Positions 1-64,000 of a stretch of 64,000 bases of DNA are shown here, piece by piece. A model generated the notes under the pieces. That model saw nothing but the letters and a program-made list of their open reading frames with translations, was not told where the DNA came from and did no database searches. The position numbers were made by a program, and so were the translations under genes. Numbering within the stretch: the first letter of the stretch is position 1; each line of letters starts with the position of its first letter. The DNA lies in the NCBI GenBank assembly GCA_016934715.1, contig JAFGSI010000064.1, positions 1-64,000 on the forward strand. Reading direction: 5' to 3'. Source of the DNA: Anaerolineales bacterium. Its GTDB lineage: Bacteria; Chloroflexota; Anaerolineae; Anaerolineales; Villigracilaceae.

Positions 1-285
1 CTGACCTCCTGCAACGGCTTCGTCTACTCCTTCAGCGCCGCCCTGCTCGACCTGGACCAGCCCTGGAAAGTCATCCACCGGGCGGCTCCCTATCTCATCT
101 CCCCGCAGACGTACTACGAGTGCGTCGGCGATGTGCCCAACGTGGCCTTCCCCTGCGCGGCGCTCTATGATCAGCCAACCGGCCGGATGGCGATCTACTA
201 CGGTGGGGCGGATACCGTCACCGCCCTGGCCTTTGCGAAAATCACCGAACTGCTCGATTTTATCAGGACCAACTCGGACACCTGA
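1..285 (+). CDS. GH130-like glycoside phosphorylase/hydrolase, C-terminal fragment
   Basis: This is an open frame from the first base to TGA at 283-285, truncated at its 5' end by the window edge (about 94 residues). The tail carries a YYGGADTVTALA stretch, which resembles the C-terminal strand of GH130 beta-mannoside phosphorylases and related five-bladed propeller glycosidases (usual form YGAADTxxALA). Members of that family act on beta-mannosides with phosphate or water. The substrate cannot be judged from the tail alone. It lies on the same strand as the sugar locus that starts at 2.8 kb, so it may belong to a wider carbohydrate region. Confidence 0.6.
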   Translation: MTSCNGFVYSFSAALLDLDQPWKVIHRAAPYLISPQTYYECVGDVPNVAFPCAALYDQPTGRMAIYYGGADTVTALAFAKITELLDFIRTNSDT

Positions 286-365
286 TCTGCAGGTCGGCGA
301 CCTGGACCCGGCTGCCGGGGAATTAAGAGACCTGCTGGGCGATTGAGCCCCGAAAGAGAAAACAG

Positions 366-1250
366 ATGCCTCTCAGACGACAACCGATCGTCACCCTGCT
401 GCTGGGTATGATCCTGACCAGTTCCTTGTGGGGCTGCGCGTCAGGTTCCGCCGGATCGAGCTGGCAGGTACTGTCCGAGGCCGACTTCGGCCAGCCGACG
501 CTTTCCACGATGTTCCTGGACGCCGCCTTCGGGGTCACCACCGATCTGGGTGGAGGGATCCACTACACCGAAGACAGCGGCATGAGTTGGACCCGGGCCG
601 GGGTCGCCGGTAGGTCCAGGGTCGCCCTCGAGATCGTCGACGCGGACCTGATCTGGCACATCGGCTACGGCGGGGCAGTCCACCGCTCGACCGATCGGGC
701 CCGTACCTGGGAGTACCTGAGTTCCTTGCCCCACACCGGCCATATCGAATACGTCAGTTTTGCCGATGCAGCCTACGGATGGGCAGTGTCGACCGAAATG
801 GATGAGATCTTTACCACGGACGACGGCGCCCGGACCTGGAAACGGTTGCCCTTCCCGGAAGGCATGCTCCGGCCGGCGGCCCTGCACCTGCAGACATCCC
901 GAACCGGACTCCTGCTCGACGTAGCCGGGAATTTGTTCATCAGCCGCAACGGCGGGGAAACCTGGGAGCAGCGCTCGCTCAGCCTGGAGGACGATTGGAC
1001 GATCCCGGACCTGAACCATTCGGCCGCCCTGCGTTTCAGCGACGACGATCACGGCTTGGTGGCCGTCAGTCTGCTCGCCGAGGGTCAGACCCGGACCCTC
1101 GTCCTGCGCACCGCCGACGGGGGCCTGACCTGGACCGAGGAATCGCTGCCGGTCCCGGCGGGGATGTTCCACCTGAGCCGCGACGGGGTCTATCTGACCC
1201 ACGTTGACCTGCGCGACCACGGCCAGATCACCCTGTTGCGCGCCCCATAA
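366..1250 (+). CDS. Ycf48/BNR-like beta-propeller lipoprotein
   Basis: This is a 294-residue exported protein. The first 24 residues form a signal peptide ending in a lipobox-like LWGC, so it is probably lipid-anchored on the outer face of the membrane. The body has repeated Asp-box-like elements (TEDSGMSWTR, STDRARTWEY, TTDDGARTWKR, SRNGGETWEQ, TADGGLTWTE) spaced about 40-50 residues apart, the pattern of the sortilin/Ycf48 (BNR) propeller. Such proteins bind other proteins or glycans; no enzyme activity is implied. The stop at 1248-1250 is followed in the same frame by open coding sequence belonging to the next, broken gene. Confidence 0.7.
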   Translation: MPLRRQPIVTLLLGMILTSSLWGCASGSAGSSWQVLSEADFGQPTLSTMFLDAAFGVTTDLGGGIHYTEDSGMSWTRAGVAGRSRVALEIVDADLIWHIGYGGAVHRSTDRARTWEYLSSLPHTGHIEYVSFADAAYGWAVSTEMDEIFTTDDGARTWKRLPFPEGMLRPAALHLQTSRTGLLLDVAGNLFISRNGGETWEQRSLSLEDDWTIPDLNHSAALRFSDDDHGLVAVSLLAEGQTRTLVLRTADGGLTWTEESLPVPAGMFHLSRDGVYLTHVDLRDHGQITLLRAP

Positions 1251-1307
1251 AGCGGCGACCTGTGGGGCAAGCCGACCGAGAACCTGGAACGCATCTGCCA
1301 GTTCGGC

Positions 1308-2689
1308 GTGGAGGAGCTTGTCTTCCCGCGGCGCGGCCAGGACCACGAACGACCCTTCGAACAGGAGTTCTTTGATGCCGTGATCGCGGGTAACGCGTTG
1401 TGTTTCTGCGCCATCACCGACACATCCCTGAGCTGGTACCTGATCCCGCTGGTCAAGCCCGGCGACCAGTTCAGGACCGAGACGCCTGGCACTTGGCCGC
1501 CGGGTGGCAGGAGCACTGGCTGAAGACCGGCCTGGTCGAGGTCGAACCGGCCGACAACTTTCCCGATCAGGAGGGCTTCCAGACCTATCCCGGTCTGGAA
1601 CGGATCAGCGAATACCGTGAAAAGAGCGCTGAGGACGATGCCAGACGGACGATCACCTTTTCCCGCCTGGTGACTCACCGCAAGCAGGCGGAAGAATTCC
1701 TGCAAGATGGGATCACCGCCATGGATCAACAAGGATTTCGCACCTATTTGCAGAGCCGCCAGGTTCCCGAGGACAGGCTCGACGTCGCGCTGGCCCTGGC
1801 CGAGCGCTTCGAGGCCTACCTGGCCCAGCCCGGCAAGGACTACGACACCCAGAGTGCCTGGGACTTCTCCAGGGTCCTGATCGCCGAAGGCCTGAAGGGC
1901 GAGGAGAACTACATCACGCTCATCCGCTATGGCTGTTTCATTAAGAACGACGATGTCTTCGTCGCCATGCTGGAACTGGTTGACGGCGGGGAGGCCCACG
2001 AGAATTTGTACCGGCGGGTCAGCGAGCTGCATGGCGAGATCCGGCGCGACCAGATCTTCGCTGGGATCGGGGTGGCCCCCTACGGCACGCCCACGCCCGA
2101 CAAACCGGCCACCATGCAGGCGGTGATCGAAAGGCTGGAAGAGGCCATCGGAGCGGAGGCCTGCCGGGCGCTGCTGGCCGACAGTTTGCGTGACCTGCCT
2201 GACGAATACGCCACCGCCAGGCGCGAAAAGTACCTGGCCTGCAAGGATCTCGATGCATACCTGGTTATCCGCAAACAAGACGTCGACGCCCAGTTGGAAG
2301 CTTGCCAGCGCGATGCCCAGCTGATCTTCTCGCAGAAGATCACTGCCGAGGTGCTGGACTTCGTCTGCAGCCAGCCTGAGATGGGTGGTGGTGTGCGAGA
2401 GGGGGAGGTCATCTACGAGACCAAGATCCCCTCCATGACCGAGCAGTACCTGGCTGAAACCGACGATACCCTCAAGCGTTACTATTCCTGCCACTGTCCC
2501 TGGGCGCGTGAGGCGGTCAAGGTCAGGGGCAAGGTCCGGCCGATCTTCTGCAACTGCAGCGCCGGCGACCACAAGAGGCCCTGGCAGGGCCTCTTCGGCC
2601 AGAAACTGGAAGTCGAGGTCCTCGAAAACGTCCGGCAGGGTGATGAGCGCTGCCACTTTGCCATCCACCTGCCGGAGGGGATCCTCTAG
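1308..2689 (+). pseudogene. Frameshifted gene for a V4R-like cysteine-motif protein
   Basis: Coding potential begins in one frame (open from 1251, first usable GTG at 1308) and moves to another frame between about 1462 and 1476. The first frame reads through ..IPLVKPGDQ and the second continues QDRDAWHLAAGWQEHW.. to TAG at 2687-2689. Neither half makes sense alone, so this is one gene with a frameshift, real or from assembly. The C-terminal 90 residues contain YYSCHCPWAREAVK, FCNCSAG and RQGDERCHFAIHLP. This is the tail pattern of DUF6144/V4R-like proteins, whose Cys residues may bind a metal or small molecule. The N-terminal part is not recognised. A natural start codon is not obvious, so the 5' end may also be lost. 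Confidence 0.6.
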
Positions 2690-2723
2690 CCAAGAACCAA
2701 CAACCTCGAACCATGATGAGCGG

Positions 2724-2741
2724 GCCGCCTGAAAGGGCGGC
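2724..2741 (+). terminator. GC-rich hairpin after the V4R-like gene
   Basis: GCCGCC (2724-2729) pairs with GGCGGC (2736-2741) around a six-base loop, followed by TTCTTGATT. It lies 35 bases after the stop at 2689 and has the same GCCGCC..GGCGGC design as the hairpin at 22559-22581. The T-tract is weak, so efficiency is uncertain. Confidence 0.5.
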
Positions 2742-2764
2742 TTCTTGATTCCATCCCCTGGCCG

Positions 2765-2845
2765 GAATATGACATTTGTCACTTGAATCCGCTCATCAAA
2801 CACGCGAGAATATGACCGAACCTGATTGTTTATGATTGATATTGA
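2765..2845 (+). promoter_or_regulatory. Probable control region of the DeoR gene, with direct repeats
   Basis: This AT-richer stretch ahead of the DeoR-type gene holds two exact copies of GAATATGAC (2765-2773 and 2808-2816), 43 bases apart, or about four helical turns. It also holds two TGATTG copies (2822-2827, 2833-2838). Same-face repeats in front of a DeoR gene fit an autoregulatory operator, but this is inference. No convincing sigma70 pair was found. Confidence 0.35.
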
Positions 2846-2864
2846 CTGATTTCGAGGAAACCCG

Positions 2865-3638
2865 ATGAACACCATCTTCTCCGGCGCCGAACGCCAGAAC
2901 CAGATCCTGCAGCACATTATCCGCAATCAGCGCATCAGCGTACTCGAGATCTGCGAGAATTTCGAAGTCAGCGAGGCCACCGCCCGGCGCGACCTGGAGA
3001 CCCTGGCCAGCCAGGGCAAGGTCCAGCGCGTCCACGGCGGGGCGATCGCCCTGACTGAGGCCCCACCCGAGCAGCCCATCCTGCAGCGCCAGGAGGAACA
3101 GTCCGACGAGAAGGTCCGCATCGGGCAGGCCGCCGCCACCCTGATCCGCGACGGCGAGACGGTCTTCCTCGGCTCGGGCACAACTGTGCTGGAGGCCGCC
3201 CGGGCCCTGCGGACCCGCCACGGGCTGACCGTGATCACCAACTCGCTGGCAGCAGTCAATGTCTTCGCCGGGGTGGAGGGCATCAACGTCATCTGCCTGG
3301 GCGGGATGCTGCGCGACAGCGAACTGTCCTTCATTGGCCATATCACCGAGCAGGCCCTGGCCGAAGTCCAGGCCGACAAGGTCATCATGGGCATCCGGGC
3401 GATCAGCCTGGAACAGGGCCTGACCAACGACTACCTGCAGGAGACCATGACCGACCGGGCGATCCTGCGGGCCGGTCGGGAGGTCATCATCGTCGCCGAC
3501 CACACCAAGTTCGGCCGGATCGCCACCGCCCGCTTGGCCCCGCTCGAAAGCATCCAGACCCTGGTCACCGACAAAGGCACCCCGCAGGACTTCCTCGACG
3601 CCGCCCATGAACGCGGCCTGCGAGTCATCACCGCATAA
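2865..3638 (+). CDS. DeoR/GlpR/AgaR-family transcriptional regulator
   Basis: This 257-residue protein has the standard DeoR size and layout. An N-terminal winged helix-turn-helix occupies about residues 8-62 (VLEICENFEVSEATARRDL, then KVQRVHGGA). A DeoRC sugar-phosphate sensor domain follows at about 80-235, with the phosphate-loop-like GSGTTVLE and the ITNSLA segment. Family members repress sugar catabolic operons and release DNA when a phosphorylated sugar binds. It is the first gene of a long same-strand sugar locus, so it probably controls the genes up to 17.5 kb; the inducer could be a galactosamine or tagatose phosphate. A GAGG motif lies 6-10 bases before the ATG. Confidence 0.88.
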   Translation: MNTIFSGAERQNQILQHIIRNQRISVLEICENFEVSEATARRDLETLASQGKVQRVHGGAIALTEAPPEQPILQRQEEQSDEKVRIGQAAATLIRDGETVFLGSGTTVLEAARALRTRHGLTVITNSLAAVNVFAGVEGINVICLGGMLRDSELSFIGHITEQALAEVQADKVIMGIRAISLEQGLTNDYLQETMTDRAILRAGREVIIVADHTKFGRIATARLAPLESIQTLVTDKGTPQDFLDAAHERGLRVITA

Positions 3639-3673
3639 GAGCAAGAGCGAGGTCGCCTTCTGCAAGAACACAT

Positions 3674-4708
3674 ATGCACCTGGAAAACTTTCGCCCCCGC
3701 TCCAAACTTGTCACCCGGGCCACCCCGGTCGAAAGGCCGCGCTTTTCCGCCTTCGACGCCCACAACCACCTCGGCGAGCCCTTCGGCGGTGGGTGGGACA
3801 AGAAACCCCTGCCTGAACTGCTCGACCAGCTCGATGCGGCCGGGATCGTCCGGTATGTCGACCTGGATGGCGGATGGGGCGAGCAGATCCTCAACGCCCA
3901 CCTGGACCACTTCAAGGCGCACGCTCCCGAGCGCTTCCTGATCTTTGGCGGGGTCGACTGGTCACAATGGGCCGAGCAAGGCAATGCGTTTCCCGCCTGG
4001 GCGGCGAGCCGGCTCCGGGTCCAGAAGGAACGCGGTGCCGAAGGATTGAAGATCTGGAAGGGCCTCGGCCTGCAGGTCAGGGACCACAACGACCAGCTGG
4101 TCGACGTCGACGACTCGCGTCTCGTTCCGCTCTGGGAGACAGCCGGGGAACTCGGCCTGCCGATCATCATCCATGTTGCCGACCCGGTAGCCTTCTTCGA
4201 CCCGATCGACGACTCCAACGAACGCTGGGAGGAGATCGGTGCCCATCCCGACTGGGCCTTCACCAGCCCACCCTTCCCGCCCTTCATGCACATCCTGGAC
4301 GGTCTGGCCAACCTGGTCGCCCGCCACCCAAACACAACCTTCATCGGCGCCCACGTGGGCTGTTACGCCGAGAATCTGGGCTGGGTGGCAGCGCTGCTTG
4401 CACGCTGTCCCAACTTCCACGTCGACATCTCTGCCCGGATCGGCGAATTGGGTCGCCAGCCCTACACCGCCCGGCGCTTCTTCCTGCAGTATTCCGAACG
4501 GATCCTGTTCGGCTCCGACATGGGCCCCGACCCCGAGGCTTACCGGATCATCTACCGCTTCCTCGAGACCGACGATGAGTACTTCAACTACAACACCGGG
4601 GAAATTCCCCGGCAGGGCCGCTGGCACGTTCACGGCCTGTACCTGCCCGATGACGTTCTGGAGAAGGTCTACTTCGGCAACGCCGCCCGCCTGTTGAGAA
4701 AGGGATAG
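3674..4708 (+). CDS. Amidohydrolase_2-family metal-dependent hydrolase
   Basis: This 344-residue cytoplasmic TIM-barrel protein keeps the expected ligands: HNH at residues 30-32, His167 (IIIHVADP), His227 (FIGAHVG) and Asp282 (LFGSDMGPDP). This is the Amidohydro_2 pattern (decarboxylases, lactonases and related hydrolases). It is not the NagA/AgaA type, so calling it a deacetylase would go beyond the evidence. It lies between the DeoR regulator and a SIS-domain sugar phosphate enzyme, which suggests a step in the same sugar pathway. No clear Shine-Dalgarno precedes the ATG at 3674. Confidence 0.75.
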   Translation: MHLENFRPRSKLVTRATPVERPRFSAFDAHNHLGEPFGGGWDKKPLPELLDQLDAAGIVRYVDLDGGWGEQILNAHLDHFKAHAPERFLIFGGVDWSQWAEQGNAFPAWAASRLRVQKERGAEGLKIWKGLGLQVRDHNDQLVDVDDSRLVPLWETAGELGLPIIIHVADPVAFFDPIDDSNERWEEIGAHPDWAFTSPPFPPFMHILDGLANLVARHPNTTFIGAHVGCYAENLGWVAALLARCPNFHVDISARIGELGRQPYTARRFFLQYSERILFGSDMGPDPEAYRIIYRFLETDDEYFNYNTGEIPRQGRWHVHGLYLPDDVLEKVYFGNAARLLRKG

Positions 4709-4711
4709 CCC

Positions 4712-5059
4712 ATGGAAATCGCGTTCTCCCTGCTCGGCGGGCCCACCTCAACCCTCAGCCGCCTTCTGGTGGCCTTCGAAAAGAAGACCGCCACCCATGT
4801 TCCTCCGACCAGCATCCCCAGGGAAAAAGGCCTGGCTGGAATTGCTGACCGGAGCCCTATCCGACCGCAGCCCCGATATCTCGCGCCTCCGCTCGACCCG
4901 GGCATCCAGCCTGGTCGCCATGAACACCCTGCTCGCCCTGCCGCTCAGCAGGCCAGGGTCGGACAGGAAGTCCTCGACGGTGCCGACGTCAAAAGGACCA
5001 TCCACAAGCACCTGAATACCCTGGCAAATCGCCTGGAGATTACCCTGAGAGGTACATAA
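4712..5059 (+). pseudogene. Decayed sugar ABC solute-binding protein
   Basis: This 348-base remnant keeps only the two ends of an extracellular sugar-binding protein that would normally have about 420 residues. The N-terminal part (IAFSLLGGPTSTLSRLLVAF) is in the frame of the ATG at 4712. After an A5 run near 4820-4830 the homology continues in the next frame (AWLELLTGALSDRSPDISRL, ASSLVAMNTLL). It then returns to the first frame for a C-terminal-like piece (VGQEVLDGADVKRTIHKHL, LANRLEITL) ending at TAA. The middle of about 300 residues is missing. There is no signal peptide. It is not a functional gene and is probably the relic of an older transporter replaced by the one at 6182-9435. Confidence 0.75.
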
Positions 5060-5063
5060 AGCC

Positions 5064-6089
5064 ATGCAGAACCAACCCATCACCCGTCAGGAAATCCTCT
5101 CCCAGCCCGAGGCCTGGGCAGCCGCCCTGCAAGTGTTCACGGCTGCGCAGAAGGACATCGTCAAATTCGCCTCCGGCGCGAACTTCGAGCAAATCATCTT
5201 CACCGGCTGCGGCTCGACCTACTATCTGGCTCTGGCCGCCGCCGCCCTGACCCAGCAGCTGACCGGCCGCCCGGCACGCGGCCTGCCGGCCTCCGAACTC
5301 TGGCTTTATCAGGACTCATCGTATACCGCTGGCCGGACCCTGCTGGTGGCGGTCAGCCGTTCGGGCGAGACGACCGAGACCCTGCGCGCCTGCCAGGCCT
5401 TTCTGGAGGCCAACCGCGGCGAATTGGTTACCCTGTCCTGCTACGGCGACATGCCGCTGGCGAAGATGGGGACCCTCAACCTGGTCTTTCCCTCCGGCCA
5501 GGAGCAGTCCGTGGCCCAGACGCGTGCCTTCTCGACCCTCTACCTGGGAACCGTCGCCCTGGCCGCCCTGTGGGCCGGCCAGCCGCACCTGGTCGACTCG
5601 CTCGCCCGCCTGCCGCAGGCCGGGCAGCGGCTCATCGAACAGGCCGCCCCGCTGGCCGCCGAATTCGGCCCGGACCTGACTCTCGAGCGCTTTTACTGGC
5701 TGGGATCTGGGCCGCGCTACGGCCTGGCCGCTGAACTCAGCCTGAAGATGAAAGAAATGTCGCTCAGTCACAGCGAGCCGTTCCACTTCCTGGAATTCCG
5801 CCACGGGCCGCAGAGCATGGTTACCAACGCCTCGCTGGTCATCGGCCTGCAGTCATCCACCAACAGTGCCTACGAAAATGCCGTGCTGGAGGACGTCAGC
5901 GCCCTCGGCGGACGCAGCCTCTCGATCGGGGAGACTGGGACTACCGTCCGCTTCGAGGCGGGCCTCGATGAAGTCCTCCGCAACGTGCTCTATCTGCCCG
6001 CCGGCCAGTTGATCGCCCTCGAGCGCTCGCTGTCCAAGGGCTTAAACCCCGACCAGCCGCACAATCTTGATACGGTGGTCAGACTCTAA
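5064..6089 (+). CDS. Double-SIS-domain sugar-phosphate isomerase/deaminase (AgaS/GlmS-C-like)
   Basis: This 341-residue protein has two SIS domains (about 35-165 and 190-330), as in the isomerase half of GlmS and in AgaS/FrlB. Diagnostic stretches are FTGCGSTYYLA, VAVSRSGETTET (the Ser/Thr loop that holds sugar phosphate) and the second-domain KMKEMSLSHSEPFHFLEFRHGP, which contains the conserved E-x-x-E..HGP motif. AgaS-type enzymes deaminate and isomerise galactosamine-6-phosphate to tagatose-6-phosphate. That reaction fits the aldolase, kinase and GatZ-like genes downstream, but a glucosamine role is possible from the sequence alone. Confidence 0.82.
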   Translation: MQNQPITRQEILSQPEAWAAALQVFTAAQKDIVKFASGANFEQIIFTGCGSTYYLALAAAALTQQLTGRPARGLPASELWLYQDSSYTAGRTLLVAVSRSGETTETLRACQAFLEANRGELVTLSCYGDMPLAKMGTLNLVFPSGQEQSVAQTRAFSTLYLGTVALAALWAGQPHLVDSLARLPQAGQRLIEQAAPLAAEFGPDLTLERFYWLGSGPRYGLAAELSLKMKEMSLSHSEPFHFLEFRHGPQSMVTNASLVIGLQSSTNSAYENAVLEDVSALGGRSLSIGETGTTVRFEAGLDEVLRNVLYLPAGQLIALERSLSKGLNPDQPHNLDTVVRL

Positions 6090-6181
6090 GGAGGTGAAGA
6101 CAACCGAACAAGCCCAACTTTGTGTGTCCGGCCAGAACCTTTTCTGGTGCCACCCGATTTCATAACAAGGAGAAGAAACAG

Positions 6182-7498
6182 ATGAAACGCAAGCTTTTTG
6201 CCCTGATTGCCATCCTGGCCTTCGTGCTGGCCGCCTGCGGCGGCGGGACCGAGATCAGTGATGAACCCGCCAGCGGCGAGACCACCGGCGGCGGCCAAGG
6301 TCCGACCGTGATCCGGATTTGGGTCCATACCAACAACGCCTTCATCGCCGGCTACGATGCCCTGATCGCGGCCTATGAGGCTGAGCACCCCGAGGTGGAC
6401 ATCCAGCTGGAAAACTTCGACTACGAACTCTACCTGCAGACTCTGCAAACCGCCATGCCGGCCGGCGAGGAAGCCGACATCCTGCAGTTGTTCGGCACCT
6501 GGACCTCGCAGTACTACGAGCGCCTGGCGCCGGTCCCGGCCGAGGTCATGACCGTCGCACAGGCCCAGGAGCTCTTCTACGCCGCGCCGATTGGCGGGTA
6601 CATTGTGGACGGCGTGTTGTACGGCATGCCCCAGGAGTTCAACTGCGAATACGGCGGTGTGCTGGTCAACAAGACCCTCTACGAGGCTGCCGGCCTGACC
6701 TATCCGCCGCAGTGGGAGACGATGGACGACGTGATCGCTGACGCCCTTGTGCTGGCCCAGAGTGACAACACCGGCATGATGACGACCGCCGGCTTCCACT
6801 TCACTTCGGCTGACCCGACTGTCGCCTCATTCCTGGCCGGCATCCGCCAGCGCGGCGGCGACTACTGGAACGCCGACCAGACCGGTTTCACCTTCAACAC
6901 CCCCGAAGCGCGTGCCCAGCTCGAGTGGATGGCTGGTGCGGTCGATGCCGGTGTGGTGGACCCGATCGTCTTCAATGACAGCACCAACTTCGTCATTGAC
7001 GCCTTCTTCCAGGGGAAGGTCGGCATCGGGTATATCGGCACCTGGGCCATTGCTGAAGGCCAGGCCAACTTCCCCGATTTTGCCGATGAGTGGGACTACT
7101 TCTACCTGCCAGCCATCGAAGGCGACCCGGTCTTCGTGGCCGACTCGGGCTGGGGCCTGACGGTCTCGCCCAACAGCGAGCACCAGGACATCGCCTGGGA
7201 CTTCATCCTCTTCGCCACCGCCAGCGTTGACAACGCCGCCCAGTGGAACATTGCCAGTGGAACCATCCCGGCCATGCCGGCGGTGGCCGAATCGGCCGAG
7301 ATCGCCGAGGCCATGCCGTGGATCCCCAAGGCCCTGGACATCCTGCCCTACGGCCAGTACCTGGGAAACATGCCCGACCGCGATCTGGTGGTCTACGAGA
7401 TCATCTACCCGCACATCCTGAACGTACTGCAAGGCGTGGAAACCATCGACCAGGCTCTCGAGACGATCGACGCCGAGGCCAACTCCACCTTTCGATAG
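6182..7498 (+). CDS. Sugar ABC transporter substrate-binding lipoprotein
   Basis: This is a 438-residue family-1 extracellular solute-binding protein. The ATG at 6182 is preferred to upstream in-frame starts because AAGGAG (6167-6172) precedes it and it begins a classic lipoprotein signal (MKRKLFALIAILAF.. LAAC). The mature protein shows ..VIRIWVHTNNAFIAGYDALI and GKVGIGYIGTWA, typical of CUT1 oligosaccharide binders. It works with the two permeases that follow. The ATPase is not encoded here, so a shared MsmK-type ATPase elsewhere is likely. The ligand is predicted, from context only, to be an alpha-galactoside or galactosaminide oligosaccharide. Confidence 0.9.
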   Translation: MKRKLFALIAILAFVLAACGGGTEISDEPASGETTGGGQGPTVIRIWVHTNNAFIAGYDALIAAYEAEHPEVDIQLENFDYELYLQTLQTAMPAGEEADILQLFGTWTSQYYERLAPVPAEVMTVAQAQELFYAAPIGGYIVDGVLYGMPQEFNCEYGGVLVNKTLYEAAGLTYPPQWETMDDVIADALVLAQSDNTGMMTTAGFHFTSADPTVASFLAGIRQRGGDYWNADQTGFTFNTPEARAQLEWMAGAVDAGVVDPIVFNDSTNFVIDAFFQGKVGIGYIGTWAIAEGQANFPDFADEWDYFYLPAIEGDPVFVADSGWGLTVSPNSEHQDIAWDFILFATASVDNAAQWNIASGTIPAMPAVAESAEIAEAMPWIPKALDILPYGQYLGNMPDRDLVVYEIIYPHILNVLQGVETIDQALETIDAEANSTFR

Positions 7499-7507
7499 TC
7501 TTTTCCC

Positions 7508-7528
7508 GGGGCGTGCTCTGCACGCCCC
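7508..7528 (+). other. Stem-loop between binding-protein and permease genes
   Basis: GGGGCGTGC (7508-7516) and GCACGCCCC (7520-7528) form a perfect 9-bp stem with a TCT loop, 10 bases after the binding-protein stop, with only TCTGCC after it. This position is typical of hairpins that protect the upstream mRNA or partly terminate, so that binding protein is made in excess over membrane subunits. Confidence 0.6.
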
Positions 7529-7583
7529 TCTGCCATTATGCAAATCGTCCGGTCTCTCCAATCCTGAATAAAGGTGGTGTTCC

Positions 7584-8558
7584 ATGAGCCTGGGATTCGC
7601 TCGCAAACGCACGTCGAACGGAGGGCTGGCTTCTGCCAAGAGCCGCTTCGTGGCCAGCGTGACCATCCCCCTGTTGTTGTATGAATCGCTCGGGGTCTTC
7701 ATCCTCGGCTGGGCCTTCGCCTTGATGTTCTTCGACTACAGCCCCGGGCGTCTCGGCGGCCCGATCCTGGGGCTGGGTGGCAGCAACCCGTTCGTTGGCC
7801 TGGGCAATTTCATTGAGATGGTCAAAGGCACCTCGGTGGAGGCGAATCTCTTCCGGATCAGCCTGAAGAACACGCTGATCTTCGCCGTCGTCATCCTGCC
7901 GCTCAACCTGGCCATCACCCTGCCGCTGGCCTGGCTGCTCGAATCGATCGGCAGCCGCTTCCGAGCCCTGTATCGTACAATCTACTTTCTTCCTGTGCTG
8001 ACCTCCTCGGTCGGGGTGGCCCTGATCTGGATGACCATGTACGATCCCCAGGCAGGCTGGATCAATGCCATCATCCGCTTTTTCGGTGGCACGCCGGTCT
8101 CCTGGCTCTCAGACCCACGCGCCGGCTTCGCCAATGTCTCGGTCGCCATGTGGGCCGTCATCCTGGCCTATCTCTGGCAGGACTACGGCTACAACATGGT
8201 CATCTTCATCGCCGCCCTGCAGGGCATCCCCCTGGAACTCAAGGAAGCCGCCATGATCGACGGCGCCAGTCCCTGGCAGGTCTTCCTCAGGATCACCATC
8301 CCGCTCATCCGCCCGACCATGCTCTTCGTCTGCGTGATGACCATGTTGTCCTCTTTCCAGGTCTTTGACATCATCCAGGTGATGACCAACGGCGACCCCG
8401 GCTACCAGACCCAGGTCTTGATGCTGGACATATACAAGAATGCCTTCCGCTACCAGAACATGGGCTGGGCGGCGGCCGAATCATTTGTCCTGTTTCTGAT
8501 CGTCATGGGCGTGACCCTCATCCAGATGCGCCTGCTGCGCACCAACTGGGAGTACTAA
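7584..8558 (+). CDS. Sugar ABC transporter permease (MalF/UgpA type)
   Basis: This 324-residue inner-membrane protein has about six hydrophobic segments. It carries the EAA loop EAAMIDGASPWQVFLRITIP, which contacts the ATPase. It starts at ATG 7584 after an AAAGGTGG ribosome-binding site and is followed one base later by its partner permease. Together with the 6182-7498 binding protein it forms a CUT1-type oligosaccharide importer. Confidence 0.9.
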   Translation: MSLGFARKRTSNGGLASAKSRFVASVTIPLLLYESLGVFILGWAFALMFFDYSPGRLGGPILGLGGSNPFVGLGNFIEMVKGTSVEANLFRISLKNTLIFAVVILPLNLAITLPLAWLLESIGSRFRALYRTIYFLPVLTSSVGVALIWMTMYDPQAGWINAIIRFFGGTPVSWLSDPRAGFANVSVAMWAVILAYLWQDYGYNMVIFIAALQGIPLELKEAAMIDGASPWQVFLRITIPLIRPTMLFVCVMTMLSSFQVFDIIQVMTNGDPGYQTQVLMLDIYKNAFRYQNMGWAAAESFVLFLIVMGVTLIQMRLLRTNWEY

Positions 8559-8559
8559 A

Positions 8560-9435
8560 ATGACTGCCACCACCCTTCCCTCCCCCCGCACCGCCAGGCA
8601 GATCCATTGGGGCAAGTTCTTCAGCCGTCTACTCGGCTACCTGGTCCTGACCCTCGGACTGTCCCTCACCCTGCTGCCGTTCATCATGATGATCCTGAGT
8701 TCGTTCAAGACCAACCTGGAAACGCTGCGCGTCCCACCCACCTTCTGGCCAGAAAATCCGACCATCGACAACTATCTCAGGATCTTCAACGACCCGGACC
8801 TGCCGCTGCTGCGCTTCTATGCCAACAGCGCCTTCGTGGCGATCTTCAACGTCGTCACCACCCTGTTCACCAGTGCCCTGATCGGTTACCTGTTCGCCAA
8901 GTTCGAGTTCCGCGGCAAGAAACTGCTCTTTGGCTGGTTTCTGACCATGATGATGATCCCGACCCAGATCACCATGATCCCCAGCTACGTCATCCTGGCC
9001 AGATTGGGCTTGATCAACTCGCTGTGGGGGCTGGTCATCTTCAGCGCCGTGGATGCCTTCGGGATCTTCATGATCCGCCAGTTCTGTCAGACACTGCCCA
9101 ACGAACTGCTCGATGCCGCCCGCATCGACGGAGCCTCGGAGTGGCAGATCTTCCTGCGCATCGTCATTCCGCAATTGGGGGCGCCCCTTGCCACCCTGGG
9201 CATCCTGGCCTTCATGAACAACTGGAACGCCTACCTGTGGCCGATGATCGTCCTGCAACGCCTCGAGGTCCGTACCCTGCCGATCATCCTGACCTGGTTC
9301 AACTCGACCCACACCGGACAGGGCGGGCTGGTGATGGCCGCCACCGTCCTGATCATCCTTCCGATCCTGATCGTCTTCGTCTTCTTCCAGCGCTGGATCG
9401 TCCAGGGCTTCACCATGAGCGGGATCAAGGGCTAG
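8560..9435 (+). CDS. Sugar ABC transporter permease (MalG/UgpE type)
   Basis: This 291-residue inner-membrane protein has six predicted membrane segments and the EAA-loop equivalent LLDAARIDGASEWQIFLRIV. The near-zero gap from the preceding permease indicates translational coupling. It is the second channel subunit of the importer. The next gene, the GH4 enzyme, begins 33 bases later behind AAAGGAG, so import and intracellular hydrolysis are probably co-expressed. Confidence 0.9.
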   Translation: MTATTLPSPRTARQIHWGKFFSRLLGYLVLTLGLSLTLLPFIMMILSSFKTNLETLRVPPTFWPENPTIDNYLRIFNDPDLPLLRFYANSAFVAIFNVVTTLFTSALIGYLFAKFEFRGKKLLFGWFLTMMMIPTQITMIPSYVILARLGLINSLWGLVIFSAVDAFGIFMIRQFCQTLPNELLDAARIDGASEWQIFLRIVIPQLGAPLATLGILAFMNNWNAYLWPMIVLQRLEVRTLPIILTWFNSTHTGQGGLVMAATVLIILPILIVFVFFQRWIVQGFTMSGIKG

Positions 9436-9468
9436 CCCCGCCTATTCCATAGTGCAAAGGAGTTTTCC

Positions 9469-10800
9469 ATGACCAAGATCACCTTCATCGGCGCCGGCAG
9501 CCTGGGTTTCACATCCGAGCTCGTCCGTGATATCCTGACCTTTCCCCTGCTGCAGGATGCCACCCTGACCCTGATGGACATCAACCCTGAACGGCTGGAG
9601 TTCGCCAAAACCGCCGTGACCAAGATCATCACCGAGGGCAAGTATCCGGCCAAAGTCAGCGCCACCCTCGATCGGGCCGAGGCGCTCAAGGATGCCGACG
9701 TGGTCCTGACCACCATCCTGGCCGGCAGCACCGAGGTCTGGCGCCACGACATCGAGATTCCCAAGAAGTACGGCGTGGACATCAACGTCGGTGACACCCG
9801 TGGGCCCTCGGGCATCTTCCGTTTCCTGCGCTCCATCAACCCGATGATGGACATCGTCGGCGACATGGAGAAATACTGCCCCCAGGCCGTCCTGCTCAAC
9901 TACACCAACCCGATGGCCATGCTCGTTTCGGCTATCCAGAAACAGACCTCGATCGTCACCACTGGCCTGTGCCACTCCGTTCAGGGCACCGCCATGATGC
10001 TGGCCGAGTGGATCGGCGCGCCGTTCGAAGAGATCGACTACACCTGCGCCGGGATCAACCACCAGGCCTGGTATCTCGACTACAGGTGGAATGGCAGGGA
10101 CGCCTACCCGCTGATTCACAAGGCCATCACCGAGCAGCCCGAAATCTACAACGAAGAGCAAGTCAGGAACGAGATGTACCTGGCCCTGGGGTACTACGTC
10201 ACCGAATCGAGCGGGCACAATTCGGAATACAACTGGTGGTTCCGCAAGCGCCCTGACCTGATCGAGAAATACTGCACCCACGGCACTGGCTGGAACCCCG
10301 GTGCGTACGCGTATATTCTCAAGGAATACCAGCACAACGAGGCCACCTGGAAGGACCAGGTCAAGGAGCGCCTCGCCCAGCCGCTCAGCGCCGAAGACCT
10401 GCGGCGCGGCCACGAGTACGCTGCTTACATCATCAACGCTCTCAAGGGTGGTGAGCCGTTCAAGTTCAACGGCAACGTCCGCAATACCCATCTCATCACC
10501 AACCTGCCTGAAGACGCCTGTGTAGAGGTGCCGGTCTACGTCGACCGGGCCGGCTTCCACCCCGTCCACGTGGGGGCCCTGCCGCCTGAGTGCACCCTGC
10601 TGACCCAGCTCTCCAGCGGCATCGAGGAGATGACCATCCTGGCCTCCCTGGTCGGCGACCCAACATTGGTCTACCGCGCGATCTGCCACGACCCGTTGAC
10701 CGCTTCCGTCCTCTCCCTGGCCGAGATCAAACAAATGACCAACGAGCTCTTCGCCCAGCACAAGGACTATCTACCACAGTTCAAGCACCACAAGGTCTGA
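9469..10800 (+). CDS. melA: GH4-family NAD-dependent alpha-galactosidase (MelA-like)
   Basis: This 443-residue protein has the family 4 hallmarks: an N-terminal Rossmann segment ([12 protein letters not shown]), LMDIN for the NAD ribose, NYTNPM (about 145-150), the metal Cys motif GLCHSV with Cys168, and AGINHQ with His198. CHSV is the variant linked to alpha-galactosidases; CDMP and CNVP mark the 6-phospho-alpha- and beta-glucosidases. The enzyme hydrolyses alpha-galactosides by redox elimination with NAD+ and a divalent metal in the cytoplasm. It follows the importer, so it probably trims imported alpha-linked oligosaccharides. The gene name reflects similarity only; activity on alpha-galactosaminides would be new and is unproven. 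Confidence 0.85.
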
Positions 10801-10801
10801 G

Positions 10802-11743
10802 ATGGTCCGCAGAAAGCTGTTCCTTCTCCTGATAGCCGCACTCCTGTTCGCCGGGTGTGCAGCCCGGCCCGAAGAGCCCGACTGGCTGGCCGTGAACGAC
10901 TTCCTCTACCAGCTCCAGCAGGCCGACTCCGACCGGATCGGCGAAACCGCCTTTGACCTGGTTGTGGTCACCCTGGCTGCTGCCGGCAGCTCGCCCGATG
11001 TGATCCCGGCCCTGCGAAACAGTCCCGGCGGCCCCAAGATCATCCTGTGCTATATGAGCATCGGCCAATCCGAGACCTACCGCTGGTACTGGGATCCGGA
11101 CTGGAACACCAACCCGCCTGACTGGCTGGATGTTCCGGATGGGATCTGGGCCGGGGATCACTGGGTCCGCTACTGGGACCCCGCATGGCAGCAGATCATC
11201 TACGGGACCCCCGAGTCGTATCTCGACCAGATCCTGGCGCTTGGCTTTGATGGGGTCTACCTCGATCGGGTGGACGCCTACTGGTACTACCAGGATCAGG
11301 GCCGCGAGACCGCCGCTGGCGAGATGGTCGACTTCATTCTCGCCTTCAGTGCCTACGCCCGTGAACGCCACCCCGGCTTCGGGGTCTTCCCGCAGAACGC
11401 CGAGGAGCTGGGCATCCTGTTCCCAGAGTTCATGGACGTCATGACCGGCATCGGGGTGGAGGACCTGTACTACGGTTACCCGCGCGATCATGCGCCCAGC
11501 CCGCCCGAATGGACCGCCGCGCGCGAGGCCATCCTCGACCAATGGGTGGCGGCCGGGAAGCTGGTCCTGACCATCGACTACACCGCCCGCCCTGAACAGA
11601 TCGCCGATGCCTATTTCCGTTCCTATTCCCACAGCTACGTCCCCTACGTCACCGACCGCTCGCTCGGCCGCCTGCGGATCAACCCCGGTTTCGAACCCGA
11701 CAAAGCCCCCAGCGAGTGGGATTTCCCGGCCCCAACCCCCTAG
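10802..11743 (+). CDS. TM1410/MJ1477-type GH114-related lipoprotein
   Basis: This 313-residue exported protein has a signal peptide and lipobox (LLFAGC, Cys19). The rest is a TIM-barrel of the putative endo-alpha-1,4-polygalactosaminidase superfamily, TM1410 branch: ILCYMSIGQSETYRWYW on an early strand, GFDGVYLDRVDAY (Asp150, Asp155, Asp158) and GVFPQNAEEL on later strands. It would act on the outer surface on an alpha-galactosaminoglycan-like polymer, but TM1410-type proteins have little biochemical support. It begins one base after the GH4 stop. Confidence 0.75.
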   Translation: MVRRKLFLLLIAALLFAGCAARPEEPDWLAVNDFLYQLQQADSDRIGETAFDLVVVTLAAAGSSPDVIPALRNSPGGPKIILCYMSIGQSETYRWYWDPDWNTNPPDWLDVPDGIWAGDHWVRYWDPAWQQIIYGTPESYLDQILALGFDGVYLDRVDAYWYYQDQGRETAAGEMVDFILAFSAYARERHPGFGVFPQNAEELGILFPEFMDVMTGIGVEDLYYGYPRDHAPSPPEWTAAREAILDQWVAAGKLVLTIDYTARPEQIADAYFRSYSHSYVPYVTDRSLGRLRINPGFEPDKAPSEWDFPAPTP

Positions 11744-11805
11744 CCCGGCCCGGGCTCGTCGCCAAGGATCTACGGGCAAGCCCGATCGCGCCAAGCCGCG
11801 CCGCC

Positions 11806-13404
11806 ATGCATCCGAAACTGTCCCCCCTATCCCCGCTCACCCGTCACGACGCCCTCCTGGCCAGCCTGCTCGGTGCCGGGAGCCTGGCACTTTACGTCCG
11901 CACCCTGGCGCCCGGGCTGCTCTACGGCGACAGCGGCGAGCTGCAAACCGTGGTCTACAGCCTGGGCATGACCCACCCCACCGGCTACCCGGTCTATATT
12001 CTGCTCGGGCGGCTGTTCACCCTCCTGCCGGACGGCGACCCGGCCTGGCGGGTCAACCTGTTCAGTGCCTTCCTCGGCGCCCTGACGGTCACCTGCATCT
12101 TTCTGATCGTGAGGCTGCTGGTCGGCTGGCGACTGGCAGCCGTGACAGCTGCCCTTACGCTGGCGGTCACGCCGTTGTTCTGGTATTTCTCGGTCATCGC
12201 CGAACTCTACGTCCCCGCCTGCGCCTTCCTGGCAGGGGTGCTCCTGTTCCTGCTGCTCTGGCGCCAGACGGAGGACCGCCGCTGGCTGGCCGGCTCCGCC
12301 CTGCTGGGCGGTCTGAGCCTGGGCGTGCACTCCTCAGTGGCCCTGGCCGCTCCAGGCGTGCTGGTCTTTCTTGCCGTCAGCACTCGCCAGCGAAAGGACT
12401 GGGGCTGCGCCATTGGTGCTGCCCTGCTGGGCGTGGCATTGTCCATGGCCGCCTTCCTGGCCCTGGACACCGTGAACCCCGACGCCGGCTACTACCATGC
12501 CACCGTCGTACCCTCCCTCAGCGTCTGGGGTTTGACCCCGGCCGGCTTCGACTCACCCCTTGAGCGCCTGGGATTCCTGTACGCTGCCCGCCAGTTCAAC
12601 GATGCCATGTTCGCTGATCCGGCCGTGACCATGCCCGACATCGCCAACGTCTACGGGCAGGTATTAAAAATGGTCTTCGCCCCGCTCTCACTGGCGCTTG
12701 CGGGCCTGGGCCTGTTCGGAGCTTTCCTGCCGCGCTGGCGGGAGGGCCTCTTGCTGCTGCTCGGTTGGGGCGTGCAGATGGTCTTCGTCACAAACTACGC
12801 CATCTTCGACGTGGTCGTTTTCTTCGTCCCGACCTTCGTCTTCCTGGCCGTCTGGATCGGGACCGGGCTGGGGACACTGATGGACACCCTGGCCGGGGGG
12901 CTGAAGCGCCTGCGCCTGCAGAAATGGATCACCCCGGCCACAGCACTGCCCGGGATCATCGCCCTCGGCCTGTTGGTCCAGTTCTGGGGAGACATGGTCA
13001 GCGAAGCCTGGGAGCAGCGTGCCGCGGTCTTCATACGCGGCACCGAGTTCGATGGATACCCCTTCCCGCTTGACGACCCGCAGGCCCCACAGGCAGAAGC
13101 CCAGGTCATCGTGGCAGCCATCGAGGACAATGCGATCGTCTTCCTGAACTGGGACCTGCTCTTTCCCTGCTACTTCGTCGCCCGGCAAGAGGGCCGCAGC
13201 GGGATCGACTTCCACGAGACCTACCCGCAAGAGGGCCTTCGTCAGCTTGGTGAAACAACCATTGCCTACCTCGAGGCGAACCTGGGCAGGCGCCCGATCT
13301 ATTTCCTGGAACGCCCTGACGGGGCTGCCCTGAGCCGCTTCGAGATCAGTCTGGTCATCCGGAATGGCCTGCACCTGTACCAGGTAACCGGCGGCAAGCC
13401 CTGA
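11806..13404 (+). CDS. DUF2723 (GT117-like) polytopic membrane protein
   Basis: This 532-residue protein has about ten hydrophobic segments. The N-terminal region reads TLAPGLLYGDSGELQTVVY then THPTGYPVYILLG, the DUF2723 signature with the conserved Asp-Ser-Gly-Glu resembling GT-C transferase active sites. The family is linked to protein or lipid glycosylation using lipid-linked sugar donors. The reading frame extends upstream to 11716, overlapping the GH114-like gene; ATG 11806 is preferred because homology starts near RHDALL, but no good Shine-Dalgarno is visible. It sits between the two GH114-type genes. Whether it serves this sugar pathway or was inserted there is unclear. Confidence 0.75.
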   Translation: MHPKLSPLSPLTRHDALLASLLGAGSLALYVRTLAPGLLYGDSGELQTVVYSLGMTHPTGYPVYILLGRLFTLLPDGDPAWRVNLFSAFLGALTVTCIFLIVRLLVGWRLAAVTAALTLAVTPLFWYFSVIAELYVPACAFLAGVLLFLLLWRQTEDRRWLAGSALLGGLSLGVHSSVALAAPGVLVFLAVSTRQRKDWGCAIGAALLGVALSMAAFLALDTVNPDAGYYHATVVPSLSVWGLTPAGFDSPLERLGFLYAARQFNDAMFADPAVTMPDIANVYGQVLKMVFAPLSLALAGLGLFGAFLPRWREGLLLLLGWGVQMVFVTNYAIFDVVVFFVPTFVFLAVWIGTGLGTLMDTLAGGLKRLRLQKWITPATALPGIIALGLLVQFWGDMVSEAWEQRAAVFIRGTEFDGYPFPLDDPQAPQAEAQVIVAAIEDNAIVFLNWDLLFPCYFVARQEGRSGIDFHETYPQEGLRQLGETTIAYLEANLGRRPIYFLERPDGAALSRFEISLVIRNGLHLYQVTGGKP

Positions 13405-13424
13405 TTTTGATATACAATACTGGG

Positions 13425-14273
13425 ATGAGGAAAAAACGATCCCTGACCCTGTTCCTGTTTCTGACCCTGGCGGCCTGCGGCGCGCATGGCCCCCAGCCTG
13501 AAACCCCATTGGAGGAGTCCATACCCATGCCCGAAATCACCTCCCCGCCCCCCGCCGAAGGCTGGTGGCACCCCGCACCTGGTCTGACCTGGCAATGGGA
13601 CCTGTCCGATGGCGAGATCGACACCTCGATCGAGGCCGAGGTCTACGACCTGGACCTGTACGTCGACCAGGCGGTGATCGACGAATTGCACGCCCGTGGT
13701 GCCCGGGTGATCTGCTACATCTCAGTCGGCTCTTGGGAGGATTGGCGCCCCGATGCCGATCGGTTCTCCGAGCAGCTCCTCGGGAACGACTACCAGGGCT
13801 GGCCTGGCGAGCGCTGGCTCGACATCCGCCGCCTTGATCTGCTGGCCCCGATCATGCGCGCCCGCCTGGACCTGTGCGCCGCCAAAGGCTTCGATGGCGT
13901 AGAGCCTGACAACATCGAGATCTACACCAACGATACCGGATTTCCTCTCCCCTATGAAGCCCAGCTGGCCTATGCCCGCTGGTTGGCCGACGAGGCTCAC
14001 GCCCGCGGCCTGGCGATCGGCATCAAGAATGCCCCTGGCATGGTCGCCGACTCGCTGGCCTTCTTCGACTTTGCCATTACCGAGGATGCCTACTATTACG
14101 AGTGGGCCGAGGAAATGCTGCCCTTTATCGATTCTCACAAACCGGTCTTCGCCGCCGAATACACCGACATGGACGTCGACTTCGAGGCGGCCTGCGCTTG
14201 GGGCCGGGAGCACGCTTTCAGCTTCATCCTCAAGAATCGCGACCTGGACGCCTGGCTCGAACCCTGCCCGTAG
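13425..14273 (+). CDS. GH114 endo-alpha-1,4-polygalactosaminidase-like lipoprotein
   Basis: This 282-residue exported protein has a signal with lipobox LAAC (Cys18). The mature TIM barrel matches the canonical GH114 branch: GLTWQWDLSDGEID, VICYISVGSWEDWRPD, GFDGVEPDNIE (Asp157, Glu160, Asp162) and ITEDAYYYEW. GH114 enzymes cleave alpha-1,4-linked galactosamine polymers such as deacetylated fungal galactosaminogalactan. The ATG at 13425 is used, not an upstream TTG at 13407: TACAAT at 13413-13418 is a good -10 element only six bases away, so the mRNA may be leaderless. It is the second GH114-type gene of the locus. Confidence 0.82.
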   Translation: MRKKRSLTLFLFLTLAACGAHGPQPETPLEESIPMPEITSPPPAEGWWHPAPGLTWQWDLSDGEIDTSIEAEVYDLDLYVDQAVIDELHARGARVICYISVGSWEDWRPDADRFSEQLLGNDYQGWPGERWLDIRRLDLLAPIMRARLDLCAAKGFDGVEPDNIEIYTNDTGFPLPYEAQLAYARWLADEAHARGLAIGIKNAPGMVADSLAFFDFAITEDAYYYEWAEEMLPFIDSHKPVFAAEYTDMDVDFEAACAWGREHAFSFILKNRDLDAWLEPCP

Positions 14274-14294
14274 AAACACAGGAGGATCGCACAC

Positions 14295-15251
14295 ATGACA
14301 CCTATCTCGATCGGCAAACTGCGCGGCCTGCAGCGCATCTCTGCCTCCGGAGCCATCACCTGCCTGGCCCTCGACCACCGCCAGAACCTGCGCAAGGCCC
14401 TCAACCCGGCTGACCCGTCGGCGGTCAGCGACGCCCAGCTTTCAGGATTCAAACTCGAAGTGACCGCCGCCCTGGCCGGCGAAGCGACCGCCGTCCTGCT
14501 CGACCCGGAGGTCTCGGCCGCCCAGGCCGTCGCCGCGGGGATCATCCCGAATGGGGTTGGCCTGGTGGTGGCAGTCGAGTCGACCGGCTACAGCGGCAAG
14601 CCGACTGCCCGCCAGAGCCAGGTCCTGCCCGGCTGGAGCATCGCCAAGGCCAAACGGATGGGCGCCGAGGCCGTCAAGCTGCTGGTCTACTACCACCCCG
14701 ACTCGCGGACTGCCGCCGAGATCGAGGCCTTCACAGCGCAGGTCGCCGCCGACTGCCAAGAACATGACCTGTGCCTGATGCTCGAGCCGCTTTCCTACTC
14801 GCTCGACGCCAACCACAAGCTCACCTCTGCCGAGAAACGTCGGGTGGTGGTCGAGAGCGCCCGCCGCCTGACGCCGTTGGGCATTGACGTGCTCAAGGCC
14901 GAGTTCCCGCTAGACTCCGCCGATACTGACCAGGCCGCCTGGGAGGCTGCCTGCGCCGAAGTCTCGACCGCCTCGGTCACGCCCTGGATCCTGCTCTCGG
15001 CAGCACTTGACTTCGAGGCCTATCTGCGCCAGGTGACGGTCGCCTGCAATGCCGGGGCCTCCGGCATCGCCGTCGGACGGGCGGTCTGGAAGGAAGCCGT
15101 CGGGATGGGCTCCGCTGCCCGGGCCGACTTCTTAAGCGGCACCGCCCGGCCGCGCCTGACCCGCCTGACCGCCCTGTGCCAGGCTCTGGCACGCCCGTGG
15201 ACCGATTTCTACACCGCCGCGGCGCCGTTCGACTGGTACAAGGCCTACTGA
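14295..15251 (+). CDS. LacD-like class I tagatose-1,6-bisphosphate aldolase
   Basis: This 318-residue protein has the (beta/alpha)8 pattern of LacD/DhnA-type aldolases. It starts with an ALDHRQNLRKAL strand, continues with VKLLVYYHPDS and LMLEPLSYSLD, and has Lys201 in IDVLKAEFPLD at the Schiff-base position. LacD splits tagatose-1,6-bisphosphate into glyceraldehyde-3-phosphate and dihydroxyacetone phosphate. An AGGAGG site lies about 10 bases before ATG 14295. Downstream are a PfkB kinase, which could make the bisphosphate, and a GatZ-like protein. Other LacD-like aldolases act on sulfoquinovose-derived or fructose phosphates, so the substrate rests on context. Confidence 0.8.
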   Translation: MTPISIGKLRGLQRISASGAITCLALDHRQNLRKALNPADPSAVSDAQLSGFKLEVTAALAGEATAVLLDPEVSAAQAVAAGIIPNGVGLVVAVESTGYSGKPTARQSQVLPGWSIAKAKRMGAEAVKLLVYYHPDSRTAAEIEAFTAQVAADCQEHDLCLMLEPLSYSLDANHKLTSAEKRRVVVESARRLTPLGIDVLKAEFPLDSADTDQAAWEAACAEVSTASVTPWILLSAALDFEAYLRQVTVACNAGASGIAVGRAVWKEAVGMGSAARADFLSGTARPRLTRLTALCQALARPWTDFYTAAAPFDWYKAY

Positions 15252-15307
15252 CCACAGACAATGGACCGGGGAATGTGTCGTCACCGCCCCTGATCCCAAA
15301 TCGATTA

Positions 15308-16231
15308 ATGAAACCTTACGATATCCTGGTAGCCGGCGAAATCAACCCCGACCTGATCCTGACGGGGGACGTCGAACCCACCTTCGGGCAGGTCGAGAAA
15401 CTGGTCGATTCGGCCGCCCTGATGATCGGCTCGTCGTCTGCCATCTTCGCCTGCGGCGCAGCCCGACTCGGGCTGCGGGTCGCCTTCACCGGCGTCTGCG
15501 GTGACGACACCTTCGGGCGTTTCATGCTGGCCGAGATGGACGCCCGCGGCGTGGATACCTCCACTGTGTTCGTCGACCCGGACGGACAGACCGGCCTGAG
15601 TGTGATCCTCAATCGAGGCAGCGACCGCGCCATCCTGACCCATCCCGGCTTGATTGCCGCCCTGACGGCCGGGGCGGTAAGCGATGACCTGCTCGCCCGC
15701 GCCCGCCACCTGCACATCGCCTCCTACTTCCTGCAGACCGCCCTCCAACCCGGCCTGCCGGACCTCTTCACCCGTGCCCACGCCCTGGGTCTTTCCATCT
15801 CCCTCGACACCAACTGGGATCCTTCCGGAGAATGGCGCGGCTTCGAATCCCTGCTGGGCCAGGTCAACGTATTCCTGCCCAATGAAAATGAAGCCGTTGC
15901 ACTTAGCGGGGCAAAAGACATCGAATCGGCAGGCCGGCGACTCGGCAAGCTGTGTGAGGTCGTGGCGATCAAGCGGGGTGCGCAGGGCGCAATCGCCCAC
16001 CAGGGAAAGCGAACCGCCCGCGCCTCGGCACTGCCAGTTGACCTGGTCGACACCGTCGGCGCCGGGGACAGCTTCAATGCCGGTTTTCTGTACGGGTTCC
16101 TCCACGGCTGGGACCTGGAGAAGTCCCTGCGCCTGGCGGCTACCTGTGGGTCACTCTCGACCCGTCGCGCCGGGGGCACCGCCGCCCAACCGACCCTGGA
16201 CGAGGCCATGCGTCATGACGTACCTGGATGA
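15308..16231 (+). CDS. PfkB-family carbohydrate kinase
   Basis: This 307-residue ribokinase-fold protein has an N-terminal VAGEINPDLILTG, SSAIFACGAARLGLRVAFTG (the di-glycine-like sugar-binding region) and the second PfkB signature DTVGAGDSFNAGFLYG, whose Asp is the catalytic base. The frame is open upstream to 15176, but ATG 15308 begins the conserved domain. Position between the LacD-like and GatZ-like genes suggests a tagatose-6-phosphate (LacC-like) or free amino-sugar kinase role. The 3' end overlaps the start of the next gene by 17 bases, indicating coupled translation. Confidence 0.82.
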   Translation: MKPYDILVAGEINPDLILTGDVEPTFGQVEKLVDSAALMIGSSSAIFACGAARLGLRVAFTGVCGDDTFGRFMLAEMDARGVDTSTVFVDPDGQTGLSVILNRGSDRAILTHPGLIAALTAGAVSDDLLARARHLHIASYFLQTALQPGLPDLFTRAHALGLSISLDTNWDPSGEWRGFESLLGQVNVFLPNENEAVALSGAKDIESAGRRLGKLCEVVAIKRGAQGAIAHQGKRTARASALPVDLVDTVGAGDSFNAGFLYGFLHGWDLEKSLRLAATCGSLSTRRAGGTAAQPTLDEAMRHDVPG

Positions 16232-17489
16232 GATCGTCCGTTCTCAGAAACAGGGGCTGCGGCGCGCCATCGTCTCGGTCTGTTCCGCTCACCCATGGGT
16301 GCTGCGGGCTGCCATGCTGCAGGCTACCGCCAGTGCCGCTCCGCTGCTGGTTGAAGCCACCTGCAACCAGGTCAACCAGTTCGGCGGCTACACCGGCATG
16401 ACTCCGGTCGACTTCGTCCGCTACGTTGGTGCGCTCGCTGACGAGAGCGCTTTTTCCACCACCCAACTCCTGCTCGGTGGAGACCACCTGGGTCCCTTCC
16501 CCTGGCAGGCCGAACCTGCCGCAGCAGCCCTGGCCAAGGCTGCTGAAATGGTAGGCCAGTTCGTCCAGGCCGGGTTTACCAAGATCCACCTCGACGCCAG
16601 CATGCGCCTGGGGGACGACCCGCCCGGGCCGCTTGCCCCCCAGGTCTGCGCCCAGCGGACGGCCGAACTGGCCGGTATCTCCGAAGCGGCACTACCGGAC
16701 CCGGCCCTGGCCCCGCGCTACGTCATCGGGACCGAAGTCCCGGTGCCGGGCGGGGCGACCGAACACGAGGCGGGCATCGCGGTGACTCCCATCACCCGTC
16801 TGCGCCAGACGATCGACCTGACCCAGCGGGCCTTCGCCGCGGCAGGACTGGAGTCCGCCTGGGAGCGCGTCATCGCCATTGTCGTCCAGCCGGGGGTCGA
16901 GTTCGGCGACGACTTCGTCCTGCGCTTCGACCCGGCAGCAGCCGGCGAACTCACCGCGTTTCTCAGGACCGAACCCCATTTGGTCTACGAGGCCCACTCC
17001 ACCGACTACCAGACCCCTGATGCCCTGCGGGCGCTGGTGGAAGGCGGTTTCGCCATCCTGAAGGTCGGCCCGGCGCTGACCTTCGCCTTCCGGGAGGCCG
17101 TCTTCGGCCTGGCCAAGATGGAGAACGAATTGATCCCGCCCGGGCAGCGGTCCTGCCTGGTGGAGGTGCTCGAGGAGGTCATGCTCCAACGCCCGGCCCA
17201 CTGGGACAAGTACTACCACGGCGATGAGCACGACCGGCGCCTGAAGCGCAAGTTCAGCCTGAGCGACCGGGCCCGCTATTACTGGCCCGATCCACAGGTC
17301 CAGGCGGCCTTCGAACGCCTGCTGGACAATCTGGGGGGCAAGCCGCTGCCACAGGCCCTGGTCAGCCAGTATGCCCCTATCCAGTATGAACGGGTCCGGC
17401 GGGGGGAGATCCAACCCACGCCAGAGGCGATCCTCCTGGACCGGATCCGGGACGTGCTGCGGGACTACCAGGCCGCCTGCGCAGAATGA
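16215..17489 (+). CDS. GatZ/KbaZ-family tagatose-bisphosphate aldolase-associated protein
   Basis: This 424-residue protein of normal GatZ/KbaZ length starts at ATG 16215 inside the PfkB gene, although its frame is open much further upstream. Typical stretches are CSAHPWVLRAA, LVEATCNQVNQFGGYTGM, LLGGDHLGPFPW, KIHLDASMRLGD, VYEAHSTDYQTP and FAILKVGPALTFAFREA. In enterobacteria GatZ/KbaZ supports the class II aldolase GatY/KbaY, but no GatY partner is present here. Some relatives are reported to be hexose-phosphate 4-epimerases (from memory, not checked). An epimerase converting tagatose-6-phosphate to fructose-6-phosphate would also fit. Confidence 0.85.
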   Translation: MTYLDEIVRSQKQGLRRAIVSVCSAHPWVLRAAMLQATASAAPLLVEATCNQVNQFGGYTGMTPVDFVRYVGALADESAFSTTQLLLGGDHLGPFPWQAEPAAAALAKAAEMVGQFVQAGFTKIHLDASMRLGDDPPGPLAPQVCAQRTAELAGISEAALPDPALAPRYVIGTEVPVPGGATEHEAGIAVTPITRLRQTIDLTQRAFAAAGLESAWERVIAIVVQPGVEFGDDFVLRFDPAAAGELTAFLRTEPHLVYEAHSTDYQTPDALRALVEGGFAILKVGPALTFAFREAVFGLAKMENELIPPGQRSCLVEVLEEVMLQRPAHWDKYYHGDEHDRRLKRKFSLSDRARYYWPDPQVQAAFERLLDNLGGKPLPQALVSQYAPIQYERVRRGEIQPTPEAILLDRIRDVLRDYQAACAE

Positions 17490-17491
17490 AA

Positions 17492-17519
17492 ACCTGGAGA
17501 CAAGTGCTCGTCTCCAGGT
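17492..17519 (+). terminator. Perfect hairpin just after the GatZ-like gene
   Basis: ACCTGGAGAC (17492-17501) and GTCTCCAGGT (17510-17519) form a perfect 10-bp stem with an 8-base loop, two bases after the stop codon. No T-tract follows, so it may mark the operon 3' end by processing or Rho-assisted termination. The remaining 180 bases to the next promoter hold only GC-rich inverted repeats (GCCGGC at 17625-17630 and 17641-17646) and no convincing gene. Confidence 0.55.
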
Positions 17520-17700
17520 CGATTCCAGGCTGTCCTTTCAGCCACCCGGCAGGGGAATTCTTGGAACGCTGGTTCCGGCAACACATCTGGAGGCTTTACA
17601 GCCCTCGACTGGAACAATGCCAGGGCCGGCCTGACCCCGCGCCGGCAGGATCACAGGACCGACCACGCTTCCTGTTTCGAAAACAGGCCCGCCATTGCAC

Positions 17701-17728
17701 TTGACAATCATCCCGTGCTATGTAAAAC
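17701..17728 (+). promoter_or_regulatory. Sigma70-type promoter of the MFS gene, probably leaderless
   Basis: TTGACA (17701-17706) is followed after 16 bases by TAAAAC (17723-17728). The first in-frame ATG, at 17736, is seven bases beyond, which is where transcription should start. No Shine-Dalgarno is present. Confidence 0.6.
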
Positions 17729-17735
17729 TAACCTG

Positions 17736-18878
17736 ATGTTCTTCCCCGCCGCCTTCTACTTCCTGGCCTACGCAGCCATCTCCTTCCTGTTCCCCTTTCT
17801 GGCTCTTTACTACCAGACGTTGGGGCTGACCGGCGGGCAGATCGGTTTGCTGGCCGGGCTGGCGCCGTTCATTTCGATGATCAGCAGTCCCTTCTGGACC
17901 GGGACCGCCGACGCCACCCGCCGTCATAAATCCATCCTGGTCATCACCATCCTGGGAACGGTGGCAACCGCACTGGTGATCTCCCGTCTGGTGGACTTCA
18001 TCTGGCTGATCCCCTTCGTTATCCTGTACGCCTTCCTGAATGCCCCGCTTTACTCGCTCGTCGACAGCGCCACACTTTCCATGCTGGGCGAACGCAAGCA
18101 GCGCTACGGACGGGTGCGCCTCTGGGGCTCGGTCGGCTGGGGCGTCATGGCGCCCCTGGCCGGAGAGCTGATCGAAAACTCGGGCATCCACTGGGCCTTC
18201 TGGGGCTACGCTGCCCTGATGCTCATCGGCCTGTTCATCGCCCTGAAGATCCCCTTCCAGCAGATCGAGAGCGCCGGCTCGTTCAAGAGCGGGATCCGCA
18301 CCCTGCTGACCCACCGGCCCTGGATTCTCTTCCTGGCAATGGTCTTTGTCAGCGGGGTCGGCATGGCAACCATCAATAATTACTTGTTCATTTACATGGC
18401 CAGCATCGGGGCAGGCGAAGGTCTGATGGGCATCGCCCTGACCGTCTCGACGCTCTCCGAACTGCCGGTCATGTTCTTCGGCGACCGACTGCTCAAACGC
18501 TTCGGGGCGCGCGGCATGTTGATCGTCGGCATGGCCATCATCGGCATCCGGCTGCTGCTCTATTCGGTCACCGGCCTGCCCTGGGTGGTGCTGATCATCC
18601 AACTCATCCACGGGCTGACCTTCCCGATCATCTACCTGGCAGGAGTCGCCTACGCCGATCAGGTGGCCCCGCCGGGGGTCAAGGCCACTGCCCAGGGTAT
18701 GTTCGGCTCGACCCTGATGGGCATCGGCGCGGCGGTCGGTGGCCTGCTGGGCGGGTTCCTGCTCGGCGCGTACGAGGCCTCCGGGATGTACCGGATCACC
18801 GGGCTGTTCGTCCTTGCAGCCCTGTTCCTGTTCGTCCTGGTCGACCGCCTGTCGAAAACAAACCGCCGGGCAAGTTGA
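17736..18878 (+). CDS. MFS transporter (HcaT/nucleoside-symporter-like MFS_1)
   Basis: This 380-residue protein has about 12 membrane segments in two six-helix halves. The loop between helices 2 and 3 reads FWTGTADATRRHKS, a version of the MFS A motif (G-x-x-x-D-R/K), and GRVRLWGSVGWGVMAPLAG is typical of the MFS_1-like branch with 3-phenylpropionate and nucleoside permeases. It is in the inner membrane and probably proton-coupled; the substrate is unknown. ATG 17736 is chosen over TTG/GTG-type starts at 17715 because the promoter ends just before it. The gene is convergent with the DUF4173 gene. Confidence 0.8.
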   Translation: MFFPAAFYFLAYAAISFLFPFLALYYQTLGLTGGQIGLLAGLAPFISMISSPFWTGTADATRRHKSILVITILGTVATALVISRLVDFIWLIPFVILYAFLNAPLYSLVDSATLSMLGERKQRYGRVRLWGSVGWGVMAPLAGELIENSGIHWAFWGYAALMLIGLFIALKIPFQQIESAGSFKSGIRTLLTHRPWILFLAMVFVSGVGMATINNYLFIYMASIGAGEGLMGIALTVSTLSELPVMFFGDRLLKRFGARGMLIVGMAIIGIRLLLYSVTGLPWVVLIIQLIHGLTFPIIYLAGVAYADQVAPPGVKATAQGMFGSTLMGIGAAVGGLLGGFLLGAYEASGMYRITGLFVLAALFLFVLVDRLSKTNRRAS

Positions 18879-18912
18879 AACCTGCCCGGCAGCAGACCCG
18901 CCCGCGCGGGTC
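18865..18912. terminator. Convergent-gene hairpins between MFS and DUF4173 genes
   Basis: There are two perfect stems. GCCGGGCA (18865-18872) pairs with TGCCCGGC (18883-18890) and spans the MFS stop codon. GACCCG (18895-18900) pairs with CGGGTC (18907-18912) and touches the DUF4173 stop. Neither has a T-run. Confidence 0.5.
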
Positions 18913-20479
18913 AATCCCTCGGATCAGAAGTCCAGCAGTCGTACTCCTCCCCGCCCGGCGTAATGACGCGGATCGGCCAGTCGCGATCGACCAGTTCGTA
19001 GGCGCTCAAATCGACCGATTCGAGGGCCTGTCCGGCGCGCCAGGCAGAGAGGTGGAACGACTGCCAGCCGGCCGCCGCCCGGCGTGAATCGTCGAATGGC
19101 ATGCAGATCAGAGCCGCGCCGACCGCATCCCGGGTCTCGACCGGCAGATCCGGATCACGGTAGGCAGCCACCAGGTCCGGGATGGCATCCGGGGAGAGCG
19201 AGGCCAGGTAAGCCACGTCCAGCGCTACACCGCTGCGAGCCACGTTCTGGCGGACGATGAAGCCATCCACGTTGAGGACCAGCAGGCTGACAGCAAAACC
19301 GACCGCCGCCACCAGCCCGGCCAGGGCCACGCTGCGCTGCCGGCGCAGCAGGTCAAGCACCACCACCGTCAGCAGCAGGGCGCCTAACCAGATCATGAAG
19401 ACATGCGTATAGGTGCGCAGGCGCGAGAAGCCGTAGGCGTTCTCGTATAGCATCAGGCGCTGGAAGGCCGAGACCAGCATCACCCCAACGAGCACCACCA
19501 TGGCAATCCCCAGCCCCGAGAACCAGCCATGTTGTGACTTGCTCTCGCGCTTGACCGCCCCGCTCAGGCCGAGGAACAGCAGCAAGCTGAAGAAGGCCAC
19601 CGTCACCAGTTCGCCGAAGCCGCGCCGGGCGTACTCGGCATAGGTGTAGCCGTCAATGTGGATGTTGGTCTGCCCGCCGAAGAAGTACTGGAACTGGATG
19701 GCTACGAAGATGGCAAACAGGGCCACCACCGCCCCCAGCACCACACTGGCCTCGATGGAACCCAGGAAAGGCCGGACCAGGGGCCGATCGACGCCGATCA
19801 GCTTCTCGTCCTGACTCTTCCACATGGCATGCAGGATCGCTCCGGCAATGGCATAGGCGACGACCAGGATCAGGATGCCGCGCAGGATGTACTCGGGCAG
19901 CCGTTCCAGGCAGAACAATTCAACGAAGTCCTCCAACCGGGCGGCAAAGACGGCATCCGCCGAGGCCAGCAAGGCGGCGAAGACAACCACGACCGGCAGG
20001 GCGATCAGCAGGCCGCGCACCACGGCCCAGACCCGCTTCCCCCCGGACCGTCTGGTCGCCGCCGCTTCCTCCAGCGGTTTTTTCTCGGTCAGGAAGATCA
20101 GTGGGCGGACGAACAGGCTGGCGGCCAGGCCCAGGAAACCGACCACGTAGTCCGACAGGCTGTAGCGCAACCAGTGCCCGCCCAGGGCTGTGATGGTCAG
20201 CACGCCCATCGAGCTGAGCGTGAAGACCACGGCCAGGAAAACGCTCAGGGGTTCGTGCCGGACCGCGACCATGCCGGCTAGAAACAGGATCGGGGCCAGC
20301 AGGAGCAGGGATTTCCAGGCCGGCTTGAGGCCTTCCAATTTCAGCACCAGGAATCCACCTGCAACAGTGAGGAGGACATACGTGGGGAAGTTGATTCCCG
20401 CCATCTGTTTCCAGAACAGCAGATCGAAGCACCAGCCCAGGATCAGGGCGGTCAGCCAAAAGAGAACCGTGCGTTTCAT
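18911..20479 (-). CDS. DUF4173/DUF4153-type polytopic membrane protein
   Basis: This 522-residue integral membrane protein has about ten hydrophobic segments. The AEYARRGFGELVTVAFFSLLL stretch is the most recognisable DUF4173 feature. A soluble C-terminal tail of about 110 residues (from SPDAIPDLVAAY) contains Asp/Trp-rich sequence. ATG at 20479 is chosen over GTG at 20485 because AGGAGG sits five bases ahead of it. Function is unknown; members are often near two-component genes, not seen here. The gene is divergent from the UspA-type gene, with 187 bases between them. Confidence 0.75.
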   Translation of the reverse strand: MKRTVLFWLTALILGWCFDLLFWKQMAGINFPTYVLLTVAGGFLVLKLEGLKPAWKSLLLLAPILFLAGMVAVRHEPLSVFLAVVFTLSSMGVLTITALGGHWLRYSLSDYVVGFLGLAASLFVRPLIFLTEKKPLEEAAATRRSGGKRVWAVVRGLLIALPVVVVFAALLASADAVFAARLEDFVELFCLERLPEYILRGILILVVAYAIAGAILHAMWKSQDEKLIGVDRPLVRPFLGSIEASVVLGAVVALFAIFVAIQFQYFFGGQTNIHIDGYTYAEYARRGFGELVTVAFFSLLLFLGLSGAVKRESKSQHGWFSGLGIAMVVLVGVMLVSAFQRLMLYENAYGFSRLRTYTHVFMIWLGALLLTVVVLDLLRRQRSVALAGLVAAVGFAVSLLVLNVDGFIVRQNVARSGVALDVAYLASLSPDAIPDLVAAYRDPDLPVETRDAVGAALICMPFDDSRRAAAGWQSFHLSAWRAGQALESVDLSAYELVDRDWPIRVITPGGEEYDCWTSDPRD

Positions 20480-20666
20480 GAACACCTCCTACAGCGGAAT
20501 GGCCCAAGCATAGCCAGTTGCCTCTTGCAGAGACTCTCAAATGGTATCAGATTATCTCGAATTTTCGGATCTCCCTCCAACGCGCGGTTGTACCATTTTA
20601 CGCCTGAAATCCGGTAGAATCAACGCTGCACGAAAATCCAGCAGATCACCAGAGGATCGGAACAGT

Positions 20667-22352
20667 ATGCCTTTTGAGAAACTCGAATATCAAAATGCCC
20701 TGGAAGACTTTCGCCGTGCCCGTCAGCAGGCTGCGCTGCAGTCAGTGGTCGCACGCCTGACCGGCCGATCGAATCAACTCCTTTCCTATGAGGATGTGGC
20801 AAAGAAATTAAGACTGGGAGGCCGCGCCGACCGGGGCGTGCAGACGATCCCGGTGGCAGCTATCGTCGGCAGCGTCGGGCGTTATACCGACTTCACGCGC
20901 ACCTTCCTGCCGCGCCAGAACACCGACCAGCAGCGCTGGGCAAATGTCAAGGCGGCCACGACCGGAGTGCTGAGCCCCGGCATGCCCCCGATCGACGTCT
21001 ACAAAGTCGGCCAGGTTTACTTTGTGCTCGATGGCAACCATCGCGTCTCGATCGCCCGCCAGGAGGGGATGAGGATGATCGAAGCGCACGTGATCGAGGT
21101 CCAGACCAGCATTCCGCTCACTCCAGATATCCAGCCGGATGATTTGATCATCAAGGCTGAATACGCCCAATTCCTCGAACAGACTGATCTGGCCTCCGTG
21201 CTTCCCAAGATCGATCTGAGTCTGACGGCCCCCGGCCAATATGCCCGGCTGAAGGAGCACATCGAAGTGCACCGCTACTTCATGGGATTGGAACAGCAAC
21301 GCGACATCACCAACCCGGAAGCGATCCTGTCCTGGTACGACCGGGTCTACCTGCCGGTGGTGACAGCGATCCGCGAACGCGGCCTTCTGCGCTGGTTCCC
21401 GGAACGCACCGAGACCGACCTGTACCTGTGGGTCTCGGAGCATCGCCAGGCCCTGCAGGAGCAGATGGGATGGGAGGTGCGCCCCGAAGCGGCCGCGGCC
21501 GACCTGGCGGTCAAGAAGGACAGCCGGGCCGGGGACGATGAGAGCGAGACCGGCCGCTGGCGGACCGTCAAGATGCTTGACCGCTACACCGAACACCTCT
21601 TCATGGACATCCTGGTCCCGATCAGCGGATTGCCGGCCAGCTGGCAGGCCGCCGACCAGGCGATTGGCGTCGCCCGGCGCGAACGGGCCCGGCTGCACGG
21701 CCTGTACGTCCTGCCTGGCAACGCACAACAGACTGACCCGCAGGCCGAGGCGATCAAGTCCCAGTTCCTGCAGAAATGCAGCCAGGGCGGGGTGGAGGCC
21801 AGTTTCCTGGTCGAGTCGGGCAGTATTTCGCGCAGGATCTGCGCCCGCGCTTTACTGACAGACCTGGTGGTTCTCTCGGCAGAGCACCCGCCCGAGGTCG
21901 GGCTGGCAGGATTGGGGTCCGGCCTGCGCAACATCATCCGCAAGTGCAGCCGTCCACTACTGGCCATCCCCGGGGAAGCCTCCCCGCTGGACCGGGCCCT
22001 GCTGGCCTTCGACGGCAGCCCCAAGTCGAAAGAGGCGCTCTTCGTTGCCACTTACCTGGCTGAAGTATGGCAGACCGCCCTGACGGTCGTCGCTGTCTCA
22101 GAGCGGCGGCGCGTCCAGCCTTCGACGCTGGACTACCCGCGCGCCTACCTCGACCTGCATGAACTACAGGCCGAGTTCATCCACGTTGAAGGCCCGGTGG
22201 ATGAGGTCCTGCACACCATGATGCACGAGCACAACCTCAATCTGCTGCTGATGGGCGGCTACAGCATCTCGACCCTGGAGGAGGTGCTGGTCGGCAGTGC
22301 TGTCAACCAGATGCTGCGTCAGCAGCACTGGCCGATCTTCTTCTGCAAATGA
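20667..22352 (+). CDS. ParB-like domain plus universal-stress-protein fusion
   Basis: This is a 561-residue soluble protein. The N-terminal third has a ParB/sulfiredoxin-like core: IPVAAIVGSVGRYTDF, then YKVGQVYFVLDGNHRVSIARQEG, where DGNHR matches the nucleotide-binding D-G-x-H-R motif. The C-terminal part from about residue 320 holds two UspA-like repeats (DILVPISGLPASWQAA.. and RALLAFDGSPKSKEALFVA, ending LLLMGGYS...VGSAVNQMLRQQHWPIFF). USP domains sense ATP or stress. The fusion is seen in Chloroflexota, but its role is not established. The start is ATG 20667; the frame is open upstream without a start signal. TAGAAT at 20615-20620 is a possible -10. Confidence 0.75.
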   Translation: MPFEKLEYQNALEDFRRARQQAALQSVVARLTGRSNQLLSYEDVAKKLRLGGRADRGVQTIPVAAIVGSVGRYTDFTRTFLPRQNTDQQRWANVKAATTGVLSPGMPPIDVYKVGQVYFVLDGNHRVSIARQEGMRMIEAHVIEVQTSIPLTPDIQPDDLIIKAEYAQFLEQTDLASVLPKIDLSLTAPGQYARLKEHIEVHRYFMGLEQQRDITNPEAILSWYDRVYLPVVTAIRERGLLRWFPERTETDLYLWVSEHRQALQEQMGWEVRPEAAAADLAVKKDSRAGDDESETGRWRTVKMLDRYTEHLFMDILVPISGLPASWQAADQAIGVARRERARLHGLYVLPGNAQQTDPQAEAIKSQFLQKCSQGGVEASFLVESGSISRRICARALLTDLVVLSAEHPPEVGLAGLGSGLRNIIRKCSRPLLAIPGEASPLDRALLAFDGSPKSKEALFVATYLAEVWQTALTVVAVSERRRVQPSTLDYPRAYLDLHELQAEFIHVEGPVDEVLHTMMHEHNLNLLLMGGYSISTLEEVLVGSAVNQMLRQQHWPIFFCK

Positions 22353-22388
22353 AAGCGATCTGTAATCTTCACCACCCCGGCAGCACTA

Positions 22389-22417
22389 TTGACATTCGTT
22401 TCATTTCATGTGATACT
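22389..22417 (+). promoter_or_regulatory. Strong sigma70 promoter of an orphan transcription unit
   Basis: TTGACA (22389-22394) and GATACT (22412-22417) are separated by exactly 17 bases. The box is preceded by TG, giving an extended -10 flavour (TGTGATACT). Expected +1 is near 22424. The element is 36 bases after the UspA-type stop, and the next downstream gene is on the other strand, so it must drive the small unit described next. Confidence 0.75.
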
Positions 22418-22479
22418 AATGTCAGACAAGGGGACCTTACAACTCCGCCATCCTAACAGAAGAGGAGGTGGTGCCCAAG

Positions 22480-22536
22480 ATGGATAGTAGTATGAAACGA
22501 AGCGCTGTGGCATCCCTCCTCGCAACTCTGCGATAA
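22480..22536 (+). CDS. 18-residue putative small protein or leader peptide
   Basis: ATG at 22480, 11 bases after AGGAGG (22463-22468), opens 18 codons ending TAA 22534-22536. The peptide begins MDSSMKRSAV and ends LLATLR: a short basic-hydrophobic peptide. An in-frame GTG at 22471 is too close to the ribosome site. The promoter, ribosome site and terminator around it argue that the transcript is real; translation is inferred. Confidence 0.4.
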   Translation: MDSSMKRSAVASLLATLR

Positions 22537-22558
22537 AGGTGTCACAGCGCGCCCAGGG

Positions 22559-22581
22559 AGGCCGCCCGAAAAGGGCGGCCT
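22559..22581. terminator. Bidirectional GC hairpin between the orphan RNA and pfkA
   Basis: AGGCCGCCC (22559-22567) pairs with GGGCGGCCT (22573-22581) around GAAAA. On the plus strand it ends the orphan unit. On the minus strand it lies about 60 bases beyond the pfkA stop. T-tracts are short on both sides. Confidence 0.65.
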
Positions 22582-22643
22582 TCCGCGTTAATCCACAAAG
22601 TGGAAAAGCAGATATTTCGTGCCCTGCGTGTCACCACGTGGAA

Positions 22644-23726
22644 TCATTCGTCCCCGAATGCGATCCCCATGCTGCGCGCGGTCCAGACGGCATCCCCATT
22701 GGTGTCGACGCGTTTAGGCACCGCCAGGGCCTCGGCCAGGGGCACGTCCACCACCCGCCCATTTTGCAGGGACACCATTTGACCGAAATGGCCGGCCGCG
22801 GCTGCTCGCACCGCTGCAGCCCCGTAGCGAGTGGCCAGCCAGCGGTCGAAGGCGGTCGGCGACCCGCCGCGCTGGAGATGACCGAGCACGGTGACCCGCG
22901 TTTCGAAGCCCTGACCCTCGATGTACTCCCCGACCTTCTGACTGATCCCGCCCAGACGGGGAACGTAGACCTGGTCCCCGCCGCGCGAATAGACGGGCTG
23001 CCCGCCCTGGGGTTTGGCCCCCTCGGAAACTGACACCAGGCTGAAATGCGAACCGTGTTCGACCCGCTTGCGGATTTTCTTAACGATGGACTCGTTTCGG
23101 AAGGGAATTTCGGGGATCAGGATGACGTCGGCGCCGCCGGCCACTCCGGCATGCAGGGCAATGAAGCCGGCATCCCGGCCCATCAGTTCTAGCACCATGA
23201 CCCGGTGATGGGCCTCGGCAGTGGTGTGCAGGCGGTCGAAGGCCTCGGTGGCAATCATCAGGGCGGTGTCGAAACCGAAGGCGGTCTCCGTCCCGCCGAC
23301 GTCGTTGTCGATCGTCTTGGGCACGCCGATCACCGGCATGCCCTTTTCACCCAGCTCCATGGCGATGCGCAGGGTCCCATCGCCGCCAATGACGATCAGG
23401 GCATCCAGCGCCAGGGTCCAGATGGCTGCGATGATCTCGTCCGAGATATCTTCGACGAATTCCTGCCCAGCACGCATGGTTTTACGGGCGAAGGGATTGC
23501 CGCGGTTGGCGGTCCCCAAAATGGTCCCACCGCGCGGCAGGATCCCGCGCACCGCCCCCAGGTCAAGAGGCATGATGCCATCAGGGGCGAGGAAACCGTC
23601 ATACCCGTTCCGGACCCCGAGCACATCACAGCCATAGACATTGACTGCCGTTTTTACGACCGCCCGGATGACTGCGTTCAGACCGGGAGCATCGCCCCCG
23701 CCGGTCAGGACTGCGATTCTCTTCAT
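22644..23726 (-). CDS. pfkA: 6-phosphofructokinase, PfkA family (Gly/Lys signature)
   Basis: This 360-residue cytoplasmic glycolytic enzyme phosphorylates fructose-6-phosphate. Motifs are an N-terminal IAVLTGGGDAPGLNA, GGDGT, PKTIDNDV, ELMGRDAGFIA and LGHLQRGGSPTAFDR. The pair Gly in GGDGT and Lys in PKTIDND is the mixed type known from actinobacterial and related PFKs: Gly favours ATP, while Lys is shared with PPi-dependent enzymes. Donor choice should be tested. ATG 23726 is preferred to GTG 23732 since AGGAGG is five bases upstream. The same enzyme would serve sugars entering as fructose-6-phosphate from the 3-17 kb locus. Confidence 0.92.
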   Translation of the reverse strand: MKRIAVLTGGGDAPGLNAVIRAVVKTAVNVYGCDVLGVRNGYDGFLAPDGIMPLDLGAVRGILPRGGTILGTANRGNPFARKTMRAGQEFVEDISDEIIAAIWTLALDALIVIGGDGTLRIAMELGEKGMPVIGVPKTIDNDVGGTETAFGFDTALMIATEAFDRLHTTAEAHHRVMVLELMGRDAGFIALHAGVAGGADVILIPEIPFRNESIVKKIRKRVEHGSHFSLVSVSEGAKPQGGQPVYSRGGDQVYVPRLGGISQKVGEYIEGQGFETRVTVLGHLQRGGSPTAFDRWLATRYGAAAVRAAAAGHFGQMVSLQNGRVVDVPLAEALAVPKRVDTNGDAVWTARSMGIAFGDE

Positions 23727-23796
23727 GCCCACCTCCTCAAGACCGTGATACAGAATTTAGAGTCCGATGCGCCCGCCAGCATCGCCCCGTGGTGGC

Positions 23797-24963
23797 TTAC
23801 GGCATTTGATGGGTGAAACGCCAGGCGGTGCCGGTTTGCTCGAGACTGGAGGTCATCCCGATCACCTCGAACCAGGTCGTCCCGGGCCGAAAAGGAAAGG
23901 GGGTGCCGTCGGTGTAGGACAGGGACAGGACAGCCTCTGGCGCATTGCGTTGCCAAGAGACTTCAAACATCTGCCCATCCCGGAAGATATAAGCCCGCCC
24001 GGAACCGAGCAGCAGGATATCCCACATCTCGGGCGTGTGACTGTAGGCTTCGTGGGTCACGCACAGGACAACGATGTTATCGAAGGCCAGTTGCTGGCCG
24101 GTGGCCCGATCACCGAGCGGTTCGTAGACTTCGCTCAGGCCATTGCTGTAATCGTTCTGGACATCCGAGAAACGCAGGTACCTGCCGGTTACGGGATCGT
24201 AATCCCAGCGGTTGTAGATCGCCGAGGAGTAGCGGACGAAGGCCTGGGTGGCAGGCTGGCCACCCTCCGGAGGATGCGCCTGAAAAAACATGCCATCCAG
24301 GTCCTGCCGGTCATTGGTGAGTCCGATCCGGTCGGCATGCTCGCTCAACGCCGCCGTATCGACCACCAGCAGGTTGTACCCATTGGGATCGATGCGGCGC
24401 AGGGGAGTGTTGGGGCCTTCGAGCACCAACTGGCTGGCGAACTCGGCAGTATACAGCCGGTCGCGGACGCGCACGTCGGCCGAGCCGAATGCAAAGACGC
24501 CCTTATAGGCCCGGATGAGGTAGGCGTCAAAGAAGCGCGCCGACCGGATCGGGCCGACTGTCTCGGCATCCTGGCCGTAGAAGACGGCAGCGAAACGGGT
24601 GGTGCCTTCTTCGGTGTAATACTCGTAGACCAGATCGGCAAACGAGAGACCGTATTGCGGGCGATGGTTGCGGGGCAGGTTTTCGACCTTGATGATCAAG
24701 GGTCGGCGATCGAGCAGGGCTGGATCAGCCACAGGCAGGCCGGTGAGCGGGTTGATCCCCTCCGGGAAGCCGCCGGGGCCAAAACCTTCGACCGGGTAAT
24801 CAGGTGCGCTCGGCGGGGGCGTTGTGGGGCTCGCGGTCGGCGCAGGAGTGGGGGGGGCGGTCACCAGTGGCTCGGCAGTCGCCGGGTCCGTTGCCGGGCC
24901 AGCCGACCCGCAGGCTGCCAGCAGGAAAACCAGCAGAGTCAGATAGAACACAGCCTTTTTCAT
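23797..24963 (-). CDS. DUF3048 (YerB-like) lipoprotein
   Basis: This 388-residue exported protein has a signal peptide ending in LLAACGSAG (lipobox Cys), then a Thr/Pro/Ala-rich linker, then the DUF3048 domain: INPLTGLPV, RRPLIIKVENLPRNHRPQYGLS, ADLVYEYYTEEGTTRF, VGPIRSARFFDAYL and, near the end, the second domain with GTTWFEVI. B. subtilis YerB is the name-giving homologue; the biochemical role is unknown. ATG 24963 follows an AGGAGG. It shares strand with pfkA downstream, with 70 bases between them. Confidence 0.85.
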   Translation of the reverse strand: MKKAVFYLTLLVFLLAACGSAGPATDPATAEPLVTAPPTPAPTASPTTPPPSAPDYPVEGFGPGGFPEGINPLTGLPVADPALLDRRPLIIKVENLPRNHRPQYGLSFADLVYEYYTEEGTTRFAAVFYGQDAETVGPIRSARFFDAYLIRAYKGVFAFGSADVRVRDRLYTAEFASQLVLEGPNTPLRRIDPNGYNLLVVDTAALSEHADRIGLTNDRQDLDGMFFQAHPPEGGQPATQAFVRYSSAIYNRWDYDPVTGRYLRFSDVQNDYSNGLSEVYEPLGDRATGQQLAFDNIVVLCVTHEAYSHTPEMWDILLLGSGRAYIFRDGQMFEVSWQRNAPEAVLSLSYTDGTPFPFRPGTTWFEVIGMTSSLEQTGTAWRFTHQMP

Positions 24964-25031
24964 GCGCACCTCCTGTAAGTAAGATGCAATCATACTCGAT
25001 TTGTTCCCTTCCCGGAGAACTGGGCAACGGC

Positions 25032-25059
25032 TTGCACTCCACGGATATGGTTATATAAT
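25032..25059 (+). promoter_or_regulatory. Sigma70-type promoter of the DUF2085 gene, probably leaderless
   Basis: TTGCAC (25032-25037), 16 bases, then a perfect TATAAT (25054-25059). The gene's ATG is at 25069, nine bases beyond, so transcription would begin at or just before the start codon. No Shine-Dalgarno is present. Confidence 0.65.
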
Positions 25060-25068
25060 GGGAGCATT

Positions 25069-25914
25069 ATGCAGACACCCCCCCAGAGTCGCTTTCAAAA
25101 GGCAACCCGCTACTTCGTCATCGTGGCCGCGCTGCTCGTCCTTATCGGTTGGCTGGTGGCCACGCCCTCCGGCCTGTTCGGAAAAGTCGACGCCATCGGA
25201 TATGCCGTCTGTCACCAGATTCCAGAACGCTCCTTCCCACTGGGAGAGGGCACGACTCCGCTGTGCGCCCGCTGCTCAGGCATGTACATCAGCGCCATGG
25301 TCGGCCTCCTCTTCCAGGCCGTCATCGGCTGGAAGCGCAGCAATATGCCCCACTGGAGCGTGCTCATCTTCCTGGGACTGTTCGTGGTCGCTTTTGGGGT
25401 CGACGGGGCGAATTCCTACCTGTACCTGATGAAGAGCACCTACGTCGGGGCCTTCGAGAGCATACCGAACCTGTACATTCCCAACAACACGCTGCGCATC
25501 CTGACCGGCAGCGGGATGGGCCTGGGGATGGCCCTGGCGCTCTTCCCGGCCTTCAACTCGACCGTCTGGGCGGATGCCGACAGCCGCCGAGCGCTTCCCA
25601 ATCTCAAGTCCTTTGCCCTGCTGGTGGGGATCACCCTGGCAGCAAACCTGCTGGTTCTGACCGAACACCCGCTGGTGCTCTACCCGCTGGCGTTCGTCTC
25701 GGTTGGCGGTGTCCTGCTGCTGCTGACCATGGTGTATACTATGGTCTGGGCCATGCTCATGCGCCAGGAAAACGCCTTCACGCGCCTGTCACAGATGTGG
25801 TTGCCCCTGCTGGCCGGGTTCACCATCGCCCTGCTTCAGGTCGCCCTGATCGACGCCCTGCGCTTCTGGATGACCGGTACATGGGAATCTTTTCCCTTCG
25901 TACCTCGTACATAG
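25069..25914 (+). CDS. DUF2085 membrane protein
   Basis: This 281-residue protein has about seven hydrophobic segments. The DUF2085 signature is clear: AVCHQIPERSFPL followed by TTPLCARCSGMY, a Cys-His plus CxxC arrangement that could bind metal or form a redox pair at the membrane. Function unknown. ATG 25069 directly follows a promoter, suggesting a leaderless mRNA. The DUF4126 gene follows 25 bases downstream and is probably co-transcribed. Confidence 0.82.
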   Translation: MQTPPQSRFQKATRYFVIVAALLVLIGWLVATPSGLFGKVDAIGYAVCHQIPERSFPLGEGTTPLCARCSGMYISAMVGLLFQAVIGWKRSNMPHWSVLIFLGLFVVAFGVDGANSYLYLMKSTYVGAFESIPNLYIPNNTLRILTGSGMGLGMALALFPAFNSTVWADADSRRALPNLKSFALLVGITLAANLLVLTEHPLVLYPLAFVSVGGVLLLLTMVYTMVWAMLMRQENAFTRLSQMWLPLLAGFTIALLQVALIDALRFWMTGTWESFPFVPRT

Positions 25915-25939
25915 AGTGTATACCCAGGAGGTGTTCCCT

Positions 25940-26515
25940 ATGGAAATTCTCAGTATTTTCTCTGCCTTTGGCCTTTCGGCCAGCGCTGGCCTGAACGCTT
26001 ATGTTCCCCTGCTGGTGATCGGGGTAGTCGCCCACTATACCGACTGGCTCACCCTCAACGCGCCTTACGACCTGCTGGCCAATCCCTGGGTCCTGATCAT
26101 ACTCGGCGTCCTGGTGATCATCGAGATGGTTGCCGACAAGGTCCCGGCGGTCAACCACATCAATGATGCCATCCAGACCGTCATCCGGCCCGCGGCCGGT
26201 GCAATCGCCTTCGCCGCCAGCACCAACCTGGTCTCCGATCTCAACCCGGTCCTGGCCCTGATCCTGGGCCTGTTCATCGCGGGTAGCGTGCACACGGTCA
26301 AGGCGGCCGCCGTCCGCCCGGCGCTGACCGCCACGACCGGGGGCATGGCCAACGTGCCGGTCAGCATCGCCGAGGACGTGGTTGCCACCGTCATGTCGAT
26401 CCTGGCCATCGTCCTGCCGATCCTGATGGCCGTGATCCTGGTCATCCTGTTCGCCTTGGTCATCTGGTGGTTCTGGAACCGGGCTCGCCAGCGCCGGGCC
26501 CAAACCCCGCAATAA
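25940..26515 (+). CDS. DUF4126 membrane protein
   Basis: This 191-residue protein has about five membrane segments. FGLSASAGLNAYVPLLVIGV at the N terminus and VNHINDAIQTVIRPAAGAIAFA are characteristic of DUF4126. A basic cytoplasmic tail (WNRARQRRAQ) follows the last helix. AGGAGGTG lies 5-7 bases ahead of ATG 25940, which is why the upstream in-frame start at 25916 is rejected. Function unknown. Confidence 0.82.
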   Translation: MEILSIFSAFGLSASAGLNAYVPLLVIGVVAHYTDWLTLNAPYDLLANPWVLIILGVLVIIEMVADKVPAVNHINDAIQTVIRPAAGAIAFAASTNLVSDLNPVLALILGLFIAGSVHTVKAAAVRPALTATTGGMANVPVSIAEDVVATVMSILAIVLPILMAVILVILFALVIWWFWNRARQRRAQTPQ

Positions 26516-26556
26516 TCCGCCACCCCATTCCAAAGCTTTACGAAAAGGAGCTCCTC

Positions 26557-26883
26557 ATGGATTACAACTACGGCACTCCCCTTCCTCCGCCCCAGCCGGC
26601 CCGCACCAGCGTCCTGGCCATCATCAGCCTGGTCGCCGGCATCGGCGGGTTCATCCAGGTTCTGCCCGTCATCGGGCCGATCGCGGCGATCATCACCGGC
26701 CACCTGGCCAAGAGCGAGATCAACAAGAGCGGCGGGACGGTCGCTGGCGGCGGCATGGCCACCGCAGGTCTGATCCTGGGCTACGTAACCCTTGCCATCG
26801 GCCTGTGCGCCATCTGCTTTTTCATCATTCTGCCCCTGCTCGGCATCGGTCTGTCGGTCCCCCTCTTCAACTACAACTACTAG
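26557..26883 (+). CDS. DUF4190-like small membrane protein
   Basis: This 108-residue protein has a Pro-rich N-terminal tail (LPPPQPARTSVLAIISLVAG), then two hydrophobic segments separated by GHLAKSEINKSGG and ending in AGLILGYVTLAIGL. This is the DUF4190 pattern (two transmembrane segments with a G-H-x-A-x-x-x-I loop). AAGGAG (26545-26550) precedes the ATG. It forms a run of four small membrane proteins with the flanking genes; their function is unknown. Confidence 0.75.
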   Translation: MDYNYGTPLPPPQPARTSVLAIISLVAGIGGFIQVLPVIGPIAAIITGHLAKSEINKSGGTVAGGGMATAGLILGYVTLAIGLCAICFFIILPLLGIGLSVPLFNYNY

Positions 26884-26886
26884 ACC

Positions 26887-27075
26887 ATGGTTGAGGCGCC
26901 CCTTCCCCAGACACCGGCACCGGCCCCCAAGGGAACCAACCCCTGGGGGATCATGATCATCGCCATCGTGGTCTTCTGCTGCGGCTGCTTCGGCATGCTC
27001 GGCCTGCTGATCGCTTTCGGCCAACCGATTCTGGAGTTGTTCAGCGCCGCCCCTTTGGGATTGATCCTGGTATAA
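26887..27075 (+). CDS. Small single-span membrane protein
   Basis: This 62-residue ORF starts three bases after the DUF4190 stop. It has a Pro-rich N terminus followed by one long hydrophobic segment (IMIIAIVVFCCGCFGMLGLL) with three cysteines. No family is recognised. The tight spacing and a terminator 24 bases after its stop support it as the last gene of the unit; there is no separate Shine-Dalgarno, so translation is probably coupled. Confidence 0.5.
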   Translation: MVEAPLPQTPAPAPKGTNPWGIMIIAIVVFCCGCFGMLGLLIAFGQPILELFSAAPLGLILV

Positions 27076-27098
27076 GAGATCTGGACCCGTTCATGCAG

Positions 27099-27130
27099 AC
27101 GCCCGGCTTATCCGCCGGGCGTTCCTTTTT
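27099..27130 (+). terminator. Intrinsic terminator after the small membrane protein unit
   Basis: ACGCCCGGC (27099-27107) pairs perfectly with GCCGGGCGT (27114-27122) around TTATCC, followed by TCCTTTTT. It overlaps the 3' end of the convergent DUF402 gene. Confidence 0.85.
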
Positions 27131-27575
27131 CGGCGAAGTGCGCCTGGAGTTCTTCCAGCGCAGCCCGCGCCCGCGCCCGCACGGCGGGATCCAGGTCGAG
27201 ACGGGCGAACTCATCCTCGTCGAGCACGGTCTGGGTTCCATCAGGGGCGACCCACAGATCAAGGGCCAAGTCGACATACGAGAGCAGGTCATCCCCTTCC
27301 CAGACTGCCGGTCGGGCGACATTGCAGTACCAGCCCTTGAGGCGGTCATCGTCGCGATCGTGGATGGCGAAGATGTTGTACCAGCGATCGGTATAATACT
27401 CTTCCACAAAACGGTCGCCTTGTTTGAGCAGGATTCCCATGAAGGCGATATCAGGGCGATTGAAGTGTGCCTGCAGCCGTACCCAGGTCGGACCGCGTTC
27501 CAGCACATGTCCCTGGTAACGCCAGGCCTCTTGCCCCTGCACATTAAGTTTGAGGACGGTGATCGGAGCGTTCAT
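27108..27575 (-). CDS. DUF402 family protein
   Basis: This 155-residue cytoplasmic protein has the FomD/DUF402 barrel core: EEYYTDRWYNIFAIHDRDDDRLKGWYCNVARPA and VDLALDLWV, then DEDEFARLDLDP. Acidic residues at D-x-D and D-L-x-L-D positions match the metal site of family nucleotide or phosphate hydrolases. ATG 27575 overlaps the ThiQ stop in an ATGA, so it is translationally coupled to the thiamine ABC operon. An ATG at 27584 is also in frame. Its presence there suggests, but does not prove, a role with thiamine phosphates or nucleotides. Confidence 0.75.
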   Translation of the reverse strand: MNAPITVLKLNVQGQEAWRYQGHVLERGPTWVRLQAHFNRPDIAFMGILLKQGDRFVEEYYTDRWYNIFAIHDRDDDRLKGWYCNVARPAVWEGDDLLSYVDLALDLWVAPDGTQTVLDEDEFARLDLDPAVRARARAALEELQAHFAEKGTPGG

Positions 27576-28582
27576 GCCAGGCATTCTACCGCACTTGCCG
27601 GCAGGCGCAGGCTGATCTCGGTGCCCATCTGCGGGGCGGTGGGCAGGTCAAAGGCCAGACCATCCGCCAGGGTCACACGGTAGACCGGGCTGCGAAAAAC
27701 AACATCGGTCACGCGGCCGCGCAGCTGGTTCGCGCCTTTCCCGGACGCGGCGGCCCCCGGGCGGATCAGCAGTGCGAGGGGTTCCCCGGTGATATGGTCA
27801 TGGCTGCAGGCCGTTTCCAGCACCCCGGCCTTCGTATCGACCCTCCCATTCCCCAGGCTCTTCCCCTCCAGGATGTTCCCCAGCCCAAGGAAACGCGCCG
27901 CCCAGACCGATCCGGGTTCCCGCCAGACCTCAGCCGGCATTCCTGCCCGGACGATGCACCCATCATGGAGCAGCAGCACCCGGTCGGCAATAGCGAAGGC
28001 CTCCTCCTGGTCATGGGTGACATAGATCGCCGGGACGTCACTGGCCTGCAGGGTCTGGCGCAGTTCCTCCAGCAGGTGCTCGCGCAGGGAGCGGTCGAGG
28101 GCGCCCAGAGGTTCATCGAACATCAACAGGCGTGGCCCCGGCGCCAGGGCCCGCGCCAGGGCCACGCGCTGCTGCTCACCGCCGGAGAGGTCGGTCACCC
28201 TGCGCGAGGCGAAGGCCCCCAGATTCACGCGCGCCAGCGATTCGGTCACAATGGAGTTGATCTTAGCCTGGGGCAGGCCGCGCATCTTCAGACCGAAGGC
28301 AACATTCTCGGCCACGTTCAGATGCGGGAAGAGGGCATAGTCCTGGAAGACCAGGCCGAAATCGCGTAGGTGAACCGGAACGCGAGCCAGGTCGTGCCCG
28401 TCCCAGAGCACAGACCCACCCTCGGATATCTCCAGCCCGGCGATGATCCGGAGCAGGGTCGACTTGCCGCTGCCCGAGGCGCCCAGCAGGCAAACCGTCT
28501 CGCCGGCGGCAACCGAGAATGAGATGCCGTCCAGCAGCGGCCGGCCCAGGTAAGATTTGTGGATGTCGGTCAGTTCGAGCAT
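27572..28582 (-). CDS. thiQ: Thiamine-type ABC transporter ATP-binding protein
   Basis: This 336-residue ATPase has Walker A GASGSGKST, signature LSGGEQQRVALARALA and Walker B LLMFDEPLGALD, followed by a C-terminal regulatory TOBE-like domain (from about 240) as in PotA/FbpC. That domain makes it longer than enterobacterial ThiQ (about 230). The gene name is given by context: it follows the thiB- and thiP-like genes under a TPP riboswitch. It powers thiamine uptake at the inner membrane. Confidence 0.82.
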   Translation of the reverse strand: MLELTDIHKSYLGRPLLDGISFSVAAGETVCLLGASGSGKSTLLRIIAGLEISEGGSVLWDGHDLARVPVHLRDFGLVFQDYALFPHLNVAENVAFGLKMRGLPQAKINSIVTESLARVNLGAFASRRVTDLSGGEQQRVALARALAPGPRLLMFDEPLGALDRSLREHLLEELRQTLQASDVPAIYVTHDQEEAFAIADRVLLLHDGCIVRAGMPAEVWREPGSVWAARFLGLGNILEGKSLGNGRVDTKAGVLETACSHDHITGEPLALLIRPGAAASGKGANQLRGRVTDVVFRSPVYRVTLADGLAFDLPTAPQMGTEISLRLPASAVECLA

Positions 28583-28615
28583 GCTGCTCCCTAGAAAGGC
28601 AAAGAAACAAAAGGG

Positions 28616-30337
28616 TTAGAATTCCCCTGATCCGGGCAGGCGTAATTTCTCGATCGCCAGGATGCCGGCACCAGTGACGAGCATCAGGATCGTTGCCATG
28701 GCCATCGCCTGGCCGTAGTTCAGACCGCCGGGCCGGGAGAGAAAGCGGTAAATGGCAGTCGTCAGGGTCGGATATTCGGGCCGGGCAATCAGGACCGTTG
28801 CCCCGAACTCGCCCAACGAGACGGTGAAGGCGAAGACCGCTGCCGCCAGGGTTGCCCGCCGGATGATCGGCCAGTCGACCACCAGCCAGGCCCGCAGTGG
28901 TGGAGCCCCCAGCGAGGCCGCCACCTGGCGCAGTCGCTCGGGGATGGCCGCCAGGGCCGGCTGCAGGGAGCGGATGACGAACGGTAAAGCGATCAGGGTG
29001 TGGGCCAGCGGCACCAGCCAGGGCGAGACCAGCAGGCGCCCGAACGAGACGATGAATCCCAGGCCGAGGGTCACTGCCGAAGCGCCCAACGGCAGCATCA
29101 GAAAGGGGTCGAGCAGGCGCTCAAGGGGACCGGGGCGGGCCAGGGCAGCCGCGACCGGGAATCCCAGCCCCAATGACAGGATCACGGTCAGGCTGGCGTA
29201 GCCCAGCGAATTGCCCAGCGCCCGCAACGGCGGGACGTAGAAGAGAGTCTCACTCCGGTTGACGAACAGCTCGGCATAGTAATCCGCGGTCAGGCCATAC
29301 CGGACCTGGCCGCGCTCCCCGCGGTCGGCTTCCAGGCGGGCGACCGATCGGACAGGCAAAGAAAGCATTGGAAAAATGAAGAATAAAAAGAGGAAAATGG
29401 CCATCCCGGCGACGAACAGGCGTTGCGGCAGGGTCTGCGGGCGGCGCAGGTTGGCGGTTGCCTCCCGCGGCGCGCTTGGACCGGGCGTGCGCGTCACAGC
29501 CCGGCTGTAGACAACCGAGAAGGCCAGGGTGCAGAGCAGTTGGATCAGCGAGAGCCAGGCCGCCAGCGGCAGGTCGAAGAACTGGACCGCCTGCAGGTAG
29601 ATCTCGACCTCCAGGGTGGCGAAGCGGGCCCCACCCAGCAACAGGATGACGCCGAAACTGGTGAAGTCGAACAGGAAGACCAGCAAGATTGAAGCCAGGA
29701 GGGAGGGGCGTAGCAGCGGCAGCGTCAGGCGCCAGAAGGCCCGCCGCGGATCGGCGCCCAGGGTCCGGGCGGCCTGTTCGAGGCGCGGGTCGAGGTGGGC
29801 CAAGGCGTTGCCGACCACCCGCACGACGATGGTCGTGTTGTAAAAGACATGGGCCAGCAGGATCGCCCCCAGCGTGCCGCCGAAGACCAGCGGCGGCGAG
29901 TCCAGGTTGAAGAGGCGCATCAGGGCGATGTTGACCCATCCGCGCGACCCCAGCCAGGCATTGAACCCGGCGGCGACCACCACCGTCGGCAGCATGAAGG
30001 GGATCGCCGTCAGTGTGCGCAGCAGGGCCTTGGCCGCGAATCTGTAGCGGGCGAAAAGAAAGGCGGCCGGCAAACCAAGGGCCAGGGTCAGTACCGTGGA
30101 AAGGCAGGCCTGGAATAACGTGAACCCCAATACAGAAAGGGACCGTCCGAGAGCACCGGCAGTGATGGCCGAGAAGTCCAGGCTGAGGGTCAGGATGTGC
30201 CCCAGCGGGTAGAAAAAGAAGACCGCCAGAAAGAGGGATGCCGGGAGCCAGAGGGCGATGCGGCGAGTCAGTGGGGCGTCGAAGCGTTGATTCAACGAAT
30301 CGCTGGCTCTCCCCCCTCTATCCTTGATCCCTTTCAA
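28616..30337 (-). CDS. thiP: Thiamine ABC transporter permease, fused two-domain (ThiP-like)
   Basis: This 573-residue inner-membrane protein has about 12 helices and two binding-protein-dependent permease domains. Both EAA-like loops are visible (LEQAARTLGADPRRAFWRL in the first half, RQVAASLGAPPLRAWLVV in the second), as in ThiP and FbpB. The start is uncertain. TTG 30337 overlaps the thiB stop (TTGA) and has GGAGG ten bases upstream. An ATG at 30370 would overlap thiB by 37 bases. Confidence 0.82.
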   Translation of the reverse strand: MKGIKDRGGRASDSLNQRFDAPLTRRIALWLPASLFLAVFFFYPLGHILTLSLDFSAITAGALGRSLSVLGFTLFQACLSTVLTLALGLPAAFLFARYRFAAKALLRTLTAIPFMLPTVVVAAGFNAWLGSRGWVNIALMRLFNLDSPPLVFGGTLGAILLAHVFYNTTIVVRVVGNALAHLDPRLEQAARTLGADPRRAFWRLTLPLLRPSLLASILLVFLFDFTSFGVILLLGGARFATLEVEIYLQAVQFFDLPLAAWLSLIQLLCTLAFSVVYSRAVTRTPGPSAPREATANLRRPQTLPQRLFVAGMAIFLFLFFIFPMLSLPVRSVARLEADRGERGQVRYGLTADYYAELFVNRSETLFYVPPLRALGNSLGYASLTVILSLGLGFPVAAALARPGPLERLLDPFLMLPLGASAVTLGLGFIVSFGRLLVSPWLVPLAHTLIALPFVIRSLQPALAAIPERLRQVAASLGAPPLRAWLVVDWPIIRRATLAAAVFAFTVSLGEFGATVLIARPEYPTLTTAIYRFLSRPGGLNYGQAMAMATILMLVTGAGILAIEKLRLPGSGEF

Positions 30338-31377
30338 CGCAACACCACCTCCGTCCAGGCGGCGATCCACTCATCCCGATGGACAGCGATCAGGTCCGGG
30401 CCAAGAACAGCCGGCTCGGACGCGACCGCCGCCCACTGGACGAATTCGGGCGGCAACTGGGCATTCTGGTTGACCGGGTAGACGAACATCTGCAGGGGGA
30501 TGTCTTCCTGGTAACGGGTGTCGAGCATATAGTCGATGAATCGCTCGGCCAGGTCACGGTTGGGCGTTCCCCTGAGGATGCCGACGAACTCGATCTGCCG
30601 GAAGCAGGTCCCGGGCGCCAGCAGGGAGGCGGTAGGCGCCTCGTCGACGGGCGGATCAGCGTAGATGACCTCCGCCGCCGGGCTGGAGGCGTACGAGACG
30701 GCCAGTGGCTGCGGGCCGCGGCCGGAGGATGCCGAAAAATTGGTGAAGTAGGCCGTCTCCCAGTCGTCAACCACCACCAGGCCATTGTCCCGCAGACCGG
30801 CCCAGAAGTCCAGGTAGCCGTCCGGGCCGAATTCTGCGACCGTTGCCAGCAGGAAGGCCAGGCCAGGTGAGGAGGTGGCCGGGTTCTCGACCACCAGCAG
30901 GCCGGTGTACTCAGGCTGCAACAGGTCCACCAGTGCCGCCGGGATGGCCAGCCTGCGTTCAGCGAACCAGGCCCGGTCATAGTTGATGCAAACGTCGCCG
31001 TAATCCACCGGCAGGGCCCGGTGCTGGGGGTCGAGTTCGAAGTCGTCGGGAATGGCGGCCAGCAGCGGCGATTCGTAGGGCACAAAAATGTCGGCTTCCA
31101 GAGCCCGCGAGAGAAAGGTGTTGTCAACCCCGTAGAAAATGTCGGCCAGGGGCGCCTCACGGCTCAGGATGGCCTTGTTGAGTGCCGCGCCGGTGTCACC
31201 GCCGGCCAGAAAGACCACCGCGACGTTGTTCTCCTGCTCGAAGACGGTGATGAGTTCTTCGCTGACCGCGAAGGAGTCGTGGGTCAAGATTGTCAGGGTT
31301 TGAGGGCCTTGTGACCCGCAGGCGGGCAGAAGAGAGAGAAAAAACACGAAGAACAAAACAAGGGAAGGATGTTTCAT
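30334..31377 (-). CDS. thiB: Thiamine-binding lipoprotein (ThiB/TbpA-like)
   Basis: This 347-residue protein has a signal peptide with lipobox LLPACG. The mature part begins LTILTHDSFAVSEELITVFE and continues ADIFYGVDNTFLSRALEADI and DYGDVCINYDRAW, matching the ThiB family of thiamine or TPP periplasmic binding proteins. A following TSSPGLAFLLATV segment contains the ligand-contacting Ser/Pro loop. It delivers thiamine to ThiPQ. It starts 24 bases after the thiN stop in a riboswitch-controlled operon. Confidence 0.88.
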   Translation of the reverse strand: MKHPSLVLFFVFFLSLLPACGSQGPQTLTILTHDSFAVSEELITVFEQENNVAVVFLAGGDTGAALNKAILSREAPLADIFYGVDNTFLSRALEADIFVPYESPLLAAIPDDFELDPQHRALPVDYGDVCINYDRAWFAERRLAIPAALVDLLQPEYTGLLVVENPATSSPGLAFLLATVAEFGPDGYLDFWAGLRDNGLVVVDDWETAYFTNFSASSGRGPQPLAVSYASSPAAEVIYADPPVDEAPTASLLAPGTCFRQIEFVGILRGTPNRDLAERFIDYMLDTRYQEDIPLQMFVYPVNQNAQLPPEFVQWAAVASEPAVLGPDLIAVHRDEWIAAWTEVVLR

Positions 31378-31400
31378 AGGAGCCTCCAGTGGTTTGCAGT

Positions 31401-32051
31401 TTAAGACATCCTGCGGTGGATGACGAGCAGCAGGCCGGAGCGGATCTCGACCGTGGCCGTCCCACCGAGCAGTTCGTTGCTGAGACCGCGCGTCCGGTAC
31501 GCCAAGAGGATCTCATCCTGCAGGGGCCAGCGCAACCCCACAGTGCGGACACCGGCGGCGGGTCCGCCCCAGGGCAGCAGCGAGACCAGGTCTCCGGCCG
31601 CGCCCCGGACCTCGCGCCGCCCCCCGGCCTCGATGAAAAAGGCCTGCTCGACCCCATCGTCCAGGCGAACGTCCAGCCCGGCCAGGGCGGGGTCGTTCAA
31701 CAGGGCCAGGTTGGCCAGGGTCTGGTCGAGGCGTCCGCCCAGGGCGGCAACGACAATGATCTCCTCAGGGCCCTGTTCGAGGGCAGCCCGGAAGGCCAGT
31801 TCGAGATCGGACTCGTTCTTGTCCTCCGGATGGACCTGCAGGTGGATGCCGTTCGCCTCGGCCCAGCGCCGCTGGCCGGGCGTCAGCGAGTCCAGGTCCC
31901 CAATGATCGCTTGCGGGACGAGGCCCAGCGCCTGGGCATGGCCCATTCCGCCGTCAGCGGCGAGCAGAAGATCGCCAGTGCGCAGCAGGCGGCGGACAGG
32001 CGCGGGGTCCGAGAGTGTGCCGTTGGCAAAGATGAGGATGCGGGTGGGCAT
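31401..32051 (-). CDS. thiN: Thiamine pyrophosphokinase
   Basis: This 216-residue enzyme makes TPP from thiamine and ATP. Conserved features are LLLAADGG, IGDLDSLTPGQ, HPEDKNESDLELAF (the Mg/ATP and thiamine-binding acidic cluster), VVAALGGRLDQTLANLALL and a C-terminal beta-barrel with LRWPL...GLSNEL. ATG 32051 follows GGAGGGAAC, so the upstream in-frame ATG at 32111, inside the riboswitch/terminator, is rejected. It is the first gene of the operon, so salvaged thiamine is imported and pyrophosphorylated by one unit. Confidence 0.93.
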   Translation of the reverse strand: MPTRILIFANGTLSDPAPVRRLLRTGDLLLAADGGMGHAQALGLVPQAIIGDLDSLTPGQRRWAEANGIHLQVHPEDKNESDLELAFRAALEQGPEEIIVVAALGGRLDQTLANLALLNDPALAGLDVRLDDGVEQAFFIEAGGRREVRGAAGDLVSLLPWGGPAAGVRTVGLRWPLQDEILLAYRTRGLSNELLGGTATVEIRSGLLLVIHRRMS

Positions 32052-32069
32052 GTTCCCTCCATAAAGAAC

Positions 32070-32096
32070 GAAAAACCATCCTGTGGGGAGGATGGT
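32070..32096 (-). terminator. Intrinsic terminator of the TPP riboswitch expression platform
   Basis: Reading the minus strand, ACCATCCT pairs perfectly with AGGATGGT around CCCCAC, followed by TTTTCGTTCTTT. It lies between the aptamer and the thiN ribosome site, so TPP binding probably promotes termination. Confidence 0.88.
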
Positions 32097-32108
32097 CGAT
32101 GAGCTGGG

Positions 32109-32196
32109 CAACGTCCCTCCGCCGGCATGATCCGGATCAGGTTCAGCGGGTCGGAGGCTGGCGGCCTCCCTCTCAGCCCGGTATACGGGCTCCCCG
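32109..32196 (-). promoter_or_regulatory. TPP riboswitch aptamer (THI box)
   Basis: The minus strand shows the conserved order GGGGAGCC, CTGAGAGG, ACCCGCTGAACCTGATCCGG and TGCCGGCGGAGGGA. This includes the CUGAGA pyrimidine-sensor loop and the GCCGGCGGAGGGA pyrophosphate-sensor arm. It sits between a sigma70 promoter and a terminator ahead of thiN, and should shut the thiN-B-P-Q-DUF402 operon when TPP is abundant. Confidence 0.95.
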
Positions 32197-32212
32197 TTCG
32201 ATTATGGGATTG

Positions 32213-32241
32213 AGTATACGGCGGGGGGAACAACCTGTCAA
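32213..32241 (-). promoter_or_regulatory. Sigma70 promoter of the thiamine operon
   Basis: On the minus strand TTGACA (32241-32236) and TATACT (32218-32213) are separated by exactly 17 bases, ending about 17 bases before the riboswitch. Confidence 0.85.
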
Positions 32242-32244
32242 GGC

Positions 32245-32276
32245 AAAAAAGACAGAAAAGCTGGAGCAGCTCTTTT
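32245..32276 (-). terminator. Terminator at the end of the large signalling cluster
   Basis: On the minus strand AAGAGCTG pairs with CAGCTTTT around CTC, with one G-U pair, followed by CTGTCTTTTTT. It is 10 bases after the alpha/beta hydrolase stop and just before the thiamine promoter, so it separates the two minus-strand units. Confidence 0.7.
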
Positions 32277-32286
32277 CAAGCCCCGA

Positions 32287-33081
32287 TCAGCGCACGCGAC
32301 GCTTCCACTCTTCCTTCAACTGTAATTCGCGCGGGCTCTCACCGGAGACCAGGGCCAGGAAGTCGGTCATCAGGCGATTAAATTGGGGGCTATCCTCAAG
32401 CATTGGGAAATGTCCCAATCCTTCGAGCACGAACTGATGGACTTGCTGGGACATGGTCATGACTCGCTCGTAACTGGGCGTTTCGATAGCCGGGTCGTTC
32501 TCGCCCTGGACGATCAGGCAGGGGGTGGTCAGGCTGTCCATGATCGGCATCAGGCTGGCCCCGTCCAGGTTATCAAAGGATGTGGTGATCGCCAGCGGAT
32601 CGACCTTGGGAGCGTCGGTGCGCGCCGGTTCGGTGACCGCGTCCCTGTTGGGTAGCAACCATTCAACCAGGTCTGCGGGAGAGGACGGAGACCGCAGGCG
32701 GCTGTTGACCGCCCCGATCTCGAACGGCATGCTGACGACCATCAGGCGGTCGACTACCTCGGGGAAGCGGCGGGCAAACAAGACCGAGGTCAGGGCCCCC
32801 AATCCATGGCCAATCAGGGCCACCTTGGCGATCCCGAGTTCCTGCAGGAAGTGGCCGAGCAGTTCGGTCTGCTTTTGAAGCGGGTAGCAGGCCTGGTCAT
32901 GACTGGTATCGCCGAATCCCCACAGATCAAGGGCATACGCGCGAAACGACATCGAGGCGCTCTGCATGGCGGGGATCCAGTATCGCCAGGAGCCGATCCA
33001 GCCGTGCAGGAAGATGACCGGACGCCCGCGCCCGAGCACCTCGTAATGCACAATCTTGTCGTCAATCAGTACCGCGCTCAT
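32287..33081 (-). CDS. Alpha/beta-hydrolase-fold protein lacking the nucleophile
   Basis: This 264-residue protein is a clear paralogue of the one at 44847-45644: the two align from residue 10 (IVHYEV.GRGRPVI.LHGW.GSW) without gaps to residue 95. The oxyanion HGW is kept, and Asp (GENDPA) and His (GLGHFPM) are present. The nucleophile elbow, however, reads GHGLG, with Gly93 where the paralogue has Ser93 (GHSMG). The codon is GGA, two changes from any AGC/TCA serine codon, so a single read error is unlikely. It is probably non-catalytic (binding or signalling) and is the last gene of the signalling cluster. Confidence 0.82.
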   Translation of the reverse strand: MSAVLIDDKIVHYEVLGRGRPVIFLHGWIGSWRYWIPAMQSASMSFRAYALDLWGFGDTSHDQACYPLQKQTELLGHFLQELGIAKVALIGHGLGALTSVLFARRFPEVVDRLMVVSMPFEIGAVNSRLRSPSSPADLVEWLLPNRDAVTEPARTDAPKVDPLAITTSFDNLDGASLMPIMDSLTTPCLIVQGENDPAIETPSYERVMTMSQQVHQFVLEGLGHFPMLEDSPQFNRLMTDFLALVSGESPRELQLKEEWKRRVR

Positions 33082-33099
33082 TCTTGGAAGACCAGGCCT

Positions 33100-33474
33100 T
33101 TACTTTCCGTATTTCGCCAAGATGGTCTGGATGCGCGTCGTCAGCTGGTCAGGCGCAAAGGGTTTCAGCAGATACTCGGTGGCGCCGGCCGACAGCCCGG
33201 CCTGGATCTCGGATTCCTGTCCCTTGGCAGAGAGGAACATCACAGGCGTATCCTGCAGGGCCGGATCGGCCTTGATCTCGGCGCAGGCTTCATAACCGGT
33301 CATACGCGGCATGCGCACATCCATCAGGATCAGATCCGGGTTCTCCTGCTTGGCCAGGGTGACCGCATCCTCGCCGTTGCTGGCTGCGACCACTTCATAG
33401 CCCGCGAAACGCAGCGTAAAAGTGATCAGGTCACGGATATCGCGTTCATCTTCGGCAATCAAGATCTTTGTCAT
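33100..33474 (-). CDS. Single-domain response regulator (CheY-like receiver)
   Basis: This 124-residue receiver has the acidic pair (AEDE), phosphoacceptor Asp52 in ILMDVRMP, the Ser/Thr switch FLSAKG and Lys in LLKPFAP. It has no output domain, so it acts through protein contacts. It lies five bases after the giant histidine kinase stop and is surely co-expressed with it. Confidence 0.92.
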   Translation of the reverse strand: MTKILIAEDERDIRDLITFTLRFAGYEVVAASNGEDAVTLAKQENPDLILMDVRMPRMTGYEACAEIKADPALQDTPVMFLSAKGQESEIQAGLSAGATEYLLKPFAPDQLTTRIQTILAKYGK

Positions 33475-33479
33475 GGACG

Positions 33480-36400
33480 TTACTCCTCAGCCTGATATAC
33501 AGGTAAAGTGAAAGAGAAAGTGCTCCCTTCACCAGGAATGCCGTTACTGGTCATCCAGATGCGCCCCTTGTGCGCCTCGACCAGTTGCTTGACAATGGAC
33601 AAACCCAGGCCCGTTCCAGGGGTTGCCAGAACAAGCGGGTGTTCGCCGCGAAAGAAGCGGTCGAAAATGCGTTCCTGGTCGACCAGGTCGATGCCCACAC
33701 CGCTGTCTTTCACATCCACCTGGACTTCATCCCCTTCACGGTGTATGTGGATCGTGATCTGACCATTCTCCGGGGTATAGTGATAGGCATTGTCAACCAG
33801 GTTGTCGATGATCTGGCGAACCCGTTCCGGGTCGCCGGTGACCTGCGGCAATTCGGGAGCTGCGTCGACGGTCAGGGCCATCGGCCGGTTTTCCTCCTGC
33901 GAACGCCGCAGGAGATCAGCGATGCTCTCCTCGGCGACCCCTCTCAGTTCAATCCCCTGGAAGTTGAAAGCCACCCGACCGGCCTCGATGCGCGAGATAT
34001 CGAGCAGGTCGTTGACCAGGATGCTCAAGCGGTCGGTGTTCGAACGCACGATGTCAAGAAAATGGACCTGGTTCTCGTTCAAAGCTCCGGCCGCGCCCAT
34101 CAACAGGATATCAACATAGCCCTTGATGGAGGTCATCGGGGTGCGCAGTTCATGGCTGACGGTGGCGACGAACTCCGACTTGAGCCGGTCGACCTCGACC
34201 TCGTGGGTGATGTCGCGGAAGATGGACACTGTGCCCAGAAACTCGTTGCGCCAGATGACCGGGGCCAGGTGGACCAGCACCACGCGTCCGCTTTCGAGGG
34301 TCAACTGTTCGGCATATGTGTCGCCGGGTTGATAGGTGGACGGATCTTCCGACCAGGCGCGAATGGTTTGCATCCAGGTCTGGGCCGCCTTGCCAAACAG
34401 GCCAACGAAATAATCCAACGGCTTGCCGCGTACCTGCTCGCCCTGCAAGGTCAGGATGCGCTCGATGGAAGAGTTGATGAACGTGATCCGGTCATCCGGG
34501 TCGGTGACCAGGACCCCATCGGCGACGGCCTCAAGAATGGCCTGCTGTCGGCTGGCTTCCACCTGCTGGTTGCGCAACATGCTGCCGAGGCGTTCGGCCT
34601 GATCACGGATCAGTTCGTACAGGTGAGCATTGTTGATCGCCACCGCCACCTGCGAACCGATCGCCTGGACCAGATTCATATGGTCGTGGGTGAAATAATC
34701 AATCTGCCGGTGGAAGACCATGATGGCGCCGATGACTTCCTCGCCGACCATCAGCGGTGCAGAGATCACGCTGCGGTGCTGCGGGGCATTGGCAGGCAAC
34801 TTGACCCAGCGCTTGTCCTTCAAGACATCATCGAGCAGGACGCTTTGACGGTTCTTGATCACCCAGCCAGCCAGGCCTTCGCCAACCTTGAGCGTGGTGG
34901 GACGGGCGCCCTCGGTCATCACCGGGGTGACGTAGCCATACCCGGCTCGATACTGGATCGTATTGTCCTCCGGGTTGACCATCAGGATGCTGCCCTGTTC
35001 GGCGCCGATGGCATCGTTGAGCAGTGCCAGGGTCCGGTTGAGAGCCCGGTCGAGATCAAGGCTGGCTGAAACCTCGGTCAGGATGCGTAGCAGGGTTTCG
35101 GTGCTATGCTGCTCACGGGCCAGCTCGGCAGTACGCTCGACGACGCGCTGTTCGAGTTCGTCGGCCAACCGGCGGGTCTCGGCGAACAGGCGCCCGTTCT
35201 GGATGGCGACGGCCGCCTGGTTGGCCAGTGTGCCCAGGATTGGCAGGTCGTCCTGGACGTAGACGTTGGGCTGGTAGCTCTGGGCAGAGAGCATACCGAT
35301 GACCTTGCCACCCAGGGTGATCGGAACGGCGATGATCGAGCGCGGCTGGCCCTGACCATAGGTGCGGCCATCGAATTCCTCCTGGGCGGCCACATCTGCA
35401 ATCAACAGCGGCTCTCCCTGGGCGATGACGCGTCCGCTCAGGCCCTCCCCGAGCGGTAAACGGATGTTGGGGGAGCGCCCGTTGGGGTCCATCAGGTAAA
35501 CCCCCTCGATCTCGCCGCGTTCTTCGTCCAGCAGGGCGATGACGAACGACTCTGCGACCATCAGCCCGGAGGCGGCCCGGTGGATGGCCATATAGATCTC
35601 CTCCGGGTCAAGGCTGAGGGCGATCTCGTAAGAGGCCCGGTTGATGGTCGTCAGCTGTTCGGCCCGGGATACCGTATCCTGATACAAACGGGCGCTCTCC
35701 AGGGCGATCGCCGCCTGGTTGCTGATCGTGCGGGCCAGTTCGATCTCGGTCGATGTGAAGCGATAGGCTTCTGTCATGTGGACGAACTGCAAGGCCCTCA
35801 GGTTGGTGCCGCTGGCCAGCGGCAGGATCAGCAACGTATGCGTATCATTCAAGATTGCTTCCAAAGGTGCCAGGTCCGGTTCGTTGGCCACGTCAGTCGT
35901 GGTGAAGACGCCCAGCGATTCGCGCAAGCGCTCGAAGATGGGCGCATCCGGCAGGACCTGGACCTGATGCTTCTTCTTCTGGGGCACAACCACAGTCAGC
36001 ACCGGGATCCCCTGTCGGTCAAACGTAACCGCCGAAACGCGCCGGGCCGAGAGTGCCTTGTGCAATTCCTCGGCCGTCAGCAACAAAATTTGTTCTTCGC
36101 TCAATGACCCGCTCAGTTCGGTCGACAGCCGGTTGAGCAGGGCCAAGCGCTGTGAACGTTCGTCGAGTTCAGTGGCCCGGCGCAGGCTCTCTTCGAATAA
36201 ACGAGCATTCTCGATCGCCACTGCCGCCTGGCTGGCGAAAGTGGTCACCAGCTGGGTGTACTCGACCGTGTAGAAATGCGCCTCGGTCTTCTCGAGCGCC
36301 AGAACGCCTACGACTTCACCCTTCGAGACCAGCGGAATACCCATCCAGGAGAGGCGTTCGGCAGCCGTGAGCGCCGGGAAACGCGGATCCCCGCGCACAT

Positions 36401-39400
36401 CGCCGACAACGAGACCCTGCATGGTAGTGATCATCTCGTTCAGCAGGGCCGAGTCTTCGATGGCCACTGAGAGACCGATGCGTTCCTCGTTGTCAGGGAA
36501 ACCCCGCGCCGCAGCAACATTCATGGCATTGCCCTGACGCAGCCAGAGGATGGCAGTGTCGTAATCCAACACGGTGTGCAGCTGATCAAGCAGGCCGGCC
36601 ACCAGTTCATCGGACTGCAGGCTGGAGGCCATGTCGGTTGAAACGTCGGTCAGGGCCTGCAGCTGGGTGGCGCGCTCCTGGGAAGCATCTACCAGGCGAA
36701 CATTTTCGATCGACAGGGCGACTTGCTGGGTCAGCGATAGCAGCAGGGCCTCGTCATCAGCCGAGAAAGCGCCGCTGGTATTGAAGTTGTCCAGGACCAG
36801 CAAACCCAGGATCCGTTCCCCGGTCTGGATTGGGACCAGCAAACTGGATACCGGCAGCCGTCCACCCGTGGCTTCACGGTAGAGCAGCAGGTTTTCAGCG
36901 GCCAGGTTGTAATCACGGGCAAAGTTGACGTCATCCACGCGGCGCGATTTCCGCTCGCTGAAAACCTGACCGGGCAGGGCTTCACCAGCCCGGTAGGCGA
37001 TCTGCATCAGCCGCTCGTTGTTGGCATAGTTCGCCGCGGCCCTGGGGATCAAGGTCTCCTCCTGCTCGTTCCAGACCAGGACCGCGCCGGCATGTGCCAC
37101 CGCGACCACCCGCAGGGCGCTGTCGAGCAGAGCCTGGACGATCCTTTCGGGATCGAGTCCGCTCAATTGGCGGCTAAAGTCAAGCAGCAGGTTGACCTCG
37201 CGCAGGCGCCGGCGAGTTTCAGTCAGCAGGCTGATGTTTTGCAGGATGATCGAGACCTGGCGTGAGATTTGCACGTAGACCTGGCGGTCCTCGTCGGTCA
37301 GGGGCGGCATTGGCTCCCGGCTGATCGCCAGGATGCCCGCCACTGGCTTCTCCTCGATCAGGATCGGCAGGCAGATGAAACCCTTGGCATGCAGGCTGGT
37401 CAGCAGCGGGGCATCGCGCCAGGTGTCATCTTCCTCCAGGTTCATCACCAGGAGCATCTCGCCATTCTGCAGGCTGTAGCGCAGAGGGTTGCGCTGGCCG
37501 AAGAGAGCTTCCGGGCTGGTGCCGCGCGGGACGTTCCCCAAGACGTGCAGCATGCGCGGGCCTTCCGTGGTGTTCTCAGCCACGATCGAGACACTCATCT
37601 CCAGGCGGGTCAGGATCTCGCGCCCCAGGGCCTGAAGAGCCGAGGGACGGTCCACTTGGCGGTTGATCGTCTCGGTAATCTCCAACCCGGCCCGGATGCG
37701 GCGGGCCCGCCGCTCCAGGTTGCGGATGGCGATCATCTGCTCGAGGTCCTTGTGCAGCAGGATGGGCAGGTGCGTCTGGCCGATCGATAACAACTGCTGC
37801 TGCCGGTCGACGCTGACGGAAAGTGTATCGACCTGGTATTTGTACGAAGACAGCCGGTTGCCACTGCGGATCATCAGGGCAGCCTGGGCAGCAAAAATCT
37901 CGATGGTTTCCAGGGTGGTGCGGTCGGGGCGCAACCCATCGCGAGGCGAATCCAGGCTGATCAACCCCACCGGGACGCCCTCCCCATCCTTGAGCGTGAA
38001 GAAGAGCATATCCTCCGGGTGCCAGGCATTCGGCGTCTCGGTCGTCTGGGAGGACATCACGGTAACGACCTGGACATCCCCAGACAGCACCGGGCGCTGG
38101 TCATGGGGAATGAAATAGCCATTCCCGATCTTGAACTCGTCCCGCAACAGCTGTTCCACACTGGCATAGGGTTGGGAGGTCGCCTTAAGCATGCTCAGTG
38201 TCTCGAGGGGCATACCCACACCGGCGACCCGGCGCTGGAGGCCGGTCTCCCGATCAATGATGCTGAACAAAACCACCTGGAAAGGTGTTGCTTCTTGGAT
38301 CCCGTAAGCCAGCGCCTCAAGGGAATTCTCCAGCGGCTGGTCCAGTTCGAGAGCTCGGGTGGTTTCAAACAGCTTGCTGAGGGTCTCGGCACGACGATTA
38401 AGCTGTTCGTTGCGCTGGACTTGTTCCTGATAACGCTGGGCATTGCCCAAGGCGATGGCTGCCTGGACGGCCAGCGTGGTGATGATGTCTACGGCAGCCT
38501 CGTCAAACTGGGCCGCCTCGGAAGAATGAAGGTGAATGAGCCCGATGGTTTGTTCCTGGTATGCGATTGGGGCCACGATCGCCGACTGCACCTGCGCATG
38601 GGGCGGTTGATAATCCCCCTGGCTGAAATCGGCCACCACGATCGGCGCACTGTTGGTGAGCACTTCCCGCTCGATGGGAAGCAATCCCTCCGGCCCGGGA
38701 GCATCCCCAATGTGGAAAACCACCTGAGGTTCCGTCTCTGCCGTGGCCATGGCCTCGAACAGGAGAATGGTGCCGCAATCAGCACGCGTGGTGCGCAGGC
38801 TTTCATCGTAAACAACCTGCAGGAGGTACTTCCATTCCAAGGTGGTGTTCAATTCGCGTCCGATGCGGATCATGGCCGTCAAGTGGTCAACCTGGCGGCG
38901 CAAGCTCTCATCGGTCATCTCGGTCAGTGAGGCACTCTCGACCGCCGCAGCCAGTTGGCCGGCGGCCGTCGAGACGACCTGCAGGTCATAGTTATTGAAA
39001 GCTTCCACCTTATGGCTGGCGAGGATCAACTCGCCCAGACTGCGCTCGCGCACGACCAGCGGTACGATCAGTACCGACTGCATGTTCAACTCGTCCGCCA
39101 GCGGGCGATAGACTGTCAACAAACGCTGGTCATTCGACAGGTGCCCGGCGAGGAAAGACCGCTGACTGCCTGTAACCGTGAAATGGTATTGAGGGTCATT
39201 CTCGTAGATGTGGGTGAAGAGTTCAGTGGCCGCTGCATCCATGCCGAAAAGCGATTCGGTATGCAGGCGCAGCAGTCCCTGGGCTTCATTCAGAAGCATG
39301 ACCGAGGCAACATCGGCCTGCAGCAGGCGGGCCAGTTCCTGGACGGTGTAACGCAGCATCTCGTCTGCTGTGGCAGACGATCCAGTCAGGCTGGCGATCC

Positions 39401-40922
39401 GGCGCAGGGCCTCGGAACGCTGGGCCCGCTGGCGGGCCTGCAGTACCAGGGTGACATTGTCGATGATCGGGGCGGCCTGGTTGGCGACGATATTGAGCAG
39501 GCGTAATTCATCCGCCGTAAAGACCGCCTCCGGTCGCTGGTGGTTGGCAACCTGCAGGTAACCGAGCGAGCGGCCGGCAGACACCAGCGGTACCAGAACG
39601 GCATCCCGCCAGGAAGCCGCCCGGGCAAAATCCTGGAAGCCCATTTCATGCCAGGCTTCGTCATCCTGAGCATTCTGGGTCACCAGCATCTCGTGGCGCA
39701 ACAGGCAATCTTCCACCACACTCCCGGACGGAACGGGCACGTGGTAGAGTTCGACGAACTGGGATGGCATGCCGGTGAAGGGCACCTGGGCCTCCAATTC
39801 GCGGCGGTTCTCGTTGTAGACCAGGAAACCAAGAATGGAGACATCGAACAGGGGAGCAATGCTCTCGACCAGACGAGCGAACAGGTCACGTGGGTCACGT
39901 GCCGAGCCGAGTGCCTGGGCCAGATTGGCCAGCCCGCTCAATTCGGCCGAGCGTTGCTGCTCCTGTTCGAGCAGGATGGCATTGCGAATGGCTACCGCCG
40001 CCTGGCCGACAACCAGTCCCAGGATATCGGCATCCTCCTGTGAAAATGCATCCGCGCTGGTCAGGCCGACTTCCAGCGCGCCGATAAAGTCCTTACCAAC
40101 GATAAAGGGCAGGCCAATGTAGGATCGGAGCAGGGCATGTTCTCCCCCCTCTTCATAAGGAATGTCTGTGTAGACCTGTGTATCAGGAATGAAGAGGACC
40201 GCGCGCTTGTCGACCAGATAAGCGCTGTAACTTCTGGCGGGACGGGCGCTCCCCTGTTGGAGCCTGCGCTCGGACCCTGATCCGGCGGCGAAGCGGTAGG
40301 GAGTTAATTTTTGTTCCTCGGCATCCCACAGAAAAACCTGCAAGAGGTCGGCCGGGATCAGGCGTTCGACGTTCTCCAGAACCGCCTGGATTGTATCGGT
40401 TAGTCCAAGGTTGATCGCCACACCTTGGTTGAATTCGGTCAGAATCCGGACGACTGAACCAGAGGTCTCCCGGGTATCGCCGATCACGCTCATGGCGATT
40501 TCGGGCCGGCGCAGGGAGACCATCAATGCGGGGGGCGAACCGGGAATTCGATAGGAAACACCCTCCATCGGGCGTCCATTCACAGAAAAGCGAGCCTGTC
40601 CTTCAGTGTTGCATAATTTCAGGAATTCTTCACTCGGGCGGATACGCCGGGCAAGCAGTTCCAAGTTGGGGAATTCGCCTTCGCGCAGGCTGAAATACTG
40701 TTTGGCGGTTTCATTCGTGAAGACCACCCGGCCTCCGCTCTGGACGACCAGTGCAGCGTAATCATGTCCGCTGCCGTCGGCCCCCAAGATACCAGAGGCG
40801 GCGGTGCTCTGGGCAGGGCGCAATCGGGGAAGAAAGCGCAATGCCGCCCAGACCAGGAGGAGAAACACCAACCCGGTCACGAGCAGGCCGATCGCCATCT
40901 GAACCGACTGCCCTGCGAGCAT
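33480..40922 (-). CDS. Giant membrane-anchored histidine kinase with 11 GAF domains
   Basis: This is a 2480-residue sensor kinase. It has one N-terminal membrane segment (about 9-31) and a PAS-like domain (52-140). Eleven GAF domains follow at about 175-318, 340-490, 518-662, 695-830, 862-1020, 1092-1230, 1257-1410, 1436-1575, 1606-1746, 1771-1912 and 1955-2102, nearly all closing with a Q(A/V)A(V/I)AI.N-type helix. Then come a PAS domain (2126-2240), HisKA with His2257 (SHELRTP) and HATPase with Asn2378 (IDNLVDNAY), DSGVGI and GTGLGLSI. All catalytic boxes are intact. GAF domains usually bind small ligands or form dimer rods; ligands are unknown here. It lies between two receiver genes. Confidence 0.93.
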   Translation of the reverse strand: MLAGQSVQMAIGLLVTGLVFLLLVWAALRFLPRLRPAQSTAASGILGADGSGHDYAALVVQSGGRVVFTNETAKQYFSLREGEFPNLELLARRIRPSEEFLKLCNTEGQARFSVNGRPMEGVSYRIPGSPPALMVSLRRPEIAMSVIGDTRETSGSVVRILTEFNQGVAINLGLTDTIQAVLENVERLIPADLLQVFLWDAEEQKLTPYRFAAGSGSERRLQQGSARPARSYSAYLVDKRAVLFIPDTQVYTDIPYEEGGEHALLRSYIGLPFIVGKDFIGALEVGLTSADAFSQEDADILGLVVGQAAVAIRNAILLEQEQQRSAELSGLANLAQALGSARDPRDLFARLVESIAPLFDVSILGFLVYNENRRELEAQVPFTGMPSQFVELYHVPVPSGSVVEDCLLRHEMLVTQNAQDDEAWHEMGFQDFARAASWRDAVLVPLVSAGRSLGYLQVANHQRPEAVFTADELRLLNIVANQAAPIIDNVTLVLQARQRAQRSEALRRIASLTGSSATADEMLRYTVQELARLLQADVASVMLLNEAQGLLRLHTESLFGMDAAATELFTHIYENDPQYHFTVTGSQRSFLAGHLSNDQRLLTVYRPLADELNMQSVLIVPLVVRERSLGELILASHKVEAFNNYDLQVVSTAAGQLAAAVESASLTEMTDESLRRQVDHLTAMIRIGRELNTTLEWKYLLQVVYDESLRTTRADCGTILLFEAMATAETEPQVVFHIGDAPGPEGLLPIEREVLTNSAPIVVADFSQGDYQPPHAQVQSAIVAPIAYQEQTIGLIHLHSSEAAQFDEAAVDIITTLAVQAAIALGNAQRYQEQVQRNEQLNRRAETLSKLFETTRALELDQPLENSLEALAYGIQEATPFQVVLFSIIDRETGLQRRVAGVGMPLETLSMLKATSQPYASVEQLLRDEFKIGNGYFIPHDQRPVLSGDVQVVTVMSSQTTETPNAWHPEDMLFFTLKDGEGVPVGLISLDSPRDGLRPDRTTLETIEIFAAQAALMIRSGNRLSSYKYQVDTLSVSVDRQQQLLSIGQTHLPILLHKDLEQMIAIRNLERRARRIRAGLEITETINRQVDRPSALQALGREILTRLEMSVSIVAENTTEGPRMLHVLGNVPRGTSPEALFGQRNPLRYSLQNGEMLLVMNLEEDDTWRDAPLLTSLHAKGFICLPILIEEKPVAGILAISREPMPPLTDEDRQVYVQISRQVSIILQNISLLTETRRRLREVNLLLDFSRQLSGLDPERIVQALLDSALRVVAVAHAGAVLVWNEQEETLIPRAAANYANNERLMQIAYRAGEALPGQVFSERKSRRVDDVNFARDYNLAAENLLLYREATGGRLPVSSLLVPIQTGERILGLLVLDNFNTSGAFSADDEALLLSLTQQVALSIENVRLVDASQERATQLQALTDVSTDMASSLQSDELVAGLLDQLHTVLDYDTAILWLRQGNAMNVAAARGFPDNEERIGLSVAIEDSALLNEMITTMQGLVVGDVRGDPRFPALTAAERLSWMGIPLVSKGEVVGVLALEKTEAHFYTVEYTQLVTTFASQAAVAIENARLFEESLRRATELDERSQRLALLNRLSTELSGSLSEEQILLLTAEELHKALSARRVSAVTFDRQGIPVLTVVVPQKKKHQVQVLPDAPIFERLRESLGVFTTTDVANEPDLAPLEAILNDTHTLLILPLASGTNLRALQFVHMTEAYRFTSTEIELARTISNQAAIALESARLYQDTVSRAEQLTTINRASYEIALSLDPEEIYMAIHRAASGLMVAESFVIALLDEERGEIEGVYLMDPNGRSPNIRLPLGEGLSGRVIAQGEPLLIADVAAQEEFDGRTYGQGQPRSIIAVPITLGGKVIGMLSAQSYQPNVYVQDDLPILGTLANQAAVAIQNGRLFAETRRLADELEQRVVERTAELAREQHSTETLLRILTEVSASLDLDRALNRTLALLNDAIGAEQGSILMVNPEDNTIQYRAGYGYVTPVMTEGARPTTLKVGEGLAGWVIKNRQSVLLDDVLKDKRWVKLPANAPQHRSVISAPLMVGEEVIGAIMVFHRQIDYFTHDHMNLVQAIGSQVAVAINNAHLYELIRDQAERLGSMLRNQQVEASRQQAILEAVADGVLVTDPDDRITFINSSIERILTLQGEQVRGKPLDYFVGLFGKAAQTWMQTIRAWSEDPSTYQPGDTYAEQLTLESGRVVLVHLAPVIWRNEFLGTVSIFRDITHEVEVDRLKSEFVATVSHELRTPMTSIKGYVDILLMGAAGALNENQVHFLDIVRSNTDRLSILVNDLLDISRIEAGRVAFNFQGIELRGVAEESIADLLRRSQEENRPMALTVDAAPELPQVTGDPERVRQIIDNLVDNAYHYTPENGQITIHIHREGDEVQVDVKDSGVGIDLVDQERIFDRFFRGEHPLVLATPGTGLGLSIVKQLVEAHKGRIWMTSNGIPGEGSTFSFTLPVYQAEE

Positions 40923-40930
40923 AGGCTAGA

Positions 40931-41833
40931 TCATCCTTTGGTCGGAGACGTGGGTGCGTCCTGTCTGCGAACCTCAGCCGCCAACTCGGTAATCTCGCGG
41001 ATGTCGGCAAATGTCTGCTGTTTGGGCATGACAATGCCGATCGAGAGGGTCATGAGTGGCGTTTGTTCCGCCTCAGCGCCGGCCGTCGTGATATACCCCT
41101 GCTGACGGTCCATGAAGTTATAGTGTGTCTGCACCTCTTCGGCAAAGCGCGTCTTGAGGCGCTGGCTGATATTGGCTGCCGCATCCTCGGTAGTAATGAT
41201 AATGAGGTTGTCACCGCCAGCATGGCCGATGAAGTCGTTGGGCGTCCCGAATTCATCCACAATTTCCCCGAGCAACATGGCCGTGAACCGCAGCACATCA
41301 TCACCAGCCACGAACCCATAGACATCGTTGAACTGGGTGAAGTAATTGACCCGGATGTCCATGTAGGCCCAACCCGACTGGCGGATCGTCTGGCGCAACT
41401 GCTCCTCGATCAACCGTCCCGCGGGGAGGCCAGAACGCGGGTCGGTCAGCGCTTCTCGTTCGGAGCGGCGAATGGCACCCTGGACCCGCAGCTTCAATTC
41501 CTCGATGTCGAACGGTTTGGTGATGTAGTCATCGGCGCCCAGTTCGAGACCTTGCAGTTTATCGCTGCGCTCATCCTTCTGGGTAAGGAAAATAACCGGA
41601 ATGTGGCTGGTGCGTGTATTGGTCCGCAGGGTGCGACAAACCTCGTACCCGTCGATATCGGGCAACATGATGTCCAGAACGATCAGGTGAGGAAGCACCT
41701 GACGCGTCTTGTCCAGCGCATCCGAACCACGCGGGGCCACATCGACGTCGTAGCCCAGGCCACTGAAGTAGATCTTCAACATGTTGGAAATATCATGATC
41801 ATCTTCGACAACCAAAAGGCGAGATTTTCCCAT
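40931..41833 (-). CDS. Receiver domain fused to a degenerate GGDEF domain
   Basis: This 300-residue protein has an N-terminal receiver (acidic pair EDD, phosphoacceptor Asp54 in IVLDIMLP, Lys in ITKPFD) and a C-terminal GGDEF-like domain. The latter keeps the fold markers (RSGLPAGRLIEEQL, FNDVYGFVAGDDVLRF, TLSIGI), but the active-site motif is AGGDN (205-209) instead of (A/S)GGDEF, and the metal-binding DxD is DIR. Diguanylate cyclase activity is therefore unlikely; it may bind GTP or c-di-GMP or act as a scaffold. It is eight bases upstream of the giant kinase. Confidence 0.85.
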   Translation of the reverse strand: MGKSRLLVVEDDHDISNMLKIYFSGLGYDVDVAPRGSDALDKTRQVLPHLIVLDIMLPDIDGYEVCRTLRTNTRTSHIPVIFLTQKDERSDKLQGLELGADDYITKPFDIEELKLRVQGAIRRSEREALTDPRSGLPAGRLIEEQLRQTIRQSGWAYMDIRVNYFTQFNDVYGFVAGDDVLRFTAMLLGEIVDEFGTPNDFIGHAGGDNLIIITTEDAAANISQRLKTRFAEEVQTHYNFMDRQQGYITTAGAEAEQTPLMTLSIGIVMPKQQTFADIREITELAAEVRRQDAPTSPTKG

Positions 41834-41845
41834 AGTGCCTCCCGT

Positions 41846-42934
41846 TCAAATGCGCCGCCGCGCTTGGCGCGCGAACCGGCGTACAGCTTCGATCTTCTCT
41901 GCGGTCACCTCGCGCTCGAACGAACGGAAGCCGCTCAACCGGAAGCCATGCTTCACAGCCAGCCTGGTGATCTCCTCCACGCGTTCACGCGAGATGTCTT
42001 TGCCCAAAGTATAGTCCTCGAACCGGCCTTCCAGGGCCAGCGTGATGGTCTCTGCCATGCAGGCATACGCCTTGCCGGGCGGGAAACCAAAGTTAAAGTG
42101 GAAATCAACGGGGCCCGGCACATCGACCATGCCACCGTCTATGACTAATATATCATTTCTTGCCGCCGCGACCATTACAGAAACGTCGCGAGGCCTGGCT
42201 ACGTCACAGACCACACTCCCGGGCTGGAGGTGTTCGGGACAAATGACTTCATGGACTGCGCTGGTCACTGTCAGGATCAACTGCGCTCCAGCAATGTCAT
42301 TGACACGCGTACTGGTGCGCAGCTTCGCCCTTCCAGGGCCCTGGAGCCGGTCGCGCAATTCCTCCAGCGCCTGTTCCCGGCGGCCGATCAGGATCACCTC
42401 AGCCACGTCATCCGCCAGCAGGTCTGCACACACCCGGCCGATCGCCCCGGTAGCTCCGACCACTGCGGCAGTCGCCTTTGACAGCGGGATCTCCATCACC
42501 CGCGCCGACTCGCGCACTGCTTCGACAGCAATGGCGACCGTATAGGCGTCGCCGGTGGTGACCGGGATCTCCAGCGCTTCGGCGATCGTAACGCCCGCAT
42601 CACCGACCACCGACGTGTAGGCGCCCAGGCCCAGGATTCCTGCGCCGAGTCTCTCAGCAAAATGGCCTGTCTGAATAATCTTACGATAAACAGTCCATTC
42701 GCGCAACTGCAGCATGCGTCGCGGCGTATACGGACAGGCGATGAACCAGCCCTTGATTTCCTTGCCCGTCGCCTGCGAGGTGATGCCTTCAATCTCAGAT
42801 ATATAGACGGGGGGGAAAAAAGTGGAAAAGAAGTCTATCTGCCGCTCGGTCAGTACGCGACCTAGCAGCGGGAACTTGCGACTGACGTCCCGCTTGGGAT
42901 CAATCGGGTGAATGATGAAAGCGAAAGTGTCCAC
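41846..42934 (-). CDS. Acyl-ACP reductase (AAR)-like, fatty-aldehyde-forming oxidoreductase
   Basis: This 362-residue protein resembles cyanobacterial long-chain acyl-ACP reductase. It has an N-terminal RDVSRKFPLLGR and SEIEGITSQATGKEIKGWFI, LGLGAYTSVVGDAG, EIPVTTGDAYTVAIAVEA and Rossmann VVGATGAIGRVCADLL. The active-site region GKAYACMAETITLALEG has Cys292, close to the catalytic Cys of the cyanobacterial enzyme (about 294). AAR reduces fatty acyl-ACP with NADPH to aldehyde. GTG 42934 is used because upstream codons overlap the preceding gene and lack homology. No aldehyde-deformylating oxygenase is nearby. Quinate/shikimate- or glutamyl-tRNA-reductase-like folds are alternatives but fit less well. 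Confidence 0.75.
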   Translation of the reverse strand: MDTFAFIIHPIDPKRDVSRKFPLLGRVLTERQIDFFSTFFPPVYISEIEGITSQATGKEIKGWFIACPYTPRRMLQLREWTVYRKIIQTGHFAERLGAGILGLGAYTSVVGDAGVTIAEALEIPVTTGDAYTVAIAVEAVRESARVMEIPLSKATAAVVGATGAIGRVCADLLADDVAEVILIGRREQALEELRDRLQGPGRAKLRTSTRVNDIAGAQLILTVTSAVHEVICPEHLQPGSVVCDVARPRDVSVMVAAARNDILVIDGGMVDVPGPVDFHFNFGFPPGKAYACMAETITLALEGRFEDYTLGKDISRERVEEITRLAVKHGFRLSGFRSFEREVTAEKIEAVRRFARQARRRI

Positions 42935-42938
42935 ACGG

Positions 42939-44216
42939 TTACCATGATGTCTGGTCCGATTCGCCACGGCGGGGGTACAGGCGCGGATGCTTGCTGGCAT
43001 CCTTGAGTTGATGGTGGTCGCTGTCCTCATACTTGACGTCGCGGTCGATGATGCGCCGCTGGGGCGTGGCAAACAGGACGACATCCGATTCGATCGTCCG
43101 GGCCGGGAAGATGATCAACCCCGTCCCGATGCGGCAGTTGTGCCCGACACAGCCGCCCAGCACCGGACGGTTGGCAATTGCCAGTTGATCATTTCCATCC
43201 AGTGCCCGGATGGGGGCGGGAATCAAATTATAATCCGTAAATGTATTGCCGGCGCCGATAAAGGTATTGCGCCCGATGACGCACATCTGCAGGCAGGTGT
43301 TCTGGGCGACCATGCTGTTCTCCATAACAGTGGTCATGAAGAGTGCAGCCCGGAACGGCAAGAAGGTCCCATCACCGATTACCGAAAGCATCAACTGGCA
43401 ATCCTGCGAGATGTTGACATTGCTGCCGATGGTACAGTTTTCGATCACTGCCCCGGCGTTGATTGTGACGTTGTCACCGATGGTGGTAGGGCCATGAATG
43501 ACCGCCGTGGGATCGATGACGCAATTCTTGCCGATCTTGACCAGTGCCGAACACTCGAGTAACTGTCGACCCTCATAGACTGCCTTGGACAACAATCCCA
43601 GTTTGAAGCCCAAATCTTTGTTCAACTGATTCTCGAAGCGCGCCCCGCGGGCGAAAAGGCCGAAGACACTGTCGGCGACGAAGACATGGGTCCAGCAGTC
43701 GATGGCGATCATGGCGCGCAGTGGAACCTGGTATACGAGATCGCCACTCTCCGTTGCCATATACGTCGGTACGTGGTAATAGCCGATCTCGCGCGCCTGC
43801 ATATCGATGACCAATGGTTCCACGTCGGCCACCGGGCCTGCCGGGTAGTACCACAGGTCAGCGTAATACAAGTTCCCCGCCGGAGTATACGAGACCGAAA
43901 GCGGCAGGGCATGTTCGCGGAAGGCAGGATCATCCAGGGAAAAGGCTGCCCGCAGGGCCCGGTTGCGCTTTTTGGCCTTTTGCATGAACTCGGTAATGTA
44001 AAACTCGTCGAAATACAGGTTGTCGCGATAGACGAGCATCGGCTCGCGTGAGACAGGCAGTCGCGCCCCACGCGGGAGTTCCAGTTCGCGGGTCACATAG
44101 CGGGCAAGCAGGTCACGCTGGTTCAACCAGAGCGGCTTGTTCTGAATGCGTAGATCGCGCGCTGGCTCATTGAATGGAGAGATGAGACGGGTGGCCTGAA
44201 GGATGACTTTCAGCAT
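42939..44216 (-). CDS. Left-handed beta-helix (hexapeptide-repeat) transferase-like protein
   Basis: This 425-residue protein has no recognised N-terminal half (about 1-215). A hexapeptide-repeat region follows from about 225 to 390 (IGKNCVIDPTAVIHG, IGDNVTINAGAVIENCTIGSNVNIS, IGRNTFIGAGNTF, VGHNCRIGTGLIIF). Such folds usually carry acyl- or nucleotidyl-transfer activity and form trimers. It has neither a GlmU-type nucleotidyltransferase motif nor a signal peptide. It ends five bases before the AAR-like gene, so a joint role in acyl-chain metabolism is plausible but inferred. Confidence 0.7.
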   Translation of the reverse strand: MLKVILQATRLISPFNEPARDLRIQNKPLWLNQRDLLARYVTRELELPRGARLPVSREPMLVYRDNLYFDEFYITEFMQKAKKRNRALRAAFSLDDPAFREHALPLSVSYTPAGNLYYADLWYYPAGPVADVEPLVIDMQAREIGYYHVPTYMATESGDLVYQVPLRAMIAIDCWTHVFVADSVFGLFARGARFENQLNKDLGFKLGLLSKAVYEGRQLLECSALVKIGKNCVIDPTAVIHGPTTIGDNVTINAGAVIENCTIGSNVNISQDCQLMLSVIGDGTFLPFRAALFMTTVMENSMVAQNTCLQMCVIGRNTFIGAGNTFTDYNLIPAPIRALDGNDQLAIANRPVLGGCVGHNCRIGTGLIIFPARTIESDVVLFATPQRRIIDRDVKYEDSDHHQLKDASKHPRLYPRRGESDQTSW

Positions 44217-44220
44217 GGCA

Positions 44221-44850
44221 TTATCCCATCGGGGTCGTTTCTACTACAATTGTACACGCACTGTCGCCTGATGCAACACAACTGGACTCCTCTACCATGA
44301 AATTTCTCCCCCCCGACAACCAGTAGAGCGCCTCCTGGATCAGACCTACGGCCAGGTGGCAGCAGGGGCCATCGGTCTGGCGCCCCCAACACAAAGGGCA
44401 ACGCTCGATGTGCCACAGGAGTTGCTTCTCGCTCCATTCCAGACGCACCTGCTGGTCGGTGAACTGGTTGAACAGGGCCGCGAATGCCTCGCCCCCGGCT
44501 TTCAACTTGGCTGACAGGGGCAGCAGTCGGAACGCCAGATCGGTCAACCCGAGTTCGGGCCCGAACTCGCGCAGGCCATATTTAAGACAGGCCCTCCCGG
44601 TGCGCAGTGCCAGGCCACGACCACCGCGCGGGCCGTAAGCCTTTTCCAGGCCGACCTGCAGGCTGCTGATGTGTTCGAAAGGGATCTTCAAATCTGGATT
44701 GTGAGCAGGATAATTCCCAATATACCCGCCCAAGGCAGTCAGATTAAGAACCGCATTCACCCCATTGCGGCCGATGACCTCTTCCATCGCCAGCAGGATG
44801 ATCCGCCCCATGCGATTTGGATAGAAGTACCTTCCAGCAGACGTTTTCAT
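44221..44850 (-). CDS. V4R (4-vinyl reductase-like) small-molecule-binding protein
   Basis: This 209-residue soluble protein ends with the V4R hallmark: CPLCWGRQTDGPCC, a helix, then VEESSCVASGDSACTIVVE (E-x-x-C-x-A-x-G-D-x-x-C). V4R domains bind hydrophobic or metal-containing ligands and occur in BchJ and in sensor proteins. There is no catalytic prediction. It shares an ATGA overlap with the upstream alpha/beta hydrolase gene and ends four bases before the hexapeptide-repeat gene. A related Cys-rich tail occurs in the broken gene at 1308-2689. Confidence 0.75.
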   Translation of the reverse strand: MKTSAGRYFYPNRMGRIILLAMEEVIGRNGVNAVLNLTALGGYIGNYPAHNPDLKIPFEHISSLQVGLEKAYGPRGGRGLALRTGRACLKYGLREFGPELGLTDLAFRLLPLSAKLKAGGEAFAALFNQFTDQQVRLEWSEKQLLWHIERCPLCWGRQTDGPCCHLAVGLIQEALYWLSGGRNFMVEESSCVASGDSACTIVVETTPMG

Positions 44851-45644
44851 CCGCCCGGATTCTCTTCGTCCAGGAAATCTTTGAGCCGCTGTGCAAAAGG
44901 TTCCGGGTCATCCAGCATGATGAAATGGCCCGCTTTGGGATAACGCTCGATGCGGGCGTGCGGAACGCCTTCCAAGAGCGGCTGCCACTGCATCGGGTGA
45001 ACGATGATATCCTTGTCGCCGAACATACCCATCACCGGGATCTGGAGTTGGTCCAGCATCGGGCGCAGATCAGTGCGGCGCAGGGAGGCAATGCTGAGCA
45101 GGAACGACTCGAGCGTGGTTCGCGACAGGTCCTTGTCCATCATGTCGGAGAAACGCGCATCCTTACAGATGAGCGGCGCGGCGAGCCGCATGCTCAAACG
45201 AAAGCCCCACATCATATTGAACAACAGCCCTGCAATCAGCCGCCGCCCGGCCATCTTCAACGCCCAGGCCAGTGAAGATCCAACGATCGGCGAACCGACG
45301 ACCACCACCTTGCTAACCCTTTGCGGGTACTGGATGGCCACCGACAGGCTGACGGTCCCCCCCATACTGTGACCTACCAGCGGGGCCCGGGTGATGCCGA
45401 GGCGGTCCATGAATTGATCTACCAGCCTGACGAAGTCCTGGACGGCATATGTTTCTCGCTTCTTGCCGGACTCGCCAAACCCCCAGAAATCAAGTGCATA
45501 GGTACGGTAATAGCGACCCAGATAGGCCATGGTTTCCTGCCACAACCCCCAGGAACCCAACCACCCATGAAGCAGAATGACCGGGCGGCCACGCCCGTAT
45601 ACTTCGTAATGAACAATGCCCTGATCGGTGGTAATTGATGACAC
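44847..45644 (-). CDS. Alpha/beta hydrolase with intact triad
   Basis: This 265-residue protein shows HGWLGSW for the oxyanion hole, the nucleophile elbow GHSMGG with Ser93, Asp in FGDKDIIV and His in KAGHFIM. This is the pattern of esterases, epoxide hydrolases and C-C hydrolases. It is a paralogue of the nucleophile-less protein at 32287-33081. The 3' end overlaps the V4R gene by four bases (ATGA). The substrate is unknown; an acyl ester is a reasonable guess given the AAR-like gene. Confidence 0.85.
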   Translation of the reverse strand: MSSITTDQGIVHYEVYGRGRPVILLHGWLGSWGLWQETMAYLGRYYRTYALDFWGFGESGKKRETYAVQDFVRLVDQFMDRLGITRAPLVGHSMGGTVSLSVAIQYPQRVSKVVVVGSPIVGSSLAWALKMAGRRLIAGLLFNMMWGFRLSMRLAAPLICKDARFSDMMDKDLSRTTLESFLLSIASLRRTDLRPMLDQLQIPVMGMFGDKDIIVHPMQWQPLLEGVPHARIERYPKAGHFIMLDDPEPFAQRLKDFLDEENPGG

Positions 45645-45668
45645 GGTGGTTACAACAAAATGGAGAGA

Positions 45669-46211
45669 TTATTTCTCTCCACTCTCCATTTCAGCCAGGA
45701 TGCTGTACAACAATTCAAGCAGGATCGTTTTGACCGAATCACGATCCATGGCGACACAGGAAAGGAATTTGACCTTTGGATCAAGGCGCAGGGCGTGGCG
45801 CATGTCCTCGAGCTCCCAGGCGTCATTCATGTCCTGTTTGTTGGCTGCCACCACATAGGGTGTCGGTGCGTAAGCACGGAAAGTCTCGAGGATGGAGCGT
45901 GCTTCGCGAAAGGTCTCCGGACGCGTGCTGTCGACAAGGACAATGAACCCCAGCATCCCTTCCGACAGAATCTCCCACATGAAATCAAAACGCTTCTGCC
46001 CAGGAGTACCGAAGAGATACAACACCAGGTCTTCGTCCACCGTGATGCGGCCAAAGTCCATCGCGACGGTGGTTGCCTCTTTGACAGTCTTCTCGGCCTT
46101 GGTCGAGATCTTGCGTTCTGTCGAGACCACGTCAATTTCGCTGACCGACTTGATGAACTCTGTCTTGCCAGCGCTGAAGGGACCAGTGACAACCATTTTG
46201 ACCGTTTGCAT
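45669..46211 (-). CDS. MglA/CvnD-like small GTPase
   Basis: This 180-residue single-domain GTPase has P-loop GPFSAGKTEF, G3 LFGTPGQKRF, G4 NKQD and G5-like SCVA. TTVAMDFGRI in the switch I region is typical of the prokaryotic Arf-like/CvnD branch. These proteins work as switches in polarity and in Streptomyces conservons, usually with roadblock partners, which are absent here. ATG 46211 is preceded by GAGGA. The PATAN protein encoded just upstream is a likely partner. Confidence 0.85.
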   Translation of the reverse strand: MQTVKMVVTGPFSAGKTEFIKSVSEIDVVSTERKISTKAEKTVKEATTVAMDFGRITVDEDLVLYLFGTPGQKRFDFMWEILSEGMLGFIVLVDSTRPETFREARSILETFRAYAPTPYVVAANKQDMNDAWELEDMRHALRLDPKVKFLSCVAMDRDSVKTILLELLYSILAEMESGEK

Positions 46212-46232
46212 GCTCGCTATCCTCAAGAAAAG

Positions 46233-47048
46233 TTATAGAGAACGAATTCTGGTAATCAGGCGGTTGACCAACGTCTTTTGTTCTTCCTTGTCTTCCGTTG
46301 GGAAGACCCGCACCGGTTGCGGGATGGGAACCCCCTCCGGACGACAAATCTCCACCAGGCCTGCCTGCAGCAGTCCGTAAACGATCCGCCGGATTTCAAG
46401 ATCGTTCATCTTCGCCGCATTGCCGATCTGGCGGATGGTGTTCTTGGGGTTGATATATGAAACGACACGCCACTCTTCAACGTTCAGATTGACGTTGCGC
46501 ATATTGGCGTCCGGGCGGGCGGTGAATTTCAAGGCCATGTCCAGGCTCGGAATTTCGTCCTGGAGTTGCTCCCACTCGCGCAACTGGCGCGAACCTTCGA
46601 TGATCAGGTTTTCAAGGTCCAGGCGAACGTTGATGCGATCGTCGGGCGGCAGCTGGTCATTGTCAAAGCGGAAGAAGCCTTCTACCCAGGTAAACAAGCG
46701 GTGGATCACGTCGGTGGAATATTGCTGCAGATTCGCCAGGATGTCATCCTGGGAGACATAGCCGGCATTGATCAGCAGCAATCCGAGTTCTTTGTCCGAG
46801 ACTGAATTGCCGCGCTGCTGGATGGCCTTGTACTGCCCGGCAGACAGCTTGTTGGCCTTGAATAGAATATGGGCCAGGCTGGTGTCCTCGCGGCCGATCT
46901 GGGCAAAGGCCAGCTTGCCTTCGCGGAAAAACGCTTGAGCCGTCTCGTTGGGGCCTTCGACGACCAGGGTGCCCGTCTTGCGAGCCAGGTTGATGAGATT
47001 CAGAAGTTGCGTTATTGTGAAATCGCGCAGGTTGCCGCGCAGTGCCAT
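46233..47048 (-). CDS. DUF4388/PATAN domain protein
   Basis: This 271-residue protein opens with the PATAN core: LRGNLRDFTITQLLNLINLARKTGTLVVEG, then AFFREGKLAFAQIG. A helical segment (SAGQYKAIQQRG) and a second module with FTWVEGFFRFDNDQLPPDDR follow, as in Chloroflexota and Deltaproteobacteria DUF4388 proteins. A winged-helix-like tail (NTIRQIGNAAKMNDLEIRRI) ends it. PATAN proteins modulate response regulators and GTPase pathways. It is the first gene of the large cluster and lies next to the small GTPase. Confidence 0.82.
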   Translation of the reverse strand: MALRGNLRDFTITQLLNLINLARKTGTLVVEGPNETAQAFFREGKLAFAQIGREDTSLAHILFKANKLSAGQYKAIQQRGNSVSDKELGLLLINAGYVSQDDILANLQQYSTDVIHRLFTWVEGFFRFDNDQLPPDDRINVRLDLENLIIEGSRQLREWEQLQDEIPSLDMALKFTARPDANMRNVNLNVEEWRVVSYINPKNTIRQIGNAAKMNDLEIRRIVYGLLQAGLVEICRPEGVPIPQPVRVFPTEDKEEQKTLVNRLITRIRSL

Positions 47049-47096
47049 GATTGGGCCTCAAGCAACGCTCAGGATGAATTTGCGAATCGTTGAATC

Positions 47097-47125
47097 ATTA
47101 TACTTGTAAGGATGCCAAGCGTCAA
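47097..47125 (-). promoter_or_regulatory. Sigma70 promoter of the signalling/lipid cluster
   Basis: On the minus strand TTGACG (47125-47120), 17 bases, then TATAAT (47102-47097). Predicted start near 47090, 40 bases before the DUF4388 ATG. No other comparable promoter was found before 32.3 kb, so it may drive all ten genes. Confidence 0.75.
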
Positions 47126-47128
47126 ACG

Positions 47129-47158
47129 TTCAAACCTAATAAAACCGTATGTTATAAT
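47129..47158 (+). promoter_or_regulatory. Divergent promoter of the selenoprotein-trpS unit
   Basis: TTCAAA (47129-47134), 18 bases, then TATAAT (47153-47158). The start near 47165 leaves a 37-base leader. The -35 boxes of this promoter and the divergent one are only three bases apart, so the two may compete or be co-regulated. Confidence 0.65.
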
Positions 47159-47165
47159 TTTCGCC

Positions 47166-47185
47166 AATCCAATCCAATCCAATCC
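47166..47185. repeat. Four tandem AATCC units in the leader
   Basis: AATCC is repeated exactly four times at the expected transcript start of the selenoprotein unit. It is prone to slippage and so could vary in copy number between strains. Confidence 0.85.
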
Positions 47186-47201
47186 GCTAGAGGAAAACTC
47201 G

Positions 47202-47450
47202 ATGAAGCATAAGATCACGATCGTTTACTGTGCTGTTTGACAGTACACCAGCCGGGCCGTGGGCCTGGCGGACGAGTTGCTCCAGAAGTTGGAGCCCCAG
47301 ATCGAAGTTTTGACCCTCGACCCATCGGACGGCGGGCGCTTCGAAGTCAGCGTCGACGAACACCTGCTGTATTCCAAACTCCAGACCGGGCGCCATGCCG
47401 AACCAGGCGAGGTTGTCGGGCTGGTCACCCAATTCCTGAACCTGAGGTAA
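47202..47450 (+). CDS. SelW/Rdx-family selenoprotein (UGA = selenocysteine)
   Basis: ATG 47202, after an AGAGGA site, reads MKHKITIVYCAV, then TGA (47238-47240, codon 13), then QYTSRAVGLADELLQKL and on to TAA 47448-47450, for 82 residues. C-A-V-(TGA) is exactly the CxxU redox motif of SelW/SelT/SelH-type proteins, and the following Y..RA and C-terminal KLQTGRHAEPGEVVGLV match Rdx proteins. A stem-loop begins 11 bases beyond the TGA. The protein is a small thioredoxin-fold oxidoreductase. It would need SelA/SelB/SelC elsewhere in the genome. The trpS gene starts three bases after its stop. Confidence 0.85.
47252..47268 (+). promoter_or_regulatory. Bacterial SECIS-like hairpin
   Basis: CCGGGCC (47252-47258) pairs with GGCCTGG (47262-47268), seven base pairs with one G-U, leaving the apical loop GUG 19-21 bases after the UGA. 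Distance and a loop containing GU fit bacterial SECIS elements read by SelB. Confidence 0.65.
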
Positions 47451-47453
47451 TCC

Positions 47454-48443
47454 ATGCCCTCCAAGAAAGGCCGGGTCTTCTCCGGCATCCGTCCGACCGG
47501 GCGCGCCCACCTGGGAAATTACCTGGGGGCGATCAAGAACTATGTCGCCCTGCAGGATGAATACGAATGCGTCTACTGCATCGTGGATATCCATGCCCTG
47601 ACCACTGTCGAGGATACGCTCGACTTGCGGACCAATACCTTCGAAATGGCTCTCGACCTGCTGGCTGCCGGCATTCGCCCGGAGGAGACCATCCTTTTCA
47701 TTCAATCCCATGTCCCCCAGGTGACCGAACTGCACACCTTCCTCTCGATGGTGACGCCGCTCGGCAAATTGACTGACCTGCCAACGTTCAAAGACAAGGT
47801 TCGCCAGAATCCCAACAACGTCAACTATGGCCTGGTCGGTTATCCTGTGCTGATGGCCGCCGACATCACTCTCTACAGGACCGATCTCGTCCCCGTGGGC
47901 ATCGACCAGGCACCCCACATCGAGTTCACCCGCGAGATCGTGCGCTCCTTCAACTACCGTTACAACACGGACGTGCTCATCGAGCCCGGCATGAAGAACA
48001 CCGAGATTCCCAAAGTGCTCGGCATCGACGGCAAGGAGAAGATGAGCAAGAGCCTGAACAACCACATCGAGATCGCCGCCACCCCGGAGGAGACCCGTAA
48101 ACGGATCATGCAGATGGTGACCGATCCCCAGCGCATCAAGCGCGACGATCCCGGCAACCCCGAGGTATGCAACGTCTTCGCATTGCACAAGATCTTCACC
48201 CCGCAGGTGGATGTTGATATGATCGACGTCGAGTGCCGCCGGGCAGGGATCGGCTGCGTGGACTGCAAGAAACGGTTCGCCGAAAACTTGAACCAGGCCT
48301 TCGAACCCTTCCGCGCCCGGCGGGCCGCACTGGCCGCCCAACCAGCCCAGGTGCATGCCATCCTGGCCGACGGCGCCGAGCGCGCCAGAGCCCTCGCCGA
48401 GGAGACCATGCAGGCGGTCCGCCGCGCGGTGCAACTTCCTTAG
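47454..48443 (+). CDS. trpS: Tryptophanyl-tRNA synthetase
   Basis: This 329-residue class I aminoacyl-tRNA synthetase has the HIGH-equivalent GRAHLGNYLGA preceded by SGIRPT, GYPVLMAADITLYRTDLVPVG for tryptophan binding, and an exact KMSKS. It charges tRNA-Trp in the cytoplasm. Length is normal. A Cys cluster (CRRAGIGCVDCKKRF) in the anticodon-binding part is typical of the family branch. It is co-transcribed with the upstream selenoprotein (three-base gap). Confidence 0.96.
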   Translation: MPSKKGRVFSGIRPTGRAHLGNYLGAIKNYVALQDEYECVYCIVDIHALTTVEDTLDLRTNTFEMALDLLAAGIRPEETILFIQSHVPQVTELHTFLSMVTPLGKLTDLPTFKDKVRQNPNNVNYGLVGYPVLMAADITLYRTDLVPVGIDQAPHIEFTREIVRSFNYRYNTDVLIEPGMKNTEIPKVLGIDGKEKMSKSLNNHIEIAATPEETRKRIMQMVTDPQRIKRDDPGNPEVCNVFALHKIFTPQVDVDMIDVECRRAGIGCVDCKKRFAENLNQAFEPFRARRAALAAQPAQVHAILADGAERARALAEETMQAVRRAVQLP

Positions 48444-48490
48444 CGATAATCAAAAAAAGCCAACGACCTTTCTTTTCTTGAGGAGCAGGC

Positions 48491-48931
48491 ATGCGCGCCC
48501 TGATACAGAAGGTCACGTCCGGCACAGTGAGCGTGGACAGCGATACCGTCGCCGCGATCGGCCGCGGGCTGGTTATCCTGCTCGGGATCGGTCACGCCGA
48601 CGGCGAGCGGCAGGCTCGCTTCCTGGCCGAGAAGATCGCCCAGCTGCGCATCTTTGAAGACTCGGCCGGAAAAACCAACCTCTCGGTCCTGGACATCGGC
48701 GGAGAAGCGTTGGTCGTCTCGCAGTTCACCCTGTATGCCGACACGCACAAAGGCCGCCGGCCGTCCTTCACCGACGCGGCCCTGCCCGAGGTTGCCGCGC
48801 CGCTCGTCGACCGGTTCGCCGAGTTATTGCGCACCCAGGGCGTCCCGACCCAGACCGGGGTCTTCGGGGCCCATATGCTCGTCGTGATCGCCAACGCAGG
48901 CCCCGTCACCATCTGGCTTGAAAAAGAATAG
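48491..48931 (+). CDS. dtd: D-aminoacyl-tRNA deacylase
   Basis: This 146-residue enzyme removes D-amino acids (and glycine from tRNA-Ala) from tRNA. Conserved motifs SQFTLYAD and NAGPVT, which form the dimeric active site, are intact. A GAGGAG site precedes ATG 48491, 47 bases after trpS; no terminator separates them. The stop at 48931 abuts the galK ATG. Confidence 0.95.
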
Positions 48932-50074
48932 ATGCCGATTTCCCCTCAACTCGAACTAGCTTTCAGGGACCGCTTCGGGACCCGCCCCGTGACCTGCGTC
49001 CGTGCTCCGGGCCGCGTCAACCTGATGGGTGAGCACACCGACTACAATGATGGCTTTGTCATGCCGGTGGCGATCGATCGCGCAATTACGATCGCCCTGC
49101 GCCCCCGTACCGACCGGCTGGTCACTGTCCATTCCCTCGATTACCAGCAAAGTGTCACCTTTTCTCTGGATGACCTGCAGAGGGGCGAGCGGGGCTGGGC
49201 CGCATACGTCATCGGTGTCGCCTGGGCACTCCAGTCTGCCGGATCTGCCTTGCTAGGCTGGGAGGGGATTCTGAGCGGAGACATCCCCAAAGGGGCCGGA
49301 CTTTCATCCTCGGCGGCGCTCGAACTGGCCACCGCGCGCGCCTTCGCCGCCATCTCCGGGCTGGCTTGGGACCCGGCGCGCATGGCCCGCCTGGGGCAGC
49401 AGGCCGAGAACCAGTGGGTGGGGGTCCAGTGCGGCATCATGGACCAGATGGCCTCCGCCGCCGGGCGCGCCGGCCACGCCCTGTTTCTTGACTGTCGCAG
49501 CCTGGAGTATCGTCACATTCCCATGCCCGCCGGGATTGCCATTGCCGTGCTCGATACCGGCACCCGTCGCGGGCTGGTCGACTCCGCTTACAACGAGCGC
49601 CGCCAGCAGTGCGAATTGGCCGCCCGGACCCTGGGTGTGCGCGCCCTGCGGGACATTGACACAGCCGCCTTCAAGGTCCGGGCCACCGAACTCGAGCCGC
49701 TGACACGCCGCCGTGCCCGGCATATCATCCGCGATAACGCCCGTGTCCTGCAGGCCATCCAGGCCATGCAGGCAGACGATGCCGGCACACTGGGGCAATT
49801 GCTCAACGCCAGCCACGCCAGTTTGCGCGACGATTTCGAGGTCTCATCCGAGGCATTGAACGCGATCGTCGAGGCTGCCCAGCGCCAGGAAGAATGTTTT
49901 GGTGCGCGCATGACCGGCGCCGGGTTTGGCGGCTGTGCGGTGGCCCTGGTAGAGACCGGCCAGGCCAGCCGATTTGCGGAACAGGTGGCCGCCGAATATA
50001 TCCACCAGACCGGGCTGAACCCCCAGATCTTTGTCTGCCAGACCGCTGATGGGGCGAACATTCTTCCTGCTTGA
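48932..50074 (+). CDS. galK: Galactokinase
   Basis: This 380-residue GHMP kinase carries the galactokinase signature GRVNLMGEHTDYNDGFV, the ATP loop GDIPKGAGLSSSAAL, the catalytic Asp region CGIMDQMAS and the third motif MTGAGFGGC. It phosphorylates galactose at C1, feeding the Leloir pathway. Its ATG directly follows the dtd stop, so it is expressed with translation-quality genes and not with other gal genes. It could use galactose released by the GH4 enzyme at 9.5 kb. Confidence 0.94.
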   Translation: MPISPQLELAFRDRFGTRPVTCVRAPGRVNLMGEHTDYNDGFVMPVAIDRAITIALRPRTDRLVTVHSLDYQQSVTFSLDDLQRGERGWAAYVIGVAWALQSAGSALLGWEGILSGDIPKGAGLSSSAALELATARAFAAISGLAWDPARMARLGQQAENQWVGVQCGIMDQMASAAGRAGHALFLDCRSLEYRHIPMPAGIAIAVLDTGTRRGLVDSAYNERRQQCELAARTLGVRALRDIDTAAFKVRATELEPLTRRRARHIIRDNARVLQAIQAMQADDAGTLGQLLNASHASLRDDFEVSSEALNAIVEAAQRQEECFGARMTGAGFGGCAVALVETGQASRFAEQVAAEYIHQTGLNPQIFVCQTADGANILPA

Positions 50075-50099
50075 CGCTTTAGAGAGGTTGTGCTAGTAT
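50071..50099 (+). promoter_or_regulatory. Sigma70 promoter of the LysM lipoprotein gene
   Basis: TTGACG (50071-50076, overlapping the galK stop), 17 bases, then an extended -10 TGCTAGTAT with TAGTAT at 50094-50099. This leaves a leader of about 100 bases before ATG 50208. Confidence 0.75.
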
Positions 50100-50207
50100 C
50101 ATCACGTAGAAGCGGCTTTCATCATCCTTTATTGCTCCACCATATTTTCTTGGCAAACCGCGGGATAACCGCGCCGCGACCGTCAGTCGCAAATCGAGGA
50201 GGCAAGT

Positions 50208-50936
50208 ATGTCGAAGAAAGTGTACCTGATCGTGACCGCGGCGGTCGTCGTGATCCTGATCCTGTCTGGCTGTGTGCAGGCCGGGTCCAATCCGCCTCTG
50301 CCTACGCCAACCATCTCCTCGGTAGACGCGTTGGGCCCGGCTACCGGATCCACGGATGATCAGATGGCCATGCTGGAGGCTTATGCAACCCAGACTGCGA
50401 TGGCCGCTTCGCCGACACCGGGTGAAGTCGTTGCTACGACACCTGACGAAAATGTGACTCCCGGGGCAGAAGGCACCGCCATCACGCCCGGGTTCAACCT
50501 GGATGTCACCCCCTCACCTACCTCGGTCCTGCCGCCGGCCGGCACCGAAACCACGCCAGTAGCCACGACAGGCGCTGTGCCCACTGTAATCGGTGGCCTG
50601 CCGTCCACCTATACCCTCCGGGTTGGCGAATTCCCGTACTGCATCGCACGCCGCTACAACATCGACCCCGAAGAACTGCTGAACCGGAACGGGTTGAGTG
50701 ATGGACAGCTGTACCAGCCCGGCCTGATCTTGCAGATCCCCCAAACGGGCAACACCTTCCCCGGGACGCGCTCCCTGCACTCCCACCCGACCACCTACAC
50801 GGTCAGCAGCGCCGAAGACACGATCTACCGGATTGCCTGTTACTTCGGAGATGTGGATCCACTGGCCATCGCGGCCAACAATAACCTGGTCGCGCCCTAC
50901 ACGCTGCAAGTCGGGCAGACGATCAACATCCCCTAG
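50208..50936 (+). CDS. LysM-domain lipoprotein
   Basis: This 242-residue exported protein has a signal peptide with lipobox ILSGC. A Thr/Pro/Ala-rich linker (about 30-130) follows, then two LysM modules: TYTLRVGEFPYCIARRYNIDPEELLNRNGL with QLYQPGLILQIP, and TYTVSSAEDTIYRIACYFGDVDP with YTLQVGQTINIP. LysM binds peptidoglycan or other GlcNAc polymers. The protein probably sits at the cell surface. GAGGAGGC precedes the ATG. Confidence 0.9.
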   Translation: MSKKVYLIVTAAVVVILILSGCVQAGSNPPLPTPTISSVDALGPATGSTDDQMAMLEAYATQTAMAASPTPGEVVATTPDENVTPGAEGTAITPGFNLDVTPSPTSVLPPAGTETTPVATTGAVPTVIGGLPSTYTLRVGEFPYCIARRYNIDPEELLNRNGLSDGQLYQPGLILQIPQTGNTFPGTRSLHSHPTTYTVSSAEDTIYRIACYFGDVDPLAIAANNNLVAPYTLQVGQTINIP

Positions 50937-50985
50937 AAAAACCATCCAGGCAACCAATTCGCTTGGTTCTCTTTATCGCCCAGAG

Positions 50986-51525
50986 ATGTGCATGCCGTTC
51001 CAACGGATCTCCTCCGAGCCGATCTACTCCGGACGGGCCTTTGATGTCCGCCGTGATGAGGTCCGCCTGCCCGATGGACGCACCACCTGGCTGGACGTTG
51101 TCGAACACAAGGGGTCAGTCGTCCTGCTGCCACTTGACGCCCAGGGGAATCTGCTCTTTGTCCGCCAGAACCGTCATCCAGCCGGCCAGGAATTGCTGGA
51201 ACTGCCGGCCGGGGTCGTCGAAGATGGCGAAGATCCCGAGGCCTGCGCCCGCCGCGAACTGCGCGAAGAGACAGGCATGGCCGCCGGACGCCTCGCACAC
51301 GCCGGCGGTTTCTACCTGGCGCCAGGCTACTCGACGGAATACATGGACGTCTTCATCGCCACCGAATTACGATCCGATCCTCTCGAGGCCGACGCAGATG
51401 AATTTCTCCAGGTCGCTCCCATTCCGCTGGGAGAAGCTCTCCAGATGGCAGAAAACGGGAATCTGTCCGATGCAAAAACGCTGGCCGCGCTCCTATTGGG
51501 CCGTTCACGCCTAAAAGAAGCCTGA
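50986..51525 (+). CDS. NUDIX hydrolase, ADP-ribose pyrophosphatase-like
   Basis: This 179-residue protein has a complete Nudix box (GVVEDGEDPEACARRELREE then TGM), preceded by the ADPRase-like GQELLELPAG and followed by FYLAPGYSTEYMDVF. It hydrolyses nucleoside diphosphates linked to another moiety, most likely ADP-ribose. ATG 50986 or 50992 may be used; neither has a clear Shine-Dalgarno. The upstream in-frame starts overlap the LysM gene and are rejected. Confidence 0.88.
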   Translation: MCMPFQRISSEPIYSGRAFDVRRDEVRLPDGRTTWLDVVEHKGSVVLLPLDAQGNLLFVRQNRHPAGQELLELPAGVVEDGEDPEACARRELREETGMAAGRLAHAGGFYLAPGYSTEYMDVFIATELRSDPLEADADEFLQVAPIPLGEALQMAENGNLSDAKTLAALLLGRSRLKEA

Positions 51526-51565
51526 TCACCCTGCGCACGACCACAGACTGCAGGCCAACAAGCGG

Positions 51566-51606
51566 AAACCTGCGAGCTTGCGTAATGACAACTCGCAGGT
51601 TTTTTA
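51566..51606 (+). terminator. Intrinsic terminator after the NUDIX gene
   Basis: AAACCTGCGAG (51566-51576) pairs perfectly with CTCGCAGGTTT (51592-51602) around a 15-base loop, continuing into a run of T. Confidence 0.9.
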
Positions 51607-51719
51607 GTGCAATATATAACTATCGACCCCCAACAAGAGGGGCTAAACTTACAAGTTGAATGCAATCGACTCTCACAGAGCCCTGCTCTGTAACGATACA
51701 CGATAAGGAGCGCAACAAA

Positions 51720-54700
51720 ATGGAAAGAGTAAAGGTAACGATTGATGGCAATGAGGCCGCGGCCTCGGTCGCCCATCGCACCAACGAGATCTGCGCGATC
51801 TACCCGATCACTCCCTCCTCCAACATGGGGGAATGGGCTGACGACTGGTCCGCCGCTGGCCGGAAGAATATCTGGGGCACCGTTCCGCTGGTCGTTGAGC
51901 TGCAGTCCGAAGGCGGGGCCTCCGGTGCCGTCCACGGTGCCTTACAGACCGGCGCCCTGACCACCACCTTCACCGCCTCTCAGGGCCTGCTGTTGATGAT
52001 CCCGAACATGTACAAGATCGCCGGCGAACTGACCTCGACCGTGTTCCACGTCACGGCCCGTACGGTGGCGACCCATGCCCTGTCGATCTTTGGTGATCAC
52101 TCTGATGTAATGGCCTGCCGCCAGACAGGCTGGGCGATGCTGGCCTCCGGCTCGGTCCAGGAAGCGCATGACTTTGCCTGCATCGCCCAGACCGCCACGC
52201 TTGAGGCCCGCGTGCCTTTCATCCATTTCTTTGATGGTTTCCGGACTTCCCACCAGGTGGAGAAGATAGAGCAATTGAGCGATGACGATCTGCGCGCCAT
52301 GATCGACGATGAGCTCGTCCGCCAGCATCGCGCCCGTGGCCTCTCCCCGGAGCGTCCGGTGCTGCGCGGCAGCGCCCAGAACCCGGACGTTTTTTTTCAG
52401 GCTCGCGAGACGGTCAACCCGTTCTACACCAAGATCCCGGGCATCGTACAGAAAACCATGGACAAGTTCGGCAAACTGACCGGGCGCCAGTACCACCTGT
52501 TTGACTACATTGGTTCACCGGATGCCGAGCGGGTCGTTGTCCTGATGACCTCCGGCGGTGAAACTGCCGAGGCGACCGTGCGCCACCTGATCGAAAAGGG
52601 CGAGAAGGTCGGTGTGCTCCGGGTCCGCCTGTACCGCCCGTTCTCCGTCGAGCACTTCCTGGCAGCCCTGCCCAAGACCGCCAAGACGATCGCGATCCTT
52701 GACCGCACCAAAGAACCCGGTGGCGGTGGCGAACCGCTCTACCTGGATGTGACCAGTGCGCTGTTCGAGAATGGCCGCCAGGATATCAAGGTCGTCGGCG
52801 GGCGCTATGGCCTCTCCTCCAAGGAATTCACCCCCGCCATGGTCAAGGCCGTCCTGGATGAACTCAAAAAGCCCGAGCCCAAAAACCATTTTACGGTCGG
52901 CATCCATGACGACGTGACGCACACCAGCCTGGACTTCGACCCGTCCTTCTCGGTCGAACACCCCGAGACTGTGCGCTGCATGTTCTTCGGCCTGGGTTCG
53001 GATGGCACCGTGGGTGCCAATAAGAACTCGATCAAGATCATCGGTGAAGAGACTGAGAACAACGCCCAGGGTTACTTCGTCTACGACTCGAAGAAGGCCG
53101 GCACGATGACGACCTCCCACCTGCGTTTCGGCCCCAAGCCGATCCAGGCCCCCTATCTGATCAGCCCGAACACCGCCAACTTCGTTGCCTGCCACCAGTT
53201 CACCTTCCTGGAGCGCTTTGACATCTCCAGGTACACCCAACCTGGTGGGGTGTTCCTGCTCAACAGCATCTTCAGCACCGAGGAGGTCTGGGACAACCTG
53301 CCGCAGGAGGTTCAGAAGGACATCCTCGAGAAGAAGCTTGAATTCTATGTTATCAACGCCTACGACGTCGCTGAAAAGACCGGCATGGGCGCCCGCATCA
53401 ATACGATCATGCAAACCTGCTTCTTTGCCATCTCTGGCATCCTGCCCCGCGACGAAGCCATCGCCCAGATCAAAAAAGCCATTAAGAAAACCTACGGCAA
53501 GCGCGGCGAGGCGGTCGTCCAGAAGAACTATGCAGCCGTGGACCAGACCCTGGCCAATCTGCATAAGGTCAGCGTCCCGGGAAAGGTCACCAGCAAGATC
53601 TCCCGCCGCGCTCCGGTCCCGGCGGAGGCTCCGGAATTCGTCAAGACCGTCCTCGGCCCGATGATCGCCTCTGACGGCGACAGCGTCCCGGTCTCGGCCA
53701 TGCCCATCGACGGTACCTTCCCGACCGGCACGACCAAATGGGAAAAGCGCAACATCGCCCTCGAGATCCCGGTCTGGGAACCGGACCTGTGCATCCAGTG
53801 CGGCAAGTGCTCGATCGTCTGTCCCCACGCCGCCATCCGCCACAACGTCTACGAGACCAAGTTCCTCGAAAAGGCTCCAGCGACCTTCAAATCGATGGAA
53901 TCCAAGTTCAAGGAATTCCCCGGCCTGGCCTACACGGTCCAGGTGGCTCCCGAGGACTGCACCGGCTGCACCCTGTGCGTGGAAGCCTGCCCGGTCAAGG
54001 ACAAGACCAACCCGTCCCGCAAGGCGCTCAATATGGCCCCCCAGCCCCCCCTGCGCGAGGCCGAAGCCGTCAACTGGCAATTCTACCTGTCCCTGCCCGA
54101 AGTCGATCGCACCCAGCTCAACATCGCCAGCATCAAGAACTCACAGCTACTCGAACCACTGTTCGAGTTCTCGGGCGCCTGCTCCGGCTGCGGCGAGACA
54201 CCCTATATCAAACTGCTGACCCAGTTGTTCGGCGACCGGGCCGTCATCGCCAATGCGACCGGCTGCTCGTCCATCTACGGCGGCAACCTGCCGACCACAC
54301 CCTACACCTTCAATCGTGACGGGCGCGGCCCGGCCTGGTCGAACTCACTGTTCGAAGACAATGCCGAATTCGGCCTGGGCTTCCGCCTGACACTGGACAA
54401 ACAGCAGGAATACGCCCACGACATCCTGCCGTCGTTCGCCGCAGAACTCGGCGGGGATCTGGTGGACAGCCTGCGCAACGCCGACCAGACCTCCGAACTG
54501 GGCATCAGACAGCAGCGCGAGCGCGTTGCCGCCCTGAAGGAGAAACTGGCCCAATCGAAGAACCCGCAAGCCAAGAACCTGCTGGCAGTGGCCGATGCGC
54601 TGGTCAAGAAGTCGGTCTGGATCGTTGGCGGCGATGGTTGGGCCTACGATATCGGCTACGGCGGCCTCGACCACGTCATGTCCCTTGGCCGCAACCTCAA

Positions 54701-55271
54701 CATCCTGGTGCTGGATACGGAGGTCTATTCGAACACCGGCGGCCAGGCCTCCAAGTCCACGCCGCGCGGCGCGGTGGCCCGCTTTGCAGCTTCCGGTAAG
54801 GGTCTGTCCAAAAAGGACCTGGGATTGATGGCCATCGCCTACGGCTATGTCTACGTGGCCCGGGTTGCCCTGGGCTTCAGCGACCAGCACACCTTGAAGG
54901 CCTTCCTGGAAGCCGAGTCCTATGACGGTCCTTCCATTATTATTGCCTACAGCCACTGCGCCATGCATGGTATCGACATGGCCAAGGGGCTCGAACAGCA
55001 GAAACTGGCGGTCCAATCCGGCCTGTGGCCGCTGTACCGCTATGACCCTCGCCTGGCTGACGAAGGCAAGAACCCGCTCTTGCTCGACTACAAGGAGCCG
55101 ACGGTCCCGGTCGAACAGTACATGTACAACGAGACCCGCTTCCGCATGTTGACCCAGAGCAACGAGGCTCGGGCAGAATCCCTGCTCAAGCTCGCCCGCG
55201 AAGATGCCCAGTCGCGCTGGAACTTCTACTCGCAACTGGCGGCCATGCACTACAGCGAAGAGGCCGGATAG
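51720..55271 (+). CDS. nifJ: Pyruvate:ferredoxin (flavodoxin) oxidoreductase
   Basis: This 1183-residue single-chain PFOR oxidatively decarboxylates pyruvate to acetyl-CoA and reduces ferredoxin, a core anaerobic enzyme. Features in order are the N-terminal domain (HRTNEICAIYPITPSS), two 4Fe-4S motifs near 690-702 (CIQCGKCSIVCP) and 746-760 (CTGCTLCVEACP), the proximal-cluster Cys pair in SGACSGCGETPY, the TPP motif GDGWAYDIGYGG near 970 and SNTGGQASKSTP. All clusters and the TPP site are complete. ATG 51720 is chosen over 51660 because AAGGAG precedes it and the family starts there. Confidence 0.97.
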   Translation: MERVKVTIDGNEAAASVAHRTNEICAIYPITPSSNMGEWADDWSAAGRKNIWGTVPLVVELQSEGGASGAVHGALQTGALTTTFTASQGLLLMIPNMYKIAGELTSTVFHVTARTVATHALSIFGDHSDVMACRQTGWAMLASGSVQEAHDFACIAQTATLEARVPFIHFFDGFRTSHQVEKIEQLSDDDLRAMIDDELVRQHRARGLSPERPVLRGSAQNPDVFFQARETVNPFYTKIPGIVQKTMDKFGKLTGRQYHLFDYIGSPDAERVVVLMTSGGETAEATVRHLIEKGEKVGVLRVRLYRPFSVEHFLAALPKTAKTIAILDRTKEPGGGGEPLYLDVTSALFENGRQDIKVVGGRYGLSSKEFTPAMVKAVLDELKKPEPKNHFTVGIHDDVTHTSLDFDPSFSVEHPETVRCMFFGLGSDGTVGANKNSIKIIGEETENNAQGYFVYDSKKAGTMTTSHLRFGPKPIQAPYLISPNTANFVACHQFTFLERFDISRYTQPGGVFLLNSIFSTEEVWDNLPQEVQKDILEKKLEFYVINAYDVAEKTGMGARINTIMQTCFFAISGILPRDEAIAQIKKAIKKTYGKRGEAVVQKNYAAVDQTLANLHKVSVPGKVTSKISRRAPVPAEAPEFVKTVLGPMIASDGDSVPVSAMPIDGTFPTGTTKWEKRNIALEIPVWEPDLCIQCGKCSIVCPHAAIRHNVYETKFLEKAPATFKSMESKFKEFPGLAYTVQVAPEDCTGCTLCVEACPVKDKTNPSRKALNMAPQPPLREAEAVNWQFYLSLPEVDRTQLNIASIKNSQLLEPLFEFSGACSGCGETPYIKLLTQLFGDRAVIANATGCSSIYGGNLPTTPYTFNRDGRGPAWSNSLFEDNAEFGLGFRLTLDKQQEYAHDILPSFAAELGGDLVDSLRNADQTSELGIRQQRERVAALKEKLAQSKNPQAKNLLAVADALVKKSVWIVGGDGWAYDIGYGGLDHVMSLGRNLNILVLDTEVYSNTGGQASKSTPRGAVARFAASGKGLSKKDLGLMAIAYGYVYVARVALGFSDQHTLKAFLEAESYDGPSIIIAYSHCAMHGIDMAKGLEQQKLAVQSGLWPLYRYDPRLADEGKNPLLLDYKEPTVPVEQYMYNETRFRMLTQSNEARAESLLKLAREDAQSRWNFYSQLAAMHYSEEAG

Positions 55272-55286
55272 GGTCCAGACGAATTG

Positions 55287-55322
55287 GACGGGATAGAGGC
55301 TTGCCCTATCCCGTCTTTTTTA
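55287..55322 (+). terminator. Intrinsic terminator after nifJ
   Basis: GACGGGATAG (55287-55296) pairs perfectly with CTATCCCGTC (55306-55315), followed by TTTTTTATT. It lies between nifJ and the next gene, so the two are not simply one transcript. Confidence 0.92.
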
Positions 55323-55351
55323 TTATCATTGTACAGAGAGGAGAATGCATT

Positions 55352-56353
55352 ATGGGAGACCTGACGACAACTTATCTTGGCATGAATCTCAAGAACCCGC
55401 TGGTGGCTTCGGCTTCGCCACTCTCCGAAAAGGTGGAAACCGTTCAGAAGCTGGAACAGGCAGGCATTGCGGCCGTGGTCATGTACTCGCTGTTCGAAGA
55501 ACAGGCGATCCACGAAAGCCTCGAGCTGGACCATTTTCTTTTCGCCGGTACAGAGATCTCCCCAGAAATCGGCACGATTTACTCGCAGACCGGGAAGTAC
55601 ACCCTCCAGCCGGAAGCCTATGTCGAAACCCTGGGGAAGCTCAAACAGGCTGTCGGCATCCCGGTGATCGGCAGCCTGAACGGCGTCTCGAGCGGCGGCT
55701 GGATCAAGTATGCCCAGAAAATCGAGGCCGCCGGCGCCGATGCCCTGGAATTAAACCTGTATTACCTGCCCACCGATCCGGATCTCTCGGCAGCCCAGAT
55801 CGAAGAGAATTACCTGAAACTCGTCGGGGATGTGCGCAAGAGCATCCAGATCCCGCTGGCGGTAAAGCTCAGCCCGTTCTTCAGCGCCCTGCCCAACATG
55901 GCCAAACGCCTGGTCGAGGCGGGAGCCGATGGCCTGGTGCTCTTCAACCGCTTCTACCAGCCCGATCTCGATCTGGAGGCACTGGAGGTCGTTCCGAATC
56001 TGACCCTGAGCACGTCCGCCGAAATACGCCTGCCGCTGCGCTGGATCGCCCTGCTCTACGGGCGCATCCGGGCCGATCTGGCCCTGACCAGCGGTGTGCA
56101 TACCGCCGAGGACGTCCTCAAGGCCATGATGGCAGGCGCCAGCGCAACGATGGTGGCTTCGGTCCTGCTGGAGAAGGGGATCGACCACATTCCAACCATT
56201 CTGACGGGCATCGACCTGTGGATGAGCCAGAACGAATACGAATCCATCCAGCAGATGAAAGGGAGCCTGAGCCAGCAATCGGTTGCCGAACCAGCTGCCT
56301 TTGAACGGGCCAACTACATGAAGGTGCTCAACTCTTTCCGCTCCCTGCCCTGA
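55352..56353 (+). CDS. Dihydroorotate-dehydrogenase-like flavoprotein
   Basis: This 333-residue FMN TIM-barrel protein reads TTYLGMNLKNPLVASASPL at the start, then GSLNGVSSGGWIKYA, ADALELNLYYLP, IPLAVKLSPFF, ADGLVLFNRFYQPDLDLE and LTSGVHTAEDVLKAMMAGA. It resembles class 1 PyrD and dihydropyrimidine dehydrogenases. The usual PyrD active-site Cys/Ser loop is not evident, so pyrimidine synthesis is not assured. Such genes are often next to nifJ in anaerobes, suggesting a redox role. GAGGAG precedes ATG 55352. Confidence 0.85.
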   Translation: MGDLTTTYLGMNLKNPLVASASPLSEKVETVQKLEQAGIAAVVMYSLFEEQAIHESLELDHFLFAGTEISPEIGTIYSQTGKYTLQPEAYVETLGKLKQAVGIPVIGSLNGVSSGGWIKYAQKIEAAGADALELNLYYLPTDPDLSAAQIEENYLKLVGDVRKSIQIPLAVKLSPFFSALPNMAKRLVEAGADGLVLFNRFYQPDLDLEALEVVPNLTLSTSAEIRLPLRWIALLYGRIRADLALTSGVHTAEDVLKAMMAGASATMVASVLLEKGIDHIPTILTGIDLWMSQNEYESIQQMKGSLSQQSVAEPAAFERANYMKVLNSFRSLP

Positions 56354-56375
56354 CCAGTTCCGGTGAGCGAATCAC

Positions 56376-56410
56376 AAGCCCCTGCATAAACAAGTGCAGG
56401 GGCTTCCTTC
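56376..56410. terminator. Convergent terminator between the PyrD-like gene and infA
   Basis: AAGCCCCTGCA (56376-56386) pairs perfectly with TGCAGGGGCTT (56395-56405), an 11-bp stem. It is followed by CCTTC on the plus strand and is usable from both sides. Confidence 0.85.
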
Positions 56411-56435
56411 GTCAATAAGTGCGGAACGGAACTGG

Positions 56436-56690
56436 CTACTCGCTGCTCGGTTCTGCATCAGCATTGGTTCTTCGGTAGCGGTACGTGATGCGTCCACGGC
56501 TCAAATCATAAGGGGACATATCGACCTTGACCCGGTCCCCGAGCAGGATGCGAATGTAATACTTGCGCATCTTGCCGGACAGGTAGGCCAGGACCTCGTG
56601 CCCGTTGTCGATCCGGACCCGGAACTGGGTCCCGGGCAACGCTTCGATCACCGTCCCCTCGACCTGGATCTTATCTTCATCTTTCGCCAT
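56436..56690 (-). CDS. infA: Translation initiation factor IF-1
   Basis: This 84-residue OB-fold protein reads [20 protein letters not shown], then [24 protein letters not shown] and [16 protein letters not shown]. It binds the 30S A site during initiation. It has an acidic C-terminal extension (NADAEPSSE) beyond the usual end. ATG 56690 follows an AGGTGTG. It lies 38 bases after rpsU and not in the usual ribosomal protein operon. Confidence 0.96.
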
Positions 56691-56728
56691 ACACACCTCC
56701 AGTCCGGCCCGCAGGGAGCTGACTGATA

Positions 56729-56926
56729 CTAATCGGAGTCCTTCGTCTGGCGCCGCTTGTAGCGGCGCACAGCCTTCTTCGCCTCCATACGGCGCTGTTC
56801 GCTCTTGGAGATAAACCAGCGCTTGCGGCGTATCGTACTCAATACCCCGCTCTTGACGACCTTCTTGCGGAAGCGCTTGAGCAGTTGATCCTGGGATTCG
56901 TTGTTGCGCAAGTTCACGCTCGTCAT
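56729..56926 (-). CDS. rpsU: 30S ribosomal protein S21
   Basis: This 65-residue basic protein ([21 protein letters not shown], then [21 protein letters not shown]) is a standard bS21. AGGAGGT lies seven bases upstream of ATG 56926. It is the first gene of the rpsU-infA pair; the leader contains a terminator-like hairpin. Confidence 0.95.
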
Positions 56927-56961
56927 CTACCTCACCTCCTTCCATTGGGAGGGTCCGGCAT

Positions 56962-56992
56962 AAAAAAATCGGCTCTTCACAGATTCAGCCGA
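56962..56992 (-). terminator. Terminator hairpin inside the rpsU leader (possible attenuator)
   Basis: On the minus strand TCGGCT (56992-56987) pairs with AGCCGA (56974-56969) and is followed by a run of seven T. It is 36 bases before the rpsU start and downstream of the putative promoter at about 57112, so transcripts must pass it to reach rpsU. Confidence 0.7.
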
Positions 56993-57053
56993 GGATACCC
57001 ACAAAGACTCGCAATGGATACAACCAGTGAGAATTTGTCGCTGCACACTCCTT

Positions 57054-57140
57054 GATTGCCGAATGGACAAATAATGAAGGCAATCTTTTTGGCTGGGCTG
57101 TGAACGGCGCTATTATACTATACAACCCGGACAATGGAAA
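57054..57140. promoter_or_regulatory. Putative bidirectional promoter and hairpin upstream of rpsU
   Basis: The minus strand shows TATAAT (57117-57112) with a weak -35 TTTCCA (57140-57135) at 17 bases; the overlapping plus strand shows TATACT (57114-57119). Between here and rpsU, GATTGCC (57054-57060) and GGCAATC (57079-57085) form a perfect stem, which on the plus strand is followed by TTTTT. The remaining bases of this 314-base gap contain no convincing gene. Confidence 0.5.
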
Positions 57141-57189
57141 GTGGTTTTCAAGCCTGCCTGCGACAGGACCCGATCTCGAAAGAACGCGA

Positions 57190-57221
57190 ACAAGGAGCGC
57201 GGTGGTCTCCGCGCTCCTTGT
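57190..57221 (-). terminator. Long hairpin terminator after the FGE-domain lipoprotein
   Basis: ACAAGGAGCGCGG (57190-57202) pairs perfectly with CCGCGCTCCTTGT (57209-57221), a 13-bp stem. On the minus strand it is followed by TCGCGTTCTTTC and lies 19 bases after the stop of the large lipoprotein gene. Confidence 0.8.
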
Positions 57222-57240
57222 CGTGCTATCAACTTGAAGA

Positions 57241-59790
57241 TCAGGGCCCCGGGGGAGTATAACAATGTTCCATCCAATCCGGCGGACCCTTGGTCCAGAT
57301 ACAGCCATTGGTCAGGCATGTACCTTGATCCAGGAAGTCTGGGCAGGTCGGTACTGGCGGCTCTTCGGGCGGCTCTTCAGGCGGCACTTCAGGCGGCACC
57401 TCGGTCCCGCAGGGCGGCACCCCAGCCACCCAGGCCGGGAAGTCGGCATAGTAGTTGCAGGTCAGGACTCCACCATCCGGGTGGAGGCACAGCTGCAATG
57501 TGCCGGGAGCGGCCGGGCGGAGCCCGGCGCAGTACAGCCGCCCGGGGATGGTCGGGTGGACGTCGCAGGTGTAGCTCCCCACCTCATCCGTGGCCGAATA
57601 GGTATACGCCGCCCCGGGCACCAGCCAGTCCAGGCCCGTATCGACGATGAAGTAGATCCTGGTCTCGTCGTGGCAGCCGATTGCCGCGATCCGCCAGCTG
57701 TCCCCCGCCCCTGGCGGGACCTCACCGGGACAATCCGCAACGGCTACCGCCCCGTCATAACAATCGCCGCCGGCCAGACAGAATGTGATCTCCGTTATAT
57801 CTCCGGGTGCCCCCGGTACTCCAGGGCAAACGTACCAGCCGCCACCCCAATCGGAACAGGTGATCGGAACGCCGCCCGCATCTCCCGAGACGATCGGGTC
57901 CGTGAAGGGCCAGATGTGAATGCTGGCCGCAGCCGCATCCGGCGGATGGCAATAAGAATCGATGGCGAACCCGATATCGGGATCCTCATCCGCGCAGTCT
58001 GGAACCGGCACAATCGCCGTTTCACAGCCGAAGTCGGTAAAGCATGCCTCGACCTCCACATCCGTCCCGGGCGCTCCTGGCAGGTCCCCACAGATCTGCA
58101 CTCCGGGTGCCATCCCGATGCAGGCCAGCGGCACCCCGCCGACCGAGGCGCTCTCGAGGCCGGTGCTGCCAGGGGGATAGTCGATGCGCACCACCGGATG
58201 GAGACCCTCGAAGCAATACGAGGAATAATGGGACAGCAGGGGCTCCACCGGGCAGTCGTCCCGGACCGGGATCATCGCCCCGAACATGACCTCTTCTCCG
58301 CTGCCGGAGACGAAACCATGCAGGTAGAAGTCGTAGTGAATCCCGTCGCGCAAGTCGGGTGCGGTGCAGCGCAGTTCCGTCCCAGAAACAACGACGCAGG
58401 GGATATCGATGCCGCTGATGCGAGCGGTATCCCAGTTGATCGCCGGGTCGGCAATGAACGTAACCGTGAACAGGCCATCCACCGGGCAGTCCAAGATAGT
58501 GGTGACCCCCAAGGGAAGCATGACCTCACCGCAGTCAACCGGTTTGTGCCCGATCAGATCCACGCAGCCGCTGGCCAAGGCATGCTCCCAGCAGAGCGTG
58601 TAGGGGGCCGAGTCGCCAAAGCCGTCAAAGCCGGGCGGGGGGAAGCCGGAGCAGTTTAACATGCCCAGCACAGGATCATAAACGCAGTCAAAAGGAACAC
58701 CGCCCACGGATACCGACCAGGTCGTGGGATCGACAGACGATTCTGCCTCAACGCTGAAGTGGATCCGTCCAGCCAGGTCCGGGCAGGTAAATGTGCCAGA
58801 CGCTCCTCCAACCCACCATGGCGGGTCACCCCCCGGCTCCTCGACATGCTCGCCGCCTCCGTCCAGAGGGCTGGGCGGGACATGCTCGTGGCGCTCCTCG
58901 GCATCCAGGTACTCTTCCGGGAAGGTCTCCTGCAGGGCCACGCAGCGGAAGCCGACATCGTCATAGGAGCGGTAGGGATTGGCCCCCAAGCGGGCCGCCG
59001 TCCGCATCTGGACCGGCTCGGAGTACAACCCGCCCCCGCGCACCACCTTGACTTCGCCCACGTAGGGACCCAGCGGGTTGTTCAGCGGGGAGAGAACGTA
59101 GTAATCATCGTCGTACCAGTCGTGGACCCATTCCCAGACGTTGCCCGACATGTCCCAGACCCCCTCGGGGCTGTTGCCGTTGGCATGCGAGCCCACGGCG
59201 GCCGTATCCGGCGGCACCAGGCAGCCGAACATGTTGGTCCGGTCGCAGGTCGGATCCTCGCTGCCCCATGGGTAACGCAGGCTCTCGGCCCCGCGTGAGG
59301 CCAGCTCCCACTCGGCCTCGGTCGGCAGGCGGCCGTTCGCCCAGCGGCAGTACCCGCGGGCCATGACATAGTCGACACCCACCACCGGGTGGTCGGCGAA
59401 GGCCGGGTCAGCATAATGGCTCGTCGGGCCGCTGTCGAGCACCTGGACATCCGCACAGGCCCCGGCGGCGACGCACTCGGCGTACATGGCATTGGTGACT
59501 TCGTGGGTGTAGATATAGAAACTGCCAAGTGTCACCTGGTGGCGGGGAAACTCGTCCGCATCGGCCTGGGCATCGACCGCATCGCTGCCCATCCAGAAGG
59601 TCGCCCCTGGGATCAGGATCGTCTCGGCCCCATCCGTGTTGGTCGGACCGGTGGGCTGGTCCCCGGTCCCGCCGGTTCCAGGTGCCCCGGTGCTGCCTTC
59701 GGCTTCGAAGCCTGGCAGATTGCATCCTGCAATCGCAAACAGGGTGAACAAGACAGTCCCCCAAAATAAATATTTCGCAGTCTTACGCAT
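57241..59790 (-). CDS. Lipoprotein with FGE-sulfatase domain and five Cys-containing modules
   Basis: This 849-residue exported protein has a signal with lipobox IAGC (Cys23) and a Gly/Thr-rich linker. The FGE-sulfatase domain (about 55-300) reads IPGATFWMGSD, EFPRHQVTLGSFYIYTHEVT, RLPTEAEWELASRG, GNVWEWVHDWY, VVRGGG and DVGFRCV. It lacks the Cys pair of true formylglycine-generating enzymes, so it is probably a binding or related-reaction domain. Five beta-rich modules of about 70-80 residues follow (to about 790), each opening near a Cys and most with (V/G)GVP..C. Then come PPEEPPEEPP and a four-Cys tail (CPDFLDQGTCLTNGCIWTKG). ATG 59790 follows GGGAGGG. Confidence 0.85.
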   Translation of the reverse strand: MRKTAKYLFWGTVLFTLFAIAGCNLPGFEAEGSTGAPGTGGTGDQPTGPTNTDGAETILIPGATFWMGSDAVDAQADADEFPRHQVTLGSFYIYTHEVTNAMYAECVAAGACADVQVLDSGPTSHYADPAFADHPVVGVDYVMARGYCRWANGRLPTEAEWELASRGAESLRYPWGSEDPTCDRTNMFGCLVPPDTAAVGSHANGNSPEGVWDMSGNVWEWVHDWYDDDYYVLSPLNNPLGPYVGEVKVVRGGGLYSEPVQMRTAARLGANPYRSYDDVGFRCVALQETFPEEYLDAEERHEHVPPSPLDGGGEHVEEPGGDPPWWVGGASGTFTCPDLAGRIHFSVEAESSVDPTTWSVSVGGVPFDCVYDPVLGMLNCSGFPPPGFDGFGDSAPYTLCWEHALASGCVDLIGHKPVDCGEVMLPLGVTTILDCPVDGLFTVTFIADPAINWDTARISGIDIPCVVVSGTELRCTAPDLRDGIHYDFYLHGFVSGSGEEVMFGAMIPVRDDCPVEPLLSHYSSYCFEGLHPVVRIDYPPGSTGLESASVGGVPLACIGMAPGVQICGDLPGAPGTDVEVEACFTDFGCETAIVPVPDCADEDPDIGFAIDSYCHPPDAAAASIHIWPFTDPIVSGDAGGVPITCSDWGGGWYVCPGVPGAPGDITEITFCLAGGDCYDGAVAVADCPGEVPPGAGDSWRIAAIGCHDETRIYFIVDTGLDWLVPGAAYTYSATDEVGSYTCDVHPTIPGRLYCAGLRPAAPGTLQLCLHPDGGVLTCNYYADFPAWVAGVPPCGTEVPPEVPPEEPPEEPPVPTCPDFLDQGTCLTNGCIWTKGPPDWMEHCYTPPGP

Positions 59791-60461
59791 GATACCCTCC
59801 CATCTCTTGAATGAGTCTTGGCCACGCCAAGCCAAACCTATTATACGGGAGTCACAGGAGGGGTTGTATCGTACAGAACTCCCCCGTACTTAAGGGTTAA
59901 TCGTCTGAGCGTTGTATTTTGGGAGAATGTCTCATAGAAGGATGGAAAAGGAAGTTGATAAAATAACCAGCGTGTGTTTCTTTGAGGGCGATAAAACCGT
60001 ACCAGGAAAGGTGACACGATGACTGGCCCAACGAGAGCATTGAAGGAATATCTGCACAAGCTCGGATTGGACTGCGACCAGGACTTTCTGCGCATAAACT
60101 GTGCCATCCCCAATCCCGGATCACGGCCGAGGCCGTACCGTTACCGCTGGCTCCAGTGCATTGCCGTTCATGACATCCTTCATGAGCGCAGGGCGAATTT
60201 CCACCATTGACTGAGACGCTAACACCAATTTCGTGCCGCTGGATCGATGAGCGGCAGTGGAACCATGGAAAGTGCATGCAACCGAATTGGTACGCAGCGG
60301 CTTACACTATCAGGCGTTCAAGGAACGGTGACAGGCGCAGCCCAAACTGCCAAAGCCGGGCTGTTTGGCTCAGCGGCCAGCGGCAAGCCCTTTGCAATCT
60401 GCGCGAAGCCCTTCCTTTGGCTGCCTGACAACTTTTGTGTGCCCGCTAGCGCTGAGTTATC
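59791..60461. other. Gene-poor gap with one doubtful short ORF
   Basis: This is about 670 bases with no strong gene. TATAAT on the minus strand (59845-59840) probably serves the FGE-domain gene. A 63-codon ORF at 60019-60210 (+), preceded by AGGAAAGGTG, begins MTGPTRALKEYLHKLGLDCD; that stretch is vaguely like the N terminus of IS256-type transposases, but the rest is not. It may be a mobile-element scar. No inverted repeats or other transposase parts were seen. Confidence 0.4.
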
Positions 60462-60490
60462 TTGACACCTCCCCCTCCTGATGGTACAGT
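60462..60490 (+). promoter_or_regulatory. Sigma70 promoter of the ABC exporter operon
   Basis: TTGACA (60462-60467), exactly 17 bases, then TACAGT (60485-60490). Expected start near 60497, giving a leader of about 70 bases before ATG 60569. Confidence 0.75.
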
Positions 60491-60497
60491 ATGAATC

Positions 60498-60538
60498 GGC
60501 AGTCAGCAAGCCACCCAGGTCCGGCTGCCTGTTTTTTT
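60498..60538 (+). terminator. Terminator-like hairpin in the exporter leader
   Basis: GGCAG (60498-60502) can pair with CTGCC (60525-60529), followed by TG and seven T (60532-60538), between the promoter and the first gene. The stem is short with a 22-base loop, so attenuation is only a suggestion. Confidence 0.4.
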
Positions 60539-60568
60539 ACCACCACAGAACAATACAGGAGAGGTGCT

Positions 60569-61441
60569 ATGAGCATCATTGAGGTCAACCACCTGACCAA
60601 GTACTATGGGAAATCGCGTGGCATCGTGGATGTTTCCTTCAACGTGGAGGAAGGCGAGATCTTCGGTTTCATTGGCCCCAACGGGGCCGGGAAATCGACC
60701 ACCATCCGCCTGTTCCTCTCCCTGATCTACCCGACCAAGGGGGAGGCCAGGATTTTCGGGAAAGATTGCATCACGTTCGGCCCCGAGATCCGGCAAGAGA
60801 TCGGCTACCTGCCTTCCGAGGTCTTCTATTACGAAGGCATGAAGGTCCTCGACCTGCTCAAGTACTCGGCCAGCTTCTACAAGAAGGACTGCACCCAGCG
60901 GATGCAAGAACTTGCGGACTTGATGGAACTGGACTTGAAGAGAAGGATCAGCGACCTTTCCTATGGCAACAAGAAAAAGGTTGGTATCGTACAAGGGCTC
61001 CTGCACCAGCCGAAACTCATTGTCCTGGATGAACCGACTGCCGGCCTCGACCCATTGATGCAGCATAAATTCTTTAATCTCATCCGGGAGGAAAACAAGC
61101 GCGGCGCGACCGTGTTCTTCTCCTCGCACATCCTGGGCGAAGTGCAGCGGCTGTGCAATCGGGTGGCGATCATCAAGGAAGGCAGCATCATTGCCATCCA
61201 GGATATCAAGACCCTGCAGAAGGATAATTACAAAAAGATCCGGGTGACCGCAGATGGTCTCGATGAAAAGCGCTTCCAAGTCGAAGGCGTCACCGAGCTC
61301 GGAAAAGAGAACGGCACGGTCAGTCTCTTCTACAAGGGCGATATCAACGTGCTCGTCCAATTGATCGGCAGCAGGAAGATCACCGACCTGACCGTCGAAG
61401 ACCTGACCCTCGAAGAGATTTTCATGCACTATTATGAATAG
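60569..61441 (+). CDS. ABC exporter ATP-binding protein (BcrA/CcmA type)
   Basis: This 290-residue ATPase has Walker A GPNGAGKST, the signature LSYGNKKKVGIVQGLL (the BcrA-like variant of LSGGQ) and Walker B LIVLDEPTAGLDPL. The C-terminal 70 residues (from LQKDNYKKIRVTADGL) are the usual extension of drug and bacteriocin exporters. It energises the two permeases that follow. ATG 60569 is chosen over 60491 because AGGAGAGGTG lies just before it. The substrate is unknown; peptide antibiotics are typical. Confidence 0.9.
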   Translation: MSIIEVNHLTKYYGKSRGIVDVSFNVEEGEIFGFIGPNGAGKSTTIRLFLSLIYPTKGEARIFGKDCITFGPEIRQEIGYLPSEVFYYEGMKVLDLLKYSASFYKKDCTQRMQELADLMELDLKRRISDLSYGNKKKVGIVQGLLHQPKLIVLDEPTAGLDPLMQHKFFNLIREENKRGATVFFSSHILGEVQRLCNRVAIIKEGSIIAIQDIKTLQKDNYKKIRVTADGLDEKRFQVEGVTELGKENGTVSLFYKGDINVLVQLIGSRKITDLTVEDLTLEEIFMHYYE

Positions 61442-61444
61442 GGG

Positions 61445-62254
61445 ATGAAGATGAACATCTATGTGCATGAATTCAAAACCAAATTGAAGTCCGCTCTGAC
61501 CTGGTCGGGATCGATCGCACTTCTGATCCTGGTCTTCATGTCCATGTTCCAGGTCTTTGCCGCCGATGCTGCCATGGTGACGGACTTAATGAACAGCTTT
61601 CCGGAGGAATTACTGATCGCCTTCGGGATGACGGACATGGACTGGTCGACCATCCTGGGTTTTTTCGGGCTGGTCTTCACCTTTAGCCAGATCTGCCTGG
61701 CAATCCAGGCTGCCAATTACGGGGTCGGCCTGGTCTCGATCGAGGAGACCGAGTGGACGGCCGATTTCCTGCTCTCCAAGCCGGTCGGGCGCACGCAGAT
61801 CATGACCAGCAAACTGCTAGCGGCCATTACCAGCCTGGCAATCACGCAGGCGGTCGTCTGGGCCAGCAGCTTTGCATTCCTTGCCATCTTTCGTGAGGGG
61901 CAGGACTACCAGGTCAAGTCCGTTGTGCTGCTCCTGCTCAGCATGATCGTCTTCCAGGTTTTCTTCCTGACGGTCGGGATGGCGATCTCGCTGCTGATGA
62001 AGCGGGTGCGGAATGTCCTGCCGATTTCCATGGCGCTGGTCTTTGGTCTGTACATCCTGAACGCCTTTGGCGGCATGGTCGGGGAGGAGAGTCTGGAGAT
62101 CCTATCACCATTCAAGCACTTCGCTCCCAGCTATATCATCAAGCATACGACCTGGGATTGGCCGCTGGTGATGATCAGCGTGACCTTGATCGTTGTCTCC
62201 ATGGTCGGAAGCTATATGCTGTATGCACGCAGGAATATCCCCTCGGCGGTGTAA
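61445..62254 (+). CDS. ABC-2 type exporter permease subunit 1
   Basis: This 269-residue protein has six hydrophobic segments and an amphipathic N terminus (NIYVHEFKTKLKSALTW), as in BcrB/ABC2_membrane_2 permeases. EETEWTADFLLSKPVGRTQIM is the characteristic cytoplasmic coupling segment (E-x-E..T.EFLLS.P..R). It starts three bases after the ATPase stop. It probably forms a heterodimer with the next gene product. Confidence 0.88.
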   Translation: MKMNIYVHEFKTKLKSALTWSGSIALLILVFMSMFQVFAADAAMVTDLMNSFPEELLIAFGMTDMDWSTILGFFGLVFTFSQICLAIQAANYGVGLVSIEETEWTADFLLSKPVGRTQIMTSKLLAAITSLAITQAVVWASSFAFLAIFREGQDYQVKSVVLLLLSMIVFQVFFLTVGMAISLLMKRVRNVLPISMALVFGLYILNAFGGMVGEESLEILSPFKHFAPSYIIKHTTWDWPLVMISVTLIVVSMVGSYMLYARRNIPSAV

Positions 62255-62266
62255 GGAGAAGATGCG

Positions 62267-63061
62267 GTGAATATATTCCTTCGCGAACTGCGCTCGAACC
62301 TGAAATCCCTGCTCGTCTGGAGCGGCATTGTTGTTCTGTTCAGCCTGGTAGGTTTCTCGAAATTCTCGGCCTTCTATGAAAACCCCGAACTGACGGCCAT
62401 CCTGGACAGCATGCCGCCGGCCGTTCTCTCCGCCCTCAGTATGAATGCCTTCAACCTGACCACGGTGACCGGATTCTTCGGCATCATGATCCTGTATTTC
62501 AGCCTGATCCTGGCGATCGCAGCCGCGATGTGGGGCAGCGACATCATCTCGAAGGAAGAGCGCGATCGAACAGTCGAGTTCTCCCTGACCCTGCCGGTCA
62601 CACGGGCCAGGCTGGTGACCGCCAAGACGGCCGCCGCGGCGGTGAACTGCCTCCTCCTGTTGCTTGTCACCTGGGGCATTACCCTGGTCAGCGCACAGAA
62701 TTACCAACCGGACAGCCAATTCTACAGCTTTGTAGCCATCAGCATGCTGGCCTTCTTCTTGATGCAGATGATCTTCCTGGCACTGGGCATTTTCCTTGGT
62801 TGTGCGATGAAACGGCACAAGCGGGCTGGCTCCCTGGCCGTATCGATCCTGCTGGGCGCGTATTTCGTCTCGATCCTGGCCGGGTTGAGCGAGGACCTGG
62901 GGTTCCTGAGATACGTTTCTCCTTTCAAGTATTTCGATCCCGTCATGATGATGCGTGAGTCCAGGCTTGAGGTCACATTCGTATTGTTGTCAGTGGCCAT
63001 TGTCGCTCTTCTTCTGGCCGGCGCGTATACAGCCTACGCCAGGCGAGACCTGTACATCTAG
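62267..63061 (+). CDS. ABC-2 type exporter permease subunit 2
   Basis: This 264-residue protein is homologous in design to the preceding subunit: N-terminal FLRELRSNLKSLLVWSG, six membrane segments and the coupling segment EERDRTVEFSLTLPVTRARLV. It uses a GTG start at 62267 after AAGGAGA. It completes the three-gene exporter. Confidence 0.88.
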   Translation: MNIFLRELRSNLKSLLVWSGIVVLFSLVGFSKFSAFYENPELTAILDSMPPAVLSALSMNAFNLTTVTGFFGIMILYFSLILAIAAAMWGSDIISKEERDRTVEFSLTLPVTRARLVTAKTAAAAVNCLLLLLVTWGITLVSAQNYQPDSQFYSFVAISMLAFFLMQMIFLALGIFLGCAMKRHKRAGSLAVSILLGAYFVSILAGLSEDLGFLRYVSPFKYFDPVMMMRESRLEVTFVLLSVAIVALLLAGAYTAYARRDLYI

Positions 63062-63086
63062 CCCGCCTTTCCGACACATGGAACAG

Positions 63087-63119
63087 AACGACACCTGGCT
63101 GAAGAGGTCAGGTGTCGTT
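63087..63119 (+). terminator. Hairpin after the exporter operon
   Basis: AACGACACCTG (63087-63097) pairs perfectly with CAGGTGTCGTT (63109-63119), an 11-bp stem with an 11-base loop. The T-tract is short. The 216 bases between here and the next gene show no gene. Confidence 0.65.
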
Positions 63120-63335
63120 GGTGTCCTGTAGACATGGGGTTGCGCCAATCCTCGAACCTTGTCTACCCACCCCGTGCAGGCCATCGCGGCCAGTCCATAC
63201 GCGAGATGGAGAGATCCATCGGATGCCTATGGTTGAGAAAACGATACTCTGTGAAGCCGCCAAATCGTTCGAATCTTCCGGGAATAGGATCTGGGGGATT
63301 TGGACGGCAAGTCCAAAGAACATTTCCTTCCGACG

Positions 63336-64000
63336 CTATGGATCTGATAGTGGATGCTGTTGAAAAAAGTTCCACATCGTTTGCGTGGCATTAATATCCT
63401 GGGTGGTATACCCGACAATGTCCTCCGGCATGGGCTCTCCACCCGGCCAGGCGTGCCCGCCGCCAGAGATGGTGTAGAAAACCACATCAGCATCACAGTT
63501 GGCGAATTGTACGCCGCGCACATCTCCGCTGCAAGGGATATCCACGGGTGTGCCGGCACACCCATTGCGCTGAGCCAGGACATCGATCCATTCAGGGATG
63601 GCTGGAAACGGGATGTCAAAAGCATCGGACGGCCCCCCCCAATACGGGACAATCGGGTCCGCGGTCCCATGAAATACAACGATCGGCACCGGCCGGGACG
63701 GTTGACACGCCTCCCAGGAGAACAGGTAGGCGCCGGAAACCGTTCCAATGGCGGCAATGCGTTCGGACAATTCGCAGTACAGCACGAAAGACATGCCGCC
63801 GCCATTCGATAGCCCATTGACATACACGCGAGCCGGGTCGATGGTGAATTCACTTTCCAGCTTGTCGATCAAGTCAGAGAGAAAAGTAACATCCGGCGTC
63901 GGGCTGCTATCGCTGCCCGGTTCGCCGTGGGTGCGCCAGCGCAGCGGAAAATGTGTGCCGGCCGGATAGACGACAATGAAACCATGCTGATCAGCCAGGT
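63336..64000 (-). CDS. PHB-depolymerase/LpqC-type esterase, C-terminal part
   Basis: The frame is open from the window end (about 221 residues present; the N terminus lies beyond 64000). The segment FIVVYPAGTHFPLRWR is followed by the nucleophile elbow GLSNGGGMS, the acid GTADPIVPYWG and the catalytic His in GGGHAWPGG: a complete triad of the secreted esterase family covering polyhydroxybutyrate depolymerase, feruloyl and acetylxylan esterase (CE1) and LpqC. Several Cys pairs suggest export. The reported TTG at 63872 is internal, not the start. Confidence 0.85.
   Translation of the reverse strand, partial: LADQHGFIVVYPAGTHFPLRWRTHGEPGSDSSPTPDVTFLSDLIDKLESEFTIDPARVYVNGLSNGGGMSFVLYCELSERIAAIGTVSGAYLFSWEACQPSRPVPIVVFHGTADPIVPYWGGPSDAFDIPFPAIPEWIDVLAQRNGCAGTPVDIPCSGDVRGVQFANCDADVVFYTISGGGHAWPGGEPMPEDIVGYTTQDINATQTMWNFFQQHPLSDP

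Follow-up and report, generated by a model that had tools for sequence, protein, structure and literature searches.

Ten minus-strand genes (g1 to g10, running from position 47048 down to position 32287 of the window, that is, of the whole 64,000-nucleotide stretch of Anaerolineales bacterium DNA that was analysed) look like an undescribed cell-signalling system, and no described system was found to match them. Their order is maintained over much of a large bacterial group, most of it filamentous. On the basis of sequence comparisons, we consider it probable that they encode a signalling system conserved in Chloroflexota, whose MglA-type GTPase is tied to a giant multi-GAF kinase. The initial annotation of this DNA had proposed a signalling-type unit with an MglA-type GTPase, PATAN and V4R proteins, unmatched by any described system, and this part of its reading is supported.

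All ten genes were found at the position and on the strand first assigned to them and their domain content matches that annotation (Pfam and NCBIfam), with Pfam matches to DUF4388/PATAN, small GTPase, V4R, hexapeptide, receiver plus GGDEF, multi-GAF histidine kinase, receiver and two alpha/beta hydrolases. Adjacent genes are spaced by 4-24 bp or overlap, g3 and g4 sharing the single ATGA overlap. The start of the g2 GTPase was corrected to an ATG at 46211 and that of the g6 reductase to a GTG at 42934, 4 bp past the LbH stop. The cluster, its candidate signals and a paralogous module elsewhere in the same genome are composed as follows:

46233-47048, minus strand: g1, PATAN (DUF4388) protein, 271 aa (Pfam DUF4388, 95 bits)
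45669-46211, minus strand: g2, MglA-type small GTPase, 180 aa (Pfam, motifs)
44847-45644, minus strand: g3, alpha/beta hydrolase whose nucleophile motif (GHSMG) is intact (Pfam, motif alignment)
44221-44850, minus strand: g4, V4R protein, an optional member (Pfam V4R over cut-off, alignment)
42939-44216, minus strand: g5, LbH/hexapeptide protein whose N-terminal domain is nucleotidyltransferase-like (Pfam, AlphaFold, Foldseek)
41846-42934, minus strand: g6, acyl-ACP-reductase/PigE-N-like reductase, an optional member (NCBIfam, structure-sequence alignment)
40931-41833, minus strand: g7, receiver with a degenerate GGDEF domain (Pfam, motif reading)
33480-40922, minus strand: g8, giant histidine kinase, 2480 aa (Pfam)
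33100-33474, minus strand: g9, single-domain receiver (Pfam; conserved in relatives)
32287-33081, minus strand: g10, pseudo alpha/beta hydrolase that has lost the nucleophile Ser (Pfam, alignment)
47097-47125, minus strand: promoter-like site TTGACG-17-TATAAT upstream of g1 (consensus match only)
32256-32274, minus strand: terminator-like hairpin 3' of g10 (no excess of such sites over chance in the region)
L184, 6361-8251, equal to contig C60 of the same genome, 102360-104250: roadblock-V4R-RR/GGDEF paralogous module

The promoter first proposed is a strong match (11/12), but promoter-like sites barely exceed chance in the region (8 found against 5.5 +/- 2.4 expected); likewise, the hairpin of the proposed terminator exists, but terminator-like sites in the region are at chance (13 against 12.8) and this one looks ordinary. 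The 3' boundary of the cluster is supported despite the ordinary terminator site, since the next downstream unit is opened by its own TPP riboswitch (32206-32096, minus strand). That unit (27572-32111, minus strand) encodes, after the riboswitch, thiamine pyrophosphokinase, a solute-binding protein, a permease and an ATPase, and the first two elements of this riboswitch/thiamine pyrophosphokinase/solute-binding/permease/ATPase series are often downstream of the cluster in relatives; the presence of the riboswitch rules out the thiamine genes as members of the cluster. Upstream of the cluster lies a divergent class I (W/Y) tRNA-synthetase gene.

Scanning GTDB genomes with an LbH alignment retrieved 463 relatives. 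The best 80 carry the titles Anaerolineae, Anaerolineales or plain Chloroflexi, and the cultured Levilinea, Ornatilinea, Bellilinea and Thermanaerothrix are among them; metagenome assemblies make up most of the relatives. The survey covered Chloroflexota, other phyla being covered only through these best 80 matches, and LbH is present in 69 of the 400 sampled Chloroflexota genomes, from 11 families. Eight genomes contain the full ten genes in identical order (20-kb stretches L032, L034-L038, L040 and L041, same family), and the ten genes are also complete in L044, with a smaller kinase. Of the relatives that could be assessed, 58 of 64 keep the PATAN-GTPase-hydrolase trio and 60 of 62 keep RR-kinase-RR, the cluster being co-linear over families f1, f2, f4 and f11, with partial forms in f12, f13, f24, f25, f35, f61 and f64. 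When relatives were checked for genes scattered singly, as the initial annotation had suggested, the order held and the claim of a unit was not refuted; judged from the gene orders read, co-linearity across many genomes is far above chance. We consider extremely improbable the explanation that these are unrelated genes whose adjacency reflects vertical descent within a single clade. One order does supply most of the full clusters, and the thiamine operon, which has a riboswitch of its own, is often found downstream too, which indicates that unrelated genes can stay adjacent; nevertheless, the gene order is kept across families and classes against changing flanks, halves of the cluster survive where others were lost, and a paralogous module of like gene types is present in the same genome.

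The variant forms are informative on the composition of the cluster. Loci L042, L043 and L045 contain PATAN, GTPase, hydrolase, LbH and AAR with no kinase alongside, L153-L160 represent a reduced Chloroflexia form (V4R-LbH-RR-kinase-hydrolase, without GTPase), and in genomes G055 and G120 the cluster is split, with the GTPase side on another contig. The Chloroflexia-type loci (L153-L169) hold LbH, RR/GGDEF and the giant kinase, and some of them V4R or hydrolase. Of all the genes, LbH alone recurs in every variant read (full, kinase-less, GTPase-less and split), V4R being present in 66/72 loci and missing in 6/72. Chloroflexia retain PATAN and GTPase as a separate pair, with a 64-67% identical GTPase, and, since this pair is not beside LbH and the kinase, the link between GTPase and kinase rests on Anaerolineae synteny. 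The Chloroflexia pair adjoins a fixed gene set in L172-L174, L177-L181 and L183, composed of an mnmA-like gene and mostly also a 310-aa gene. Two copies of the cluster in opposite orientation (L084 and L085) were observed in Levilinea saccharolytica contig NZ_LGCM01000042.1; their only differences fall within 1.7-4.0 kb of the end of the locus, and the duplication is either real or an assembly artefact.

The assignment of g2 is based on its motifs, namely GPFSAGKT (G1), GTPGQ (G3) and NKQD (G4), with GTPGQ[KR]RF present in 87/87 relatives; a G3 with Gln and without Asp fits the MglA type, and MglA is among the PDB matches of g2. Group 1 of the Rup family, whose G3 has no Gln and whose neighbours encode OmpA-domain and coiled-coil proteins (PMC4316618), is unlike g2, which has the G3 Gln and lacks those neighbours. 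PATAN proteins were previously reported to adjoin MglA groups 1 and 5 (PMC4316618). The PATAN protein g1 is conserved in relatives and its residues 174-264 match 7kua (E 0.0013, profile comparison), the C-terminal half resembling a MarR-type winged helix. The adjacent g3 hydrolase has the nucleophile motif GHSMG in 88 relatives and GHSTG in L161. Roadblock proteins are the standard partners of MglA; no roadblock (MglB-like) gene is present among the ten genes of the cluster, and two are found elsewhere in the same genome. Roadblock genes do occur beside related loci, namely in L161 (7839-13699), which reads PATAN-GTPase-roadblock-roadblock-V4R-LbH-hydrolase with a third roadblock after the hydrolase, and in the PATAN-GTPase-roadblock triad of L182.

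On the kinase side, g8 is composed of one N-terminal hydrophobic (transmembrane-like) helix, PAS, HisKA and HATPase domains and 10 clear GAF domains; residues 827-1129 (~300 residues) leave room for one or two more, so that the 11 GAF domains first counted are plausible. The single-domain receiver g9 is conserved in relatives. Both degenerate proteins first described on this side are indeed degenerate, and consistently so: the GG[DE]EF motif of diguanylate cyclases is lost in g7 and in every relative read (GGDNL here, GGDNF or GGDNL in most relatives and unrecognisable in Chloroflexia), and the nucleophile Ser of g10 is replaced in 34/34 sequences read, Chloroflexia included (by Gly here and in most relatives, by Asp in two and by Ala in one).

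A third degenerate enzyme relative is the LbH protein itself. An AlphaFold model of g5 built from 60 sequences (pLDDT 82, pTM 0.85; with less certainty for residues 220-310, in the first part of the beta-helix) has ST0452 and GMPPA/GMPPB as best Foldseek matches (E 5e-10 to 5z0a, probability 1.00), and predicts a fold of the bifunctional sugar-1-phosphate nucleotidyl/acetyltransferase type; an earlier model from 15 sequences was poor (pLDDT 57) and was set aside. His177 and His359 are invariant in 60/60 sequences, and the G-loop signature GxGTR is missing in the same 60/60. According to the model, g5 is a sugar-nucleotidyltransferase-like protein without the nucleotide-binding G-loop, and its identification as an ordinary GlmU-type enzyme is unsupported for lack of that loop. 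The conserved degeneracy of g5, g7 and g10 favours sensing or scaffolding over synthesis as the role of these three proteins. It also bears on the quite improbable alternative of an envelope biosynthesis operon, in which LbH would be an active acyl-/acetyltransferase, the hydrolase and the reductase would make a surface lipid or glycan, with the role of the kinase and the GTPase limited to regulating or localising the process. The fold of LbH, its two invariant His residues and the catalytic residues kept in the reductase and in one hydrolase are in line with such an operon; the loss of the N-terminal G-loop in all LbH sequences, the catalytically dead appearance of two partner proteins and the absence of any glycosyltransferase, acyl carrier or flippase gene from the cluster argue against it.

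The g6 reductase aligns with solved acyl-ACP reductases (6jzq) and with PigE, with the catalytic-Cys region in register, and it has an NAD(P)-binding motif and a catalytic Cys that is kept in 72/72 sequences. It falls under the TIGR04058 cut-off (115.5 against 449.7 bits) and is closer to the N-terminal domain of PigE (211 bits, the cut-off of 850 being set for the whole PigE protein). The gene is present in 57/71 loci and absent between LbH and RR in 14/71, three of which are Levilinea copies. Two of the loci counted as holding it (L067 and L068) have fragments of 118 and 52 residues only and one counted as lacking it (L086) has a 28-residue trace, remnants that point to repeated loss; moreover, no AAR match was found in the whole genomes G104 (Bellilinea) and G216, both of which keep LbH and the GTPase side. 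As clusters persist without AAR, its role as a core gene is ruled out and, in the loci read, the fatty-acid reductase is an accessory lost by some members. The acyl-compound synthesis that the initial annotation had placed at the core is not sustained by this distribution; V4R is also optional, and what remains of the acyl link is a looser co-occurrence of LbH and AAR at the genome level.

This co-occurrence (an AAR-family protein in 63/69 LbH genomes versus 5/331 others; about p 1e-6 at the family level, from rough family counts) owes part to shared ancestry and, even so, keeps alive a rival model that we judge unlikely, namely a lipid-signal circuit in which the reductase and the hydrolase make an acyl-derived compound that is sensed by V4R and the kinase. 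Such a circuit would be in agreement with the catalytic Cys and NAD(P) motif of the reductases read, with a g3 hydrolase that appears active from its residues and with a V4R protein of the ligand-binding type. However, the reductase has been lost from clusters that are otherwise intact and, in Chloroflexia, it is unlinked to LbH and in a fused form, behind a 310-aa domain. Fused AAR-like reductases of this kind, preceded by a ~310-aa domain, were observed in L046-L053, L055-L057 and L061, that is, in Chloroflexia-type and some other genomes, with one to three copies per genome; their different context and extra N-terminal domain rule them out as an equivalent locus. In L058 (7018-9567), a class III aminotransferase is followed by an AAR-like domain, the reverse of the PigE domain order.

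The V4R protein g4 scores 33.4 bits in Pfam against a cut-off of 31 and has five Cys residues that are invariant in 10/10 aligned sequences; comparing its sequence with solved structures gave no useful match. The Bet3 subunit of TRAPP is a V4R homologue (PMC2253512), and PoxR and the Asgard TRAPPC3 (Thor-TRAPPC3) bind Zn through four Cys residues (PMC10933270). The paralogous module listed above encodes a roadblock protein, a V4R protein 48% identical to g4 and an RR/GGDEF protein 45% identical to g7, with no adjacent kinase. V4R is located 592-883 bp from a roadblock gene in 9/17 genomes compared, which include all seven same-class genomes that have both genes and, among Chloroflexia, only G309. 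A tandem V4R pair was also observed in the own genome (C51, 59258-60033), and likewise in G055 and G120. For a V4R-roadblock-GTPase link in bacteria, a partial literature search gave archaeal work and one unrelated paper only.

Returning to the reading that we favour, a conserved signalling system, the fixed gene order joins PATAN and the MglA-type GTPase, through the degenerate LbH protein, to the giant kinase and the two receivers. The GAF array of g8 would integrate small-molecule signals and g8 would phosphorylate both g7 and g9, while the degenerate proteins may serve as ligand-binding or scaffold proteins; from its gene neighbourhood, LbH is the candidate hub where the kinase and GTPase outputs meet. 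V4R, the active hydrolase and, where present, the reductase could adjust the system to a ligand of the lipid or acyl type, and the nucleotide state of the GTPase would set a spatial or surface output, such as polarity, pili, gliding or filament behaviour. This output is a guess from the biology of MglA and PATAN in other bacteria. The cluster holders G110 and G118 are, we presume, Herpetosiphon aurantiacus and Chloroflexus aurantiacus, known gliders. Cyanobacterial PATAN proteins bind the pilus motor (PMC9090330). We also envisage, as a very improbable possibility, a bacterial TRAPP-like logic, in which V4R and roadblock proteins would act as lipid-responsive regulators of the MglA-type GTPase, under the giant kinase, and label places on the membrane, for instance septa, pili or the intracellular membrane vesicles seen in Chloroflexales, the function of which is not known (PMC7332563). 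If the favoured signalling reading is true, one of the larger bacterial phyla possesses an MglA-type switch of its own, conserved over classes that comprise gliding and filamentous bacteria, the motility machinery of which is not known (PMC7332563, PMC13104615).

Several known systems resemble parts of the cluster. The Myxococcus MglA/MglB polarity system (with RomR and Frz) also combines a kinase system and response regulators with a GTPase that lacks the G3 Asp, and MglA groups 1 and 5 share the PATAN neighbours (PMC4316618); however, the Myxococcus system has no counterpart of LbH, V4R and the reductase, while the Chloroflexota cluster is without MglB (found in L161 and at other places in the genome) and its kinase is a giant GAF protein. 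In the actinobacterial conservon (CvnA-D, MglA group 2), a histidine kinase and an MglA-type GTPase are likewise encoded together, but the conservon is a set of histidine kinase, roadblock, CvnC and GTPase, whereas the ten genes include no roadblock- or CvnC-type gene, have a kinase with a GAF array and additionally encode LbH, hydrolases, PATAN and receivers. As for the individual proteins, g6 shares fold family, catalytic Cys and Rossmann motif, all in register, with the cyanobacterial acyl-ACP reductase (TIGR04058) and the PigE N-terminal domain, but it scores far below the TIGR04058 cut-off and has no aldehyde-using partner gene; g5 shares the whole-chain fold, N-terminal domain plus LbH, with GMPPA/GMPPB and ST0452 (TM about 0.5), but at about 12% identity and with the G-loop signature missing from the 60 sequences. 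Compared with TRAPP-type complexes, in which V4R-fold and longin/roadblock subunits form a GEF for a Ras-like GTPase, the GTPase here is of the MglA rather than the Rab type, there is no longin pair and no vesicle function, and the association is known here from gene neighbourhood. Still, V4R, roadblock and Ras-like GTPase genes adjoin in these genomes as in the Asgard GTPase-roadblock-TRAPPC3 set, the five invariant Cys residues of g4 are candidate ligands for a Zn site like that of PoxR and Thor-TRAPPC3 (PMC10933270), and this neighbourhood bears on whether bacteria already used TRAPP building blocks together with small GTPases.

Follow-up and report, generated by a model that had tools for sequence, protein, structure and literature searches.

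SelW-like selenoproteins of bacteria, recognised by an Rdx domain and a CxxU motif, have been described from Geobacter, Desulfotalea, Alkaliphilus and Symbiobacterium (PMC1794560), and others come from marine metagenomes (PMC1088965, PMC2398784), as far as the accessible parts of these sources go. In the same parts of PMC1794560, SelW-like proteins are counted among the selenoprotein families of bacteria, Cys forms being very few or missing in organisms that use selenocysteine (Sec), and Chloroflexi are credited with three selenoproteins of three families, while for ocean samples the accessible part of PMC2398784 gives SelW-like proteins as the most abundant family (427 Sec versus 56 Cys forms). 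The bacterial SECIS element is modelled, in the portion of PMC13188914 available to us, as a stem of 4-16 bp with a loop of 3-9 nt at 16-37 nt from the UGA, with G in the first two loop positions and MFE <= -7.5. In the accessible parts of the open-licence literature, no report of SelW in Anaerolineae or of a link between selW and trpS was found.

The window, i.e., the whole stretch of DNA analysed here (64,000 nucleotides of contig JAFGSI010000064.1, assembly GCA_016934715.1, from an Anaerolineales bacterium of the Villigracilaceae, Chloroflexota), carries a gene of this ordinary kind, from the long-known bacterial SelW-like selenoprotein family, and established knowledge of selenocysteine is left unchanged by it. 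It is a short selenoprotein gene of the sort that ordinary annotation would cut at an internal GTG.

A SelW/Rdx-Type Gene with One In-Frame TGA

The features of the gene are the following:
47202-47450, forward strand: predicted SelW/Rdx-type selenoprotein gene, 82 residues, Sec13, stop TAA at 47448-47450
47238-47240, forward strand: in-frame TGA, predicted to be read as selenocysteine, conserved in 84/84 Rdx-bearing genomes and 80/80 further loci
47251-47269, forward strand: SECIS-like hairpin, 8-bp stem, GUG loop, 18 nt from UGA to loop

The stretch 47202-47450 is a single open frame whose sole interruption is the TGA. With this codon read as a residue, the redox motif of the product is C-A-V-Sec, and the product matches Pfam Rdx (PF10262) over its full length (E 1.3e-19, 70.6 bits against a cut-off of 22.6) and NCBIfam CXXU_selWTH (TIGR02174) with 58 bits (cut-off 34.2). 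The highest NCBIfam score belongs to NF041051 SelTWH_Campy (72.5 bits), which lies below the cut-off of 88 of that model, so the product is not placed there. In an alignment of 30 Rdx sequences the Cys and Sec positions are among nine invariant columns, and a profile search against solved structures returned the bacterial Rdx protein 3dex (E 1.8e-14) and eukaryotic selenoprotein W 2npb (E 5e-4). Judged by its sequence, the gene is a member of the SelW/Rdx family, with a CxxU motif and a conserved UGA at the second redox position. The original prediction had described a frame open on both sides of the TGA, a C-x-x-(UGA) motif and this UGA position, and had proposed the comparison with SelW/Rdx homologues; all of this agrees with the present results.

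It had also expected that a standard gene caller would miss the gene or start it at GTG 47259, where a mechanical open reading frame of 63 residues, lacking the redox motif, does begin. One could take this GTG for the true start and the upstream frame for untranslated DNA, as the 63-residue product still matches Rdx (E 2.6e-11). Such a product, however, would have neither the CxxU motif nor the first strand. The GTG is itself part of the hairpin loop, and the sequence ahead of it shows no evident ribosome site. Moreover, the codons ahead of the UGA include the invariant Cys and vary as codons do: over the nine codons before the UGA, variation at codon positions 1, 2 and 3 is 0.24, 0.19 and 0.58, while the stretch 30-60 codons upstream of the UGA varies equally (0.75) at all three. 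We rejected the internal start, which has practically no probability left.

Conservation and Spread of the UGA

Conservation was followed in 121 genomes, namely the own genome and those of 120 relatives, counting an Rdx match at E<=0.001. Such a match was present in 84/121 genomes; the best match in each of these 84 contains a single stop, which is a TGA, the same one over many genera and families; among these best matches (121 genomes searched) no Cys form of the gene was seen. A scan of named genomes, with search patterns that excluded the Sec codon itself, gave 350 relatives, of which the best 80 were kept, and the TGA stands at the Sec position in each of these 80. They are mostly assigned to Anaerolineae, Anaerolineales, Anaerolineaceae or Chloroflexi, and include the cultured Levilinea saccharolytica, Longilinea arvoryzae, Anaerolinea thermolimosa and Thermanaerothrix daxensis. 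Phylum-wide, 138 of 301 genomes had an Rdx match; in other orders of the own class, 7/7 among the matches listed carry the TGA, and beyond the class, copies with TGA occur alongside copies free of any stop. No relative turned up when viral contigs were scanned.

The selW gene with its in-frame UGA is thus, as far as can be read from the sequences, conserved throughout a bacterial order, and within Anaerolineales (Chloroflexota) it appears to be Sec-only. Two genomes of the same genus, in which selA is present, have no selW at all, so the gene is dispensable. One locus (L099, G111:C27) was left out of the 84 as a second, partial Rdx match in its genome (G111); it is an Rdx-like frame with UGA and without Cys, probably a decayed copy.

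The TGA is one base away from both Cys codons (TGC, TGT), which would suit a Cys-type Rdx gene with a nonsense mutation, either as a pseudogene or through a sequencing error. Against this stand the same TGA in every one of the 84 relatives and 80 named loci and the variation of coding type before and after it. The conservation of the TGA refutes the pseudogene reading, and we regard it as hardly credible at all; nor did any relative carry the truncated or non-conserved frame at this place that had been named as an argument against a selenoprotein.

Genes for Selenocysteine Decoding

The original prediction had made its case depend on selA, selB, selC and selD, and all four are present in the own genome: selA with 527 bits, selB with 357 bits and selD with 367 bits (all above cut-off), and selC with 70 bits against a gathering score of 47. 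ARAGORN identifies selC as tRNA-Sec with anticodon TCA (UCA). The host genome has a complete Sec-decoding gene set. Over the 121 genomes, a selA match accompanies the UGA gene in 80/84 genomes and occurs in 23/37 genomes without selW (Fisher p 1e-5), these counts including a few fragments and weak matches. The assemblies of the four selW genomes without a selA match are 60, 78, 88 and 93% complete.

The selD gene of the own genome (L180, G000:C14, ORF 522-1847, reverse strand) is itself probably a selenoprotein gene, with an in-frame TGA in SCAGU-ASKL, and most of the relatives' selD matches above cut-off likewise carry one TGA. This UGA lies near the N-terminus, at the place of the catalytic Cys or Sec of SelD.

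A Hairpin under Selection

The stem of the hairpin is formed by 47251-47258 paired with 47262-47269 (8 pairs, including one G-U), with a predicted energy of -17.8 to -18.1 kcal/mol, and its 3-nt loop GUG (47259-47261) is the same GTG that a gene caller would take as a start. The position, the GU-containing loop and the start 11 nt past the UGA are as originally predicted; the stem length is not, as it has 8 pairs instead of 7. Upon folding, the hairpin fits the bacterial SECIS model and satisfies all limits given in the accessible part of PMC13188914 by its loop, stem, distance and energy. Among the relatives the model is satisfied in 79/84, in one or both of two fixed registers, and 5/84 fail its strict reading in these registers. 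An Rfam search of 47000-47600 gave three chance matches at E<=10 and no SECIS family; an Rfam match was not counted as a defining criterion for a bacterial SECIS.

How exceptional the hairpin looks depends on the null. Against dinucleotide shuffles of a 48-51-nt stretch it is unexceptional (z -0.63), while z is -2.73 against shuffles of its own 25 nt and -3.35 against synonymous codons. When the 84 relatives were recoded synonymously, the hairpin region folded better than expected (mean z -1.63, 31/84 with p<0.05), while six control offsets in selW gave mean z from -0.38 to 0.13, and between 2 and 8 of the 84 loci reached p<0.05 at each of them; codon usage was taken from each locus, and the combined p-value assumes independence and is not to be taken literally.

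The two registers lie about 4 nt apart. In register A, which prevails in the own family, the loop falls around nt 18-22 after the UGA, and in register B at nt 23-25, mostly as G-U-U or G-U-C. The split is inexact, being 52/32 by eye on the alignments and 53/31 by script, with 7/84 fitting both. Cells of the alignment in which both sides of a pair have changed number 30 in register B (9.6 after shuffling) and 9 in register A, and 0/500 shuffles reach either value, although with related sequences this is not a probability. In four A sequences CGG..CTG has become CGA..TTG, a change that alters neither of the two amino acids and leaves the pair intact. Codon permutation also favours register A (45 full stems against a null mean of 31.3, 0/2000), a result confounded by clade-shared codons. 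From these results it can be seen that the hairpin is under selection beyond codon usage and protein sequence, across the family.

Two of 16 loci from outside the order were set aside, namely L190, which covers the stretch of L188, and L199, which the pattern did not recover; of the 14 others, which belong to other orders and classes, 8 fit register B with >=6/7 pairs. Because of these loci, B appears to be the wider form and A a shifted one. On a tree based on TrpRS the register is clustered (8 changes, shuffled mean 16.8). This tree is weakly resolved and two of its rows (L055, L094) are very long and suspect, and for these reasons it was used only for register clustering. Two hairpin registers in one conserved protein region amount to a natural experiment on the mobility of bacterial SECIS elements.

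The UGA could also be read as Trp or Cys in place of Sec, either because the codon is reassigned in general or through leaky near-cognate readthrough. That tRNA-Trp can read through UGA is known in principle, and the gene that follows is trpS. However, UGA terminates 23/44 long open reading frames of the window and is the next stop of the selW frame in 22/85 loci, which shows that it is not reassigned genome-wide, and genome-wide reassignment was rejected. The complete Sec machinery, the selected hairpin and a UGA that coincides with the family's Sec/Cys position speak against Trp or Cys as well, and we consider this reading very improbable. In 21 of the 22 loci mentioned (L013, L020, L024, L028, etc.) the UGA terminates selW itself, and both meanings of the codon occur within ~70 codons in such loci.

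Promoter and Neighbouring Genes

Around selW, the following features were located:
47129-47158, forward strand: sigma-70-type promoter found by consensus scan, extended -10 TGTTATAAT at 47150-47158
47454-48443, forward strand: trpS (tryptophanyl-tRNA synthetase), TIGR00233 293.7 bits, above cut-off
48491-48931, forward strand: dtd (D-aminoacyl-tRNA deacylase), PF02580 E 2.9e-52, probably in the same operon

Only 3 nt separate the selW stop from the trpS start, and trpS has its own Shine-Dalgarno-like GAGGT (47444-47448). In 74/84 loci trpS lies downstream of selW on the same strand, with gaps of -4 to 213 nt, and dtd lies downstream in 66/84, including six without trpS in which dtd is directly next. 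The remaining loci without a downstream trpS are two at a contig edge and two with an opposite-strand trpS homologue ~1 kb off. A TG-N-TATAAT box occurs <=150 nt upstream of the selW start in 49/84 loci exactly and in 65/84 with one mismatch allowed, and in 0/82 control stretches inside the downstream gene, a control that is lenient since these stretches are coding and GC-rich. The placement of selW directly upstream of trpS as if in one operon, as originally suggested, is supported by the gene order, the shared promoter and dtd. Among the 16 loci from outside Anaerolineales, none had trpS or dtd near selW.

In eight relatives trpS is not preceded by selW, and in seven of these the box stands <=113 nt before trpS, which indicates that selW is discrete and can be lost without disturbing the operon; two genomes of the same genus without selW keep the promoter and trpS. 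Besides the selW-linked trpS, the own genome carries another trpS homologue (G000:C69:123881-124846), 39% identical to it, and two trpS homologues are also found in several relatives. A strong divergent promoter-like site (47097-47125, reverse strand, TTGACG-17-TATAAT) faces DUF4388, small-GTPase, hydrolase and V4R genes at 44221-47048.

With selW first in the selW-trpS-dtd order, its Sec UGA might additionally serve as a selenium sensor, and selW would be both an enzyme and a regulatory leader: when selenium is lacking, stopping at codon 13 would weaken translation of trpS-dtd or raise message decay, and tryptophanyl-tRNA synthetase and D-aminoacyl-tRNA deacylase would come under a selenium-dependent translational switch. 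The very short gaps to trpS, the single shared promoter and an arrangement kept across the order would suit such a switch, which, if true, would link tRNA charging and quality control in Anaerolineales with the supply of selenium. However, trpS has a Shine-Dalgarno-like site of its own, the promoter box stands directly before trpS in the seven loci without selW, and a second trpS homologue exists in the own genome. We find the switch quite unlikely.

Proposed Explanation and Comparison with Known Systems

Our preferred reading, to which we give a probability of roughly 0.96, is that selW encodes a SelW/Rdx selenoprotein into which Sec is inserted at the UGA by means of SelB and the hairpin, and which is transcribed together with trpS and probably dtd. 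Transcription from the promoter at 47129-47158 would yield a message for selW and trpS, probably also dtd; SelB with Sec-tRNA(UCA) would bind the hairpin, so that residue 13 would become Sec and the redox motif C-A-V-U. By its family, the product may act, with a redox partner, as a thiol-selenol oxidoreductase of the SelW/Rdx type. The constant trpS/dtd neighbourhood offers a testable hint to the role of bacterial SelW.

Eukaryotic selenoprotein W (2npb) and the bacterial Rdx structures (3dex, 2fa8, 2p0g) are sequence relatives of the product by profile search, although eukaryotic SelW has its SECIS in the 3' untranslated region, unlike the gene of the window (PMC1088965, accessible part). With the bacterial SelW-like proteins, as they appear in the available parts of the sources, it shares the Rdx domain, the CxxU motif, a hairpin just past the UGA and rare or missing Cys forms. 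It differs from them in two respects: the hairpin of most of the own family is closer to the UGA, by ~4 nt, than that of other lineages, and, unlike other bacterial SelW-like genes, selW of Anaerolineales is linked to trpS and dtd.
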